This document shows, one piece after another, positions 1 to 45,182 of a DNA stretch of 45,182 bases. The stretch lies in the IMG/VR virus record IMGVR_UViG_3300048912_000097, positions 1 to 45,182 of that record; one strand, written 5' to 3'. Numbering within the stretch: position 1 is the first letter of the stretch; each line of letters begins with the position of its first letter. The stretch is from a virus. Below the pieces are notes generated by a model. It was not told where the DNA came from and made no database searches. It saw nothing but the letters and a program-made list of their open reading frames with translations. Position numbers and translations under genes: made by a program.

Positions 1-326
1 TTCTCAGCCTGCGCGAGCGCGACCGCGGCGTCGAGCACCGCGGGCGCCGAGCCGACCGGCACGAGCCGGAGCCCGGCGGCGTCCTGCGGCGCCGCCGTCG
101 GCGTCACAGCGCCGCGCGCCACGAACGCATGCACGACCGGCGACACGGCCGCGACCAGCGCCGCCAGCGCCGCGACAACCGTGTAAGCGTTCGCCGCGAT
201 GGCCTGGCCGACCACGGCCGGGATAACCCCGAACGTCACGAGCAGAGTCGACAGCGTGCCGATCGCCGAGACGATCGCCGCGCGGGTCAGGAGCGGCTGC
301 GGCCGCTTCACCTTGTGAACAGCCAT
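1..326 (-). CDS. Holin-like membrane protein (cut by window start)
   Basis: This reading frame starts with ATG at 326 and runs off base 1 after 108 codons. Two hydrophobic stretches are visible, at about residues 15-40 (AAIVSAIGTLSTLLVTFG and following) and 42-70, separated by a short polar turn, with a basic N-terminus; this is a class II holin-like layout. It overlaps the endolysin stop by one base (TGATG), so the two are translationally coupled at the end of the leftward late operon. If the window is circular the frame continues into base 45182 and ends after five more codons at TAG (45169-45167), giving 113 residues. Holin function is inferred from topology and position only. Confidence 0.6.
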   Translation of the reverse strand, partial: MAVHKVKRPQPLLTRAAIVSAIGTLSTLLVTFGVIPAVVGQAIAANAYTVVAALAALVAAVSPVVHAFVARGAVTPTAAPQDAAGLRLVPVGSAPAVLDAAVALAQAE

Positions 327-1441
327 CACGCGGCCGCCTTCCAGGAGATCGCCTTGACCTTCTCGGCGACCGCGTTCGGCAGCACCGCGGCGACGCCGTT
401 CACGATCGACTGGACGTCGACGGCGGCGGCGGCGCTCGGCGTGAGAGCCTTCACGGCCGCCTGCAGCGCCGCGAGCCGGTCGAGGACGCCGGTCTGCTCC
501 GAGTTGCTCAGAACCTGCGCGACCGCGTCGACCTTCGCGCTGGCCGCGGCGGAGTTGTCCCGAGCCGCCGCCGCGAGGCTCAGAAGCGCCGAGATAACCG
601 ACCCTTCGTACCACGTCGGATTCTTCGGGTCGTGGCCGACGGGCACGACGTCGCTGTTCCAGACCTTGTGGGCGATAGCGTCGAGCCGCGCGTCGATCGC
701 GGCCGCGACGACCGTCTCGAACGCGTGCGTGCCGGTGTCGCCGTTGATGTGCGTGAATGCTGCGATGCCGTCGTGTACGGCCTTCGCCAGGTCTGCTTCA
801 GTTGCCATGTCGAACCAATCTCCTGAAATGCCGAGCGTCGTGGCGAGCTGCGCCGAGGTCATGTCGAAAGCGTTGTGATCACACGCGCCGAACGGTGCGC
901 TCGACCGCGGGTAACCGGCTGGGACGCCGTACCGCGTCGAGCCGTCCGTGTACTGCCAGCCGATCATGCCGGGCAGCGACGGCCGGTTCGGGCCGTACGA
1001 GGCGACGATGACCTTCAGCCACGAAGGCCGGTGCGGGTAGATGCTGGCGAGGTCGCCAGCGTTGCCATAGGCGATGACGCGCTTCTTCGAGCCGAGCCAC
1101 GCCGCGAGCTGGTTAGCCAGCGCCGTGATCGCGGCCGAGTGGTCGCCGCGGATGGCGCCGCCCCAGCTCTCGACGTCGATCATCGCGACGTGTTTCGGGT
1201 GCGGCGCGCCGACGATCGCCTTGTATGTGCCGAACGTGTCGACGCCCGGCCGGTACACGCAGTAACCGATGAAGCCGGTTAGCCTGCCGGAGCTGGCGGC
1301 CTTCTTCGACCACGGCAGATTAGTGCCGACCTTGTGATCGTGATAGGTGCCGTCGCAGACGCGGAACGACAACCAGTCGCGCGTGTACGCATTGCTGACG
1401 GCGTCCTGGAACTCGGAGACGTCGGGGAGGAAAACTGTCAC
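326..1441 (-). CDS. Endolysin, GH25-like muramidase
   Basis: The N-terminal ~200 residues look like a glycoside hydrolase family 25 (lysozyme) barrel: PDVSEFQ near the N-terminus (D7), IDVE at 88-91 as the expected acidic catalytic pair on a central strand, and a late CDHNAFD motif. It would cut the glycan strands of peptidoglycan for host lysis. The C-terminal ~160 residues are Ala-rich and probably helical, with no recognised cell-wall-binding repeat. The gene is followed directly by a holin-like gene. No signal peptide is seen, consistent with holin-dependent release. Family assignment is by motif reading. Confidence 0.8.
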   Translation of the reverse strand: MTVFLPDVSEFQDAVSNAYTRDWLSFRVCDGTYHDHKVGTNLPWSKKAASSGRLTGFIGYCVYRPGVDTFGTYKAIVGAPHPKHVAMIDVESWGGAIRGDHSAAITALANQLAAWLGSKKRVIAYGNAGDLASIYPHRPSWLKVIVASYGPNRPSLPGMIGWQYTDGSTRYGVPAGYPRSSAPFGACDHNAFDMTSAQLATTLGISGDWFDMATEADLAKAVHDGIAAFTHINGDTGTHAFETVVAAAIDARLDAIAHKVWNSDVVPVGHDPKNPTWYEGSVISALLSLAAAARDNSAAASAKVDAVAQVLSNSEQTGVLDRLAALQAAVKALTPSAAAAVDVQSIVNGVAAVLPNAVAEKVKAISWKAAA

Positions 1442-1456
1442 TGTGGCGGGCCTTCC

Positions 1457-1789
1457 TTACGTGCCTGGCGCGACGTAAACCGGCCAGGCGAAATGAGGCT
1501 CGTCCTGCGAGTCGGTCAGCTTGCCGAGGACGAGGTTCGTACCGACCTGCAGCGCGTTCGAGGTCGGCGAGGTTTCCACCCGCCACCAGTACATCGCGAA
1601 GCCGGACGGCGGGGGATTCTTCGCCGCCGCGGAGGTCGCGGCGGCCGGGAGAGACCCGGCCGCCACGAACTCGCCGACAGCAGGCCACGTCGCGCCGCCG
1701 TCGAACGACAGCGTCAGCGTGTCCGCCGAGACGTCATGGTCGGCGTAGAGCGAGAAGTACCTCGCCACCGTGGACGCTTGGACGCTCAT
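1457..1789 (-). CDS. Small virion or tail-associated protein, unknown function
   Basis: A 110-residue protein. The start is set at ATG 1789 because it makes an ATGA overlap with the stop of the upstream minor tail gene. It reads MSVQASTVARYFSLYADHD, then a beta-rich body containing LSFDGGATW and MYWWRVE, compatible with a small beta-sandwich. It lies between the repeat-bearing minor tail gene and the endolysin, where phages of this type carry small fibre-tip or accessory tail proteins. No family is recognised. Confidence 0.55.
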   Translation of the reverse strand: MSVQASTVARYFSLYADHDVSADTLTLSFDGGATWPAVGEFVAAGSLPAAATSAAAKNPPPSGFAMYWWRVETSPTSNALQVGTNLVLGKLTDSQDEPHFAWPVYVAPGT

Positions 1790-3384
1790 ACGACAACCCC
1801 AACCTTGTAACGGCCGGGCACTGCCGGGCCTGCGGACCACGAGACGACGACCGGGCCGGGCCGCGCCATGACGTGACGATTAGCGCCGCCGAAGATGGCT
1901 CCGACGCCGAACGCCTCGGCCGTGACGATGCCCTGGCCGGTGAGCGGCTGCGGGGGCGGAGCGCCGGAGCTGACGACGGACACGCCGAACGCCTGAGCGC
2001 TCGCGATGCCGGTGCCGGTGATGCCGACCGGGCCGGGCGTGACCGCGCCGACGCCGAACGTCTCAGAGCTGGCGATGCCGAGCCCCACGACGCCCACAGC
2101 GCCCGGAGAGACCACAGCCGACCCGAACGCCTCCGCGGAGGCTAGGCCGACGCCTGCGATGAACTGAGGGCCGTTTGCGACGCTGATCAGGCCGACGCCT
2201 GAAGCTTCAGCGCTAGCGATGCCCGTGCCGGTGATGTTCACCGGGCCGGGAGTCACGACCGGCGTGCCGAATGCCTGAGCGCTCGCGATGCCCGAGCCGG
2301 TGACCGTGTAAACGGTCGAGACGGATCCGACGCCGAACGCCTCGGCCGACACGATGCCCGAACCGGTCAGGGCGACCGGGCCGGGCGTGACGACCGACGT
2401 GCCGAACGTCTCCGCGGATCCGATACCCGTGCCGGTGATCGACTGCGGGCCGCCGGTCGTGCTGACCGTCGCCGTGCCGAACGCCTCAGCCGACCCGATA
2501 CCGGTGCCGGTGAGCCCGACGGGGCCGGGCGTGACCGCGGCCGTACCGAACGCCTGGGCGCTCGCGATGCCGGTGCCGGTGATGCTGTACCGCGCCGAGA
2601 CGACGTTCGCGCCGAACGCCTCGGCGCTGGCGATGCCCGAGCCAGCCACTCCGACCGGGCCGGGCGTGATAACCGACGTGCCGAACGTCTCCGCCGAGGC
2701 GATGCCTGTGCCGGTGATCGACTGCGAGCCTCCGCCGCCGCCTCCGGACTGCAGAACCTCGATAGCGGCGATGTTGCTCGACGAGCCCGATATCGGAGTC
2801 CAGCCGACAGTGCCGGAGGTCGAGGTCGTCGAAGCGACCCGCCAGTAATACTGCGAGCTGTCGCCGTTCGACTGCGCCTGACCGTCTTCCGTCTCCGTGC
2901 CGATACTGCTCGACCCGGTGACGGCGCCGGTCTTGCCGTTGACGTCGGCGACGCAGCAGACGACCGCGGAGCCGACCGTGAGGCCGCTCAGCGACACGGT
3001 GCTCGCGCCGCTGATCGAGAAGGTCGTCGCAGCTCCGACCGGAGTCGCCGCCAGCGAGTAGCCGTCGGCGGCCGGGAACAGCCACGCGCCGCCCGTGTGC
3101 ATCGTCGACGAGCCCATCGTCGACGTGACCGTCAGCGTTCCGCCGCTCGACACGGTGCCGGTGTAACAGGCGATGTAATCGCCAAAACCGCTGTTGCATT
3201 CCTGGCGCTTCGTGAACGTGATAGACGCCGTGCCCGTCACGCCCGGCGCGCCGTTCGAGACGCCGGTGTCCCACGTCGTCAGGTAGAGCACGACCACGTC
3301 GCCAGCCGCTACGGTGCCGAGGTTCATCGACAGCGTGCGAGTGCTCGACGTGGTCGTGAGGTCACCTACGAAGGAGATAGCCAC
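1786..3384 (-). CDS. Minor tail protein with 12 GxGIASAEAFG repeats
   Basis: A 532-residue structural protein starting at GTG 3384, preceded by an AAGAAGGGGG ribosome site. Residues 1 to about 215 form a beta-rich, Ser/Thr/Gly-rich domain (IEVLQSGGGGGG marks its end). From about residue 220 to 500 there are twelve copies of a motif close to GxGIASAEAFGxxxVxPGP, spaced about 22-26 residues. The same motif occurs twice in the larger minor tail protein at 8178-10598. Such repeats are common in minor tail proteins of actinobacterial phages and could form stacked beta units in a fibre. A receptor-binding role is inferred. Confidence 0.75.
   Translation of the reverse strand: MAISFVGDLTTTSSTRTLSMNLGTVAAGDVVVLYLTTWDTGVSNGAPGVTGTASITFTKRQECNSGFGDYIACYTGTVSSGGTLTVTSTMGSSTMHTGGAWLFPAADGYSLAATPVGAATTFSISGASTVSLSGLTVGSAVVCCVADVNGKTGAVTGSSSIGTETEDGQAQSNGDSSQYYWRVASTTSTSGTVGWTPISGSSSNIAAIEVLQSGGGGGGSQSITGTGIASAETFGTSVITPGPVGVAGSGIASAEAFGANVVSARYSITGTGIASAQAFGTAAVTPGPVGLTGTGIGSAEAFGTATVSTTGGPQSITGTGIGSAETFGTSVVTPGPVALTGSGIVSAEAFGVGSVSTVYTVTGSGIASAQAFGTPVVTPGPVNITGTGIASAEASGVGLISVANGPQFIAGVGLASAEAFGSAVVSPGAVGVVGLGIASSETFGVGAVTPGPVGITGTGIASAQAFGVSVVSSGAPPPQPLTGQGIVTAEAFGVGAIFGGANRHVMARPGPVVVSWSAGPAVPGRYKVGVVV
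1887..2724 (-). repeat. Tandem degenerate repeats encoding GxGIASAEAFG units
   Basis: Twelve imperfect coding repeats of about 66-78 nt lie within the minor tail gene. The DNA is repetitive as well (forms of GCCGAACGCCTCGGC recur on the plus strand), so unequal recombination could change the copy number. Variation between units is mostly conservative at the protein level (AEAFG, AQAFG, AETFG), pointing to selection on the fold. Confidence 0.8.
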
Positions 3385-3399
3385 GTCGGCGCCCCCTTC

Positions 3400-3717
3400 T
3401 TACTGCTGGAACTGAGGCCCGACCAGTTGCGGCGCGCTGAAGAAGAAATCGTTCACCGCGGCCTGCACGTCGCGAGCGTGAGCGATGTCGTTCAGCTTCG
3501 CCGCCGCCGCGAACTGGCTAACCAGCGCCGTGATATCCGCGGCGCTGTACTGGCCGGTCGTCGGCGACGTCAGCCCCTGCAGATACGTGCCGTTGTTGAC
3601 ACGCCCTAACCAGTTGTTGAAATCGGCGCACTTGTTCAGCGCGTCGATAAGGTTCAGGACCAGCGACCCGGCATAGGCGTCGATCTGGTCCTTACCCTGA
3701 GGAAGTCCGACAGACAT
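3400..3717 (-). CDS. Small tail-region protein, unknown function
   Basis: A 105-residue protein beginning MSVGLPQGKDQIDAYAG. The ATG at 3717 lies just after the stop of the upstream beta-helix gene (3723). It is mostly helical in appearance (SLVLNLIDALNKCADFNNWL, then ALVSQFAAAAKLNDIAHARD). It sits between two tail genes in the late operon. No family is recognised; a virion or tail-assembly role is inferred from position. Confidence 0.6.
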   Translation of the reverse strand: MSVGLPQGKDQIDAYAGSLVLNLIDALNKCADFNNWLGRVNNGTYLQGLTSPTTGQYSAADITALVSQFAAAAKLNDIAHARDVQAAVNDFFFSAPQLVGPQFQQ

Positions 3718-3722
3718 GTCGA

Positions 3723-5012
3723 TCAGTTCTCCGGTTTGACGGGCGTTTGCGCCGCGTCGTCGTAATGGTTGCCGGACCACACATTCCCCGGCCGGGTCGA
3801 GTCAAACCCGGTCACCGGGCCGTAATCCGCGCACTGATCAGTCGTGTCTCCGTTCGGCTGGCTCGCGTCCTTCTGGAAGACGTTGTCCTTGTACACGATG
3901 TCGTGGTCGTTGCCGATGTACGGCGCGTCGCCACCCGCACCCGTGCCGCCGCCGTACGTGCAGTACGCCGAGTCAGAGTTACCGACGAAGTAGTTCCTCT
4001 CGACGTCGAGGTTTGCGATTACCGAAAAGTGCGGGATGAAGTTCAGGTCACCCGTACACCCTTCGCCGTTCTCCACGATGTGATCACACGCGATCGTGTT
4101 GTGCAGGATCGTGGTCGTCGCCTTGTTGCCCGACTTCGGCTGGTTGCCGTCGGACAGGATGCCGCCGAGGTGGTTCAGGCCGACGGGGCCGCCGTCGAGC
4201 TGGTCGTGAATCCAGGAGTCTTCGATGTCGCAGAACGACCCGGCCGAATCCATATCGCATTGCACGCCGTTATGGCCGCCGTGCAGGTTCGACCGCAGAA
4301 CAGTGACGTTGCCGCAACACACCGCGCCCTGTTCGCCCGATGTGGGGCCGTCGATCTCAGAGTCGACGATCGTCGCCGACCATGCGGTGTCAGTAGGCAT
4401 GCGGTCGGTGTCGAGGTAGACGCCGCCGTTCGGGATCACCGAATTCTTGATCGTCGCGTTCTTCGCCATCACCTCGACGACGCAATACCCGGTCTGATCG
4501 GTGCCGTCCGTGCCGCCGCAGTGCGTCGGGAACTTCACCGAATCAAGGACCGTGTTGTCGTCGAAGATGTAGCACGCGCCATCACGACAGTTACCGGTGA
4601 ACGGCGCGAACGTCGTCCCGGCCGCCGGGCCGGTGTTCGCCGGTCCCGGCATGTCGGTCGACGGAGGAGGCGCCTCGGTCGTGCTCGACGAGCTGGCAGG
4701 CGTCGACGGGTCACTCGAAGTCGGCGCCGACGTCGAAGAGTCGGACGAAGCCGGGCTCGACGAGGTCGGCGCGCTCGACGGCGACGCCGTCACGGTCTGC
4801 GTAACCGTCTGCGTCACGGTCTCCGTCGGCGGAGCGGGAAGCGAAATCGTCCCCGAACACTTCGACGTGTACGCCGTGCCGGTCGTGTTCTTCACGGGCG
4901 CGGCACACGACATCGTGCCGCCACTCGTCGCGGCGACAGCAGTCAGGGCGCCCCCGCCGCCGATCACGACAACGGCGGCCATTAGGGCCGCCACCAGCTT
5001 GCCGCGCTTCAC
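3723..5012 (-). CDS. Secreted Cys-rich right-handed beta-helix protein
   Basis: A 429-residue protein from GTG 5012 (GTGA overlap with the gene before). The N-terminus looks like a Sec signal peptide: MKRGK, a hydrophobic core LVAALMAAVVVIGG, then AVAA near residue 28. A Ser/Thr/Pro linker follows at about 62-125. The remaining ~300 residues show short beta-strand and turn units (ATIKNSVI, ATIVDSEIDG, VTVLRSNLHGGHNG, CDIEDSWIHD, TTILHNTIA, LDVERNYFVG) typical of pectate-lyase-like parallel beta-helices, with many cysteines. Possible roles are a depolymerase, a tail spike or a secreted lysogeny factor. A signal peptide on a virion protein would be odd. A second protein of the same plan is at 40627-41643. 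Confidence 0.65.
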   Translation of the reverse strand: MKRGKLVAALMAAVVVIGGGGALTAVAATSGGTMSCAAPVKNTTGTAYTSKCSGTISLPAPPTETVTQTVTQTVTASPSSAPTSSSPASSDSSTSAPTSSDPSTPASSSSTTEAPPPSTDMPGPANTGPAAGTTFAPFTGNCRDGACYIFDDNTVLDSVKFPTHCGGTDGTDQTGYCVVEVMAKNATIKNSVIPNGGVYLDTDRMPTDTAWSATIVDSEIDGPTSGEQGAVCCGNVTVLRSNLHGGHNGVQCDMDSAGSFCDIEDSWIHDQLDGGPVGLNHLGGILSDGNQPKSGNKATTTILHNTIACDHIVENGEGCTGDLNFIPHFSVIANLDVERNYFVGNSDSAYCTYGGGTGAGGDAPYIGNDHDIVYKDNVFQKDASQPNGDTTDQCADYGPVTGFDSTRPGNVWSGNHYDDAAQTPVKPEN

Positions 5013-5416
5013 AGCTTGAAAATGTGGTTCGAGCCCGAGTCGGGCGTGAACGTGATGTCGCCGCCGTTAGGGGTGACCGGCAGGCCAGTCGCCGTGTCGA
5101 TATAGGCAATGAGCCGGGAGGTCGATGCGGTGCCGGTGTCGTTGTACAGCACCAGAGCCGGGATCGCCGCGCCGGACGCAACAGCGGAGTAGGTGACCGC
5201 GGCGGCGCTGAGCACGCCGCTCGTGTACGTCTTCGAGGCCAGGGCCTGCGCGGTGCCGACGACCGACCCGCCAGCGCCGGTCACGTCGGAGAGGTTCTGG
5301 TGCGACGCGCTGAACGTGTAGCCGCGCACGAGCGCGAGCTTCACGGTGGCGGCCGTCATGTCGATGCTGTGGTCGAGGATGCCCTCGCGACCCTTGTCAA
5401 ACAGGGCGTTAGCCAT
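5009..5416 (-). CDS. Conserved phage tail-region protein
   Basis: A 135-residue protein beginning MANALFDKGREGILDHSID. The pattern (fixed N-terminus, then VKLALVRGYTF, a DVTGAGGSVVGT strand and the closing ATGLPVTPNGGDITFTPD) matches a small beta-sandwich protein often found among tail genes of actinobacterial phages and prophages. Function is undefined; a fibre or decoration component is likely. An AAAGGA ribosome site lies about 9 nt upstream. Its stop overlaps the start of the secreted beta-helix gene. Confidence 0.65.
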   Translation of the reverse strand: MANALFDKGREGILDHSIDMTAATVKLALVRGYTFSASHQNLSDVTGAGGSVVGTAQALASKTYTSGVLSAAAVTYSAVASGAAIPALVLYNDTGTASTSRLIAYIDTATGLPVTPNGGDITFTPDSGSNHIFKL

Positions 5417-5428
5417 TGCGGTAGTCCT

Positions 5429-5821
5429 TTACTGGAGTGGAGGCCGTGGCAGGCCCTCGTGTATGCGCTGCTGCAGACCTTCGAGCTGGATCGTCACTTC
5501 CTGGACCTTCTTGTGAAGGTCTGCGATCTCTGTCTCGTACTGCCGCCGCTGTTCGTAAATCTGCGTCCGAAGGACGTCGACCTTGTGTTCCAGCTCGTCG
5601 ATCTGCGCGTCTTTCGCGCGACTGTCGGCGCGCTCGCCGCGAAGCGTTTCGAGAAGCATCGCGTTAGTGGTTGCCGCGTCGGTGATCGTCGAGGTTGTGA
5701 TGCCGCGCCGGACGCGGCGCCAGTTGCCGACCGCGTCGATTCCGTACTTGAACGCCAACGCGCAGGCAATGATCAGGGCAACGGGGCCGCCCTTCAGCAG
5801 AACGTCGCTAACGGTGTTCAT
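5429..5821 (-). CDS. Membrane-anchored coiled-coil protein
   Basis: A 130-residue protein with one N-terminal hydrophobic segment (GGPVALIIACALAFKYGIDA, residues 10-29), then a long charged helix from about 50 to 120 with heptad-like spacing (DAQIDELEHKVDVLRTQIYE). ATG 5821 overlaps the preceding stop (ATGA). One TM plus a coiled coil, next to a multi-TM protein, resembles accessory lysis or holin-antiholin pairs, but neither protein is beside the endolysin. Lysis accessory function is inference; a virion-assembly membrane factor is the alternative. Confidence 0.55.
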   Translation of the reverse strand: MNTVSDVLLKGGPVALIIACALAFKYGIDAVGNWRRVRRGITTSTITDAATTNAMLLETLRGERADSRAKDAQIDELEHKVDVLRTQIYEQRRQYETEIADLHKKVQEVTIQLEGLQQRIHEGLPRPPLQ

Positions 5822-6258
5822 CGGCGGAACAGCCCCCTCGCCGCCATCAAGCGGGCGCGAGCTGCTTTACGGACGACGATCAGCCGAATGACGAAGCCGA
5901 CGGTGAGCGCGCCGCCGTCGATGATGACCGCGAACGCTGTAACGACGTCGGGCGCGTGACCGAGGCTGCGCAGTGTCGCGAACGCGTAGCCGCCGATCAG
6001 CAGGGCAAGCCCGGCCGACTCGACAGCGAGGTTATCCCGCAACCGTCCCGCGATCGCCGCCAGCCCGCCAGGGAGCAGGGCCAGGTAGTACAGCAACGCG
6101 AACATCGACGCGTTGTCGTACCGCTCGGTGAGGGTGAATATGCACGCAACAACGGTGATGAACGCGACGGAAAGCTCTAGCGGCTCCTCCTGAATCCGAA
6201 GCCACAGCCGCCGCGTGTGCTCGGCGTGGCTCAGCTTCTCTTTCCGCCGCCGGGTCAC
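5818..6258 (-). CDS. Multi-pass membrane protein
   Basis: A 146-residue protein from GTG 6258 (GTGA overlap). After a basic N-terminus (MTRRRKEKLSHAEHTRR) there are about four hydrophobic segments: LELSVAFITVVACIFTL, ASMFALLYYLALLPGGLAAI, ESAGLALLIGGYAFAT and VVTAFAVIIDGGALTVGFVI, then a basic tail. It is coupled to the coiled-coil membrane protein downstream. It could be a holin-type or other membrane protein made late in infection. No family is recognised. Confidence 0.55.
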   Translation of the reverse strand: MTRRRKEKLSHAEHTRRLWLRIQEEPLELSVAFITVVACIFTLTERYDNASMFALLYYLALLPGGLAAIAGRLRDNLAVESAGLALLIGGYAFATLRSLGHAPDVVTAFAVIIDGGALTVGFVIRLIVVRKAARARLMAARGLFRR

Positions 6259-6743
6259 GGTGTGTTAGCCCGCATCATGCCAGCCACCGACAGGGTCGAC
6301 CCGGCCGTGAGACTGTAGTTCGGCGGCAGGGCGCACAGTTGCACGAGCCCCGCGGAGGAGACGACCCACTGCGCAAGCGGGCCGGTGTCGGAGCCCTGCG
6401 CGGGGTGCGTGAGGCCGACCAGCGGCTTGAACCGCGAGTCGGTAATGGTGAACATCGTCGTGTTGCCGATGTTGCCGGACGAGCCCGCTGCGATCGTCGA
6501 GCCGCCCCAAGTGAACGCGACGCGCCAAGTAATCCAGCCCCACGACTTCGTGAATTGCTGATTCGCGATGGTTACGCCTGCGGCGGGGGACACAACGCCT
6601 GACGTGACGGGGCCGAGCACGGTCGCCAGGGCCATTATGTCGCCGTCGACGTCTTCGGCGAGCTGCTGGATCTGCACGGGCGCGTTCGGCGCGTCCGTCG
6701 GATCCGGGTAGTGATAGCCGCGGTTAGCGGTAGTTTCAGACAC
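6255..6743 (-). CDS. Tail-fibre-type minor tail protein
   Basis: A 162-residue protein starting MSETTANRGYHYPDPTDAPN. The short attachment segment ending in QIQQLAEDVDGDI, followed by a beta-rich domain (WGWITWRVAFTWGGSTI, STLSVAGMMRANTP), fits small fibre proteins whose N-terminus docks on the tail and whose C-terminus is a jellyroll-like head. It lies downstream of the baseplate-type genes. Assigned by pattern and position. Confidence 0.6.
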   Translation of the reverse strand: MSETTANRGYHYPDPTDAPNAPVQIQQLAEDVDGDIMALATVLGPVTSGVVSPAAGVTIANQQFTKSWGWITWRVAFTWGGSTIAAGSSGNIGNTTMFTITDSRFKPLVGLTHPAQGSDTGPLAQWVVSSAGLVQLCALPPNYSLTAGSTLSVAGMMRANTP

Positions 6744-6760
6744 TGCGGCCTCTTCCTATT

Positions 6761-7045
6761 TTAGTAGCTGGGGAAGCCGCCTATGCGGCCGAGGATCAAC
6801 GGCGAGCCGTTCATGAACATGACGAAGACGGTCTGGCCGCTCGCCGGAGTCCAGCCGGTCGTGATCAGGTACGGAGCGGGAAAGATGGAGCCGTTTACAT
6901 CGACCGTCACTTGCGGGCGGCTGTCGACCGTCGTGCCCGACGTCGAGGTGATGGTGCCCGTCCAGCCCTTCACCGTCATGTGCGGCGTCGGCGGCCGTCG
7001 CTGCGTCGAGCGCGCGACTTTCTTCAGTGCTCGGCGATAGCTCAT
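6761..7045 (-). CDS. Small tail or baseplate protein
   Basis: A 94-residue protein. ATG at 7045 makes an ATGA overlap with the stop of the DUF5047-like gene, which decides the start (MSYRRALKK). The body is beta-rich: GWTGTITSTSG, then QTVFVMFMNGSPLILGRIGG, a pattern reminiscent of small OB-like spike or baseplate domains. Role is inferred from its place between the hub-like protein and the fibre gene. Confidence 0.6.
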   Translation of the reverse strand: MSYRRALKKVARSTQRRPPTPHMTVKGWTGTITSTSGTTVDSRPQVTVDVNGSIFPAPYLITTGWTPASGQTVFVMFMNGSPLILGRIGGFPSY

Positions 7046-8163
7046 GATCCGTCCGTGATCGGTCGCGTCGCGCGCGTCGCCGACTGCTGCGTGCCCGAAG
7101 GCACGAGCGGCGTCGTCACGCTGTCGAGGATGTGCAGCTCGATCGCCCGCGGAAGCGACATGTCGGTCTGCGGCAGCAACGCCTGAACGACGTCCAGCGA
7201 GTCGAGCGCGAAGTTCGGCACTGATTCGAGGTTGAGCTGTTGCGCGGAGCCGAGCGTCTTCGACAGCTCGACCAGTCCGGCCGCGCGCGCCTGCGTCGTG
7301 TTGCGGATCGTCGGCGAGGAGTAATCCTCGGACACGATGCCGAGCGGGCCGAACACCGACAGGGGGTCGCCCGCGGTCGTGTTCTGCACGGTGACCGGCG
7401 ACATCGTGATGTCGGTCGCCGAGGTCGTGACGACGATCTGGTTCTTGACCGTCGACCGGTCGCGCGTCCGGTCTGCCTCGATCAGCACACCCGACGCGCC
7501 AGCGTCGAACGCCCACACCGGTATCGACGAGGTCGACAGGGTCGGCGTCCGCCGCAGCACACACAGCCCGTTACGGTCAAAGAACACGTCGAGCGCGTTG
7601 TCCGTCGCGAGCTGCGCGATACCCGACGGCCGGTCGTCGTACACGAGCGAGCCGACTTTCGTCGTCGCCGACGTGTCGAGCTGCGACCAGCCGGGGAACT
7701 TCCCGGACGGCCACGCGCCCTCGACGAGCCGCTTTATCTCCTGCCAGGCCATGTTCGACGGCTTCGACGCCGCGTCGGCCGGTGACAGGTAGGCGCGGGA
7801 GACGCGTAGCCAGCGGTCAGGGCAGGTGAGCTGCAGCGTGTCGCCGGGGGAGTAGCCGATCTGATCCTGATCGACGATGAACACGCCTATCGGGATCGTC
7901 TCGCTCGTCGTCGGGTACACCATCGTCTTAGTGACGGTGATCTCGCCGCCCACGGTGTCGAGGAGCTGCCAGAACGCTTCGGTCGGCGGCAGCGTCAGCG
8001 TCAGCGTGCGCCGGATCGCGGCCGTCGAGTCGTCGACGACGGAGCCGTCCTCGATGGTCAGCTCGGCGACCTCGCCGGTTATCACGTTGCGGTGCGTCGC
8101 TGTCGCTCGGGTGACGTGAGGGGCGCGGATCGCCTTCAGGAATTGGGAACTGACCGGGTACAC
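7042..8163 (-). CDS. Minor tail protein, DUF5047-like (baseplate/hub)
   Basis: A 373-residue protein from GTG 8163 beginning MYPVSSQFLKAIRAPHV. It follows the two largest tail genes and resembles the DUF5047 family of siphophage tail proteins: an N-terminal strand-rich segment (ATATHRNVITGEVAELTIEDG), a central RTLTLTLPP, then a hub-like module around CPDRWLRVSRAYL and GIAQLATDNALDVFFD. It probably forms part of the tail-tip hub together with the distal-tail-type C-terminus of the upstream protein. Family assignment from memory of the pattern. Confidence 0.7.
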   Translation of the reverse strand: MYPVSSQFLKAIRAPHVTRATATHRNVITGEVAELTIEDGSVVDDSTAAIRRTLTLTLPPTEAFWQLLDTVGGEITVTKTMVYPTTSETIPIGVFIVDQDQIGYSPGDTLQLTCPDRWLRVSRAYLSPADAASKPSNMAWQEIKRLVEGAWPSGKFPGWSQLDTSATTKVGSLVYDDRPSGIAQLATDNALDVFFDRNGLCVLRRTPTLSTSSIPVWAFDAGASGVLIEADRTRDRSTVKNQIVVTTSATDITMSPVTVQNTTAGDPLSVFGPLGIVSEDYSSPTIRNTTQARAAGLVELSKTLGSAQQLNLESVPNFALDSLDVVQALLPQTDMSLPRAIELHILDSVTTPLVPSGTQQSATRATRPITDGS

Positions 8164-8177
8164 CGCGCCCCCTCACG

Positions 8178-10598
8178 TCATGTCGAGTTGTTCAAGACGA
8201 CGTCCTGCCACGTCTCGTAATGCGCCAGAACCTGCGACCAGTCGGCGTACGTGGCGAGCACATCCGCCCACGTCCACTGCGACTGCAGAAGACCCGACGG
8301 GGCGTCGACGACGTCGCAAGGCAACGTCCACACCGCGTGCTGGTCTTCCAGGAACGGGATGATCGAATCCTCGGCCGCGTCGCTCACTGATACCCACGCG
8401 TACTGCGCCGCGCCGGTCGTCTGCGGGATCTGCAGCAACAGCGCCGACGAAGTGCCGAGGATCGTGTCGAGCGCGTCGCCCGTGACCGCGTCGTCCGCTC
8501 GAACCTGCAGCTCGAACGACGGAGCGCCGCGCACGCCGTCAGTGATCGCGATCGGCGTGCGACGGCCGAGCACCTTATGCAGGCCGCGGTTCACGACCCG
8601 CGTGCGCGTGCCGATGTTCGCGACCGTGATCTGAACCGACCACGACGGCACGCCGGGGTGAATCAGCCACGCATCCGTCACCGGCAGCGTCGCCGAGGCG
8701 CTCGTGACCGAGTCGCCTTTCTCCGTCGTCGCGACGTACGTCACTGGCTGGCCGAAGGGCGCCTCGTAGTCGAAGCCGACCCACGAGCCGGAGATCAGCA
8801 CGCCGGGATTCGCGAGCCTGACCGGCGACACGTTCCCGGCCGGGTCGATCCGCTGAATCGTGACCTGCGTCGACGAGTCGGTGACGCCGAGCCCGCTAAC
8901 CGTCAGCGTCATACGCGGCGGCGAGTTGACCGTGTCCGGCGTGACCGTGAGGGCCGCGTGCGCCGCCGAGATGGTGACCGTCGCGGCCGAGCCGAACGCG
9001 CCAGCCGACGCGATGCCGGTGCCGGTGATGGCCTGCGGCCCCGGCAGGATCGCCGAGACAGCCGACAGCTCGTAACCGTCGAACGTGCCGCCCGCAGTCG
9101 ACGCCTGGCCGTCGGCCGTGGTCTTCTGCGTCGTCGTCGCGAGGACGCGCGCCCACTCCGATATGCCGTGCGCGCTCGTGTACGTGAACAGCGTCGTCGC
9201 GTTCGCCTGCGTCGGCGCCGTGCCGGAGTAGTCGCCGAGCGAGAAGACGATCGGCGACCCGGCCGCGCGCGCCGTTGTCAGGCTCGCGTCGATCGTGGAC
9301 AGGTTCGCGACGTCCGACGGCGTCAGGTAGCACGCGACCGGGCACGCGACGGCCGAAGCCGCGTTCAGCCAGGAGCTGTTCGCGACCGGCGCCTTAGCCA
9401 TCCAGTGACCCGAACAGTACGTTTCCAGTACCGAAATGAGGGCCGAGTGGTTCGCGTTGGTCTTGTTGTCGATCAGGAAGAACCGGCCAGCGAGGAGCGA
9501 GTCGCCGATGATGTCTTCGAGGCGGCGAATCAGGTGCCCGCCGACGAGGGTCGTCTTCGACGAGATCGTCGCCCACGTAACGGAGCCGATCGTCTGCGAC
9601 GTGCCGGAGAACACGCGCCCGGTCGTCGAGTCCTGCGAACAGACCCAAACGCCGTCTGACGTCTGCCAGAGGCTGATCTCCAGCGCGACGTCCGCGTTAT
9701 AGGCAGCGCTCGCGTGGTAGTTCTCCAGCGTCTCTTCGCCATAGGTGGCCTGCGAGCCGCCCGCAAACGCCGTGTATTGCGTACCGGCGCGCGTACGGAA
9801 CCATGCCCGGACAGGCGTGTCGGCGACCACGGTCGAGGCGCCGAACGCTTCCGCGGAGGCGATGCCCGAGCCGGTGATCTGCAGGCCGCCGCCGGTCGCC
9901 GCCGACTTGATCGCGACGAGCCCGCCAGCGATGGAGAGCTGCGTCGACGACGTCTCGACGAACGAGCCAGTCGCGCCCGACGGGAGGTTCGCCCACGCGA
10001 CGAGGAGGTCGTCGTCGCCCTTCGAGCCGGACGGCGTCGTCGAGTGAACCGGCGTGTTCGGTAGCTGCGTGAAACCGCTCGGGACGGTGCCCCACGACGG
10101 GTAGCCCTGCGTCGTCGTGCCCGTTGCGTGGCAGACCATGAGGGTTAGCGAGTCGGAGTGGCCGAGGGTAATGCCGGGGATCGTGATAGTCGACGACGAC
10201 GAGGCCCACGAGGACGACGCCGCGTCGACGAGCGTCGACAGGTCGGCGCCGGTCACGCGGTTGATCTGAATGACCCAGCGGCCATTGACAGGGGTTGACC
10301 ACGTCCACGAGGACGTGCCGGAGATCGCCGACGCGCTCGGCACCGCGAGGCCGTACACCTCGGTCGGCCGCGTGAAGCCGTCCGTCGCCGCCGGAGGCGA
10401 CAGCAACGTCCAGCCCGCCGGGGGCGTCAAGTCCTGCCCGGACGAGAAGGGGAGCTGGTTGCAGACGAACGCGACGAGGAGGTCGCCGTCGGCGACTCCG
10501 GTCGGCTTCGAGCAGGCCAGACTACCGACCGCGGAGTCCGACACGGCGGTCGTGTAATCCACGCCCGCCGTGCCGGTCTGAATCACCGGAGCCGCCAC
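8178..10598 (-). CDS. Large minor tail protein with GDPD-like insert
   Basis: An 806-residue protein. GTG 10598 is chosen because AGGAGGTG lies 6 nt upstream and the start falls just past the tape measure stop. Residues 1-235 are a beta-rich domain. A GSGIASAEAFG unit follows at 243-253. Residues ~275-515 resemble a glycerophosphodiester phosphodiesterase barrel (EETLENYH, ALEISLWQTSDGVWVCSQD, FFLIDNKTN). A second repeat unit is at 527-536. The C-terminal ~250 residues look like a distal-tail or hub module (RGLHKVLGRRTPIAITDG, then a Trp-rich end). In the GDPD-like part the usual His of HRG and of HD, and one acidic ligand, are replaced, so binding rather than catalysis is likely. Confidence 0.75.
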   Translation of the reverse strand: MAAPVIQTGTAGVDYTTAVSDSAVGSLACSKPTGVADGDLLVAFVCNQLPFSSGQDLTPPAGWTLLSPPAATDGFTRPTEVYGLAVPSASAISGTSSWTWSTPVNGRWVIQINRVTGADLSTLVDAASSSWASSSSTITIPGITLGHSDSLTLMVCHATGTTTQGYPSWGTVPSGFTQLPNTPVHSTTPSGSKGDDDLLVAWANLPSGATGSFVETSSTQLSIAGGLVAIKSAATGGGLQITGSGIASAEAFGASTVVADTPVRAWFRTRAGTQYTAFAGGSQATYGEETLENYHASAAYNADVALEISLWQTSDGVWVCSQDSTTGRVFSGTSQTIGSVTWATISSKTTLVGGHLIRRLEDIIGDSLLAGRFFLIDNKTNANHSALISVLETYCSGHWMAKAPVANSSWLNAASAVACPVACYLTPSDVANLSTIDASLTTARAAGSPIVFSLGDYSGTAPTQANATTLFTYTSAHGISEWARVLATTTQKTTADGQASTAGGTFDGYELSAVSAILPGPQAITGTGIASAGAFGSAATVTISAAHAALTVTPDTVNSPPRMTLTVSGLGVTDSSTQVTIQRIDPAGNVSPVRLANPGVLISGSWVGFDYEAPFGQPVTYVATTEKGDSVTSASATLPVTDAWLIHPGVPSWSVQITVANIGTRTRVVNRGLHKVLGRRTPIAITDGVRGAPSFELQVRADDAVTGDALDTILGTSSALLLQIPQTTGAAQYAWVSVSDAAEDSIIPFLEDQHAVWTLPCDVVDAPSGLLQSQWTWADVLATYADWSQVLAHYETWQDVVLNNST

Positions 10599-10615
10599 AA
10601 TCGCACCTCCTGGTG

Positions 10616-13600
10616 TTATCCGTACTGGTGCATGCGGCTCAGCTCGTCTAGGACGCCCTCGAAGCCGCGTGAGTTGATCGCGGCCTGGCCGACGACCTCG
10701 CCGTCGATGTAGACGTCGACGGGCCGACTCGCCAGGGCGCATACCGCGGCGGCCAGCTTCGCGACGTCGCTCGAACGGCTTGCCCGAGCCGGGCGCGAGT
10801 AGCGCGCCGAGATCACGTCGCCTGCAGCGAAGCCGCCTTCGTCGAACGTCGCAACGCCGCCGAGCCGACGAGCGGTCTCAGACAGGATCGCCTTAGCTCG
10901 CGGCCGACGGCCGTCGTTCGCAAGCGGGATGTACGCCTCGCCGCCCGTCTCGGGCTCGGCGAACACGCGCACCCGACCGGGCTGCGTCTGCGCGATCATC
11001 GGGAGGTGTTCCTCGATGCCGCCGTACGCGTACGCCTTGAACAGGCGCCCGAGCGCGCCGCGCGAGTAGTTGATACCCGCGTTCTGGCGCCCGCTACTGT
11101 CGAGGTTGATCGTCTCGTGAATGGCCTTCGTGTACGTGCTCAGGTAGACCGTTTTCGACTGCGCAGCCCGGAGCAGGTTCACGGCCTCGCGCACTTGCTC
11201 CAGGCCGGAGACGTGCGCGCTGATCGTAGTCGTCTTGCTCCGCGGGACAGCGTTGTACCGGTCGATGATCGCCTGAATGTTGGCCGGGACGACACCGCGC
11301 TTGATCAGGTTCGTGAGAACCTGCTTCGGCATCTTCGCGTACGTGCCGATGAGCGTCGAGACGTCCTTCGTGTTCATGCCGAGGTGTCTCGCGTTCGTTT
11401 CGAGCGAGCCGACCTGCTTCTCGTACGCCGTCGAAACATCGTTGATGTTCTTGTGGTGACGGATCTCGCCCTCGGCGTTGCGGTTGATCTGATCGAGGTT
11501 CTCTTTCAGAACTTCCCGGTTGCGGATCCCGGCCGCGGTGTGAATGTCGAGCGAGGTGCCCGACGACGCCGTCGCGGCCTTCAGCTTGCGGAAGCTGACG
11601 CCGAGCTGGTCGGTCGTCAGGATGCCCTTGCCGAGGGAACGCTGATACAGGATGTACTCGCGCTCGGCGTTCTGCGCCGCGTTCGTCTGCGCGCCGAGGG
11701 CGTTCGTGATCCCGACGAATTCCTTCTTCGTGATCTTGCCCGTTGACGCGGCCCTCGCGAGCTGGTCGTTCAGCTTGCCTATTGACTGCCACGACAGATT
11801 GCCGGTCGCGGCCTGCAGGAGCTTGTTCGGGTTGATGCCTGCGCGTTGCGCGATGTCGAGCGAGTTGCCGCCCTTGCCGGACATGAACGCCGACGACATC
11901 TGCGACTGGAACGACGAGCCGAACGCACCGTTATCCGACGCGATCGACTGCAGCGCGTTCTGAATCGACGCGTGCGTCTCGGCGACGGCCTGAGCGACCA
12001 TGGCCGCGCCGCGCGCGGCTGCAGCCTTCGCGGCCTTGCCGGGTGCCTCGAACGCATCCTTGATGGCCGAGAAGGCGCCGATACCGCCGCCGACGACCGC
12101 GCCGAGCGGGTTGCCGCCGGACAGCGCGAAGCCGCCCAGCGCCCCGCCGAGCACCTTCGTAAGCCCGCTGCCGAGCTGGCCCTTCAGTGAGCTTGGTCCG
12201 AGCGCCTTGCCGACCATGTCGCCCGCGGCGATGCCGAGCACGCCGCCGATACCGCCGCCGACGGCGCCGCCCAGCGCCTTACGCAGGCCGCCGATCATCG
12301 ACGAGCCGATCCTCGCGCCCATACCGTACGAGCGGGTCGACATCTGCGACTCGGCCCGCGTGACGCCCGACAGGCCCGTGATGAAGTTCGTAACCGCGCG
12401 CGCGGCCGTGAGGCCCCACGAGGCGAGGCGCGCGCCGGTCGACAGCAGACGGCCGACGATGCCGATAACTGGACCCATCGCCGCGGCGAGGAGCCCGAAC
12501 TTCACGATCGCGCCCTGCATGCCGGGGGAGAGGTGCGAGAACCAGTCAGCAACCTTGCTGATCACGCCGATGACGCGCGTCGCGACCGGCATAAGCTTCT
12601 CGCCGAGCGTCTCCGCAGCGACCTCGAACTTCTCCTTCGCCTGCGCCATCTTGAACGACGCGGTCGAGGTGGTCTTGCCCCAGCCCTCGACGTTCTTCTG
12701 CGCGTCGGCCATAGCCTGCGAGACGGACTTCGTCGCGCCCCTGAAAAACGTCAGGTTGTGGCCGCCGAGCTGCAGCGCCGTGTTAAGACCGGTCGCGCCG
12801 CCGAAGATCGCCTTCAGCTCCGCCGCCATCGTCTTCTGCTGCGGCGTGCCGTTCTTGACGGAGTCGTTATACCCCTTGACCTTCATTGCCAGCGTGGCGA
12901 ACGCCTGGCCCTGCGCGGCGCCCTCGGCGCCGAGGCCGCGGTACGCCTTGCGGTAGTCGGCGAAGGAGAGCGAGCCCTTCAGGAACTGAGTCGACAGCGC
13001 CGCGAGGTGCGGCGACATCTTCGACTGCATCGCGGAGAGGTCGGAGGTTCCGGCTTCCATCCTCTTCATGGTGTTCAGGTAGACGAGGCCGGAGTGCGGA
13101 AGCTTCGACTCGATGTACTGCAGCGTGCCGGTCAGCCCACGCTTGCCGAGGTTCTGCGAGACGTTGACGGACGAAATGCCGAGCTGGTTCATCGCCGCTA
13201 CCGCGACGTTGTTCGGGGCCTGCAGATTTCGGATTGTGAAAGCTAGTTCCTGCGTGGCTTCCTGCGCGCTCGTGCCGTGCTGCGTCAGCGTGGCGATAGC
13301 GCCCGCGACCTGCGAGAACTTGATGCCCGCGGCCGACGCGACCGGGATCACGGTCGACAGCGCGCCCGCATATTCCTGCATGGTCGTCTTCGCGAGGCCG
13401 GAGCCGCGGATGATCGCGTTCTCCGTGCTTACGGCATCCTTCGCGGTCAGGCCGTAGGACATCATGACCGACGTAAGGGCCGATACGGACGTCGCGAGCG
13501 GGACGTTCTCGGCGCGCGCGCCTTGCGCGGCAGCCCTTAGCGTCGTGAGCTGGTCAACAGCGGACCACCTACGGCCGCCAGCCTTCGCAACCGTGTACAT

Positions 13601-13975
13601 GCCTTCGGAGAGCTGCGAGAGGCTCGTGCCGGTGTCGACGGCCATCTTCTTGATACCGGCCGACAGGGCCGGGATGTTCTTCGCAGGCTCGCCCGCGGCG
13701 GTCTGGATCAGCGTCATGGACTTCTGGAAGTCCATAGCAGTCTTGATCGACAGCGCGCCGACGGCGAGCAGGGGAAGCGTGAGCTTGCGGGTCAGCGACG
13801 AGCCGACGGTCTGCATCTTGCCGCCGAGGAGGCCGACACGCGCCGTTGCCTTCTCCAAGCGCCCGAACGCCCCAGCGGTCGCCTCAGCGGAGGCAGCCGC
13901 CGAGCGCGCCGCGGGGGAGAACGAGTCCTTGCCGATGATGTCGAACAGGACGGAGCGCGCAGAGAAGCCGGACAC
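10616..13975 (-). CDS. Tail tape measure protein
   Basis: At 1119 residues this is the longest protein in the window. It starts at GTG 13975 with GAGGTG just upstream. The N-terminal region (GGKMQTVGSSLTRKLTLPLLAVGALSIKTAMDFQKSM) matches the TP901-type tape measure core. Long helical, Ala/Gln-rich stretches follow, then hydrophobic Gly/Ala-rich segments near residues 480-640 expected for membrane passage during DNA ejection. It sets tail length and is built around the G/GT chaperones encoded immediately upstream. Confidence 0.93.
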   Translation of the reverse strand: MSGFSARSVLFDIIGKDSFSPAARSAAASAEATAGAFGRLEKATARVGLLGGKMQTVGSSLTRKLTLPLLAVGALSIKTAMDFQKSMTLIQTAAGEPAKNIPALSAGIKKMAVDTGTSLSQLSEGMYTVAKAGGRRWSAVDQLTTLRAAAQGARAENVPLATSVSALTSVMMSYGLTAKDAVSTENAIIRGSGLAKTTMQEYAGALSTVIPVASAAGIKFSQVAGAIATLTQHGTSAQEATQELAFTIRNLQAPNNVAVAAMNQLGISSVNVSQNLGKRGLTGTLQYIESKLPHSGLVYLNTMKRMEAGTSDLSAMQSKMSPHLAALSTQFLKGSLSFADYRKAYRGLGAEGAAQGQAFATLAMKVKGYNDSVKNGTPQQKTMAAELKAIFGGATGLNTALQLGGHNLTFFRGATKSVSQAMADAQKNVEGWGKTTSTASFKMAQAKEKFEVAAETLGEKLMPVATRVIGVISKVADWFSHLSPGMQGAIVKFGLLAAAMGPVIGIVGRLLSTGARLASWGLTAARAVTNFITGLSGVTRAESQMSTRSYGMGARIGSSMIGGLRKALGGAVGGGIGGVLGIAAGDMVGKALGPSSLKGQLGSGLTKVLGGALGGFALSGGNPLGAVVGGGIGAFSAIKDAFEAPGKAAKAAAARGAAMVAQAVAETHASIQNALQSIASDNGAFGSSFQSQMSSAFMSGKGGNSLDIAQRAGINPNKLLQAATGNLSWQSIGKLNDQLARAASTGKITKKEFVGITNALGAQTNAAQNAEREYILYQRSLGKGILTTDQLGVSFRKLKAATASSGTSLDIHTAAGIRNREVLKENLDQINRNAEGEIRHHKNINDVSTAYEKQVGSLETNARHLGMNTKDVSTLIGTYAKMPKQVLTNLIKRGVVPANIQAIIDRYNAVPRSKTTTISAHVSGLEQVREAVNLLRAAQSKTVYLSTYTKAIHETINLDSSGRQNAGINYSRGALGRLFKAYAYGGIEEHLPMIAQTQPGRVRVFAEPETGGEAYIPLANDGRRPRAKAILSETARRLGGVATFDEGGFAAGDVISARYSRPARASRSSDVAKLAAAVCALASRPVDVYIDGEVVGQAAINSRGFEGVLDELSRMHQYG

Positions 13976-13977
13976 GT

Positions 13978-14522
13978 TTACACCTCGTCAGTCTCGGGGG
14001 CGTCTTGTGCCGCTGCGATCCGCTTAGCCTTCAGTCCGAAGTACGCAATCCACTCGGCGAACTCCGCACGCGAAAGGCGTTCCGACGCCTCGTCGACCGT
14101 GCAGTGAAGAACTTCCTCGGCTAGCTGGAAGAGGAAGTATCGTCGGTCGTCGCCTCGGAGTTTCCCTCGGCGTCTGCGACCGCGGTGTCGGTGATCTCGG
14201 ACAGCTCGCCGATAGCCTCGACGATGCGCGACACGATCGACACCGGAAGCTGGCTGATCTGCTCGACGTCGCCGTCGCGGAACACGCGAAGCCGGTTCTC
14301 GTCCTCGACGCACCGCGACACGAGGAACGCGGCGGCGTTTACACCGTCCTCGGAGAACGACTGGCGGGCAAGTTTCGCCTGATGGATCTCAAATTCCTTG
14401 ATCGTGGTTCCGCGGACCCAAACCTTCGTCGGGTTGCCGTTCTCGTCCGGCGCCTCGGGGATCTCGACCTCTTTGCGGCCGGTGTTGCCTGTCTGGTTCA
14501 GGATCTGTGACTTCAGGGACAT
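13978..14522 (-). CDS. Tail assembly chaperone GT (by -1 frameshift)
   Basis: The extended chaperone is made when ribosomes reading the G gene slip back one base on GGGAAAC at 14166-14160. The first 121 codons are shared with G. Translation then continues in the -1 frame for 60 codons (LRGDDRRYFLFQLAEEV onward, ending APETDEV), giving 181 residues. The T extension stops a few bases before the tape measure start, as in lambda-type phages, where G and GT bind and guide the tape measure during tail assembly. The fusion length is deduced from the sequence; its production is inference from the slippery site. Confidence 0.82.
14121..14522 (-). CDS. Tail assembly chaperone G
   Basis: A 133-residue product of zero-frame translation, starting MSLKSQILNQTGNTG and ending in an acidic Ser-rich tail (TTDDTSSSS). 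It has the usual size for the short chaperone and lies directly upstream of the tape measure. The central part (IHQAKLARQSFSEDGVNAAAFLVSRCV and VSRIVEAIGELS) is helical and typical of the TAC family. It is read through into GT at a low rate by frameshifting. Confidence 0.85.
   Translation of the reverse strand: MSLKSQILNQTGNTGRKEVEIPEAPDENGNPTKVWVRGTTIKEFEIHQAKLARQSFSEDGVNAAAFLVSRCVEDENRLRVFRDGDVEQISQLPVSIVSRIVEAIGELSEITDTAVADAEGNSEATTDDTSSSS
14160..14166 (-). promoter_or_regulatory. Programmed -1 frameshift site GGGAAAC
   Basis: On the minus strand the zero frame reads GAG GGA AAC, so GGGAAAC fits X-XXY-YYZ. This is the site type used by many dsDNA phages to make the G-T tail chaperone fusion. 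Slippage joins the G frame to a long open -1 frame with no start of its own. Confidence 0.88.
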
Positions 14523-14528
14523 GACGGG

Positions 14529-14996
14529 TTAGCCTCCTGCGGCAAGTTCGGCCGCCGTCTCACTGACGGCGGCCTGCACCCCGGCCATAACGCCGGGGAG
14601 GTGTGGCGGGATCGCTTTCGCGAAGAACGGGTGATTCTGCTGGGGCACGTAGCGGTCGATGTGGCCGTACACCGGGTGGCGCCAGCCGCCGTGCTCCTCC
14701 TTGTCCGGCAGGGCTTCCTGACCGGCTGGCATGCGCGACGCGTCGACCATGAGACGCACCACTGAGACGCTGCCGCCCGCTCGAACCTGCGTGCGGGTGG
14801 CTGCGGCGAACGCTGCGCGGAGGCCGGTGTGACCGTGCCCCTCGGCGGGGATCGCGAGCGCGTTCGACTGGACTTGCCTCTTCATCGGCTCGACGGCGAC
14901 GATGATGTGTCGCCGCATACGGCCGCGTAGGGTGCCCGGCGCTCGACGCAGACCGCGCGCAACTGAACGCATCTGCGACGAGGCCAGGGCACCCAC
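14529..14996 (-). CDS. HK97 gp10-like head-tail or tail completion protein
   Basis: A 155-residue protein from GTG 14996 (GGAGGTT upstream). The basic N-terminus (MRSVARGLRRAPGTLRGRMRR) and the C-terminal signature GWRHPVYGH, RYVPQQNHPFF, AIPPHLPGV match the gp10-like family that helps join or complete the tail. It is encoded between the major tail protein and the chaperones, rather than among the connector genes where it is more usual. Confidence 0.75.
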   Translation of the reverse strand: MGALASSQMRSVARGLRRAPGTLRGRMRRHIIVAVEPMKRQVQSNALAIPAEGHGHTGLRAAFAAATRTQVRAGGSVSVVRLMVDASRMPAGQEALPDKEEHGGWRHPVYGHIDRYVPQQNHPFFAKAIPPHLPGVMAGVQAAVSETAAELAAGG

Positions 14997-15008
14997 GGTG
15001 AACCTCCG

Positions 15009-15521
15009 TCAGGCGGTCGGAACGGCGATGAAGCCGGACGGGGGTTGAGTGATCGCGTACATGACGGTGAGCTGCGCGGCAGCGGTGACGTCGTCCGAGG
15101 TCGCGACCGAGGTCACGGTAACCGGGAAGACCTTCATCTTGCCGCCGGTCACGAGGCCCTCGTATGCGATAGCCATATAGCCGCTCGTCGGAACGCTGCC
15201 GCTCGACCCGTCGTCGAAGACGGTACGGAGGTCGCTTGACGTCTTGTCCATGTTGAACGTCAGCGAGGAGTCGGCCGCCGAGATCATGCCGGGCACCTTC
15301 GGCGTCCAGCGCGACTGAGCGTTCGGGAGGTCGACAGTCGCGCCCTGGCCGGACCAGCCAGCCTGAGATGCGATCGCGCCGGACAGTTCCTTACCGGCCG
15401 ACAGCTCCGCGGAGGTCGGGGTGAGGTAGTTCGCAGCAGTGGTGAAGAAGACCCACTTGCGGACGGCGACCTGGATGTAACCGGACACCGGCGCCACAAC
15501 AGTAGGGGTAGGCAGACCCAT
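15009..15521 (-). CDS. Major tail protein
   Basis: A 170-residue protein (MGLPTPTVVAPVSGYIQVAV) with alternating strands and a closing Ig-like strand pattern (VTVTSVATSDDVTAAAQLTVMYAIT). Its size and position, after the terminator/connector genes and before the G/GT chaperones and tape measure, fit the tube protein polymerising around the tape measure. A strong start region with AAAGGAGCAGACTC lies just upstream. Confidence 0.8.
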   Translation of the reverse strand: MGLPTPTVVAPVSGYIQVAVRKWVFFTTAANYLTPTSAELSAGKELSGAIASQAGWSGQGATVDLPNAQSRWTPKVPGMISAADSSLTFNMDKTSSDLRTVFDDGSSGSVPTSGYMAIAYEGLVTGGKMKVFPVTVTSVATSDDVTAAAQLTVMYAITQPPSGFIAVPTA

Positions 15522-15567
15522 GAGTCTGCTCCTTTCGATTTCAGAATTGGGCCGGTGACCCGGCAGG

Positions 15568-15584
15568 GGCCGCGATACGCGGCC
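15568..15584 (-). terminator. GC hairpin before the major tail gene
   Basis: A 7-bp perfect stem GGCCGCG/CGCGGCC with a 3-nt loop lies in the 71-nt gap between the connector gene (ends 15593) and the major tail gene. There is no U-run, so it may be an attenuator or mRNA-stabilising hairpin rather than a full terminator. Confidence 0.35.
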
Positions 15585-15592
15585 GGGATGAA

Positions 15593-16024
15593 TTACGCTT
15601 GAACGCGCACAGAGAAGCGCAGATCAACGACCGGGCCTTCGATGGTCATGAACGGAATCACGTCGCCGTCGCTCGGGCACGCCGTCATCACGACGCCGCC
15701 GAGCAGAGGATCAGCCATGATCGCGTCGGCGACAGCCCGGTAAGCGTCGAACAGCGTCGACTCGACAGCCGTCATCTGGTCCTCCGTCGCGTCGTACGCG
15801 AGAGACAGGAGACACGAGATTTCGGCCGTCTCGATACCGGACGCGCCCGCGGCATTGTTGTAACCGAAGCTGAATTGCACGGCCGGTTGATCCGTCCTGT
15901 CCCAGCCGACAGCCAGGAACATGTTCAGCGGATCCCACACGGGGCCGTTCACAACCTGCCACGCGGGGAGCGCGGCAGACGCGAGAGCGACGATAGCGGC
16001 CTTCGCCGCCGGAATCGCGCTCAC
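15593..16024 (-). CDS. Tail terminator / head-tail neck protein
   Basis: A 143-residue protein. GTG 16024 overlaps the preceding stop (GTGA), giving MSAIPAAKAAIVALASAALP. The body has the alternating helix-strand pattern of tail terminator proteins (PLNMFLAVGWDRTDQPAVQFSF, ETAEISCLLSLAYD, VESTLFDAYRAVADAI, VVDLRFSVRVQA). It sits between the gp6-like connector and the major tail protein, the usual place for the protein that caps the tail tube and joins it to the head. Confidence 0.7.
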   Translation of the reverse strand: MSAIPAAKAAIVALASAALPAWQVVNGPVWDPLNMFLAVGWDRTDQPAVQFSFGYNNAAGASGIETAEISCLLSLAYDATEDQMTAVESTLFDAYRAVADAIMADPLLGGVVMTACPSDGDVIPFMTIEGPVVDLRFSVRVQA

Positions 16025-16434
16025 GACCACTGCGTGACCGTGCCGTCGACATCCCACAGCGGGAGCGCGACGGCATAGTCATCGGGCAGAAGGTTGATCG
16101 TGAATGCCGAGCCGATGTCGGCGGCCGTGCGGAGATCGGCCTTGTCGGCCTTCGTGAGCCACACGCCGCCCCCGGAGGAGTTACCCGCGACCAGAGCACC
16201 GGCCGCGGCCATCTGCGCGCTACGGGCGCCCGTAGGCGTCGTGTAGGCGCGAGCTGCGATCCGCTCGACCACGAACGCGGCCGACTGCGGCACAGCCGAC
16301 ACGCCGATCTGCGCGAGATAGTTCGCGCAAGCCTGCTGCGCCCGGTCGATGAGGTGCGCGGCGCGCGACTCCTGAATCGACGTGTCGTTCAGGGCGAGGC
16401 CCAGCTCGGCAACCGAAACAATGGGAGTTGTCAT
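16021..16434 (-). CDS. Head-tail connector (gp6-like)
   Basis: A 137-residue protein starting MTTPIVSVAELGLALNDTS. Helical N-terminus (RAAHLIDRAQQACANYLAQIG, VVERIAARAYTTPTGARSAQ), then a short beta end (ALPLWDVDGTVTQWS). This matches small connector proteins (HK97 gp6 or phi13 type) that form the ring under the portal. Neighbours (capsid genes before, neck protein after) support it. Confidence 0.7.
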   Translation of the reverse strand: MTTPIVSVAELGLALNDTSIQESRAAHLIDRAQQACANYLAQIGVSAVPQSAAFVVERIAARAYTTPTGARSAQMAAAGALVAGNSSGGGVWLTKADKADLRTAADIGSAFTINLLPDDYAVALPLWDVDGTVTQWS

Positions 16435-16452
16435 CGGGCCTCGCCCCTTCCG

Positions 16453-16698
16453 TCAGTCCTTGACTTCGGCGATGCCGTAATCGTTGATCTTGCGAACACG
16501 CTCGGCGACCTTCGCGTCGTCCGTCTCGAACGCGTACACCCGCGAGCCGAGGCCGCCCTGTTGGCCGGTCAGCGAAGGGCGCGGATCGCCGGGGACAAGC
16601 TCGAACTTCGCCCACGGCTTGTGCAGCAGGGCGCCGGTCTTCTCGTCCTTCTCCTGATCGGCGAATTCGACGCCGTAATGCGAGGTGAACTTAGCCAT
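16453..16698 (-). CDS. Small head-region protein, unknown function
   Basis: An 81-residue charged protein (MAKFTSHYGVEFADQEKDEK ... KVAERVRKINDYGIAEVKD). It lies between a decoration-like gene and the connectors. The C-terminal half resembles short virion proteins that carry a helix for capsid or connector contact. No family is recognised; real coding status is supported by spacing, ribosome site (GGAGAG) and operon position. Confidence 0.6.
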   Translation of the reverse strand: MAKFTSHYGVEFADQEKDEKTGALLHKPWAKFELVPGDPRPSLTGQQGGLGSRVYAFETDDAKVAERVRKINDYGIAEVKD

Positions 16699-16712
16699 TC
16701 GAGACTCTCTCC

Positions 16713-17054
16713 TTACGGCTTAGCGATAGCCGCGACGGTCACCGAGGTGACACCGGAATAAGTGACGCCCGCGTTACCCGTGACCGGGTCGACACAGTTG
16801 GTCGGCACCGGGACGTATGTGTCCTTAGCGGCCGGGCAGGAGACCGGCACAGCCGCGTGAACGGTGTTCTGCGAGCACGGGACGACCGGCGTCGGCGATA
16901 CGGTGATCGCCGAGCCGCCGCCGTTGTGTACGACGAGGTAAACCTCTTTGTACTGACTGACGCCGACGACGGTGTCGCCGCCAGCAGTCGCCGCGGCCGG
17001 AGTCACGCTCACGGATCCGGCCGCGTCCGGGTTTACCGGGGTGATGTTAGCCAT
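16713..17054 (-). CDS. Candidate head decoration protein
   Basis: A 113-residue beta-rich protein (MANITPVNPDAAGSVSVTPA, VYLVVHNGGGSAITVSPTPV, GVTYSGVTSVTVAAIAKP). It follows the major capsid gene at short distance, where decoration or capsid-stabilising proteins are commonly encoded. It has Cys at several positions (VVPCSQN, PVSCPAA, TNCVDP), notable for a cytoplasmically assembled virion. Role is inference. Confidence 0.6.
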   Translation of the reverse strand: MANITPVNPDAAGSVSVTPAAATAGGDTVVGVSQYKEVYLVVHNGGGSAITVSPTPVVPCSQNTVHAAVPVSCPAAKDTYVPVPTNCVDPVTGNAGVTYSGVTSVTVAAIAKP

Positions 17055-17067
17055 TTAGGCTCTCCGA

Positions 17068-18024
17068 TCAGGTCAGATCCTTGATCAGGCCGTGGTAAAC
17101 CTGCGGGCCGTATTCGAGGCCGACCTCCCCGTAAAGCTGGTACTTGGTCGACGCGCCGGTCTTCGCGAGCGGCTCGACGAACAGGTGACCCTTGCCGGGG
17201 ATGGTGAGCCAGCGCGGCTGGCAGACCGACAGGTCAATCACGCCGATCTGGTGGGCAGGCCACCAGCGGTTCAGCACGACGCCGAAGGTGCCGAAGTCGG
17301 TCAGCACGGTGTCGATCGCGATGCCGCCGAGGGTCCGGCTCGGGGTGGGCCAGTTCAGCGAGGAGGTCGCGTACAGGTTCGACAGTGCGAGCTTCTGGTC
17401 CGGGCCGACCATCAGGACGGTCGTGTCGCCGTTCAGCGGCGAGCCCGCGGAGAACATGGCGCTCAGCGCGTTGTCGAGGATGCTCTTCGACAGGGCGCGG
17501 TTCGTGCCGCCGTTCGCGAAAAGGTTCGTGGTGATCGCGCCGATGATGCCCTGCGTGGTGCGCGCCGAGGCGTTCGTGCCGGGCTTCGCGTAGGTGCCGG
17601 ACAGGAACGACTTCTCGACGTCGACCGCGATCTTCCGCAGCTTCAGGCCGATCTGGTGCGACAGCTCGTCGACCACCGGGTTAGGCGCCTGGACGTTGAT
17701 GCCGCTGTGCAGGCCGGTCGCGGCTTCCTTCGTGTAGGAGACCTCAACCGATTCCTGGTGAATCTCGACGACGTTCGAGACGTTCGAGCGAGACACGCCG
17801 GAGGCGGTCGGCGCCGCGGCGCCCTCTACCTTGCTGTTGTTCGCTGAGGTCGACTCCAGGTCTTCGGTCTGCCACTCGAACTCGACGGTCGCGGCGGTTT
17901 CGCCGCCGCCGCTGAGGCCGCCGATCATCGACAGGAACGGAGTGTCAGACGGGGCCACGCTGTAGAGCTGGCCGGTGTAGTTGGGCAGGTTGAAAGTGGT
18001 TCCCAGCCCGGAAATGGTAGCCAT
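17068..18024 (-). CDS. Major capsid protein (SU10/DUF5309-like)
   Basis: A 318-residue protein (MATISGLGTTFNLPNYTGQL). The opening NYTGQLYSVAPSDTPFLSMIGG, the FEWQTEDLES strand, EIHQESVEVSYTKEAA and the late VLMVGPDQKLALSNLY match the HK97-fold family grouped as SU10-type or DUF5309 major capsid proteins. It follows a scaffold-like gene and is the shell subunit. Genes on both sides (scaffold, decoration) agree. Confidence 0.88.
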   Translation of the reverse strand: MATISGLGTTFNLPNYTGQLYSVAPSDTPFLSMIGGLSGGGETAATVEFEWQTEDLESTSANNSKVEGAAAPTASGVSRSNVSNVVEIHQESVEVSYTKEAATGLHSGINVQAPNPVVDELSHQIGLKLRKIAVDVEKSFLSGTYAKPGTNASARTTQGIIGAITTNLFANGGTNRALSKSILDNALSAMFSAGSPLNGDTTVLMVGPDQKLALSNLYATSSLNWPTPSRTLGGIAIDTVLTDFGTFGVVLNRWWPAHQIGVIDLSVCQPRWLTIPGKGHLFVEPLAKTGASTKYQLYGEVGLEYGPQVYHGLIKDLT

Positions 18025-18048
18025 CTAAGGCTTTCCTCTCGGTTACGC

Positions 18049-18067
18049 GCCGGGCTGGGAGCCCGGC
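18049..18067 (-). terminator. Hairpin between scaffold and capsid genes
   Basis: GCCGGGCT and AGCCCGGC form a perfect 8-bp stem with a GGG loop in the 46-nt scaffold-capsid gap. No clear U-run. It may stop scaffold transcripts partially or stabilise the capsid message. Confidence 0.4.
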
Positions 18068-18070
18068 GGG

Positions 18071-18784
18071 TCAGATTTGCTGTTGTGCCTGCGCCTGCGC
18101 TTGCGCGCTTTGCAGCGCGACGAGTTGCGCGGCCTTCAGGGCGCCTGCGAGCTTGTGGTCGCCTGCCTTCTCCGCGGCTTCGATCGCCTGCGCGGGCGTC
18201 AACTTGACGCCGTTCGCGTCCTGGCCCGGATTCGGTGCCGGGACTCGCGGCGTGTTCCCGCGCTTCAGGCCCGGATTGCCAGCCACTGCCTGCGCGATGG
18301 CGGCCGTGATGGCCTGCGAGTCGGACGGGTCGACGTCGGCGATGCTCTTCATGAACGAGCGCGAGTCGAGCAGCTTCGCCGGGTCGGCGTCGCCTGCCGC
18401 GTGAAAGACGGCCAGCTCGCGGCGCGCCTCAGCGGCCGATGACCGCTCCGACTCGATCTGCTTCGTCAGCTCCGCCGGATCGACCGGCGTGTCTGCGGGC
18501 TCCAGGCCGAGTGCCTGCGCGACCGTCTTCGTCAGCTCGTTACGAGCGTCCTCGGCGGCCTTCGTCTTCGCGTTCGTGCGAGCGGCTGCAGCTTCCTTGC
18601 GGGCGGCTGCGACCTCACCGAGGACGAACGCTTTCGTCGCGTCGTCCAGGCCCGCGAGGGACTCTTCGAGAGTCTTCGGTGCGGGCTTCTCGGCTGGCGC
18701 GGCAGGAGGGGCGTCAGGGGCCGCCGGGGCGCCCTGCTGTGCATCGCTGCCGAGTGTCTCTGTGGTTTCCGCGGGTGCGGTCAT
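18071..18784 (-). CDS. Scaffolding protein
   Basis: A 237-residue, Ala/Pro/Glu/Gln-rich, mostly helical protein. A disordered N-terminus (APAAPDAPPAAPAEKPAP), a long coiled helix (FVLGEVAAARKEAAAARTNA and following), and a Gln-rich end (QSAQAQAQAQQQI) are the usual look of a phage scaffold. It lies between portal and major capsid genes. It would direct capsid assembly and leave before DNA packaging. Confidence 0.83.
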   Translation of the reverse strand: MTAPAETTETLGSDAQQGAPAAPDAPPAAPAEKPAPKTLEESLAGLDDATKAFVLGEVAAARKEAAAARTNAKTKAAEDARNELTKTVAQALGLEPADTPVDPAELTKQIESERSSAAEARRELAVFHAAGDADPAKLLDSRSFMKSIADVDPSDSQAITAAIAQAVAGNPGLKRGNTPRVPAPNPGQDANGVKLTPAQAIEAAEKAGDHKLAGALKAAQLVALQSAQAQAQAQQQI

Positions 18785-18813
18785 ACGGACGGCCTCCAGG
18801 GTCGTCTAGGGGA

Positions 18814-18834
18814 CGCGCGCCTCCAGGGCGCGCG
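18814..18834 (-). terminator. Hairpin between portal and scaffold genes
   Basis: An 8-bp perfect stem (CGCGCGCC/GGCGCGCG) with a short loop lies in the 66-nt gap after the portal stop. There is no U-run; probably an attenuating or message-stabilising hairpin. Confidence 0.35.
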
Positions 18835-18850
18835 GGAAAAGAGGCGGCGC

Positions 18851-20377
18851 TTACTGCGCCGCGGGAGCGGGGTTACCGCCGGGGACAGCGTTCGCGGCGC
18901 TCGGGTTGGCCTGCTGTGCCTGTGCTGCAGCGGTCAGGTTCCCGACCGCGGCCGCGGCGCGCAGGTCGCGCGTCTCGACGTCGCTGCCGACGCTGGTAAC
19001 GAACTGGAGCGCCTGGTTCTTCTTGTTCTCCTCGGCGATGATCGAACGCTCGTGCGCGGAGAAGCCGACGCGCCTCAGGGCGACGTCGGAGCCGGGTGCG
19101 AGGTGGCCGACCTGCGTCAGCTTCGCGACGGCGTCAGACGCCCCGGTGAAGCTCAGCAGCTCGGGCGCGACCCAGTCGACGTGCAGGCGCTGGTACTGCT
19201 TCGGGAGGGTGCCGTCGCCCGCGTAACGCGCGGCGTCCTGCGCCACGCACGCGATCGTTCGGGACCAGCTCTTATGCACGCGCCTCGCGTGCCGGTCACG
19301 CCGCGATTCGGAGACCTGCATCGACTCCGCCGACACCGGGTTTCCGTCGTGGTAGAGGCCGAGATCCTGCGGAGTGGCGCGGAGGATGCCCGCGGCCTGC
19401 GCCGCGTACATCTCGATGACCTTCGTGAAGACGCTCGGGTCGTACGCCTGGAACTGGTGAACCTGCGGGAGCTGGCCGTCCTCGTCGCGCTTCAGCGCGA
19501 CCATGCGGGAGATGTACGTCTCCCACAGTGAGGCGGTCGTGCCGTCCTGCTTCTTGAATTGCGACTCGGACGCGCCGAGGATCGCCTTCTGCGGTACCGA
19601 GTAGAACTCTCCGGCCGCGTCGAGGTTCAGCAGGGTACGAACGGCGGCGTCGATGATGTTGCGCAGCTCCGGCACGATCGCCGAGCGGCCGTCGCGGTCG
19701 TTCGACTCGGCCGAGTAGGCGAGCCGGTGAACCGGCGGCCGCTGGCCGTGCGTGTCGCGCGCCTCGGGGTGCCAGACACCCTTGTCGTCCATCGACAGCG
19801 TGACGGTCTCGCCGGTCTTGTACAGCGTCGCCCACAGCGTGCCGTCAAGCCAGTACGTCTGCCACGCGTTGCGGACGAGCGTCTTCGTGTCGTATTCCGC
19901 GATGATGTTCAGCGGCGACTCGGCGGTGATCTTCACCGGGCCTGCGTCGTCGTCATCGCTCGACCCGACGATCAGCCAGCCGCGGCCCTTCACGAACGCG
20001 TCGAGCACGGCGAGCGGAAGCTCGCCGTCGAGGCCCGCCAGGTCGAGGATCTCGGCGAGAGCCTTGTCGACCTGATTCTCTCCGGCGACGCGCACACCGT
20101 CGACGACGGTGCGCTCGACGTACGGGTCGACGGCGAGGCGCGTCCAGCCGAGGACGCGGCGAAGACCCTGCAGCTCGGGCGGTAGCGCGATGCTCAGGTT
20201 CGTTATCGCCTGCTCGGCGTGGTAGTACGCGGTCGTCAGTTCCATGTCATAGCGGAGCCTGAACGCCTTGTGCTGCAGTCGCGCGACGATCGCGTTCTCC
20301 TCGTCGGAGAGCACGCCCAGCGTCGACAGGTACAACGTCGGGTTGAATGGCTGGCCGAGATCAAGGGGAGTCGTCAC
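18851..20377 (-). CDS. Portal protein (SPP1 gp6-like)
   Basis: A 508-residue protein from GTG 20377. Recognisable features are the N-terminal AFRLRYDMELTTAYYHAEQA helix, the LRRVLGWTRLAVDPYVERTVVDGV segment, a beta wing with ITAESPLNIIAEYD, and the helical stem with YAAQAAGILRATPQDLGLY and SRRDRHARRVHKSW. These are the hallmarks of SPP1-type portals. It forms the dodecameric DNA gate docked by the terminase encoded just upstream. The C-terminal tail is Ala/Gln/Pro-rich. Confidence 0.9.
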   Translation of the reverse strand: MTTPLDLGQPFNPTLYLSTLGVLSDEENAIVARLQHKAFRLRYDMELTTAYYHAEQAITNLSIALPPELQGLRRVLGWTRLAVDPYVERTVVDGVRVAGENQVDKALAEILDLAGLDGELPLAVLDAFVKGRGWLIVGSSDDDDAGPVKITAESPLNIIAEYDTKTLVRNAWQTYWLDGTLWATLYKTGETVTLSMDDKGVWHPEARDTHGQRPPVHRLAYSAESNDRDGRSAIVPELRNIIDAAVRTLLNLDAAGEFYSVPQKAILGASESQFKKQDGTTASLWETYISRMVALKRDEDGQLPQVHQFQAYDPSVFTKVIEMYAAQAAGILRATPQDLGLYHDGNPVSAESMQVSESRRDRHARRVHKSWSRTIACVAQDAARYAGDGTLPKQYQRLHVDWVAPELLSFTGASDAVAKLTQVGHLAPGSDVALRRVGFSAHERSIIAEENKKNQALQFVTSVGSDVETRDLRAAAAVGNLTAAAQAQQANPSAANAVPGGNPAPAAQ

Positions 20378-20386
20378 CTAATCCCC

Positions 20387-22156
20387 CTATCCCATAACGA
20401 TTACGGAGCCGTCAGACGGCGTACCCTTGCCTGTTCCGATTTCAGAAAGGAGCCACGAGCGCCACATCATGCGCGCCCCGGCAGCACAGACCGCGAGGTC
20501 GATCTTCTTGCGCGATTCCCGGTTATCTTTCCGCATGGAAACGCCGAATTTGTTCGGCGCGGCCTTCGCGGCGGTCAAATGCTGGCGCAGCCAGCCCGAT
20601 TTCGCGAACCGAAACGTGCCCTCGGTGATGTCTGTGTCGAGTTGCTCGACTGCGGCCGTGAACAGGGCTTGATGGGTTGGCGTGGACATGTCCCACGCGA
20701 CTGCATGCTGCCTGTCGCCGCCCTTGACGGCCCAAAGCTTCAGCCGTCGGCCGTGATCCTTCGCCCACTGGTCACACATCGGCCACCAGAAGCGCTCATC
20801 ACCGGCCGCAGCGTCGTCTTTCAGGTGCGACGGGTCGAACCAGAGGCCGACGACGCGGAATCGCGCGAATGCGGCCGCGAGATCGACTTCGAGGGCCATT
20901 CTGTCGACGATCTGGCCCTTTTTCGGCTGCTGGACGTGCAGAACCTGCGCCAGACCGGCCTTATTGACCGCTACGAGTCCGGTCGCGTCGTCCGACTTCG
21001 AGCCGTCGCCGAAAATCACGACCTGCTCGCCGTCGTTTATACGCTCGTCGACCTCGCACCGGCCGATCGCGAGCGCGTCGAAGCGCGCGTCGGCCTGCGA
21101 AACGACTTGGTTGTACCACTTGCGGCGCGATTCCGACGCCGCGTTCGACGGATTCATGATCGAAGCGACGATTCGCCGCGTCGACAGCCAAGTCGCGTCA
21201 CCGCGGACGGCGTCGAGCACGTCCGGAGCGTCCTCCGCGGTTAGCGGAGCCTCCGGCGGCGCCTCGACAGAGTCGTACATGACGCCGTACTCGACCGCCG
21301 CGTCGACTTCGAGCTGCGTCGACTCCCATGCCTCGCGCTGCTTCTCGCCGACCGACTCGTCGCCGGGCCGGAAGGCGTTGCAGATCGCCAGCATGCGCGC
21401 GGCGCCGTCTTCCGACTTCGCCGCGTTGCCCTCGATCGCGCCCCACATATCCGGGCCGCTGTTCGAGGCGTTCCAGTTCTGGATCTCGTTCGGGATGACG
21501 AGCGTCGCCCGGCCACCCTCGACTGATAGCGGGTTGTTCGTGATCGCCTGAACCTGGCGGGAGTCGCCCATCGCCCAGACGTTCAGCTTCCCGACCTGTA
21601 TGCCGAACTCGCGGCGCGTCTCGGCGGGCACGAGGGACGGGAAAAGCTTCATCGTGTTCTGTGTCTGTTCCTGCGACACGGCGACACACTGAACCCACGC
21701 GTTCGGCTCGTCGCGGCCGACCGGGCGGTCGCCGTCGAACCGGTCGAACGCGACCGGGCCGCACAGCGCCGCCATCGACACGCACGCCGCGAGCGGATCC
21801 TTGCCCCAGCCCTTCAGCCGCTGCAGGATCGCCGAGTGGTTCAGCCAGAAGCCCTCAGGGTCGATCGCGTAATACCAGAGGACGAACCGGGCCTGCTCCA
21901 GCGTGAATTGCCACGGCTGGCCGCGCTTGTCGCGCAGCCAGTAGCCGCACCACGCGAGGACGCCCCACCCGAGCGTCAGCTCAGGCAGCACCCACGCGCC
22001 GTGCTCGTAGCGCCACGTCGGGCCGATCAGCACCGGCCGCCACTTCAGGCCGACCGGCGGCGCGGAGCGCGCCAGCTCGTCGCGATACCAGTTCTCGATT
22101 TCGCGCAGCTCGGCGTCTCGGCTTGGGAGGAGTGTCGCCGCGCGGCTACGCGCCAC
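20387..22156 (-). CDS. Terminase large subunit
   Basis: A 589-residue DNA-packaging motor from GTG 22156, overlapping the small subunit by 11 nt. The ATPase half has the deviant P-loop LQRLKGWGKD (residues 111-120), a form seen in many actinobacteriophage terminases, and a Walker-B-like VIPNE near 220. The nuclease half shows FGDGSKSDD (383-390), FDPSHLKDD and KIDLAVCAAGA as candidate metal-binding acids of the RNase-H-like fold. It packages DNA into the portal. Confidence 0.92.
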   Translation of the reverse strand: MARSRAATLLPSRDAELREIENWYRDELARSAPPVGLKWRPVLIGPTWRYEHGAWVLPELTLGWGVLAWCGYWLRDKRGQPWQFTLEQARFVLWYYAIDPEGFWLNHSAILQRLKGWGKDPLAACVSMAALCGPVAFDRFDGDRPVGRDEPNAWVQCVAVSQEQTQNTMKLFPSLVPAETRREFGIQVGKLNVWAMGDSRQVQAITNNPLSVEGGRATLVIPNEIQNWNASNSGPDMWGAIEGNAAKSEDGAARMLAICNAFRPGDESVGEKQREAWESTQLEVDAAVEYGVMYDSVEAPPEAPLTAEDAPDVLDAVRGDATWLSTRRIVASIMNPSNAASESRRKWYNQVVSQADARFDALAIGRCEVDERINDGEQVVIFGDGSKSDDATGLVAVNKAGLAQVLHVQQPKKGQIVDRMALEVDLAAAFARFRVVGLWFDPSHLKDDAAAGDERFWWPMCDQWAKDHGRRLKLWAVKGGDRQHAVAWDMSTPTHQALFTAAVEQLDTDITEGTFRFAKSGWLRQHLTAAKAAPNKFGVSMRKDNRESRKKIDLAVCAAGARMMWRSWLLSEIGTGKGTPSDGSVIVMG

Positions 22157-22535
22157 GCTTCGCCCAGCGGGCGTTCGCGGCGGCGCGGTTCGCGACCGAG
22201 CGCGGCTTCTCGCCGGTCACGGGCGCGGCGTCGTCGGGCAGCTTCAGCGCGCGGAGAAGGCCAGCCAGGGTCGCGCGGTGTTGCCGCACCTCGGCTACCA
22301 GCGGGTTGATCACGTCCTGACCCATCGAGCCGCGTGTAAACAGCTTCCCGGCGGTCATTTGATCATTGAGCGCGGTCTGTAGCTGTTCGATTAGATCGGC
22401 CTCACGGGCGGCGTCCTCGACTACTCTCCGCTCATCCGCACGCAGCGAATAGCCTTCGGTGATGCCCTTCCAGAGGGCGCGACCGGCCGGGCCGAGCTTG
22501 CTCGGAGCCTTCAGAGCAGGAATATTTGCGGTCAA
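22146..22535 (-). CDS. Terminase small subunit
   Basis: A 129-residue protein. TTG 22535 is preferred: GGAGG lies 6 nt upstream and the product begins MTANIPALKAPSKLGPAGRA, the usual beginning of this family. Frame-open sequence further upstream is arginine-rich and unlike the family. A helical core (DLIEQLQTALND, VAEVRQHRATLAGLLRALKL) and a basic tail (RSVANRAAANARWAKRG) for DNA contact follow. It is encoded directly before the large subunit. A 130-nt non-coding gap precedes it and holds a 14-bp palindrome. Confidence 0.8.
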   Translation of the reverse strand: MTANIPALKAPSKLGPAGRALWKGITEGYSLRADERRVVEDAAREADLIEQLQTALNDQMTAGKLFTRGSMGQDVINPLVAEVRQHRATLAGLLRALKLPDDAAPVTGEKPRSVANRAAANARWAKRGA

Positions 22536-22586
22536 GGTGGCCTCCAGGGCCGTCGAGGGCCACCTGGACCCTAAAAATTCCGGTTT

Positions 22587-22600
22587 TGTTGCATGCAACA
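22587..22600. promoter_or_regulatory. 14-bp palindrome upstream of terS
   Basis: TGTTGCATGCAACA is perfectly self-complementary and lies in an AT-richer stretch (CTAAAAATTCCGGTTTTG) between the HNH gene and terS. It is a candidate operator controlling entry into the packaging and structural genes; no partner is known. Confidence 0.4.
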
Positions 22601-22665
22601 TGACGCGTGCCAACTCAACGGTCAGGGGTGGCATGGCGATGGGGGGACTCCCCCCACCCGACCGG

Positions 22666-22956
22666 TCACCCTCTGTGACTGCGGCGCGGTGCGGCTGTTC
22701 TATTTGGGTGCGGCTCCGGTGCGCGACGCCAGCGTGCGGCGCTGCGGGTACCACCCTCCGAGACATTGCAGTGTGCGTGGGACGGTCCTAGATATAACGA
22801 CCTATCGGCGTCGTCGTGGTCGAGGTGCCACGCTGACTCGGGGTGTATCCATTGACCGCAGCGGGCGCAGTGCGCTTCGCCGTCGGCTACATGCCTGGCT
22901 ATGGCACGGCGCTTCGCCTGGTGCCGGGCACCATATCCTCGCTCGGCCGTGGTCAT
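22666..22956 (-). CDS. HNH endonuclease
   Basis: A 96-residue protein. GYGARHQAKRRAIARHV, the CARCG cysteine pair, WHLDHDDADRSLYLGPSHAHCN with the HNH histidines and the second zinc cysteine are the signature of the small phage HNH nucleases that lie next to terS and are needed for cos or packaging cleavage in HK97-like phages. ATG 22956 overlaps the previous stop (ATGA). The C-terminal ~20 residues are basic. Confidence 0.9.
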   Translation of the reverse strand: MTTAERGYGARHQAKRRAIARHVADGEAHCARCGQWIHPESAWHLDHDDADRSLYLGPSHAHCNVSEGGTRSAARWRRAPEPHPNRTAAPRRSHRG

Positions 22957-23273
22957 GCCGTGAGGTAGGCGACGAGGAGGGGGTTAGCGCGCAGTGCTAG
23001 CAGGATGGCGGGGGCTAGCGTGCTGATCACGCGTTCTTCGGCGGCTTCGTCGAGGCCGTGTGTGGCTGTGCCGCCACACTCATGCAGTGCAGCGTGCATC
23101 ACTTCGTGCAGCAGTGTGCCGCGTGCAGAGTGTTCGCTCTGAGCGGGGTCTATGTCTATGCGGGCATGATCCTGTCGGCATATGCCGTACGCGCCATCAA
23201 GGGCCTTGCGCTTGACCTTGTAGGCGGCGCCGTTGACGTACACCTTCCGCGGCATAAGGGCCTCTGAAGACAT
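22953..23273 (-). CDS. HExxH zinc-protease-like protein
   Basis: A 106-residue protein with TLLHEVMHAALHE (H56, E57, H60), a classic zinc-metallopeptidase helix. The preceding strand (ARIDIDPAQ) matches small phage peptidases of the IrrE/SprT-like type. ATG 23273 has GGAGG 6 nt upstream; ATG 23255 is a weaker alternative. It is coupled to the HNH gene. The target is unknown; proteolysis of a repressor or host factor is a possibility only. Confidence 0.7.
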   Translation of the reverse strand: MSSEALMPRKVYVNGAAYKVKRKALDGAYGICRQDHARIDIDPAQSEHSARGTLLHEVMHAALHECGGTATHGLDEAAEERVISTLAPAILLALRANPLLVAYLTA

Positions 23274-23297
23274 TCAGGGCCTCCGCGTGTGGTGAGG

Positions 23298-23385
23298 TGT
23301 GCTCGGCGGCCTCAGCCGGAGCCAGTCGCGCGCCAACACCCGCCAGAGGGGCGCACCGGTCATCGAACGGCGAGGCCGCCGAGCA
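23298..23385 (-). ncRNA. Long inverted repeat, possible structured RNA
   Basis: In the 118-nt gap between two minus-strand genes, TGCTCGGCGGCCTC (23298-23311) and GAGGCCGCCGAGCA (23372-23385) pair perfectly over 14 bp. The enclosed 60 nt can form at least one inner stem (GCGCC with GGCGC). This is much longer than a plain terminator loop and has no U-run. It may be a structured leader or processing element. Listed from base pairing only. Confidence 0.35.
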
Positions 23386-23391
23386 CGTCTG

Positions 23392-23937
23392 TTAGCTGGT
23401 CTTCCAGCCGTCTTCGAGGTTCCACTTGCGCCAGTCGGCGGGCGTGCAGAGCCGCTCGTGATGCGCGCCGGGGTGCGGCACGTTCTCGGCGGCGTAGAGC
23501 CATGCGGCGTACGAGCTGCAGACGTAGTGACCTTCGCGGCCGTACGTCTTCCACTGCTCGTCGGCGAACTTCACGTTCGGGTCGACCGACTGCGCGGCGT
23601 CCATCGCGATGCCCTGCCAGTCGTACGCGGCGCCGAGGACGGTTTTCATGCGTACGGCGAGGCGTGCTCGGGTCGCGTCGTCGATGGGCTGGTCGTGGTT
23701 GCTGCAGGAGTACGGCGAGTGGATGTACTTGCGCATGTCGACCCAGCCGACGCCGCCGGGGCGCCCTTCGATGCCCCACGGGATCAGCTTCGCGTCGTAG
23801 TGAGACATGACGGCGACGTGCTGGTCGTCGGACGGCAGGCCGCGGAGCGCGGCGCCGATCGCGATCAGCTTGCCTGCGAGGCCGCCACCTTTGACGGCCC
23901 ACACTTCGCCGGGCAGGAGGGTCGGCGCAGCGGTCAC
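23392..23937 (-). CDS. Papain-like (NlpC/P60 or YiiX-type) hydrolase
   Basis: A 181-residue protein. GTG 23937 is chosen because AGGAGG lies just upstream. It reads LLPGEVWAVKGGGLAGKLI, QHVAVMSHYD with a candidate His, YSCSNHD, and YVCSSYAAWLYAAE with a candidate catalytic Cys, the order of permuted papain-like (YiiX/NlpC-P60) enzymes. Such enzymes cut peptide or amide bonds in cell wall or lipids. It is not in the lysis module but upstream of the packaging genes; no signal peptide. Substrate is uncertain. Confidence 0.6.
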   Translation of the reverse strand: MTAAPTLLPGEVWAVKGGGLAGKLIAIGAALRGLPSDDQHVAVMSHYDAKLIPWGIEGRPGGVGWVDMRKYIHSPYSCSNHDQPIDDATRARLAVRMKTVLGAAYDWQGIAMDAAQSVDPNVKFADEQWKTYGREGHYVCSSYAAWLYAAENVPHPGAHHERLCTPADWRKWNLEDGWKTS

Positions 23938-23961
23938 GGTGGCCTCCTGGCTCGGAACGTG

Positions 23962-23992
23962 AAAAGCCCCAGCAGGCCCGGAGGCCGCTGGG
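23962..23992 (-). terminator. Intrinsic terminator after the 24091-24432 gene
   Basis: On the minus strand CCCAGC and GCTGGG plus an inner GCC/GGC pair fold around TCCG, followed by GCTTTTC. This is a good Rho-independent terminator and closes the single-gene unit whose promoter is at 24433-24480. The gap 23938-24090 is otherwise without genes. Confidence 0.7.
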
Positions 23993-24090
23993 AGCAAGTT
24001 GGGGAGGGTCGTACGCCGCTTCGTTCGTTGCGCGCGTTATGGCGCCCTCTACTGGTAGCTAACTCAGCGCGCCTGGCGCTCAGCGTTTAC

Positions 24091-24432
24091 TCACATCGAG
24101 TAGGTTGCCCACCGGTCGCGGACCCACGCGCCGGGGCCGTTGACGACGAGGTTCGCGCCCTGCGCGATCGCCATCACAGCGTCGCCGTGACGCTTCGAGG
24201 CGTAGAGCGTGTGACCGTTGGCCGTCTCGACCGCGGCGAAGTTCGCAACCCACGCGTACGTCTTCGGCGCCGGGGCGAAGCCGAGCACCTTGCGCGCGCA
24301 GCCGGAGCCGATCTCCTGGCCGTCGGAGAGGATGAAGATCCAGCGCAGGCCCTCGCGGTCGCAGTGGCGGCAAGTGCCGTCGCCCTCGCGGTCCTCGATC
24401 TTCTCGATGGTGAGGGTCTGCGTCTGCGTCAT
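24091..24432 (-). CDS. Zinc-finger-type protein with its own leaderless promoter
   Basis: A 113-residue protein (MTQTQTLTIEKIED) with CRHCD at about 21-25 and a later GSGCARKVLGF, suggesting a small zinc or iron site, then IFILSDGQEIGSG and an Ala-rich end. There is no Shine-Dalgarno; the ATG is 6 nt after a predicted -10 and so lies at the expected transcript start. With its terminator at 23962-23992 it is a stand-alone unit inside the leftward gene block. Function unknown. Confidence 0.7.
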   Translation of the reverse strand: MTQTQTLTIEKIEDREGDGTCRHCDREGLRWIFILSDGQEIGSGCARKVLGFAPAPKTYAWVANFAAVETANGHTLYASKRHGDAVMAIAQGANLVVNGPGAWVRDRWATYSM

Positions 24433-24480
24433 GTAAGAATCATCGCATGGCCCTTACGAGCATGCAAGTGTTTACACGCA
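24430..24480 (-). promoter_or_regulatory. Leaderless promoter, class A (GTGTAAAC type)
   Basis: Minus strand: GTGTAAAC (24477-24470), then TTGCAT (-35, 24467-24462), 17 nt, GATGAT (-10, 24444-24439), 6 nt, ATG (24432). Nearly the same ~45 nt occur on the plus strand before 42004, including CGTAAGGG and TGCGATGATTCT. Confidence 0.7.
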
Positions 24481-24487
24481 AGAATGT

Positions 24488-24961
24488 TCATGCGGCGGAC
24501 AGCCGGGTCGTGTCCGGCGCCGACGCGCCGTCGTGGATCCCGACCCACCAGTTCGGATTAGCCCGCCACCATTCGTGACCGGCGACGCCGTCGGCGTGGT
24601 ACTCCAGCTCCTCGCGCAGCTCGACGAAGAACGTCGACGTACCCTCGTCCGGCCCGGCGGGCGTGTTCGCCCCGGTGAGAGGCGGCAACGGCGACGCCTT
24701 CCAATCGTCGGCCGGGTCGATCAGGGCGCCGTCGCCGTCGAGGCGCTCGTGCATCATCGCGACGTAGTCGGCGGACATGCCGCGCGACGTGTAGTCGTTC
24801 AGAACGTCGACGATGTCCTCGCGCCGGGCACGCCGAGCACGGTCGCGTTCGCGTTGCTTCGCGAGCGCCCGTTCGCGGCGGCACGCGGGGCAGTAGGCCG
24901 TCGCGCGTCGTACCGCCTGCTCGTACAGCTCGCCGCACTCTGCGCACGGGTAGGTGGTCAC
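24488..24961 (-). CDS. Zinc-ribbon protein, unknown function
   Basis: A 157-residue protein from GTG 24961 (GTGA overlap). It starts with two CxxC pairs (CAECG, CPACRR), a highly basic helix (ERALAKQRERDRARRARRED) and an acidic, Trp-rich C-terminal half (HEWWRANPNWWVGIHDG). DNA or RNA binding through the N-terminus is likely. It ends the run of small genes before the isolated promoter unit. Confidence 0.6.
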   Translation of the reverse strand: MTTYPCAECGELYEQAVRRATAYCPACRRERALAKQRERDRARRARREDIVDVLNDYTSRGMSADYVAMMHERLDGDGALIDPADDWKASPLPPLTGANTPAGPDEGTSTFFVELREELEYHADGVAGHEWWRANPNWWVGIHDGASAPDTTRLSAA

Positions 24962-25140
24962 GGCATCGGCCGACGCGCCGCGAGCTGTAGCGCCGTCTCC
25001 AGGTCGCGTATGAGCTGACGCACCGCGGCGGGCGGCAGGCCGTGAAGGTCGTACATCTGATGGTTGTGCTTCATGTGGATGTGGATTCTGCCGTCGAGCT
25101 GAGCTGAAACGTCGATGGTCAGATTTCCGTCTGTGATCAT
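24958..25140 (-). CDS. Small His-rich protein, unknown function
   Basis: A 60-residue protein starting MITDGNLTIDVSAQLDG, with GRIHIHMKHNHQMYDLHG in the middle and a helical end (VRQLIRDLETALQLAARR). ATG 25140 makes an ATGA overlap with the upstream gene and its own stop overlaps the next start, so it is part of a tightly coupled series. The His cluster could bind metal. No family is recognised. Confidence 0.6.
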   Translation of the reverse strand: MITDGNLTIDVSAQLDGRIHIHMKHNHQMYDLHGLPPAAVRQLIRDLETALQLAARRPMP

Positions 25141-25478
25141 GGCTTCCCCTTGCATCGATGTTCGGCGTGCAGCGTGCCGCTCAGCGGCGCGGCGCCGTGG
25201 ATCTGCTCCTCGTAGCGGTGCCACAGCTCGTACGCGCCGGGCTTCGCGCTCTTGCCGCGTTGCCGTTCGAGGCTGCAGGTCACGCGGCCGTCGAGGATCG
25301 CGAGCATTTCGCCGACGAGGTCGAGCGGCTCGACGTCGACAGTGACGACCGCGGCGACAGTGTCGTGATCTTCCCCGGTGATGACGTCGGCGCCGCACCT
25401 CGGGCAGGTCGCCGACTTCGCGGCGCGGCGACTACCCTCGGCCAGCTCGGCGACCCGCGCCCGCTCGTACCCGTTCAG
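25137..25478 (-). CDS. Zinc-ribbon-containing hypothetical protein (start uncertain)
   Basis: The frame contains CPRCGADVITGEDHD, a strand-rich centre (AAVVTVDVEPLDLVGEMLAIL), CSLERQRGKSAKPGAYELWHRYEEQIHGA and EHRCKGKP. No ATG, GTG or good ribosome site lies where neighbouring overlaps predict; CTG 25478 would give the same 4-nt NTGA overlap and 113 residues, and a TTG further upstream is possible. Coding is supported by conserved-looking cysteines and by both overlaps. Function unknown. Confidence 0.5.
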   Translation of the reverse strand: MNGYERARVAELAEGSRRAAKSATCPRCGADVITGEDHDTVAAVVTVDVEPLDLVGEMLAILDGRVTCSLERQRGKSAKPGAYELWHRYEEQIHGAAPLSGTLHAEHRCKGKP

Positions 25479-25633
25479 AGCGGGTGCCAGACGTCGCGAC
25501 TGAACGCGTAGTCGACGGCCTCGCGCCAAGTGTCGAAGATGCGCATGTGGATCAGTGGCAGGCCGGTGACGACCCAGCCGGGAGCGGGCGGCCCACCGTA
25601 ATACCAGCGGCACTGCTCGACGCGCAGCTTCAT
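25475..25633 (-). CDS. Tiny protein with TWRxAV motif
   Basis: A 52-residue protein (MKLRVEQCRWYYGGPPAPGW), ending with FDTWREAVDYAFSRDVWHPL. ATG 25633 overlaps the previous stop (ATGA). The end resembles that of the gene just upstream (TWRQAVGVALLHFDRVH), so the two probably share a small fold. Function unknown. Confidence 0.5.
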   Translation of the reverse strand: MKLRVEQCRWYYGGPPAPGWVVTGLPLIHMRIFDTWREAVDYAFSRDVWHPL

Positions 25634-25878
25634 GACAGCCGCCCGGCATGGACGCGGTCGAAGTGGAGCAGTGCGACTCCTACGGCCTGACGCCACGTTT
25701 CGCAGAAGCCGAAATTCTGCACGCTATTGCCGCAGTCGCATTGCCAGAACCACGGCGGAAGGTCTCGCGCCATAACGCCCTTCGTCGCGCTGACACGCGG
25801 CTTCGGTCGCGGCGTCCACTCACACTCGCCGACCCTGTGCACTTCGGTGGTCTCCTCGCGGCAGTGACTGCAGGTCAT
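25630..25878 (-). CDS. Zinc-ribbon protein with TWRxAV motif
   Basis: An 82-residue protein beginning MTCSHCREETTEVHRVGECE, with a second Cys pair (WQCDCGNSVQNFGFC) and TWRQAVGVALLHFDRVHAG. ATG 25878 gives an ATGA overlap. Its end is related to the 52-residue gene that follows. A small zinc protein, possibly nucleic-acid binding. Confidence 0.55.
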   Translation of the reverse strand: MTCSHCREETTEVHRVGECEWTPRPKPRVSATKGVMARDLPPWFWQCDCGNSVQNFGFCETWRQAVGVALLHFDRVHAGRLS

Positions 25879-26084
25879 GACGGCTTCGCAAGGTCGACGC
25901 TGCGCGAGGTTCTCAACAGCAGCCGGGCGACGTCGTCCATCGTGGCGCCGAGGACGGTGTGCGTCATGCCGCGCGAGCCGCGTTCGGTGACGAAGACGCA
26001 ACCGGCGCCGGGCGTGATAGACGCGATGCGGTCTTCGCGGATGACGAGCCGGTCGGTGAAGACCAGCCAACGGTCAGTAGACAT
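25875..26084 (-). CDS. Small conserved-type hypothetical protein
   Basis: A 69-residue protein (MSTDRWLVFTDRLVIREDRI), with alternating strands (GCVFVTERGS, MTHTVLGATMDDVARLLL) suggesting a compact PH-like or beta-roll fold. ATG 26084 lies 11 nt inside the end of the metallophosphoesterase gene, indicating coupled translation. Function unknown. Confidence 0.55.
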   Translation of the reverse strand: MSTDRWLVFTDRLVIREDRIASITPGAGCVFVTERGSRGMTHTVLGATMDDVARLLLRTSRSVDLAKPS

Positions 26085-27303
26085 TCGCGTGACTCCATCC
26101 GTCGACGGCGTGGTCGCCGATCAGCATGCCGAGCATGCCGGGGCGCGACCAGACGCCGTATTGATCAAGCATGTATTCGCTGCTGCGCTCGGCTTCGAGT
26201 GCCGGGCAGCCCCACAAGGTGCGGCCCTCGAACGTGTTCATGTACGCGTGGTGATAGTGCGCCATGACGTAGACACGCACGTCGCCCAGCTCGTCGGTAC
26301 GGCCGAGGATCTGCCGCTCGATCGCGTTGCGGGTGCGCAGCTCGACCGACGGGCCGCGGCCCTTCTCGATGTAGCCGTGCGACAGGTACGTCTTCACGCC
26401 GGACAGGTTGAGCACGATGCCGGGGTGCGTGTCGCCGATCGTCCAGTCGACGTGCTGGCCGGTGTGCGGCTCCAGCTCGTCGAACAGCTTCTTCACTTGA
26501 CTGGCGATGTACGTCGAGCTGTTGTCGTTCGAGGTGGTGACGACCTCTTTCGTGTCCCCGTGCCGCGTCCACTCGCCGTGGTTGCTGATCACGGACGAGG
26601 CGGACACCGGCAGGCCGAGGCGGAGCGCCTCACGCATCGTCCAGACGCGCAGGTCGAAGTCGAGGTCGAGCTGCGCGCCGCGGCGTAGCTCGATGGTGTG
26701 CGGCTGGTTCGCGTAGTTGCCCATCACGTTTTCGTGCTCGTCGCCCATGAACGCGACGTGTATGCGTGACGGCTTGCAGGCGTAGACCTCGGCCATGTGG
26801 CGCGCGACGCCGCGCTTCCAGTTCTCGACGGCCTGCGCGGTGTTCTTCTTGCCGAGCTGCGGGTCGGCTACGAAGATCGCGTATGTGGCGGACACCGGGT
26901 CGACCCGTCGAAGGTTGTACAGCGCTGGCTTGCTGAACGTGTCGACGAGGTCTTCGCGCCAGCTCTCGACGACGGCGGGCGTGATCCGCCCGGCTGTGAC
27001 GCGCCGGAACCGGGCGCTGTAGCTGTAGAGCTGGACGACGTCGCGTGACCCGTCGTCGAGGCCCTTCGACTGCTGCCACGTCGACATGCGCACGGTGTCC
27101 TCGACGACCTCGAAGACGTCCGGGTCGAGGTTGAACATGGCGAGGATATGCGTCCAGTCGTCGTTCACGACCTCGCGGTCTGTGGTGACGTTTTCGGCAG
27201 TAGCGCCGTCCGGGTCGATATGCATTTGACCGGAGCCGACACTTTTACCATTCGAGCGTGACGTATTCACATTAGCGTTTATGCTTTTGGCAATTCGGCC
27301 CAT
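26074..27303 (-). CDS. Metallophosphoesterase-like protein
   Basis: A 409-residue protein. ATG 27303 overlaps the previous TAA (TAATG). After a charged N-terminal ~130 residues (DDWTHILAMFNLDPDVFEVVE) come the ordered motifs of a calcineurin-like phosphoesterase: FVADPQLGKKN, FMGDEHENV, ISNHGEWTR, IGDTHPG, LSHGYIEKGRG and MAHYHHAY. Phage members of this family lie among replication genes and may act as DNA nucleases related to SbcD, or as nucleotide phosphatases. It is next to the helicase and primase genes here. Confidence 0.75.
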   Translation of the reverse strand: MGRIAKSINANVNTSRSNGKSVGSGQMHIDPDGATAENVTTDREVVNDDWTHILAMFNLDPDVFEVVEDTVRMSTWQQSKGLDDGSRDVVQLYSYSARFRRVTAGRITPAVVESWREDLVDTFSKPALYNLRRVDPVSATYAIFVADPQLGKKNTAQAVENWKRGVARHMAEVYACKPSRIHVAFMGDEHENVMGNYANQPHTIELRRGAQLDLDFDLRVWTMREALRLGLPVSASSVISNHGEWTRHGDTKEVVTTSNDNSSTYIASQVKKLFDELEPHTGQHVDWTIGDTHPGIVLNLSGVKTYLSHGYIEKGRGPSVELRTRNAIERQILGRTDELGDVRVYVMAHYHHAYMNTFEGRTLWGCPALEAERSSEYMLDQYGVWSRPGMLGMLIGDHAVDGWSHANVY

Positions 27304-27578
27304 TAGGCGGCCTTTCGTTTTGTGCCGCCGTGGCGGCATTTGCATAGCCCGGCGCGATGGCGCGATAACGTCGCATTCGACACAGCGCCGTCGAGGTGGA
27401 TTACGAGCTTGTCGTCTGAGACGTAGTCGGCGCCGTCCTGCTTGGTCGAGTGCAGGGCTCGGAGGATCGCGGCGCGGTCTTCGTCGTCGACGCCGTCGAG
27501 GAGGCGCTGCAGGCTGCAGCGGGGCGCGTCGCTCGTGCGGCCAGCCAGTCGCTCGCGGCCGTCTCGGTCGGCGGTCAC
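27303..27578 (-). CDS. Small HTH DNA-binding protein
   Basis: A 91-residue protein from GTG 27578. The C-terminal half (DGAVSNATLSRHRAGLCKCRHGG) has the helix-turn-helix plus HRxGxCxC ending often seen in small actinophage DNA-binding proteins that precede nuclease or replication genes. It is linked to both neighbours by overlaps. The role is probably sequence-specific DNA binding; the site is unknown. Confidence 0.6.
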   Translation of the reverse strand: MTADRDGRERLAGRTSDAPRCSLQRLLDGVDDEDRAAILRALHSTKQDGADYVSDDKLVIHLDGAVSNATLSRHRAGLCKCRHGGTKRKAA

Positions 27579-27745
27579 GGCCGGGCCGCCAGGCGTCGAT
27601 CCGGAAGGATGAAGACGGAGGCCGGAGGCCGGAGGTCTTCATCGCGGAGCTTGCCTAGTGGCCCTGCGAAAGAAGCTGCTAAGCTTATAGGCAGCAGCAT
27701 CAATTGATGCTGGTTGCTGGAAGTTGCTGGAGCGTCCAGCAGCAT
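27575..27745 (-). CDS. Small ORF in the helicase-HTH gap
   Basis: A 56-residue frame (MLLDAPATSSNQHQ ... LPDRRLAARP). ATG 27745 has GGAGG 8 nt upstream, placed inside the end of the helicase gene, and the stop overlaps the next GTG (GTGA). The spacing therefore fits the operon perfectly. Against it, the composition is unlike its neighbours (AT-richer, with an 18-bp palindrome and GGAGGCC repeats). It may be a short peptide, or the translation may serve only to couple the two genes. Confidence 0.45.
   Translation of the reverse strand: MLLDAPATSSNQHQLMLLPISLAASFAGPLGKLRDEDLRPPASVFILPDRRLAARP
27695..27712. repeat. 18-bp perfect palindrome
   Basis: CAGCATCAATTGATGCTG is fully self-complementary, flanked by direct GCTGCT/CCAGCAAC repeats. 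It lies inside the small frame between helicase and HTH genes, in an AT-richer island. Candidate operator, replication or recombination site. Confidence 0.5.
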
Positions 27746-27746
27746 G

Positions 27747-29360
27747 TTAGACACCTCCTAGCGGATCGTCGTTTACACGGCCCGGCCAGTGCCCGAGCGT
27801 GTGGCCGCTCCGCTTCGTGTGGATCTCCCCGCGGGAAACCAAGATCGCGATCGCGTCGTCGATCCGGTTGTTATCCGCCTTCCCGAGGATCTGCCGGACA
27901 CCCACCCGAAGATCAGAAACACCGACGCCGGGCCGGTTCGTGATGATCGTCCGAACCGCATCCACAGCCGCCGCGCGGGCCGCCGTGAAACGGTCACCGC
28001 CCGTTATCCGTAATGCACGGGTGGCGGGCTCGAATTCGAGCGCGGCCTCCTCAGTTTCGACGTCGCGGCCCGACGCGCGGAAATAACGCGCGCCCGTCTG
28101 GTCCTTCGTCAGGATCCAGCGGACGTCGGCCCAGTCGTCGAGCCGGGTCGCGCCGCGTGACCGTTCCGCGCCTTGTTCCATTTCGCCGCGGCCGGTGTGA
28201 TTAGGCATTACTAAATGCGCGACGCCTGCCTTTTCCTTGATAATGTCCAATTGGTTCAGGAACACGCCGACGGCGCCGTTCTCGTTCTCGTCGCCGATGT
28301 AGGCGCGCGCGAACGGGTCGACGACCCACGCGGCGACCTCGTGCTCGCGCAGCCACTCGACGACCCACGCCTCGACCGACGGGACGTGCAGCGGCAGGCT
28401 GTAGCCGCGCAGGTTCAGCACGGCGACGGCTTCCGTGTTGCGGATCTGCGTGTCGCGCAGCCAGCGCCGGTACTGACTGCGGGATACCTCGTAATTGAAC
28501 AGGCCGACGCGGCCGTCGAGGTCGGCGACGCCGTACCGGCCGAGGAACGGCTCGCCGTCGACGAGCGCCCGCGCCAGGTTGTTGATCAGCGTCGTCTTGC
28601 CGCTCTTGTACTGCGCGGTGAGGAGGACGTTCGCGCCGGTCGGGAACAGCTCGTCGACGAGGTACGTCACCGGCTCGTCGGGAACCTCCAGCTCGGCCGC
28701 GAGGGTCGGCAGGTACGGCGGCACGCGGAACTCGCGGGCGGCGTCCTCGGCCTCGACGAGCCTGCGCGCTTCACGGCGTAGGCGGAGCTTCCCGACTTCG
28801 ATCAGCACGGCTGGATCGCTCGTAGACGTACCGGGCGCTGCAGATGTCGCACTCGTCGACTTGTCCGATGAGCTGGCCGTCGACGTAGGCGCGGCTGACG
28901 TTGATCCAGTCGTGGTCGTCGTCGGCACATAGTTCGGGTCGAGCGGGTCGTTCGATGCTTCCCACGGTGCAACCTCTCGGTATCGGGTGATCGTCGGTTC
29001 CGGCAGCGCGGCCGGGGTGAGCTTCCCGAATTCGAGGCCGGAGCGGATCGTCGGCAGCGTGTTCGGGTGGCCGTAGAGCCCGCCGTCGGCGGCGCCGAGC
29101 ACCTCGACGACGGTCGCCTCGTCGATGGCCCCGGCCGCGACGTAGTGGCCCATCTTCACGGCCGACTGGTTCAGTTGATCGTTGCGGCCGGTGCCGACCG
29201 GTACGGCCTGGATGTTTGCGACTTCGCCTTCGAGCGCGGCGCGGGCGTACTTCTGCGCCCGGTCGAGGTCGGCACCGGTCGGGATGACGACGGGGCCGTC
29301 GCTGGCCGGACGGGTGGCGCGTTCCTTCTTAGCGTCCCACTGATCGAACATGCCCGGCAT
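27747..29360 (-). CDS. Replicative helicase, RepA/DnaB-like AAA ATPase
   Basis: A 537-residue protein (MPGMFDQWDAKKE; GAGGAGGG 7 nt upstream). Residues ~30-115 (LDRAQKYARAALEGEVANI, NQSAVKMGHYVAAGAID) look like the primase C-terminal helical domain usually fused to prim-pol proteins. A Ser/Thr/Ala linker spans ~147-182. The RecA-like ATPase has Walker A AQYKSGKTT at 249-257, a Walker-B-like VVDPFARAY near 345, and a MPNHTGRGEMEQGAERSRGA segment as in RepA hexameric helicases. A winged-helix-like end follows. With the prim-pol gene just upstream it probably forms a split primase-helicase. Confidence 0.82.
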   Translation of the reverse strand: MPGMFDQWDAKKERATRPASDGPVVIPTGADLDRAQKYARAALEGEVANIQAVPVGTGRNDQLNQSAVKMGHYVAAGAIDEATVVEVLGAADGGLYGHPNTLPTIRSGLEFGKLTPAALPEPTITRYREVAPWEASNDPLDPNYVPTTTTTGSTSAAPTSTASSSDKSTSATSAAPGTSTSDPAVLIEVGKLRLRREARRLVEAEDAAREFRVPPYLPTLAAELEVPDEPVTYLVDELFPTGANVLLTAQYKSGKTTLINNLARALVDGEPFLGRYGVADLDGRVGLFNYEVSRSQYRRWLRDTQIRNTEAVAVLNLRGYSLPLHVPSVEAWVVEWLREHEVAAWVVDPFARAYIGDENENGAVGVFLNQLDIIKEKAGVAHLVMPNHTGRGEMEQGAERSRGATRLDDWADVRWILTKDQTGARYFRASGRDVETEEAALEFEPATRALRITGGDRFTAARAAAVDAVRTIITNRPGVGVSDLRVGVRQILGKADNNRIDDAIAILVSRGEIHTKRSGHTLGHWPGRVNDDPLGGV

Positions 29361-29393
29361 GTCAGGCCCTCCTCTCTGCTGCGTGTAAACGCG

Positions 29394-29993
29394 TCATGCT
29401 TTGTGAAGCGGGCGCGTCCAGCGGTACCGGCGGCCGTTCGAGCCGACCGACGGTGCGAGGAGCACGTAACCGCCTGCGCCGCGGTAGTCGACGCCGGGCA
29501 GCATGTTCGCGGTGTTCCCTCGGCCGGTCGGGGCGATGAAGATGTGATGACCGGCGTCGCGCGGCGTGAGGGCGTGGCCGATCTCGTCGACGTCGTCGAT
29601 GGGTCGCTTGCCGTCCCCGGCGGGGCCGTACACGGCGAGCACGCCTTCGCGCCCGTCGACGTCGATCACGTCGAACGTGCGACCGGTCGGCGCGCCGATG
29701 TTTAGGTCCGGTCGGTCATGCCACCATGCGCGAATCTTCGCCTCGTCGGTCGTGGCGTTCTTGAATCCGTGCTCGGTCACGGGCCGTTTGTCGCGCGGCA
29801 TGCACGGGAATACGGCGACACCGCGGCGGGCGTACCACAGCGCGGCCGACAGCAACGCTCCCGGCTTCGCGAGACGGTCCTCGGCGTCTTGCCCGGTCTT
29901 GTCCAGCTCGGCGCCCAGACGGGCAATCAGGCCCGCGTTGCCGCGGCGCTCAGCGTCGAGGTAGCGCTCCGTCAGCTCGGCGAGCGTGGTCAC
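29394..29993 (-). CDS. Prim-pol-like primase/polymerase domain protein
   Basis: A 199-residue protein from GTG 29993 (GTGA overlap). ALWYARRGVAVFPCMPRDKRP, NIGAPTGRTFDVIDVDGREG and AGHHIFIAPTGRG match the N-terminal bifunctional primase/polymerase domain (DUF927/prim-pol group), with VIDVD as the likely metal-binding acids. In many phages this domain is fused to the helicase; here the two are separate adjacent genes with a 33-nt gap containing a GTGTAAAC site (29383-29390). Confidence 0.78.
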   Translation of the reverse strand: MTTLAELTERYLDAERRGNAGLIARLGAELDKTGQDAEDRLAKPGALLSAALWYARRGVAVFPCMPRDKRPVTEHGFKNATTDEAKIRAWWHDRPDLNIGAPTGRTFDVIDVDGREGVLAVYGPAGDGKRPIDDVDEIGHALTPRDAGHHIFIAPTGRGNTANMLPGVDYRGAGGYVLLAPSVGSNGRRYRWTRPLHKA

Positions 29994-30370
29994 GCCGTCA
30001 GCTCGTACGGGATCGACTCGTCGACGTCGAACGAGCACAGCATGCCGACGCCGAGCCCGGCAGGAATGCCGGACATGCGCCGCAGCCGCGCGACGTGCGC
30101 CGGGTCGTCGTCGAGCGCGAGCGCGATCTCCGGATCACTGTGCCCGTCGGTCGCCATGTGGAAGATCGCGGCGACGACCTCGCGGCCGGTCAGCGCGGCC
30201 GGGCGGTCGAACTCGGCGACACGCAACACCGCGACCGGGTCGACGATGCCGTCGTCGAGCAGAGTGGCTGGCCCGACTCGCGAGTACCGGCCGCGCTTCA
30301 GGCAGACCCGCCGGTCGCCGCGAACGTACACGGTGTCCGGGGTGTCGGACATCGGGGGAAGTGTGGGCAT
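29990..30370 (-). CDS. HTH-like hypothetical protein
   Basis: A 126-residue protein (ATG 30370 with AAGGACG upstream; ATG 30352 is an alternative). The centre (HSDPEIALALDDDPAHVARLRRMSGIPAG) looks like a helix-turn-helix of the type used in small replication-linked regulators. The N-terminus (DTVYVRGDRRVCLKRGRYSRVG) is strand-rich. It is translationally coupled to the prim-pol gene. Confidence 0.55.
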   Translation of the reverse strand: MPTLPPMSDTPDTVYVRGDRRVCLKRGRYSRVGPATLLDDGIVDPVAVLRVAEFDRPAALTGREVVAAIFHMATDGHSDPEIALALDDDPAHVARLRRMSGIPAGLGVGMLCSFDVDESIPYELTA

Positions 30371-30415
30371 GATCCGTCCTTCGGTTTCAGGAATAGGGGC
30401 GTCGGGAGATCGGTC

Positions 30416-30447
30416 CCGCGGCCGGGCCTCATACGTCCCGGCCGCGG
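30416..30447 (-). terminator. Hairpin terminator downstream of small TM gene
   Basis: CCGCGGCCGGG and CCCGGCCGCGG form a perfect 11-bp stem with a 10-nt loop between the small membrane gene (ends 30455) and the next gene (starts 30370). There is no long U-run; termination or attenuation is plausible. Confidence 0.5.
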
Positions 30448-30454
30448 TGCCCAG

Positions 30455-30649
30455 CTACCGACTGCCGGACGCTGACGCGGTGCCGACGATCGAGACCAGC
30501 GCCAGGGCCAGCCAGAAGGTCGGCAGCCAGCCGAGCGCGGGGATGCGCCCGTCGGCCGCGTGCGCGGCTCCCAGCGAGAGCATCGCGATCCAGACGCTGA
30601 CCGCGAAAGCCAGCACGGCAACCACTACGGTCATAGCGACTTCCTTCAT
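30455..30649 (-). CDS. Small two-TM membrane protein
   Basis: A 64-residue protein; ATG 30649 has AAGGAGG 6 nt upstream. Two hydrophobic segments (MTVVVAVLAFAVSVWIAML and GWLPTFWLALALVSIVGT) are separated by a short polar loop. It lies among replication genes, where it may anchor a replication factor or be a cryptic accessory protein. Function unknown. Confidence 0.55.
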   Translation of the reverse strand: MKEVAMTVVVAVLAFAVSVWIAMLSLGAAHAADGRIPALGWLPTFWLALALVSIVGTASASGSR

Positions 30650-30659
30650 GTCGGCCTCC

Positions 30660-31187
30660 TTAGAACGGCGGCTCGTCGCCAGCGGGCGCCGCGGGCGTCT
30701 GTGTGTCGCCCCACGGGTCACTGTCGAACGGGTCGGCCTCGACGGGCTTCTGCTTCTTGCCTGCCTCGGACACCTTCACGACGAACTGGTTCTGCTTCTT
30801 GCCCTCGGCGTTCGTGCGGCCCGTGAGCTTGATCGAGATCCGGTCGACGGTGTCGCCCGCGCCGATGCGCTTGCCGTACGCCTTCTGCGCCTCGGCGAGC
30901 TTGAAGAAGAGCTGCTCGCCCTTGATGGTGACGAACAGGGCGGCCGCTTCGCCGTTCTTGTCCAGCCCATTGAAGATCATCTGCTGTACGGGCTTGTCGG
31001 TGACGTTCGCGGTCGGGCGGCCCTTCGGCTGCCAGTACAGGTACTCGCCCGAGTCGTAATCCTTCTTGTGGATCGTCGAGCAGGGCGTCGACACGTCGAG
31101 TGTCTGGACGGTGCCGTCCGGCAGATCAGCCCACGAGATCGCGGGCGCCCGGTCGGTCTCTGCGAGCGGGTCGTAATCGTCGGTCAT
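30660..31187 (-). CDS. SSB-like single-strand DNA-binding protein
   Basis: A 175-residue protein from ATG 31187. A strand-rich body (TVQTLDVSTPCSTIHKKD, AALFVTIKGEQLFFKLAEAQ, DRISIKLTGRTNAEGKKQN, QFVVKVSEAG) fits an OB-fold. The tail is disordered and acidic, ending GDEPPF, like the DDxPF tip by which SSB proteins recruit partners. It sits between nuclease and primase genes. I infer a phage SSB or recombination-linked ssDNA-binding protein; sequence divergence leaves some doubt. Confidence 0.65.
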   Translation of the reverse strand: MTDDYDPLAETDRAPAISWADLPDGTVQTLDVSTPCSTIHKKDYDSGEYLYWQPKGRPTANVTDKPVQQMIFNGLDKNGEAAALFVTIKGEQLFFKLAEAQKAYGKRIGAGDTVDRISIKLTGRTNAEGKKQNQFVVKVSEAGKKQKPVEADPFDSDPWGDTQTPAAPAGDEPPF

Positions 31188-31399
31188 GCTGCGGTTCCTT
31201 TCGTTGGGCGGATGTTGTGCTGCGGGCCGCCGGACATGTGGCGGTCGCAGCCGGTGATCGGCTTCAGGCAGAGACGCGCGTCGCCTCTGCTCGTGCGGGT
31301 GAGAGGTGTCCCGCACCATCGGCACTCGACGAGCGGCGAGTACGGCGGGGTGTGCAGTCGGCCGAAGTTCGGCAGACCGTGACCGGACAGGCGGCCCAT
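31184..31399 (-). CDS. Small zinc-binding protein
   Basis: A 71-residue protein (MGRLSGHGLPNFGRLHTP). CRWCGTPLTRTSRGDARLCL followed by GCDRH gives four Cys/His in zinc-ribbon order. ATG 31399 overlaps the previous TAA (TAATG), and its stop overlaps the SSB-like start (ATGA). Probably a nucleic-acid-binding accessory protein. Confidence 0.6.
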   Translation of the reverse strand: MGRLSGHGLPNFGRLHTPPYSPLVECRWCGTPLTRTSRGDARLCLKPITGCDRHMSGGPQHNIRPTKGTAA

Positions 31400-31614
31400 T
31401 ATTCGAGCCCGCGGACGATCGTGTCGCCGTCGTCCTCGTCGTCGTGCGACTGTCCGGGCAGCGGGATCGCGTTGCGGATGTTGCCCCACAGCTCGACGAC
31501 GGCGCCCATCGTCGCGTCGTACATGCCGGTCGGGCGCACCTGGAACGCTGCGCTCGTGTGCGGGCTGTCGAGGAGTTCGAGCGCGATGCGTCGCGCCGTC
31601 GGTGAGATCGTCAT
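31399..31614 (-). CDS. Small hypothetical protein
   Basis: A 71-residue protein (MTISPTARRIALELLDSPHT). A helical N-terminus and an acidic tail (SHDDEDDGDTIVRGLE). ATG 31614 overlaps the exonuclease stop (ATGA). No family is recognised; coding status rests on the double overlap. Confidence 0.55.
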   Translation of the reverse strand: MTISPTARRIALELLDSPHTSAAFQVRPTGMYDATMGAVVELWGNIRNAIPLPGQSHDDEDDGDTIVRGLE

Positions 31615-32930
31615 GCGGCGTTCTCCAGTTCGGCGAGGCGCGCCTTCACGGCCTCGGTGTGTGTGTCGTTCCACTCGCGGCGGTACTTGCCCCACAGCGC
31701 GTGGCAGGCGGCGCGGTCGGGCGCCTGTGCGATGTCGCGGAGGATCAGATCTTGCGGGCCGAGCCCGGCGCGGGCGAGGTTCGCGACGGCGTCAGCGTTC
31801 GTCATCGGGTAGTCGACTTCAATCGGCGCGACCGCGGTCACTTCGACGATTGCGTCGACGTCGGCCTTCTTTGCGGCGAGGATCTTCTCGGTAATCTGCG
31901 CGGAGTGGCTACTGAACTCCGCCGCGGACGCTGCGGCCTTCTCTATTGCGTCGGCGAACTTCTCAGTATTTGCCTCGATGATCGTCTCGACGTAGCCGAC
32001 CGCGGGCGTTACGACGGCCAGCGCCGGGGCCGGGTCGGTCGGCTCGGGCGGCGCCACTTCGCCGAGCTTGACCGGCTTCACTTTCCGCTCGGCGGCGTGC
32101 AGCGCGTGAACCTGCGACGCGAGCTTCGCGGCCTGCCAGCCGTCGTGCAGGTTGACGAGGTACGCAGCGGCGCGGCCTTCGCCGCGGGCGATGTGCATCA
32201 CGACGCCCCACTCGGGGGACACGTCGAGCGGTGTCCGTTCCCACGTCTCGACGTCGACCTTCTTGCCGCGGGCGTAACCGGCGAGCTGGATACGGTGCGA
32301 CGGGAGGTGAAGCGAGCCGGTCTTCTTGTCGCCGATGATGATCGTCCCGGCGGCGAGGATCACGGTCTTACCGTCGACTTCGGCGACGAGGTCTCGGGTC
32401 AGGCGGTACGCGTGGTCGAACGTCCCAGCCGCGCAAATGTCGTCGTTGATCACGAACACTTCGGTCTCGACCACTTCGAGGCCGAGCTGTTCGACGAGCT
32501 GGTCGTACGCTGCGACGTCGCGGACCATGCCGTCGTCAAGCGCGAGCGGGTCGCGCTCCGGGTCGGTGAGCGAGTGAACGGCCGTGCCGTAGTCGGCTTT
32601 CTGGTTGCCGCCTGACCGGTCGTGCGCCCGTTCGAGGATCGCGTCCAGTTCGGCTTTGTCCGTGTCGCTGTACTTGTTCAGGTCGGAGCCCATCGCGGCG
32701 ATGAGCGCGGCGAGGTCGGGTGAGGCGGCGACGCCGACGGCGGCGTGACGCTTCTCCCACCGTGCGATGCCTTTGCCGTTGTCGAGCGCGTTCGCGAGCG
32801 TCGACATGCGGATATACGGGATCGGCTTCGCTTTCAGGTTCGGCTTGCCGTTGCGGCCGACGGGGACGATCAGCGGGCGCCCCCACTGGTCACGCTGAAG
32901 GCCCTCGGCGAGCGGGTCGACGTCGGTCAT
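31611..32930 (-). CDS. Cas4/RecB-like PD-(D/E)XK exonuclease
   Basis: A 439-residue protein from ATG 32930 (TGATG overlap with the kinase). Residues ~150-230 show the nuclease order: VVETEVFVIND, AAGTFDHAYRL (acidic ligand), TIIIGDKKTGSL (D and K of the D-x-K motif), then HRIQLAGYA (QxxxY motif). The N-terminus (PIPYIRMSTLANALDNGKGIA) matches phage members of this family. The C-terminal third is helical with repeated Ala/Glu. It probably processes DNA ends for recombination with the SSB-like protein. Confidence 0.75.
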   Translation of the reverse strand: MTDVDPLAEGLQRDQWGRPLIVPVGRNGKPNLKAKPIPYIRMSTLANALDNGKGIARWEKRHAAVGVAASPDLAALIAAMGSDLNKYSDTDKAELDAILERAHDRSGGNQKADYGTAVHSLTDPERDPLALDDGMVRDVAAYDQLVEQLGLEVVETEVFVINDDICAAGTFDHAYRLTRDLVAEVDGKTVILAAGTIIIGDKKTGSLHLPSHRIQLAGYARGKKVDVETWERTPLDVSPEWGVVMHIARGEGRAAAYLVNLHDGWQAAKLASQVHALHAAERKVKPVKLGEVAPPEPTDPAPALAVVTPAVGYVETIIEANTEKFADAIEKAAASAAEFSSHSAQITEKILAAKKADVDAIVEVTAVAPIEVDYPMTNADAVANLARAGLGPQDLILRDIAQAPDRAACHALWGKYRREWNDTHTEAVKARLAELENAA

Positions 32931-33574
32931 CAGAACGGCTCCGTTACGGGTTGGCGGCTGGGGCGAAGTCCGGCCCATTCGGGGGACCAGCGCGGCGGCA
33001 GCTCGTAATGCCGTCGGACGTGCTCTCTGACGATCGCGGCCGTCATCGCCGGTTCACCCTCGACGTTCTCGACATCGAAGTCGACGTCGAGCGCCTCGAC
33101 CTGTTCGGACACATGGCCGCTGTTCGCGCCGTAGCTAGGCGCGCCCGGCCGGGTTACGCGGCCGACCACGCCGCCGAGGTCGCGCACCGCTTCGACCTCA
33201 TTCTGAAACCGAACGTCGGTGATGACGACGTCCGCGCCGTCGTTCAGCAGGGCGGTCGCCTTACGCATGGCGGTCTTGATCCAGATGTCAGGGTCGGTGT
33301 TGTCGCGCATGCTGACGCCGAAGTTCTGGAGGTACGTAACAACGTCGGGGTAGCTGTCTTTCGCGTCTTCCCAGCCGACGAGGTCGACGAGTTGGGCGAG
33401 GCGGATCATGCGGAAGCCGTCTCGGCCTCCGGCGGAGATGACAGGGTCCGCGTCGTACGCGGCGGCTTTGAGCGCATCGGCGAACGCGACGCGGGTAAAG
33501 CCGTGCAGGTGGCGGGCGATGGTGTCTTTCCCGCTGCGTTTCCGGCCGACAAGGCCGAGTAACTGGCGAGGCAA
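32930..33574 (-). CDS. Deoxynucleoside monophosphate kinase
   Basis: A 214-residue protein from TTG 33574, with AAGGAG 6 nt upstream. The P-loop GLVGRKRSGKDTIA (residues 7-20), the LQNFGVSMRDNTDPDIWI substrate loop and DVVITDVRFQNEVEAV match the phage dNMP kinase family (T4 gp1-like), which makes dNDPs for phage DNA synthesis. It is coupled to the exonuclease gene. Confidence 0.85.
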   Translation of the reverse strand: MPRQLLGLVGRKRSGKDTIARHLHGFTRVAFADALKAAAYDADPVISAGGRDGFRMIRLAQLVDLVGWEDAKDSYPDVVTYLQNFGVSMRDNTDPDIWIKTAMRKATALLNDGADVVITDVRFQNEVEAVRDLGGVVGRVTRPGAPSYGANSGHVSEQVEALDVDFDVENVEGEPAMTAAIVREHVRRHYELPPRWSPEWAGLRPSRQPVTEPF

Positions 33575-33583
33575 AGCGTCTCC

Positions 33584-33778
33584 TTACAGGAAGATGTCTC
33601 GGTTTTCGTTCTGGTCGATCGGCGAGTAACGGTGATTGCTGTCGGGCATGAGTGACCCGGTCGGGTCGCCGGGCTGCCCGCAGAATTCGCAAGTGTTGCT
33701 GTCGTCTGTGGTCAGCCAGGAGAAGTCGCAGGGCGTACAGAGCCAGCGCTGCGGGTTGTATCTGGTGGACTTTCCCAC
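33584..33778 (-). CDS. Small zinc-ribbon protein
   Basis: A 64-residue protein from GTG 33778, with GGAGG upstream (MGKSTRYNPQRWLCTPCDFS). CTPC and CEFCGQPGD form a zinc ribbon; the tail is polar. Its first 67 nt overlap the end of the next gene upstream in another frame. Confidence 0.6.
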   Translation of the reverse strand: MGKSTRYNPQRWLCTPCDFSWLTTDDSNTCEFCGQPGDPTGSLMPDSNHRYSPIDQNENRDIFL

Positions 33779-33897
33779 GGGTGCGCCTCCGTGTCGGCGC
33801 GATGCTCCGCGAGTAGCGTGTTCGCGCGATTGATCCAGTCGGTTAGGACCGGTTTCGGTTTTGAGAACCGCGGGTCGACCGGCTTCGGCTTCTTCAT
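33712..33897 (-). CDS. Small basic/helical protein (overlapping)
   Basis: A 61-residue frame (MKKPKPVDPRFSKPKPVLTD), with a helical segment WINRANTLLAEHRADTEAH. ATG 33897 makes an ATGA overlap with the nuclease gene. Its last ~22 codons run antisense-free but out of frame through the start of the zinc-ribbon gene, which is an unusually long overlap, so the true extent is uncertain. Confidence 0.45.
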   Translation of the reverse strand: MKKPKPVDPRFSKPKPVLTDWINRANTLLAEHRADTEAHPWESPPDTTRSAGSVRPATSPG

Positions 33898-34367
33898 AGC
33901 GGCAGCGGGTCGCCGTATCCGGCGGCGCGGAGTAGCGCGACGGCCTCGGCGAGGAGGAGCCGCACGACCGGCAGGCGTCCCGCGCCGGTGTAGAACCACT
34001 CATTCTCGGCGAGCGCGGCTTCGGCGAGGTGGACGTACGCCCAGCCGGGCAGGAACGCCCACCATGAGCCAGCGTTCGCCGCGCCCTTCCCCTTGCGTTT
34101 ACACACGAGTACGGCGACATCGGCACGCCTGTTCACCCGCTCCGTTTCGGTTTCCGACATCCAGGCGTGGATCTGCGCGTCGGACGCCGACTCGGCGGCG
34201 TGGCCGCCTTTCACTTCCCACGCGACGCCGGGCGTGCCGGTGATGTCGCCTTCGTCGAGCGCGCCGTGCAGCGCGGGCCGTTCCGCGCTCGGGAAGCCGT
34301 GCGCGACGAGGTGCCGCACGACCGCCGTCTCGCACGCGGTGCCGATCTCCTTCGGTTTATTCACCAT
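33894..34367 (-). CDS. Holliday-junction-resolvase-like nuclease
   Basis: A 157-residue protein (MVNKPKEIGTACETAVVRHL). The order E in GTACETAVV, LDEGDITG, AWEVKGGH and a later VAVLVCKRKG fits the PD-(D/E)XK fold of phage and archaeal-type resolvases. It would cut branched DNA before packaging. It overlaps the gene upstream by 11 nt. Confidence 0.72.
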   Translation of the reverse strand: MVNKPKEIGTACETAVVRHLVAHGFPSAERPALHGALDEGDITGTPGVAWEVKGGHAAESASDAQIHAWMSETETERVNRRADVAVLVCKRKGKGAANAGSWWAFLPGWAYVHLAEAALAENEWFYTGAGRLPVVRLLLAEAVALLRAAGYGDPLPL

Positions 34368-34554
34368 TGGGCACCTCGACGAGCGCCTCGACGATGACGC
34401 GGTACTCGCGCACCTCGCCGTCGAGTGGTACTTCTTTCTGCACGCGCTGAAGCGACGAGCGGGCGCCGACGCCGAGCGCGCCGGTCAGGTCGAACAGCGC
34501 TAGGAGGTCGGCCGGGTCGTACGTGCGAGTGTGAGTCATGCGGAGTCGCTTCAC
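34357..34554 (-). CDS. Small hypothetical protein
   Basis: A 65-residue protein from GTG 34554 (GTGA overlap; MKRLRMTHTRTYDPADLLAL). Internal ATG 34539 (MTHTRTYD) is a possible alternative. A helix, a Gly turn and two strands (VREYRVIVEALVEV) are visible. Function unknown. Confidence 0.5.
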   Translation of the reverse strand: MKRLRMTHTRTYDPADLLALFDLTGALGVGARSSLQRVQKEVPLDGEVREYRVIVEALVEVPNGE

Positions 34555-34778
34555 GGCTTGTCCTTCTTGTCGAGCGGCTGCGGCACCCAGAGACGGCCGT
34601 CGGCGACGAGCTGGCGGTAATCGTCGGTCTCGACCCGGTGGACGGTGTGCCCGCACTCGTCGCAGATCCGCCAGCGCGGCCAGTCGGCGGGCTTCGTGAT
34701 CGTGTGACTGCAGGGCGCGGCGGGCGCGGCGGGCGGCGTGATCGGCGCGAGGACCGACGCGAAACCTCCGGCGCTCAC
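34551..34778 (-). CDS. Small zinc-finger-like protein
   Basis: A 75-residue protein from GTG 34778 (GTGA overlap; MSAGGFASVLAPITPPAAPA). PCSHTITKP, then WRICDECGHTVHRVETDDY supply C, H, C, C and H ligands. The end is basic (PQPLDKKDKP). Probably nucleic-acid binding. Confidence 0.55.
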   Translation of the reverse strand: MSAGGFASVLAPITPPAAPAAPCSHTITKPADWPRWRICDECGHTVHRVETDDYRQLVADGRLWVPQPLDKKDKP

Positions 34779-35059
34779 CGGACGGCCTCGACCGCGGCCG
34801 GGGTGATGCCCCAGGTTTCGCCCGCGCGGAGCGGGTTGGGCTCGTTCTCGTCGATGAGCCAGCGGTCGATGACGAACGGCAGGCCGACTTCGCATTCGAC
34901 GGAGTCGAACATGAACGCGACCGGGTCGACGTGCTGCCCGGCGGCGTCGAGCGCGGAGTGCCACACGGTGCCGATGTGCGCGTCGAGGTCGAGGTCGAGC
35001 ACGGCCTCGGAGGTGTCGACGATGTACCGGCCGGTGTCGGGCAGCGCGAGGATGGTCAC
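34775..35059 (-). CDS. Hypothetical early protein
   Basis: A 94-residue acidic protein from GTG 35059 (GTGA overlap; MTILALPDTGRYIVDTSEAV). The FMFDSVECEVGLPFVIDRWL segment is strand-rich. It is one of the coupled series of small early genes. Acidic small early proteins are sometimes DNA mimics or inhibitors, but nothing specific supports that here. Confidence 0.55.
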   Translation of the reverse strand: MTILALPDTGRYIVDTSEAVLDLDLDAHIGTVWHSALDAAGQHVDPVAFMFDSVECEVGLPFVIDRWLIDENEPNPLRAGETWGITPAAVEAVR

Positions 35060-35232
35060 GGCGTCGACCGTTCGGCGCGTTGCGCGGCGGCGTGGACGGC
35101 GCGCATCTTCGCGGCGTTCTCGATGCGCTTCAGCTCTTCGGTGCCGTTCATGCGGAACCGCGGCGGCCTGCCACGGCGGGGGCGTGCCGCGTTGTTCCGG
35201 GCGCGACGGTTGCGCGGCTGCGGGGCGGTCAC
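35056..35232 (-). CDS. Small arginine-rich protein
   Basis: A 58-residue frame from GTG 35232 to TGA 35056, with GTGA overlaps at both ends. It reads MTAPQPRNRRARNNAARPRR, then a helix (GTEELKRIENAAKMRAVHAA). The strongly basic N-terminus suggests nucleic-acid binding. It fills what would otherwise be the only gap in the overlapping series, which is the main support. Confidence 0.6.
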   Translation of the reverse strand: MTAPQPRNRRARNNAARPRRGRPPRFRMNGTEELKRIENAAKMRAVHAAAQRAERSTP

Positions 35233-35564
35233 GGCCGGACGCCGGTCAGGATGTACTCGGTTAGCGCGATCGCCTCGGCCGGGTCGTCGGCCATGCGTGC
35301 GGCGGCGCTGAACGCTTCGGTGCGCGCGGCGGCGTGCATGTCGGGCCGCCGGTTCACCGGCTCCGACTCGGGCTTCACCTGTTCGCCGAGCGCGCGTGTC
35401 AGGGCGTCGCGGACGCGACGCGCCTCGGCAAGACTGAGGTAGGCGCTGACAATGCGCGACGGCTCCGAGTGGTGACCCATCGCTAACTTGATGTCGCCGT
35501 CAGGGTCGGGCCGGTCGGCGACCTCGACTTCCTTGCATCCGTAGGAGACGGTGAATTTCGGCAT
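35229..35564 (-). CDS. Hypothetical early protein
   Basis: A 111-residue protein (MPKFTVSYGCKEVEVADRPD). The first half is strand-rich with LAMGHHSEPSRIVSAYLSL; the second is helical (EARRVRDALTRALGEQVK). It is coupled to the arginine-rich small gene. No family is recognised. Confidence 0.55.
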   Translation of the reverse strand: MPKFTVSYGCKEVEVADRPDPDGDIKLAMGHHSEPSRIVSAYLSLAEARRVRDALTRALGEQVKPESEPVNRRPDMHAAARTEAFSAAARMADDPAEAIALTEYILTGVRP

Positions 35565-35606
35565 GGCGGAGCTGTCCTTTCGTGCGGCGGGTGGGTTGTG
35601 GTGCGG

Positions 35607-35816
35607 TCAGGCGACGAACGACTCGACGTCGCCGCGGCGGTACCGGGCTCGGCCGTTCACGTAGCACGGGGCCGGGCCTCGTTCGAGGTAGCGCCAGTTA
35701 CGGAGCGTCTTCGTGGTGACGCGGAGGAGGTCGGCCGTCTCGGCCGGTGTCAGCAGCTCCGCGGCCGCGCCGCGGGTCATTACCTCGCGGCTTCCAGACG
35801 GCGCGGCCGGGGTCAC
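35607..35816 (-). CDS. Excisionase/MerR-type HTH protein
   Basis: A 69-residue protein from GTG 35816 (GTGA overlap). LLTPAETADLLRVTTKTLRN, then WRYLERGPAPCYVNGRARYRRGDVESFV is the winged-HTH pattern (HTH_17) used by phage excisionases. It is the second gene of the leftward early operon, a good place for a directionality factor for the integrase at 37089-38240, or for a transcription regulator. Confidence 0.75.
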   Translation of the reverse strand: MTPAAPSGSREVMTRGAAAELLTPAETADLLRVTTKTLRNWRYLERGPAPCYVNGRARYRRGDVESFVA

Positions 35817-36097
35817 TGCGGGTCGGGCGTGCCCGCGGCTGCGATCGCGAACAGCTCGCGAAAGCCGGTGAAGGGGAACGCCGTCAACGTGTGTGCGATG
35901 AACTTCGGGGACGGGTCGGTCCTGCCGAGGAGGACGTTCGCGACGGTCTTCTCGGTGAGGCCGAGCTGCGCGGCGAGGCGGGCGTACGTGTCGAGTCCGG
36001 TGTTGGCACGCAATGACGCCCAGGCGCGCTGTCGGGGTCGGATCGTGTAGCCCTGCTCGGAGGTCTTTCGCATACGAGAGAACTTACGCTCAGTCAT
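35813..36097 (-). CDS. Cro-like HTH regulator
   Basis: A 94-residue protein from ATG 36097. TYARLAAQLGLTEKTVANVLLGRT is an XRE-type helix-turn-helix. It is the first leftward gene from the divergent immunity region, opposite the repressor, which is the classic place for Cro. The N-terminal 30 residues are basic. A second ATG at 36073 (MRKTSEQ) is possible. Confidence 0.72.
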   Translation of the reverse strand: MTERKFSRMRKTSEQGYTIRPRQRAWASLRANTGLDTYARLAAQLGLTEKTVANVLLGRTDPSPKFIAHTLTAFPFTGFRELFAIAAAGTPDPQ

Positions 36098-36269
36098 TGA
36101 TACCGAGCAAACAGCACCTCGGCGTGTCGAAACGCGTTTCTGTTCGTTACACTCAGTGACGCCCGGATTCCCTGGCCTGCGTGATACATCGTTGGCAAGA
36201 AGTTGCCAGACTTACGCGCGCGTGCCTCGCCGGAGGGCGCCTATTTGCGCGCATGCAATAATCCCGATC
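36098..36269. promoter_or_regulatory. Divergent immunity control region
   Basis: This 172-nt gap lies between the leftward Cro-like gene and the rightward repressor. It contains a 12-bp palindrome GAAACGCGTTTC (36129-36140), a TGGCAA-GAAG-TTGCCA inverted repeat near 36193-36208, and on the plus strand a possible -10 TACACT (36148-36153). The palindrome lies between that -10 and its expected -35, as an autoregulating operator would. Promoter assignments are inference. Confidence 0.5.
36129..36140. promoter_or_regulatory. Candidate repressor/Cro operator palindrome
   Basis: GAAACGCGTTTC is a perfect 12-bp palindrome in the middle of the repressor-Cro intergenic region. No second copy was noticed elsewhere in the window. 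Confidence 0.45.
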
Positions 36270-36689
36270 ATGCCTAACGACAGTACGAAATGGGGGCCGC
36301 GCCTGTACGCGTGGCTGGAGGCGTACTGGCGCGCGAACGACACGAACGCGAACGCCTGGTCGGATGCACACCCCGGCATCCAGGGCGCCACGTTGTCACG
36401 CTGGAAGACGGGAACCGTGCCGTCCCTGCCAGCCATGCGCGCCGTAGCCGACGCCGCCGGAGTGTCGCTCGTCGACGTGCTCGCCATCGCCGGGGCGCTG
36501 CGCAACGGTGAAGCGACATCCGAGCCGCCAGTGCCCGCACCGCCGTCCATCGACGTAGCGATCGCGCAAGATCCGGACCTGTCGCCGCTTGCGCGTAAGA
36601 CGCTGCGCGACCTGCTCGGCGCGATCCGCGAGGCGGAGGCCGCGGAGCCGGAGCGGCCTCGGCGAACGAACCGGCGGCGGCCGAGGTGA
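36270..36689 (+). CDS. XRE-family immunity repressor
   Basis: A 139-residue protein. ATG 36270 (MPNDSTKWGPRLYAWLEAYW) has no Shine-Dalgarno but follows an AATAAT -10-like element by 7 nt, so leaderless translation is likely, as for lambda cI from its maintenance promoter. The helix-turn-helix is around HPGIQGATLSRWKTGTVPSL and AVADAAGVSLVDVLAIAGAL. The end is a basic tail (RPRRTNRRRPR). Divergent from the Cro-like gene and just upstream of the integrase module, it is the best lysogeny-repressor candidate. Confidence 0.72.
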   Translation: MPNDSTKWGPRLYAWLEAYWRANDTNANAWSDAHPGIQGATLSRWKTGTVPSLPAMRAVADAAGVSLVDVLAIAGALRNGEATSEPPVPAPPSIDVAIAQDPDLSPLARKTLRDLLGAIREAEAAEPERPRRTNRRRPR

Positions 36690-36702
36690 CGGTGAGTGTG
36701 GT

Positions 36703-36724
36703 CACGTTACCGTCTGTTAACGTG
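36703..36724. repeat. CACGTTA/TAACGTG inverted repeat
   Basis: Two perfect 7-bp arms (36703-36709 and 36718-36724) with an 8-nt spacer lie just after the repressor stop and before the membrane gene. It could be an operator for a promoter serving 36825-38425, or a weak transcript hairpin. Confidence 0.4.
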
Positions 36725-36824
36725 CCCGGTGTCTGAATGGTACGTTTTACGTGCACCACACACGTCCGACAGCGCGCGTGAGAGGTGCGGGACTTACACG
36801 AGAAAGGGGAGGGGGGTCTCACCT

Positions 36825-37085
36825 ATGCACGAGAAGGTGCATGTCGCATGGAGTGTCCAGACACGTGAGGCTGCGCGCGCCTGCAGGCGCCGCAAGCGGA
36901 TCCTTGCAGCCGTCGCGGTCTTCGTGCTGCTGATGGCACCGTCGCCGGTCATGATGGCGATGCGGGCGCATTACGGCAACGTGATCATGTTCCACAAGAC
37001 GAGGCGCGGCCCGGACGGCGACGGCGACGCCGACGACAGGCAGCCCCCGTCGACGCCGACTGTCACTGTCACGGCGCGGCGGTAG
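36825..37085 (+). CDS. Membrane protein in the immunity cassette
   Basis: An 86-residue protein; ATG 36825 has AGGGGAGGGGGG upstream. After a charged cytoplasmic part (MHEKVHVAWSVQTREAARAC) there is one TM segment (ILAAVAVFVLLMAPSPVMMAM) and a polar, Asp/Pro-rich outer tail (GPDGDGDADDRQPPSTPTVT). It lies between repressor and integrase. Lysogen-expressed membrane proteins in this place often block superinfection, but that is only inference here. Confidence 0.55.
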   Translation: MHEKVHVAWSVQTREAARACRRRKRILAAVAVFVLLMAPSPVMMAMRAHYGNVIMFHKTRRGPDGDGDADDRQPPSTPTVTVTARR

Positions 37086-37088
37086 ACG

Positions 37089-38240
37089 ATGCCCGGACAC
37101 GTCCGCAAGCTCGACGGCCGCCGGAAGCCGTGGCAGGTCACCTACCACGACCCGGCCGGGCGGCGCCGCGCGCGGGCGTTCGTCCGGAAGCTCGACGCCG
37201 ACCGGTTCCTCGCCGAGCAGACAGTCGAGGTCGGCACCGGGAAATGGATCGATCCGCGGGCCGGGCGGCTCCCGTTCGGCGAGTACGCCCGGACATGGAT
37301 CGATCAACGCCCGGTGCGCGAGTCGACCCGTGAGCGTTACCGCGGGTACTGGTCGCACATGCGGGAGCTGCACGCCGTGCCGCTGGCGAACCTGACTCCG
37401 GCTCTCATGCGGGCCTGGCAGGCGGCCCTGGCCGGGAGGCTGGCCGCGTCCACAGCGGGAACGGTGCGCAACGTCGCCGCGACGATCCTGCACGACGCCG
37501 TGCGGGACAAGCTGGTCGCCGCGTCGCCGCTCGACGACGTCGCGCCGCCAGCGAAACCTGACCGCGTGCTCGTGCGGCCGATGCCGGTCGGAGACGCGTT
37601 CACGCTCGCGGAGGCGTTCACGCCGCGCTACCGTGCGGCCGTCCTCCTCGGCCTCGGCGCCGGGCCGCGCCGCGGTGAGGCGTTCGGCCTCACTGTCGAC
37701 CGGGTCGACTTCCTGCGCCGGGCCGTCACCATCGACCGGCAGCTCGTCGGCGTCGAGGCGGGCCAGCCAGTGTTCGGGCCGCCGAAGACTCGGGCGTCGT
37801 CGAGGGTGGTGCCGGTGCCGGGCGAGGTTGTCGAGATCCTCGCCGCGCACCTCGCCGCGTGGCCTGCCGTGCCCGGCTCCGGATGGTGGCGCGAGGCCGG
37901 GGGAGCGTTGACGCCGCTCACGCACGGCGGGCTCGTGTTCACGGCTCCGCGTGGCGGGCCTGCCGGTCGCGCGAAGGTCGGCGACGCGTGGCGCCGCGCG
38001 GAGGGTAAGGCGTTCGGTGAGCGCCGCGGCGGCCGCTTCCACGACCTGCGGCACGTCTACGCGTCGGCGCTGATCGAGGCGGGCGAGTCGGTGAAGGTCG
38101 TTCAGGCGCGGCTCGGCCACGCGTCGGCGCAGGAGACGCTCGACACATATGCGCATCTGTGGCCGGACTCGGAGCATCAGACACGCAAGGCGATCGGCGC
38201 CATGTTCACCCGCACGAGCGACGAGGAGGTCGCGCAATGA
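37089..38240 (+). CDS. int: Tyrosine integrase
   Basis: A 383-residue site-specific recombinase. It has an AP2-like N-terminal arm-binding domain (RRKPWQVTYHDPAGRRRARA), a core-binding domain (FGEYARTWIDQRPVRESTRE) and a catalytic domain with R194 (GPRRGE), K233 (PPKTRASSR), H318 and R321 (HDLRH), H344 (RLGH) and Y354 (LDTYAHL). All expected catalytic residues are present. Integrates the phage by attP/attB recombination. attP was not identified with certainty; see the repeat region at 39060-39290. Confidence 0.93.
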   Translation: MPGHVRKLDGRRKPWQVTYHDPAGRRRARAFVRKLDADRFLAEQTVEVGTGKWIDPRAGRLPFGEYARTWIDQRPVRESTRERYRGYWSHMRELHAVPLANLTPALMRAWQAALAGRLAASTAGTVRNVAATILHDAVRDKLVAASPLDDVAPPAKPDRVLVRPMPVGDAFTLAEAFTPRYRAAVLLGLGAGPRRGEAFGLTVDRVDFLRRAVTIDRQLVGVEAGQPVFGPPKTRASSRVVPVPGEVVEILAAHLAAWPAVPGSGWWREAGGALTPLTHGGLVFTAPRGGPAGRAKVGDAWRRAEGKAFGERRGGRFHDLRHVYASALIEAGESVKVVQARLGHASAQETLDTYAHLWPDSEHQTRKAIGAMFTRTSDEEVAQ

Positions 38241-38425
38241 TCATCGTTCTGGTTGTCGGACTCGTCCTGTCGCTGTGGGTGTTCTCCGTGTTCGCGTGCG
38301 ACTGGATCGGCGCCCGCAAGGGCTACCCCGGCGGCCGCGGCCGGTTCATCGCGATGGGCGCGTTCCTCGGCCTGCTCGGCGTCGGCGTCGCCGCGATGAT
38401 GCCGGATCAACATTCGCGCGTGTAA
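38237..38425 (+). CDS. Small two-TM membrane protein
   Basis: A 62-residue protein; ATG 38237 overlaps the integrase stop (ATGA). Two hydrophobic segments: MIIVLVVGLVLSLWVFSVFA and FIAMGAFLGLLGVGVAAMM. It is co-translated with the integrase, hence probably made in lysogens; role unknown. Its stop lies at a GTGTAAAC element, so the next promoter begins inside its last codons. Confidence 0.55.
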   Translation: MIIVLVVGLVLSLWVFSVFACDWIGARKGYPGGRGRFIAMGAFLGLLGVGVAAMMPDQHSRV

Positions 38426-38466
38426 ACACTTGTGCGCCCGTCTTGCGTGCGCGTAAGATGAGGGCA
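38420..38466 (+). promoter_or_regulatory. Leaderless promoter, class B
   Basis: GTGTAAAC (38420-38427), TTGTGC (-35, 38430-38435), 18 nt, TAAGAT (-10, 38454-38459), 6 nt, ATG 38466. Shares GTCTTGCG and GCGTAAGAT with the promoters at 43972 and 44747. Confidence 0.75.
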
Positions 38467-38828
38467 TGACAACGACAACCGCCCCGGCCACCACAGTCTC
38501 ACTCCGCAAGGCTCACCACGAGCCGCTTCGCTTCGACTGCGCCGCCGAAGATGTCTGGTACGCGCTCGAAGGCCGCCCGCTGTGGTGGGACGAAGCCTCG
38601 TACATCCGCTACCAGTCGGACACGGGCGACGAGCCGTGGCGCGTCTACCGTCTCCGCCGCCAGCCGGGCTCGGCGCCGATTGAGCGCGGCTGGGCGCGCT
38701 ACGAATGGAACGAGGACACCGACGAGTACGAGCTGTCGATCTGGTTCGAATCCGACATCGCCGCCGCGAACGCCGCGCTCGACGCGAAGGCCGCCGAGTG
38801 GTCCGGCTGGGACGAGGTGCCGTTCTGA
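38466..38828 (+). CDS. Leaderless accessory protein, unknown function
   Basis: A 120-residue protein (MTTTTAPATTVSLRKAHHEP). It has no Shine-Dalgarno and starts at the predicted transcript start. The body is compact and aromatic (DVWYALEGRPLWWDEASYIR, RYEWNEDTDEYELSIWFESD) and ends WDEVPF. The first nucleotides (ATGACAACGACA) are repeated at the start of the gene at 44793. First gene of a two-gene unit ended by the hairpin at 39035. Confidence 0.7.
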   Translation: MTTTTAPATTVSLRKAHHEPLRFDCAAEDVWYALEGRPLWWDEASYIRYQSDTGDEPWRVYRLRRQPGSAPIERGWARYEWNEDTDEYELSIWFESDIAAANAALDAKAAEWSGWDEVPF

Positions 38829-39016
38829 TGGCGCGCCAGGATCCGGCCTCGCGGATCATGCGGCAGGCCGTCGCGTTCGACCGGCTCGCCGCGAAGGCGT
38901 ACCGCGCCGGGAGCTTCCCGACGTACCGCGCGTACGCGGCCCGCTCCAACCGACTGAAGCAACAGGCGCACACGATGCGCACCCGAGCGCAGGAGAGCGA
39001 CCGGAGAGCGACATAA
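38828..39016 (+). CDS. Small basic helical protein
   Basis: A 62-residue protein (MARQDPASRIMRQAVAFDRL); ATG 38828 overlaps the previous stop (TGATG). It is rich in Arg/Ala and probably a single helical bundle (AAKAYRAGSFPTYRAYAARS). Closed by a terminator. Function unknown. Confidence 0.6.
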   Translation: MARQDPASRIMRQAVAFDRLAAKAYRAGSFPTYRAYAARSNRLKQQAHTMRTRAQESDRRAT

Positions 39017-39034
39017 CCCGCCAACCAGACAGCC

Positions 39035-39058
39035 GAGGCCCCGCACCCGCGGGGCCTC
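39035..39058 (+). terminator. Hairpin terminator after 38828-39016
   Basis: GAGGCCCCGC and GCGGGGCCTC form a perfect 10-bp stem with an ACCC loop, 18 nt after the stop. The downstream U content is weak (CGCGTCGTTT). Confidence 0.65.
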
Positions 39059-39165
39059 GCGTCGTTTCCCGACCGGTCTCCGGCTTACAGGTCGACTCGT
39101 CCGTCGCCCGGCCTGTAACTACGCGGAACGTAGGCTGTGGGCCAACGTTTCCGGTACTTTCGCGG

Positions 39166-39267
39166 CGTCCCGCTGCGTCCCTGAGCGTCCTCGACCGTCC
39201 CGCTCTGCCAGCGACATCGAGCGACATTCTCGGCCCGCTGCGGGCCTCTGAGCGACACGAGAGCGAC
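39166..39267. repeat. 10-bp-phased CGTCCY and AGCGAC repeats
   Basis: Four CGTCCY units start at 39166, 39176, 39186 and 39196 with exact 10-nt spacing. AGCGAC units start at 39210, 39220, 39251 and 39262. All lie in non-coding DNA downstream of the integrase cassette. Confidence 0.55.
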
Positions 39268-39286
39268 TCGAATCTCGCGTCAGGTC

Positions 39287-39324
39287 TTGCGCTCGCGTAA
39301 TGAGTGTGCGTAACCTGGCCCGTG
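39287..39324 (+). promoter_or_regulatory. Leaderless-type promoter without GTGTAAAC
   Basis: TTGCGC (-35, 39287-39292), 18 nt, TAACCT (-10, 39311-39316), 5 nt, GTG 39322. The GTG is in frame with ATG 39352, which has its own AGGAGG. It shares the geometry of the promoter family but lacks the GTGTAAAC box. Confidence 0.55.
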
Positions 39325-39351
39325 AGAGGAACCGACGACAGGAGGAGCGTC

Positions 39352-39648
39352 ATGGGTATCAACGGTGATTATCTGACGATGGCGGAGGCGTGCGGCGAGG
39401 TCGAGCCGCGTGGCGTCTCGTTCGTGCCGGGCGTCGACTTCGACCCGTACGACGAGTACGACGTCCAGGCCGTGCGCGGCGCGATGGAGAACAGCCGGTT
39501 CGACTCGCTCCGGCGGCTCGAACGCGATAACGCCTCGCTCCGTGCGGAGCTGGCGCGGCTGTCCGGCGACCACGACGACGAGGGTTACGAAGAGGCGTGC
39601 GAGAACGTGTCCTGCACATGCGGTCACCCCGACTGCGGGGCGTGCTGA
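39352..39648 (+). CDS. Accessory protein with C-terminal Cys/His module
   Basis: A 98-residue protein from ATG 39352 (ACAGGAGGAGCGTC upstream), or 10 residues longer from the in-frame leaderless GTG 39322. It begins MGINGDYLTMAEACGEVEPR, has a coiled segment (SLRRLERDNASLRAELARLS) and ends EEACENVSCTCGHPDCGAC, a Cys/His cluster suited to zinc. Almost the same tail ends the protein at 44793-45107. Function unknown. Confidence 0.68.
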   Translation: MGINGDYLTMAEACGEVEPRGVSFVPGVDFDPYDEYDVQAVRGAMENSRFDSLRRLERDNASLRAELARLSGDHDDEGYEEACENVSCTCGHPDCGAC

Positions 39649-39649
39649 C

Positions 39650-39925
39650 ATGACTGTCGACCGGTTTGCGAAACTGAAGACTGCCGAGCAGATCGCTAGC
39701 GAGTATTACGGGCCGCGAGGGGAACGAGGCAGCGGAATGAGCGAGCAGGCGGGGGACACCGTTCTAGATCTGACCGGGGCGAAGCTGTTCGAGCACCTGC
39801 GCGTCAGCGACGAGTCGGGCCACGTCCTGATCCTGATTCCCGAGACTCAGACCGTCGTCAAGCTCACTGACCGGCAGGCCCGCCGCCTGGCCGTCGAGTT
39901 GCTGAACCGGGCGCCGGAGTCATGA
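39650..39925 (+). CDS. Accessory hypothetical protein
   Basis: A 91-residue protein from ATG 39650 (MTVDRFAKLKTAEQIASEYY), one base after the previous stop; ATG 39737 (MSEQAGD) is an alternative. The second half is strand-rich (HVLILIPETQTVVKLTDRQ), then a helix. Its stop overlaps the next ATG. Function unknown. Confidence 0.55.
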   Translation: MTVDRFAKLKTAEQIASEYYGPRGERGSGMSEQAGDTVLDLTGAKLFEHLRVSDESGHVLILIPETQTVVKLTDRQARRLAVELLNRAPES

Positions 39926-40143
39926 GCGGCCGCGCGATCGTCGGCGAGCTGTCGATCGAGCTGGAAGACGGCAGGATCCTCACGGACAGGACCGACCTCG
40001 GCCTTGCGTGGAAGTGGGCTGAGGCCGAGCACGGCGAGCTGTGGCCGAAGCTCCGGGCCGCGGAGCAACGCGCGGCCGTCTCGGATGCCCTGGCGGCGCT
40101 GAGGGCCGCGTACGAGGCGAACGAAGCCAACGAGGCCGACTAA
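39922..40143 (+). CDS. Accessory helical protein
   Basis: A 73-residue protein (MSGRAIVGELSIELEDGRIL), with ATGA overlap. A short beta start is followed by a long Ala/Glu helix (LRAAEQRAAVSDALAALRAA). Last gene of the unit driven from 39287 and closed by the terminator at 40163-40205. Confidence 0.55.
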   Translation: MSGRAIVGELSIELEDGRILTDRTDLGLAWKWAEAEHGELWPKLRAAEQRAAVSDALAALRAAYEANEANEAD

Positions 40144-40162
40144 GACCCGCATCCCCCGCGGG

Positions 40163-40205
40163 AAGGCCCGGCCGGTGTTCCTCCCACCGGTCGGGCCTTT
40201 TCTTT
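40163..40205 (+). terminator. Strong intrinsic terminator
   Basis: AAGGCCCGGCCGGTG and CACCGGTCGGGCCTT pair over 15 positions (one G-U) around TTCCTCC, followed by TTCTTT. It closes the 39352-40143 unit immediately before the next promoter. Confidence 0.85.
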
Positions 40206-40216
40206 CGCGCAACGTC

Positions 40217-40256
40217 TTGCACGCACGTCAGGAACGTGTGTAAACTCTCAACTGTG
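40217..40256 (+). promoter_or_regulatory. Leaderless-type promoter with GTGTAAAC at -10
   Basis: TTGCAC (-35, 40217-40222), 18 nt, TAAACT (-10, 40241-40246), 7 nt, GTG 40254. Here GTGTAAAC (40238-40245) overlaps the -10 instead of the -35. GTG 40254 is in frame with the SD-led ATG at 40281. Confidence 0.6.
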
Positions 40257-40280
40257 ACCACGACCCGCCAGGAGGAAACC

Positions 40281-40544
40281 ATGAAGACCGAGCCCGTCAA
40301 GACCACTGACCTTCAGGTCGGCGACCTCGTGTACGCGCACGGCTGCGTCGTCCGCCTTACCGCGGTGAATCAGCGCTGGACGGACGAGCGCACCGGCCGC
40401 CCGGTCGTCAACTTCCAGACCGAGTACGTGTCGGGCACCGCGGACTGGCCGGACGTTCACGGGTGGATCACTCGCGGCGAGTACCGCATCCAGGGCAACG
40501 ACCTCGCGACCGAGGCGCGCGTGCTGTCGGAGGTGGGCGACTGA
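40281..40544 (+). CDS. Accessory protein with dual in-frame starts
   Basis: An 87-residue protein from ATG 40281 (CGCCAGGAGGAAACC upstream), or 96 from leaderless GTG 40254 (MTTTRQEETM then the same protein). The body is beta-rich (DLQVGDLVYAHGCVVRLTAV, VVNFQTEYVSG) and looks like a small barrel. The 24 nt before the ATG are nearly identical to those before 44048. Followed by a perfect hairpin at 40561. Function unknown. Confidence 0.68.
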   Translation: MKTEPVKTTDLQVGDLVYAHGCVVRLTAVNQRWTDERTGRPVVNFQTEYVSGTADWPDVHGWITRGEYRIQGNDLATEARVLSEVGD

Positions 40545-40560
40545 GACCTGCGACCCGACA

Positions 40561-40591
40561 GTGGGGGCGCCGATACCAGCGGCGCCCCCAC
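40561..40591 (+). terminator. Hairpin terminator after 40281-40544
   Basis: GTGGGGGCGCCG and CGGCGCCCCCAC form a perfect 12-bp stem with a 7-nt loop, 16 nt after the stop. No U-run follows (CCCTTGCC), so termination may be partial; the next gene has no obvious promoter and may depend on read-through. Confidence 0.7.
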
Positions 40592-40626
40592 CCCTTGCCA
40601 GTCAACCCAGCCTAGGAGTCGACCAA

Positions 40627-41643
40627 ATGAAACGTACCAAGCTGATCCTGTCCGGCGTAGCGGCCGGGCTCGTCATGATGTCCATGTCGCCAGCCGACCA
40701 CGCCGCCGCCGCAACGGCGACCGTCGTCGACCTGCACGGCGGAACCGTCAGCGTCCCAGCCGGAGCGTTCCGGCAGCTCAAAGACGGAATGAACCTCACC
40801 ATCGAAAACGGCACCATCATCGGCGGGGGCGCCGAGGTCGTGTTCGACGCCGTGCCCGACGGCGGCCACGCGTCGGTGACGCTCTCTAACCTGACCGTCG
40901 CAGGCCCGCGGGCACTGGTCTTCGCGAAGCGGCAGGGCGGCCCGGTCGACATCACCGTCGACCACGTCAACGCGTCGCACCTCGGCGACGGCATCCGCGC
41001 CACGGCCGACGCCGTGCTCGTCACCTCGTCGACGCTGACCGGCGGCGCGAAGCCTCCGTCGGGGAACGCGGCCGGTGTCCACTCGCTCGACGACGACGCC
41101 GGGAACGTCGGGCTTCCGCAGGCGACCGTGACCGTGCTCGACTCGACCGTCGAGGGCTTCACCGGGGGCAGCGCGGGCGGCTTCTTGGAGGGTGACGCGG
41201 TCGTCGGCGAGGCGCGCGTCGGGCACCTCGACGTCGAGCGCGACACGCTCGGGCACGTCCCCGACGCCGAGGTCGACTCGAAGGCCGAGCAGGCGACCGT
41301 GAAGGACAACGTCCTGTACAGCGACGGCGACCGCGCGATCTCCTCGCACCGCGGCGTACTGACCGCCAGCGGCAACACGATCACGCAGGCGCCCGTCTAC
41401 CACGCGAAGATCTATCAGGGCAGCGGCACGCTGCACGCGTCCGGCGACGTCGTGCTCGGCCTCGACAAGGCCGACCAATTCCTCGCGTACGCGAACTCGG
41501 TTTGCTGCCCCGGCAGCGGCCCGGCGGCCTCGTACCCGCGCGTCGGCGACGTCGAGGTGACGGACATCGTCGACGGCTCCGGCGCCGTGCTCACCGGCCC
41601 GGCCCATCAAGAGGGCGGCGCGACCGTCCGCGTCTCCCCGTAA
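40627..41643 (+). CDS. Secreted right-handed beta-helix protein
   Basis: A 338-residue protein from ATG 40627 (AGGAG upstream). It has a clear signal peptide: MKRTK, hydrophobic LILSGVAAGLVMMSM, and AAAA near residue 30. The rest is a series of short strand-turn rungs (NLTIENGTIIGGG, ASVTLSNLTVAG, VDITVDHVNASHLGDGIRA, AVLVTSSTLTGG, TVTVLDSTVEGF, GVLTASGNTITQ), typical of parallel beta-helix (pectate-lyase-like) proteins. It lies among accessory genes, so it is probably a lysogeny-expressed secreted factor rather than a virion part. Enzyme activity is unknown. It resembles in plan the protein at 3723-5012. Confidence 0.75.
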   Translation: MKRTKLILSGVAAGLVMMSMSPADHAAAATATVVDLHGGTVSVPAGAFRQLKDGMNLTIENGTIIGGGAEVVFDAVPDGGHASVTLSNLTVAGPRALVFAKRQGGPVDITVDHVNASHLGDGIRATADAVLVTSSTLTGGAKPPSGNAAGVHSLDDDAGNVGLPQATVTVLDSTVEGFTGGSAGGFLEGDAVVGEARVGHLDVERDTLGHVPDAEVDSKAEQATVKDNVLYSDGDRAISSHRGVLTASGNTITQAPVYHAKIYQGSGTLHASGDVVLGLDKADQFLAYANSVCCPGSGPAASYPRVGDVEVTDIVDGSGAVLTGPAHQEGGATVRVSP

Positions 41644-41651
41644 CACCCCTC

Positions 41652-41685
41652 GCGCGGGGCCTGGCGCGGCCGCCCGGCCCCGCGC
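41652..41685 (+). terminator. Hairpin after the beta-helix gene
   Basis: GCGCGGGGCC and GGCCCCGCGC form a perfect 10-bp stem with a 14-nt GC-rich loop, 8 nt after the stop. There is no U-run. The next gene starts only 17 nt later without promoter space, so this may attenuate rather than end transcription. Confidence 0.6.
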
Positions 41686-41702
41686 ACCGATCGGAGGACA
41701 CC

Positions 41703-41951
41703 ATGAACATGCTCGACGTCAGAGAAGGCCCTGTGACCCTCGCGGTTCACGAGCGAGTGGTCGGCATGCACGCCGCGATGAACGCGCCGCGGCTGCACTG
41801 GCTGGCCGCGTACTACGCCGCTGACACGGTGGGCGCGGTTCGCTGGGGATCGCACCCCGAGTCGATAGCCGAGTCGGCCGACTGCGCGATATACGCCGAC
41901 CGGCTCGCCCGCTTCGCGGAGCTGGCCGCGCTCGGACAACTTGCCGCGTAA
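41703..41951 (+). CDS. Accessory hypothetical protein
   Basis: An 82-residue protein from ATG 41703, with CGGAGGACACC upstream (MNMLDVREGPVTLAVHERVV). It is mostly helical and Ala-rich (LHWLAAYYAADTVGAVRWGS, YADRLARFAELAALGQLAA). The stop precedes a class A promoter. Function unknown. Confidence 0.58.
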   Translation: MNMLDVREGPVTLAVHERVVGMHAAMNAPRLHWLAAYYAADTVGAVRWGSHPESIAESADCAIYADRLARFAELAALGQLAA

Positions 41952-41958
41952 TTCGTGC

Positions 41959-42006
41959 GTGTAAACACTTGCACGTCCGTAAGGGTCGTGCGATGATTCT
42001 CGCATG
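41959..42006 (+). promoter_or_regulatory. Leaderless promoter, class A
   Basis: GTGTAAAC (41959-41966), TTGCAC (-35, 41969-41974), 17 nt, GATGAT (-10, 41992-41997), 6 nt, ATG 42004. Almost a copy of the minus-strand promoter at 24430-24480. Confidence 0.72.
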
Positions 42007-42033
42007 CAAGCAAACCCGACCGGAGGAGTCACC

Positions 42034-42594
42034 ATGAACCGCGAAGCCTGGCTCGAAGCCGCGATCAACGCCCTGCGCCCGATGCTCGAAGAGAACGGGT
42101 CGCCCGTGCCCGCCGACGTCCGCGTCTCCTGCGGCTTCCCCGGCGGCAAGTCCGTTCACAAGGTCATCGGCCAGTGCTGGGCGTCGAAGGCGAACGATGG
42201 CGTCTCGCAGGTCTTCGTGTCGCCGCTCCTGCACGACGGCGTCGAGATCCTCGCCGTCCTCATCCACGAACTAATCCACGCCTGGAACGACTGCAAGGAC
42301 GGCCACAAGGGCGCGTTCCGTCGTGCAGCGCTCGCGATCGGCCTCGAAGGCAAGATGACCGCCACGACCGCGGGCGAGGCCCTGACGGGGCGCCTCGGCG
42401 AGCTGGCGGCCGAGCTGGGCGACTACCCGCACAAGAAGATGACGCTCGCCGACCTCGGCATCAAGAAGCAGACGACGCGCATGATCAAGGTCGAGTGCCC
42501 GGCGTGCGGCTACGTCGTGCGCACCACGGCTAAGTGGCTGGAGATCGGCACGCCGACTTGCGTGTGCGGCGAGTCGATGGAGGCCGCCGCGTGA
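42034..42594 (+). CDS. SprT-like zinc metalloprotease
   Basis: A 186-residue protein from ATG 42034 (CGGAGGAGTCACC upstream), or 196 from the leaderless in-frame ATG 42004 (MQANPTGGVT first). VLIHELIHAWNDCKDGHKGAF has HExxH (H78, E79, H82) and a third ligand H91, as in the SprT/Spartan family; the C-terminus has a zinc ribbon (CPACGY, CVCGE). Spartan proteases cut DNA-protein crosslinks; phage versions may remodel DNA-bound host proteins. First gene of a unit of six or so overlapping genes. Confidence 0.8.
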   Translation: MNREAWLEAAINALRPMLEENGSPVPADVRVSCGFPGGKSVHKVIGQCWASKANDGVSQVFVSPLLHDGVEILAVLIHELIHAWNDCKDGHKGAFRRAALAIGLEGKMTATTAGEALTGRLGELAAELGDYPHKKMTLADLGIKKQTTRMIKVECPACGYVVRTTAKWLEIGTPTCVCGESMEAAA

Positions 42595-42845
42595 TGCCCG
42601 GCGGCTTCACGCGTGCCTACCGACTTGCGCACGCGCATCGCGTGCGCGAGACCTATCAACAGCAGAACCGACACGAGGGGGAGAAGATGCGACGGAAGAT
42701 GACACAGGCCGAGCACGACGCGATGAGCCGCGCGGATGAGGAGGCGCCGCGCGGCGCGGCCGGGATGGCGCTCGCGCTGGTCTTGCTCGTCGCGTTCGCG
42801 ATCCTCATCGCCGCGCCGATCGTCGCTGTGGTGTTGGTCCGGTGA
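42594..42845 (+). CDS. Single-TM membrane protein
   Basis: An 83-residue protein; ATG 42594 overlaps the previous stop (TGATG). ATG 42687, after GAGGGGGAGAAG, is an alternative giving 52 residues. A basic N-terminal part precedes one TM segment (MALALVLLVAFAILIAAPIVAVVLV). A tail-anchored small protein of unknown function. Confidence 0.55.
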   Translation: MPGGFTRAYRLAHAHRVRETYQQQNRHEGEKMRRKMTQAEHDAMSRADEEAPRGAAGMALALVLLVAFAILIAAPIVAVVLVR

Positions 42846-43030
42846 GCGTCCTCGACGACATCGCGCACCGGCTCACTGAGGAGGAGCGCGACGAGTGGCG
42901 CGACGAGGCGGCCGCGCTCCGCCGCAAGATCGCCGCCGCGTTGCGCTGGCACACCGCTAGCGGGCACATCTGCACAACGTGCCGCGAGGACCACCCGTGC
43001 AACACCCTCCGAGCGCTGGACGCGCCGTGA
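42842..43030 (+). CDS. Small Cys/His protein
   Basis: A 62-residue protein from GTG 42842 (GTGA overlap; MSVLDDIAHRLTEEERDEWR). A charged helix is followed by HTASGHICTTCREDHPCNTL, with Cys and His in zinc-like spacing. Function unknown. Confidence 0.58.
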   Translation: MSVLDDIAHRLTEEERDEWRDEAAALRRKIAAALRWHTASGHICTTCREDHPCNTLRALDAP

Positions 43031-43482
43031 GCGTCCCGCACGGCCTCGACCGCTACCTGAACCACGACCGCTGCCGCTGTGATGTCTGCCGGACGGCGAA
43101 CCGCCGCGCGCACAAGCTCCGCGAGCTGCGAGTCATACGCGGCCAGCCGGGGCCGCGTGACACGACCTGGACGCTCGGCGCCCGGCGCCGCTGCGAGGCT
43201 CTGCAACTGAACGGCTGGTCGCTGCGCGAACAGGGCCGCCTCGCGGGCGTTCCGCATCTGCGCGACCTGATCCGTCACGACCGGATCGAGCAACGCACGC
43301 ACGACAGCATCGACGAGCTGTACCGCCGACTGTGGGACAAGGCCGCGCCGCGCCGCACGCAGCGGGAGCGGCAGGCGTACACGCGCGTCGTGAACCGGGC
43401 GCGCGCACTCGGATTCAAGCCCGCGCTTGCGTGGGACGACATCGACTCGATGTACGAGTCAGGAGAGGAATGGGTCGCATGA
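43027..43482 (+). CDS. Zinc/HTH-type DNA-binding-like protein
   Basis: A 151-residue protein from GTG 43027 (GTGA overlap; MSVPHGLDRYLNHDRCRCDV). The N-terminal HDRCRCDVCRTANRRAHKLR resembles the short Cys motif found at the start of many actinobacterial HTH proteins. The middle (RRRCEALQLNGWSLREQGRLA) looks like a recognition helix region. It is strongly basic and may bind DNA. Confidence 0.6.
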   Translation: MSVPHGLDRYLNHDRCRCDVCRTANRRAHKLRELRVIRGQPGPRDTTWTLGARRRCEALQLNGWSLREQGRLAGVPHLRDLIRHDRIEQRTHDSIDELYRRLWDKAAPRRTQRERQAYTRVVNRARALGFKPALAWDDIDSMYESGEEWVA

Positions 43483-43718
43483 GCGCGAAGCCGCAATTCA
43501 AGACAGGGCGCCCCCGCGCCGGGGACACGATCAGCTATACGGATATGGGCGGCGAGCTGCGCACCGGCACCGTGTGGTCGGACGCGCCCGGCCGGGCCGT
43601 GTGGGTCATCCGCCCGGATCGCGAGATGGTGCGCGTGCAGGTCGGCAACGCTCGGAATCCGGGGCACAAGGAAGTCGACTCGGCCGAGTGGCAGCAGTAC
43701 CGCGGGCGCGCGTCGTGA
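43479..43718 (+). CDS. Small barrel-type hypothetical protein
   Basis: A 79-residue protein from ATG 43479 (ATGA overlap; MSAKPQFKTGRPRAGDTISY). Strand-rich (LRTGTVWSDAPGRAVWVIRP), with an SH3-like or KOW-like look. Its neighbour downstream has a similar plan. Function unknown. Confidence 0.55.
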   Translation: MSAKPQFKTGRPRAGDTISYTDMGGELRTGTVWSDAPGRAVWVIRPDREMVRVQVGNARNPGHKEVDSAEWQQYRGRAS

Positions 43719-43963
43719 ACGCGAAGAGGACCGTCCCCGCGCGCGAGATCAGCGACCGAACGACGCTGCCGTTCATGTCCGTTCAGATCCAGAGCGGCGA
43801 CAAGCTCGCGATCGACGGGCACCGCGGGCTCGTCGAGTTCCTCGGCTTCACCCGCCACGACAACGGGAACGAGTGGGTCGACGTGATGACGGCTCGCGGG
43901 AAGATGCGCACCGTCCGGCCGAGCGCGATCCGCGAAGTTCACCTCGCCCGACGCCCCGCGTGA
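43715..43963 (+). CDS. Small barrel-type hypothetical protein
   Basis: An 82-residue protein from GTG 43715 (GTGA overlap; MNAKRTVPAREISDRTTLPF). MSVQIQSGDKLAIDGHRGLV, then VDVMTARGKMRTVRPSAIRE suggests a small beta barrel. Last gene of the unit starting at 42034; no terminator hairpin is obvious before the next promoter at 43972. Confidence 0.55.
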   Translation: MNAKRTVPAREISDRTTLPFMSVQIQSGDKLAIDGHRGLVEFLGFTRHDNGNEWVDVMTARGKMRTVRPSAIREVHLARRPA

Positions 43964-43971
43964 ATCCGCGC

Positions 43972-44020
43972 GTGTAAACGCTTGACCCTTCGTCTTGCGC
44001 GTGCGTAAGATGGGCTCATG
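43972..44020 (+). promoter_or_regulatory. Leaderless promoter, class B
   Basis: GTGTAAAC (43972-43979), TTGACC (-35, 43982-43987), 18 nt, TAAGAT (-10, 44006-44011), 6 nt, ATG 44018. This is the closest to a consensus sigma-70-type promoter in the set. Confidence 0.8.
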
Positions 44021-44047
44021 CCAGCGACGACCCGCCAGGAGGACACC

Positions 44048-44689
44048 ATGAACGCGACCGCCACGCAGCCCCGCACCCGCGAGCAGCTCGAAGCCGCCGC
44101 CGCCGAGCACGGCGCGAAGTTCGGCCCGAACGCCGCCTACCACGCCGGGCAGTACGTCGCCCGCCAGGTCGCGGCCGCCGAGCGCGAGGCTTACTGGATC
44201 GAGGACCGCCGCACGATCCGCCCGCGCTACATCGCCGCGCTGGACGCCGCCCGCACCCGCGACAGCGAGCGCGCTCAGGCCGCCGCCGCCCGATACAACG
44301 CCGCCCGCCGGGCCGCCGGGCTCCGCTTCGACACGACGTTCGACTACTCGGACACCTCCGACGTCGCGCGCGCCGCCCGCTCGATGATCTTCGCCAACAG
44401 CCAGATGGAGGCCGCCCGCAACGCCCTCGCCCGTGCGACCGCCCCCGGCACCGGCACGCCCGAGGCCGAGCTGATCGCGGCCGCCGAGGCTGGCGAGATC
44501 GAGCCGAGCGACCTGCTGGCGACCGTGCCTGACGAGTTCGGCCGGTGCTCCGCGTTCGCCGTGTTCGTGCAGAGCAGCCGCCGCGGCTACGCGATCCGTA
44601 ACCTGCGCCTGCACGACGCGCTCACCACGGCCCGCCGCCTGCGGGAGCCCGGCCAGCGCGCCGAGGTCGGCCGCGACCTCTGCGGCTAA
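44048..44689 (+). CDS. Ala/Arg-rich helical accessory protein
   Basis: A 213-residue protein from ATG 44048 (CGCCAGGAGGACACC upstream), or 223 from the leaderless in-frame ATG 44018 (MPATTRQEDT first). It is almost wholly helical (QLEAAAAEHGAKFGPNAAYH, ARTRDSERAQAAAARYNAAR, ARSMIFANSQMEAARNALAR). Coiled-coil or structural roles are possible; no family is recognised. Single-gene unit with its own promoter and terminator. Confidence 0.68.
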   Translation: MNATATQPRTREQLEAAAAEHGAKFGPNAAYHAGQYVARQVAAAEREAYWIEDRRTIRPRYIAALDAARTRDSERAQAAAARYNAARRAAGLRFDTTFDYSDTSDVARAARSMIFANSQMEAARNALARATAPGTGTPEAELIAAAEAGEIEPSDLLATVPDEFGRCSAFAVFVQSSRRGYAIRNLRLHDALTTARRLREPGQRAEVGRDLCG

Positions 44690-44704
44690 GCCCCCACGGA
44701 CGCG

Positions 44705-44744
44705 AAAAAGGCCCCGCACTCACGAAGAGTTCGGGGCCTTTTTT
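44705..44744 (+). terminator. Strong intrinsic terminator
   Basis: AAAAAGGCCCCG and CGGGGCCTTTTT pair, with an inner ACTC/GAGT stem, and a T-run follows; the A-run on the other side makes it bidirectional. The 3' edge runs directly into the next GTGTAAAC box (44747). Confidence 0.9.
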
Positions 44745-44746
44745 GC

Positions 44747-44795
44747 GTGTAAACGCTTGACCGGCTGTCTTGCGTGTGCGTAAGATCGAGGCATG
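44747..44795 (+). promoter_or_regulatory. Leaderless promoter, class B
   Basis: GTGTAAAC (44747-44754), TTGACC (-35, 44757-44762), 18 nt, TAAGAT (-10, 44781-44786), 6 nt, ATG 44793. Very similar to the promoter at 43972. Confidence 0.8.
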
Positions 44796-45107
44796 ACAAC
44801 GACAGCCGCCCAGACCGCCAGCCAGGCCACCCGCGAGAACATGCTCACCGCGCACGCCCGGTGGGTCGAGGCATGCGACGCCGTCGCCGCCCTCAACCGG
44901 CTCCTGAACTCCGACCGGTCGTACGACGGTCAGCGCGAGGCCCTGCTCCGCCCGCTGCGCCGTAACGCCGCCGTTCGCGAGCTGCAGTACAACGAGGCCG
45001 CGTACGCGTGGAACGACGACAACGCCCGCGACGACGACGCCGGGTACGCCGAGGCGTGCGAGGACGTGTCTTGCCACTGCGGCCACCCCGACTGCGGAGC
45101 CTGCTAA
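44793..45107 (+). CDS. Leaderless accessory protein with C-terminal Cys/His module
   Basis: A 104-residue protein (MTTTAAQTASQATRENMLTA) without a Shine-Dalgarno, starting at the predicted transcript start. A helical body (ARWVEACDAVAALNRLLNSD) leads to an acidic stretch and the ending AEACEDVSCHCGHPDCGAC, nearly the same as the end of the 39352-39648 protein. Single-gene unit between two terminators. Function unknown; zinc binding by the tail is inference. Confidence 0.7.
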   Translation: MTTTAAQTASQATRENMLTAHARWVEACDAVAALNRLLNSDRSYDGQREALLRPLRRNAAVRELQYNEAAYAWNDDNARDDDAGYAEACEDVSCHCGHPDCGAC

Positions 45108-45126
45108 GCCCCCACGGACGAGAGAA

Positions 45127-45156
45127 GGCCCCGCACTCGTCGCAGAGTGCGGGGCC
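45127..45156. terminator. Bidirectional terminator at the right end
   Basis: GGCCCCGCACTC and GAGTGCGGGGCC form a perfect 12-bp stem with a 6-nt loop, 20 nt after the last stop. The ~35 nt before it (CCCCCACGGACG ... AAGGCCCCGCACT) repeat those after the previous gene. If the molecule is circular it also ends the leftward late operon. Confidence 0.85.
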
Positions 45157-45182
45157 GTCCTATTTGCTACCTCAGCGGGACA

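Follow-up and report, generated by a model that had tools for sequence, protein, structure and literature searches.

A short DNA word, GTKTAAAC, is tied across very different phages, and down to one residue, to one gene of unclear role, which encodes a SprT-like metalloprotease. In the window studied here (the whole stretch of 45,182 nucleotides of the IMG/VR virus record IMGVR_UViG_3300048912_000097), this word takes the form GTGTAAAC and accompanies a family of seven promoter-like sites at which an ATG or GTG lies 5-7 nt past the -10 element. The best reading of these sites is, in our judgement, that they are probably leaderless promoters under regulation, with a SprT-like DNA-binding protein as the reader. 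It builds on the sequences and their spacing, their over-representation, the co-occurrence with SprT and a correlation with one arginine, from which we infer the transcription start, the binding and the direction of control. The shared word and gene suggest a previously unnoticed phage control protein.

Five of the seven sites have the form GTGTAAAC-R-C-TTGNNN, a 17- or 18-nt spacer, a -10, exactly 6 nt and ATG, and fall into two classes by sequence. Class A (-10 GATGAT, 17-nt spacer) comprises 24430..24477 on the minus strand (GTGTAAAC 24477-24470, -35 TTGCAT, -10 24444-24439, ATG 24432) and, on the plus strand before the SprT-like gene, 41959..42006 (-35 TTGCAC, ATG 42004). Class B (-10 TAAGAT, 18-nt spacer) is found on the plus strand at 38420..38468 (-35 TTGTGC, -10 38454-38459, ATG 38466), 43972..44020 (-35 TTGACC, ATG 44018) and 44747..44795 (-35 TTGACC, ATG 44793). 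Two further plus-strand sites with 18-nt spacers are variants: 39284..39324 has no GTGTAAAC (-35 TTGCGC, -10 TAACCT, 5 nt, GTG 39322), and at 40214..40256 GTGTAAAC (40238-40245) overlaps and forms part of the -10 TAAACT (-35 TTGCAC, 7 nt, GTG 40254). The initial annotation had already described five sites with a common cassette and 6 nt to the start, two more of like geometry at 39287 and 40217, and two sequence classes; all its coordinates hold, the 5 and 7 nt of the additional sites lead to GTG codons, and the classes also differ in spacer length. GTGTAAACNCTTG, allowing up to two mismatches, occurs nine times in the window (0.77 expected). When the window was scanned for CTTG-N19..22-TANNNT followed by any downstream ATG, the offsets were 6 (n=3) and 34, 35 and 36 (n=1 each); the latter three stem from downstream ATGs. 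The class A -10 does not match TANNNT; the RTG offset is 5-7 nt in 7/7 sites.

Both classes and the two variants also share a 16-bp dyad, CTTGC-N5-CGTAAG, a feature absent from the initial description of the sites. With at most one mismatch it has seven matches in the window (0.51 expected; 0/100 shuffles), and all of them are the seven sites: 24468-24453, 38442-38457, 39286-39301 and 40216-40231 (one mismatch each), 41968-41983, 43994-44009 and 44769-44784. Since its position slides relative to the core promoter from site to site, the dyad looks like a candidate operator. Beyond the window, the exact cassette (GTGTAAACNCTTGN{5,21}CGTAAG) gave 11 matches in IMG/VR, all chance-like, and a looser pattern gave chance matches among the matches listed; both searches were set aside.

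We predict that the sites act as regulated sigma-A-like promoters whose transcripts start on or beside the ATG or GTG and whose mRNAs would need no leader for translation. At four of the seven sites, translation might also begin at a second in-frame ATG with a Shine-Dalgarno sequence 27-30 nt downstream (39322 to 39352, 42004 to 42034 and 44018 to 44048, 30 nt each; 40254 to 40281, 27 nt). No such alternative was seen for 24432, 38466 and 44793, so that "leaderless" could apply exclusively to three sites at most. The claim of leaderless mRNAs made in the initial annotation stands as regards the geometry, which is confirmed and is seen again in independent phages, and has to be qualified for the four sites with a Shine-Dalgarno start in frame. 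Leaderless transcripts with a TANNNT -10 are known from Actinobacteria such as Mycobacterium tuberculosis (PMC3898074), and the spacing seen here from TANNNT to the start fits this pattern; here too the -10 is predicted to set the transcript start at ATG or GTG, whereas the window differs in repeating the cassette with added operator-like words and in having a -35-like TTG. The CTTG-N19..22-TANNNT scan gave an offset peak of 6-7 nt in Caron, GardenState and Zeta1847. Repetition of such a cassette, taken at first to be unusual for one phage, proved not to be so, as Microbacterium phages also repeat one.

It appears unlikely that we are dealing with leadered genes of the ordinary kind, in which the predicted transcript start coincides with the ATG or GTG and translation proceeds from the downstream Shine-Dalgarno ATG. 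Such an arrangement would agree with the four in-frame Shine-Dalgarno starts, with SprT homologues aligning from the second ATG (42034) and not from 42004, and with the 37-39 nt leaders at comparable sites of Arthrobacter phage Wildwest. Against it stand the three sites lacking a Shine-Dalgarno alternative, the RTG position at 5-7 nt in 7/7, the fact that the second starts are in frame in 4/4, one of them despite a distance that differs by 3 nt, and the Microbacterium phage Zeta1847, where 12 sites have the 5-7 nt spacing, mostly without a second start. The regulated leaderless promoters that we prefer would make a repeated set of such promoters known from phages, in which some annotated starts seem to be wrong, and offer a naturally occurring comparison of leaderless and leadered starts within one gene.

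GTGTAAAC had initially been regarded as part of the promoter cassette; it is instead a genome-wide word, and no promoter element, with registers that vary among phages: it may lie before the -35, within the spacer, across the -10 or beyond it. The window contains 13 copies (0.28 expected; 0/100 shuffles), seven of them outside the cassettes: 2306..2313 (+), 13976..13983 (-, at a GTG-TAA gene end), 14337..14344 (-), 22334..22341 (+), 27771..27778 (-, followed by an AGGAGG-like sequence), 29383..29390 (+, between divergently oriented ORFs) and 34097..34104 (-). It is the most strongly over-represented octamer of the window and of each of the 11 other word-carrying actinophage genomes tested (Caron, GardenState, Wildwest, Zeta1847, Percival, TforTroy, Intolerant, Honk, 4A, Emotion and Powerpuff), with 13-40 dispersed copies per genome; GTTTAAAC, its palindromic form, ranks first in three distant phages, R5C, Venkman and Alexa. 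GTKTAAAC reaches 8-40 copies per genome in phages of Actinobacteria and of Alpha-, Beta- and Gammaproteobacteria. Host chromosomes contain the word at chance frequency, which led us to reject a host-encoded factor as its reader; operators common with capsid relatives were also rejected, as the word is absent from the Mycobacterium phages Bernal13 and Mendokysei and from Mycolicibacterium and Nocardia prophages. The word is of mixed orientation in largely one-directional genomes (7 and 16 in TforTroy, 21 and 19 in Intolerant), and in four phages 7/17, 8/16, 11/25 and 5/22 of its sites are intergenic, where intergenic DNA makes up 8-9% of the genome. No fixed spacing to a start codon was found over all copies, and copies also lie inside genes, so the main role of the word may be other than promoter control. 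We found no link of GTGTAAAC or GTTTAAAC to phage regulation in the literature.

The only protein common to all 15 word-bearing genomes (the window and 14/14 others) is SprT-like. Among IMG/VR loci, GTKTAAAC is enriched in 76/80 with a SprT gene as compared with 2/80 capsid control loci, and the word lies within 160 nt upstream of SprT in 28/80 loci (9.9 expected). A contig taken solely for its promoter-like match, which showed the highest word density, also encodes SprT; no SprT was found in a 41.9-kb sequence with ten word copies (G030) or in three short word-enriched fragments. The tie extends to the protein sequence: presence of a QxTR motif follows that of the word (81/4/4/7; Fisher p 8e-6), a comparison among related phages, which are not independent samples, with motif losses in about three clades. 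The word-enriched cases without the motif keep the arginine at that position in 4/4, and SprT relatives lacking this one C-terminal arginine lack the word. Epa5 and Quenya, checked afterwards and devoid of QxTR, have no copy in 64 and 42 kb, respectively; scans for further SprT relatives of the wordless type yielded just two Eden/Bernstein-type loci and one more with Alexa as query.

In the window, the SprT-like gene (42034..42594, +) encodes a candidate GTGTAAAC reader with a HELIH motif, a C-terminal zinc ribbon and KKQTTRMIK ahead of the ribbon. Residues H78, E79 and H82 (HEXXH) and a third histidine, H91, are conserved in SprT-like alignments. The protein matches phrog_6361 (2e-47), scores 19.7 bits with the Pfam SprT-like domain, below the gathering cut-off of 25.6, and gives a confident structural model (pLDDT 92.8), for which a fold search against the PDB returned no match with E < 0.35.

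On the preferred reading, the core promoter would carry sites for two factors. Counted from the predicted start, GTGTAAAC has its centre at -41.5 in class A and -42.5 in class B, beside the -35, which would be an activator-like position; the dyad, with its centre at about -28.5 or -16.5, covers the core, which would be repressor-like. The most likely reader of GTGTAAAC would be the phage's own SprT-like metalloprotease, via its C-terminal zinc ribbon and the preceding QxTR motif, and it would control itself, as its own gene has such a promoter. More generally, and with slightly less than even confidence, phage SprT-like metalloproteins could be a new class of regulators that bind DNA in a sequence-specific way, reading GTKTAAAC with their QxTR zinc ribbon and controlling phage genes, including their own. 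The tie between word and gene makes the role of these proteins directly testable. In cluster AZ/EH phages the SprT-like protein may be the missing repressor or its partner, which gives these homoimmune phages a concrete regulator candidate. SprT also occurs in phages whose groups usually count as lytic, and hence is no plain lysogeny repressor.

Could the word serve the DNA itself, marking it for packaging, replication, anti-restriction or protection from a host enzyme, with the promoter copies being incidental? We regard this as doubtful but not far-fetched: copies occur all along the genome, in structural genes and on both strands, as in Intolerant, and the homologue in Bordetella CN1 is annotated as an antirestriction protein, whereas the intergenic excess in four phages, the fixed placement in five window promoters and the excess upstream of SprT all point to transcription. 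Somewhat less probable is that GTGTAAAC has its reader in some other protein of the phage, either sigma-like or an immunity repressor of the classical kind, with SprT travelling along as a passenger of the same lifestyle. The dispersed sites do resemble stoperators, AZ/EH phages are homoimmune with their repressor not identified (PMC8758107), and in EH and AZ phages a gene for a sigma-like or DNA-binding protein lies close to SprT; yet the word-bearing genomes have no further protein in common, no homologue of the sigma-like protein was found in the window, and the word is lost together with one SprT arginine. The window's repressor-like HTH gene (phrog_3949; 36270..36689, +) is probably not the reader, as its upstream region contains no GTGTAAAC; it and the Cro-like gene at 35813 were rejected for the lack of the word in their intergenic region. 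Recent duplication of a single promoter, without regulation of any special kind, would account for the high similarity of the class B copies and for CGACCCGCCAGGAGG, common to the 40254 and 44018 leaders, but plain duplication leaves unexplained that conserved words move against the core between copies, and the same words are found again in unrelated phages; we consider it very improbable.

The proposed regulation by a SprT-like reader of the word can be set beside several known systems. Spartan proteases (SPRTN, PMC5127644) have the HEXXH motif in common with the phage proteins and are, as a class, DNA-binding metalloproteases, while the phage proteins score under the Pfam cut-off. The stoperators of cluster A mycobacteriophages (L5, TipsytheTRex; PMC9283540) are likewise many copies of a short asymmetric site in promoters and between genes, but measure 13 bp as against 8 bp; stoperator orientation follows transcription, whereas the word occurs in both orientations, with many copies within genes, and its candidate reader is a SprT-like metalloprotein in place of the L5-type HTH repressor that binds stoperators. 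For Spartan proteins, we know of no sequence-specific site. Cluster K mycobacteriophages (SAS/ESAS; PMC3203893) and cluster EF Microbacterium phages (PMC7302621) also have repeated start-associated sequences and an inverted repeat just upstream of some small genes. SAS, however, consists of 13 bp repeated at the ribosome-binding sites of genes with leaders, with upstream 17-bp inverted repeats; the window starts have no common 13-bp element, and their 16-bp dyad instead overlaps the -35/-10 core. A further likeness is with the temperate phages of cluster AZ (Arthrobacter) and the EH-like ones (Microbacterium), which share with the window, besides the SprT-like gene, both GTGTAAAC and CTTGCG words, and the Microbacterium phages also its leaderless spacing; they differ in largely distinct structural genes and in carrying the word either within the spacer or downstream of the -10, whereas in the window it stands upstream of the -35.

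The octamer GTGTAAAC, present in six of the seven promoter-like sites of the window, appears from sequence comparison to be a member of a family of dispersed sites whose occurrence tracks a single phage gene, that of a SprT-like metalloprotease (42034-42594, plus strand), and this is a larger result than the promoters themselves. The window, a whole IMG/VR virus record (45,182 bases, G+C 67.9%), belongs to a siphophage of temperate type. Its terminase, portal, capsid and tape measure genes are encoded by the minus strand, and an integrase gene (37089-38240) precedes a group of small rightward genes. Its nearest capsid relatives are Mycobacterium phages and prophages in Nocardia and Mycolicibacterium.

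GTGTAAAC occurs 13 times in the window versus 0.28 in shuffles, and is the top over-represented octamer there and in Caron, GardenState, Wildwest, Zeta1847, Percival, TforTroy, Intolerant (40 copies), Honk, 4A, Emotion and Powerpuff. Mendokysei, Bernal13, B22, Footloose, Bovely and Buttrmlkdreams hold 0 or 1 copies, and in host-type chromosomes it is no commoner than a reversed control pattern. Its palindromic neighbour GTTTAAAC is the top octamer in three more distant phages, Dinoroseobacter phage R5C, Methylophilales phage Venkman (G+C 34%) and Acinetobacter phage Alexa; the SprT genes of Alexa and of E. coli phage ep3 are immediately preceded by it. No paper on the family pattern GTKTAAAC in phages was found. 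According to the available passages of one study, repeats are known for Microbacterium clusters EC, EF, EG and EI, and none is reported there for cluster EH (PMC7302621). Lysogens of Powerpuff (cluster AZ) are stable and homoimmune, and neither AZ nor EH phages have an identified repressor (PMC8758107).

The SprT-like protein was the sole protein found in all 14 of the other word-bearing genomes; searches did not find it in Footloose, Bovely or Buttrmlkdreams. When 80 IMG/VR loci chosen by SprT similarity were compared with 80 chosen by capsid similarity, GTKTAAAC was enriched in 76 of the former versus 2 of the latter. In the pooled SprT loci GTTTAAAC (295 sites versus 4.1) and GTGTAAAC (251 versus 7.8) lead all octamers, overlapping octamers aside, and 28 of the 80 loci carry the word within 160 nt before SprT (9.9 expected). 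SprT was not detected in a 41.9-kb contig with 10 word copies, nor seen in three short word-enriched fragments. Roughly 35 of these 80 loci (L269-L348) are, in addition, strongly enriched in the DnaA-box-like TATCCACA/GTGGATAA. EH and AZ phages encode a sigma-region-4-like protein near SprT (34597-35439 in L257; 31621-32589 in Zeta1847), of which no homologue was found in the window.

In word phages the SprT proteins have QxTR directly before the zinc ribbon (KKQTTRMIK in the window), and those of Eden, Bernstein and CN1, whose genomes hold 0, 0 and 1 word copies, lack it. Across 96 loci and genomes, motif and word are associated (81/4/4/7, p 8e-6), a p-value that overstates independence since the panel phages are related to one another; the losses of QxTR group in about three clades. 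All four motif-negative but word-enriched proteins keep an arginine at the motif position, and Epa5 and Quenya, examined afterwards and having SprT without the motif, contain 0 word copies. The window protein is modelled confidently (pLDDT 92.8), with no significant match among PDB structures. This association of sequences would make the SprT-like metalloprotease the most likely candidate reader of the word.

In the window promoters the centre of the word lies -41.5 (class A) or -42.5 (class B) from the predicted start, an activator-like position of the kind used by class II activators; at the 40217 site it forms part of the -10. The word also occurs within genes and its distance to starts is not fixed, so it may serve a function other than the control of transcription. 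In distant phages, Wildwest (7186, 18720) and Venkman (2154, 2375, 2611, 3789, 4658), it is flanked immediately by a purine-rich Shine-Dalgarno-like stretch on one side and the ATG on the other, as in AGGAGT-GTTTAAAC-ATG and GGAGGAC-GTTTACAC-ATG.

Class A (24430-24477, minus strand; 41959), class B (38420, 43972, 44747) and two extra sites (39284-39324, 40214-40256) have in common a 16-bp dyad, CTTGC-N5-CGTAAG, overlooked in the initial annotation. At one mismatch or fewer it has 7 matches in the window, all at these sites, versus 0.51 expected. In class A and the extra sites it covers the -35 and is centred about -28.5 to -30.5 relative to the predicted start; in class B it covers the spacer and -10 (centre -16.5). 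Since it shifts relative to the core, the dyad is not a core promoter element and is read as a putative operator.

The initial annotation rightly described two classes of promoter-like sites with a start codon just past the -10, and all its coordinates and spacings hold. Following CTTG-N19..22-TANNNT, ATG offsets are 6 (three) and 34-36 (three), with no others, in the window; 6 (three), 7 (three) and 36 in Caron; 6 (four), 7 and three scattered in GardenState; 5 (one), 6 (six), 7 (five), 14 and 25 in Zeta1847; and 37-39 only in Wildwest, with none in Mendokysei. In several phages, start-codon placement is thus a true feature of the architecture. Its proposed consequence, leaderless mRNAs, is plausible for at least three window genes. 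No Shine-Dalgarno alternative was seen at 24432, 38466 and 44793; at four sites a second, in-frame ATG with a Shine-Dalgarno lies 30, 27, 30 and 30 nt past 39322, 40254, 42004 and 44018, respectively. Alignment of SprT homologues begins at residue 2 of the second-start product; both starts may be in use at the two-start genes. The SprT start is leaderless-type in Zeta1847; in Caron and Wildwest the SprT leaders are roughly 37 nt long. Upstream of SprT, a start of leaderless type (TACTAT-CGAACC-ATG) is likewise present in Eden and Bernstein, Microbacterium phages that lack the word. At seven places in Zeta1847 (19283, 33389, 39686, 42383, 43223, 45050 and 45516) the annotated starts precede the promoter cassette or fall within it; the conserved ATGACGAACACCACC (MTNTT), located where transcription is predicted to begin, appears to be the true start of several genes of this phage.

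We also observed that the window's repressor/Cro intergenic region (36129-36260) has its own palindromes, GAAACGCGTTTC, TTGGCAAGAAGTTGCCA and TTGCGCGCATGCAA, unlike the right-arm words and probably immunity-switch operators. Two otherwise different small proteins (39352-39648, 44793-45107) share the C-terminal motif GYxEACExVSCxCGHPDCGAC, possibly metal-binding, and the product of 40627-41643, one of the small rightward genes, has a signal-like N-terminal stretch and a repetitive, beta-helix-like sequence.
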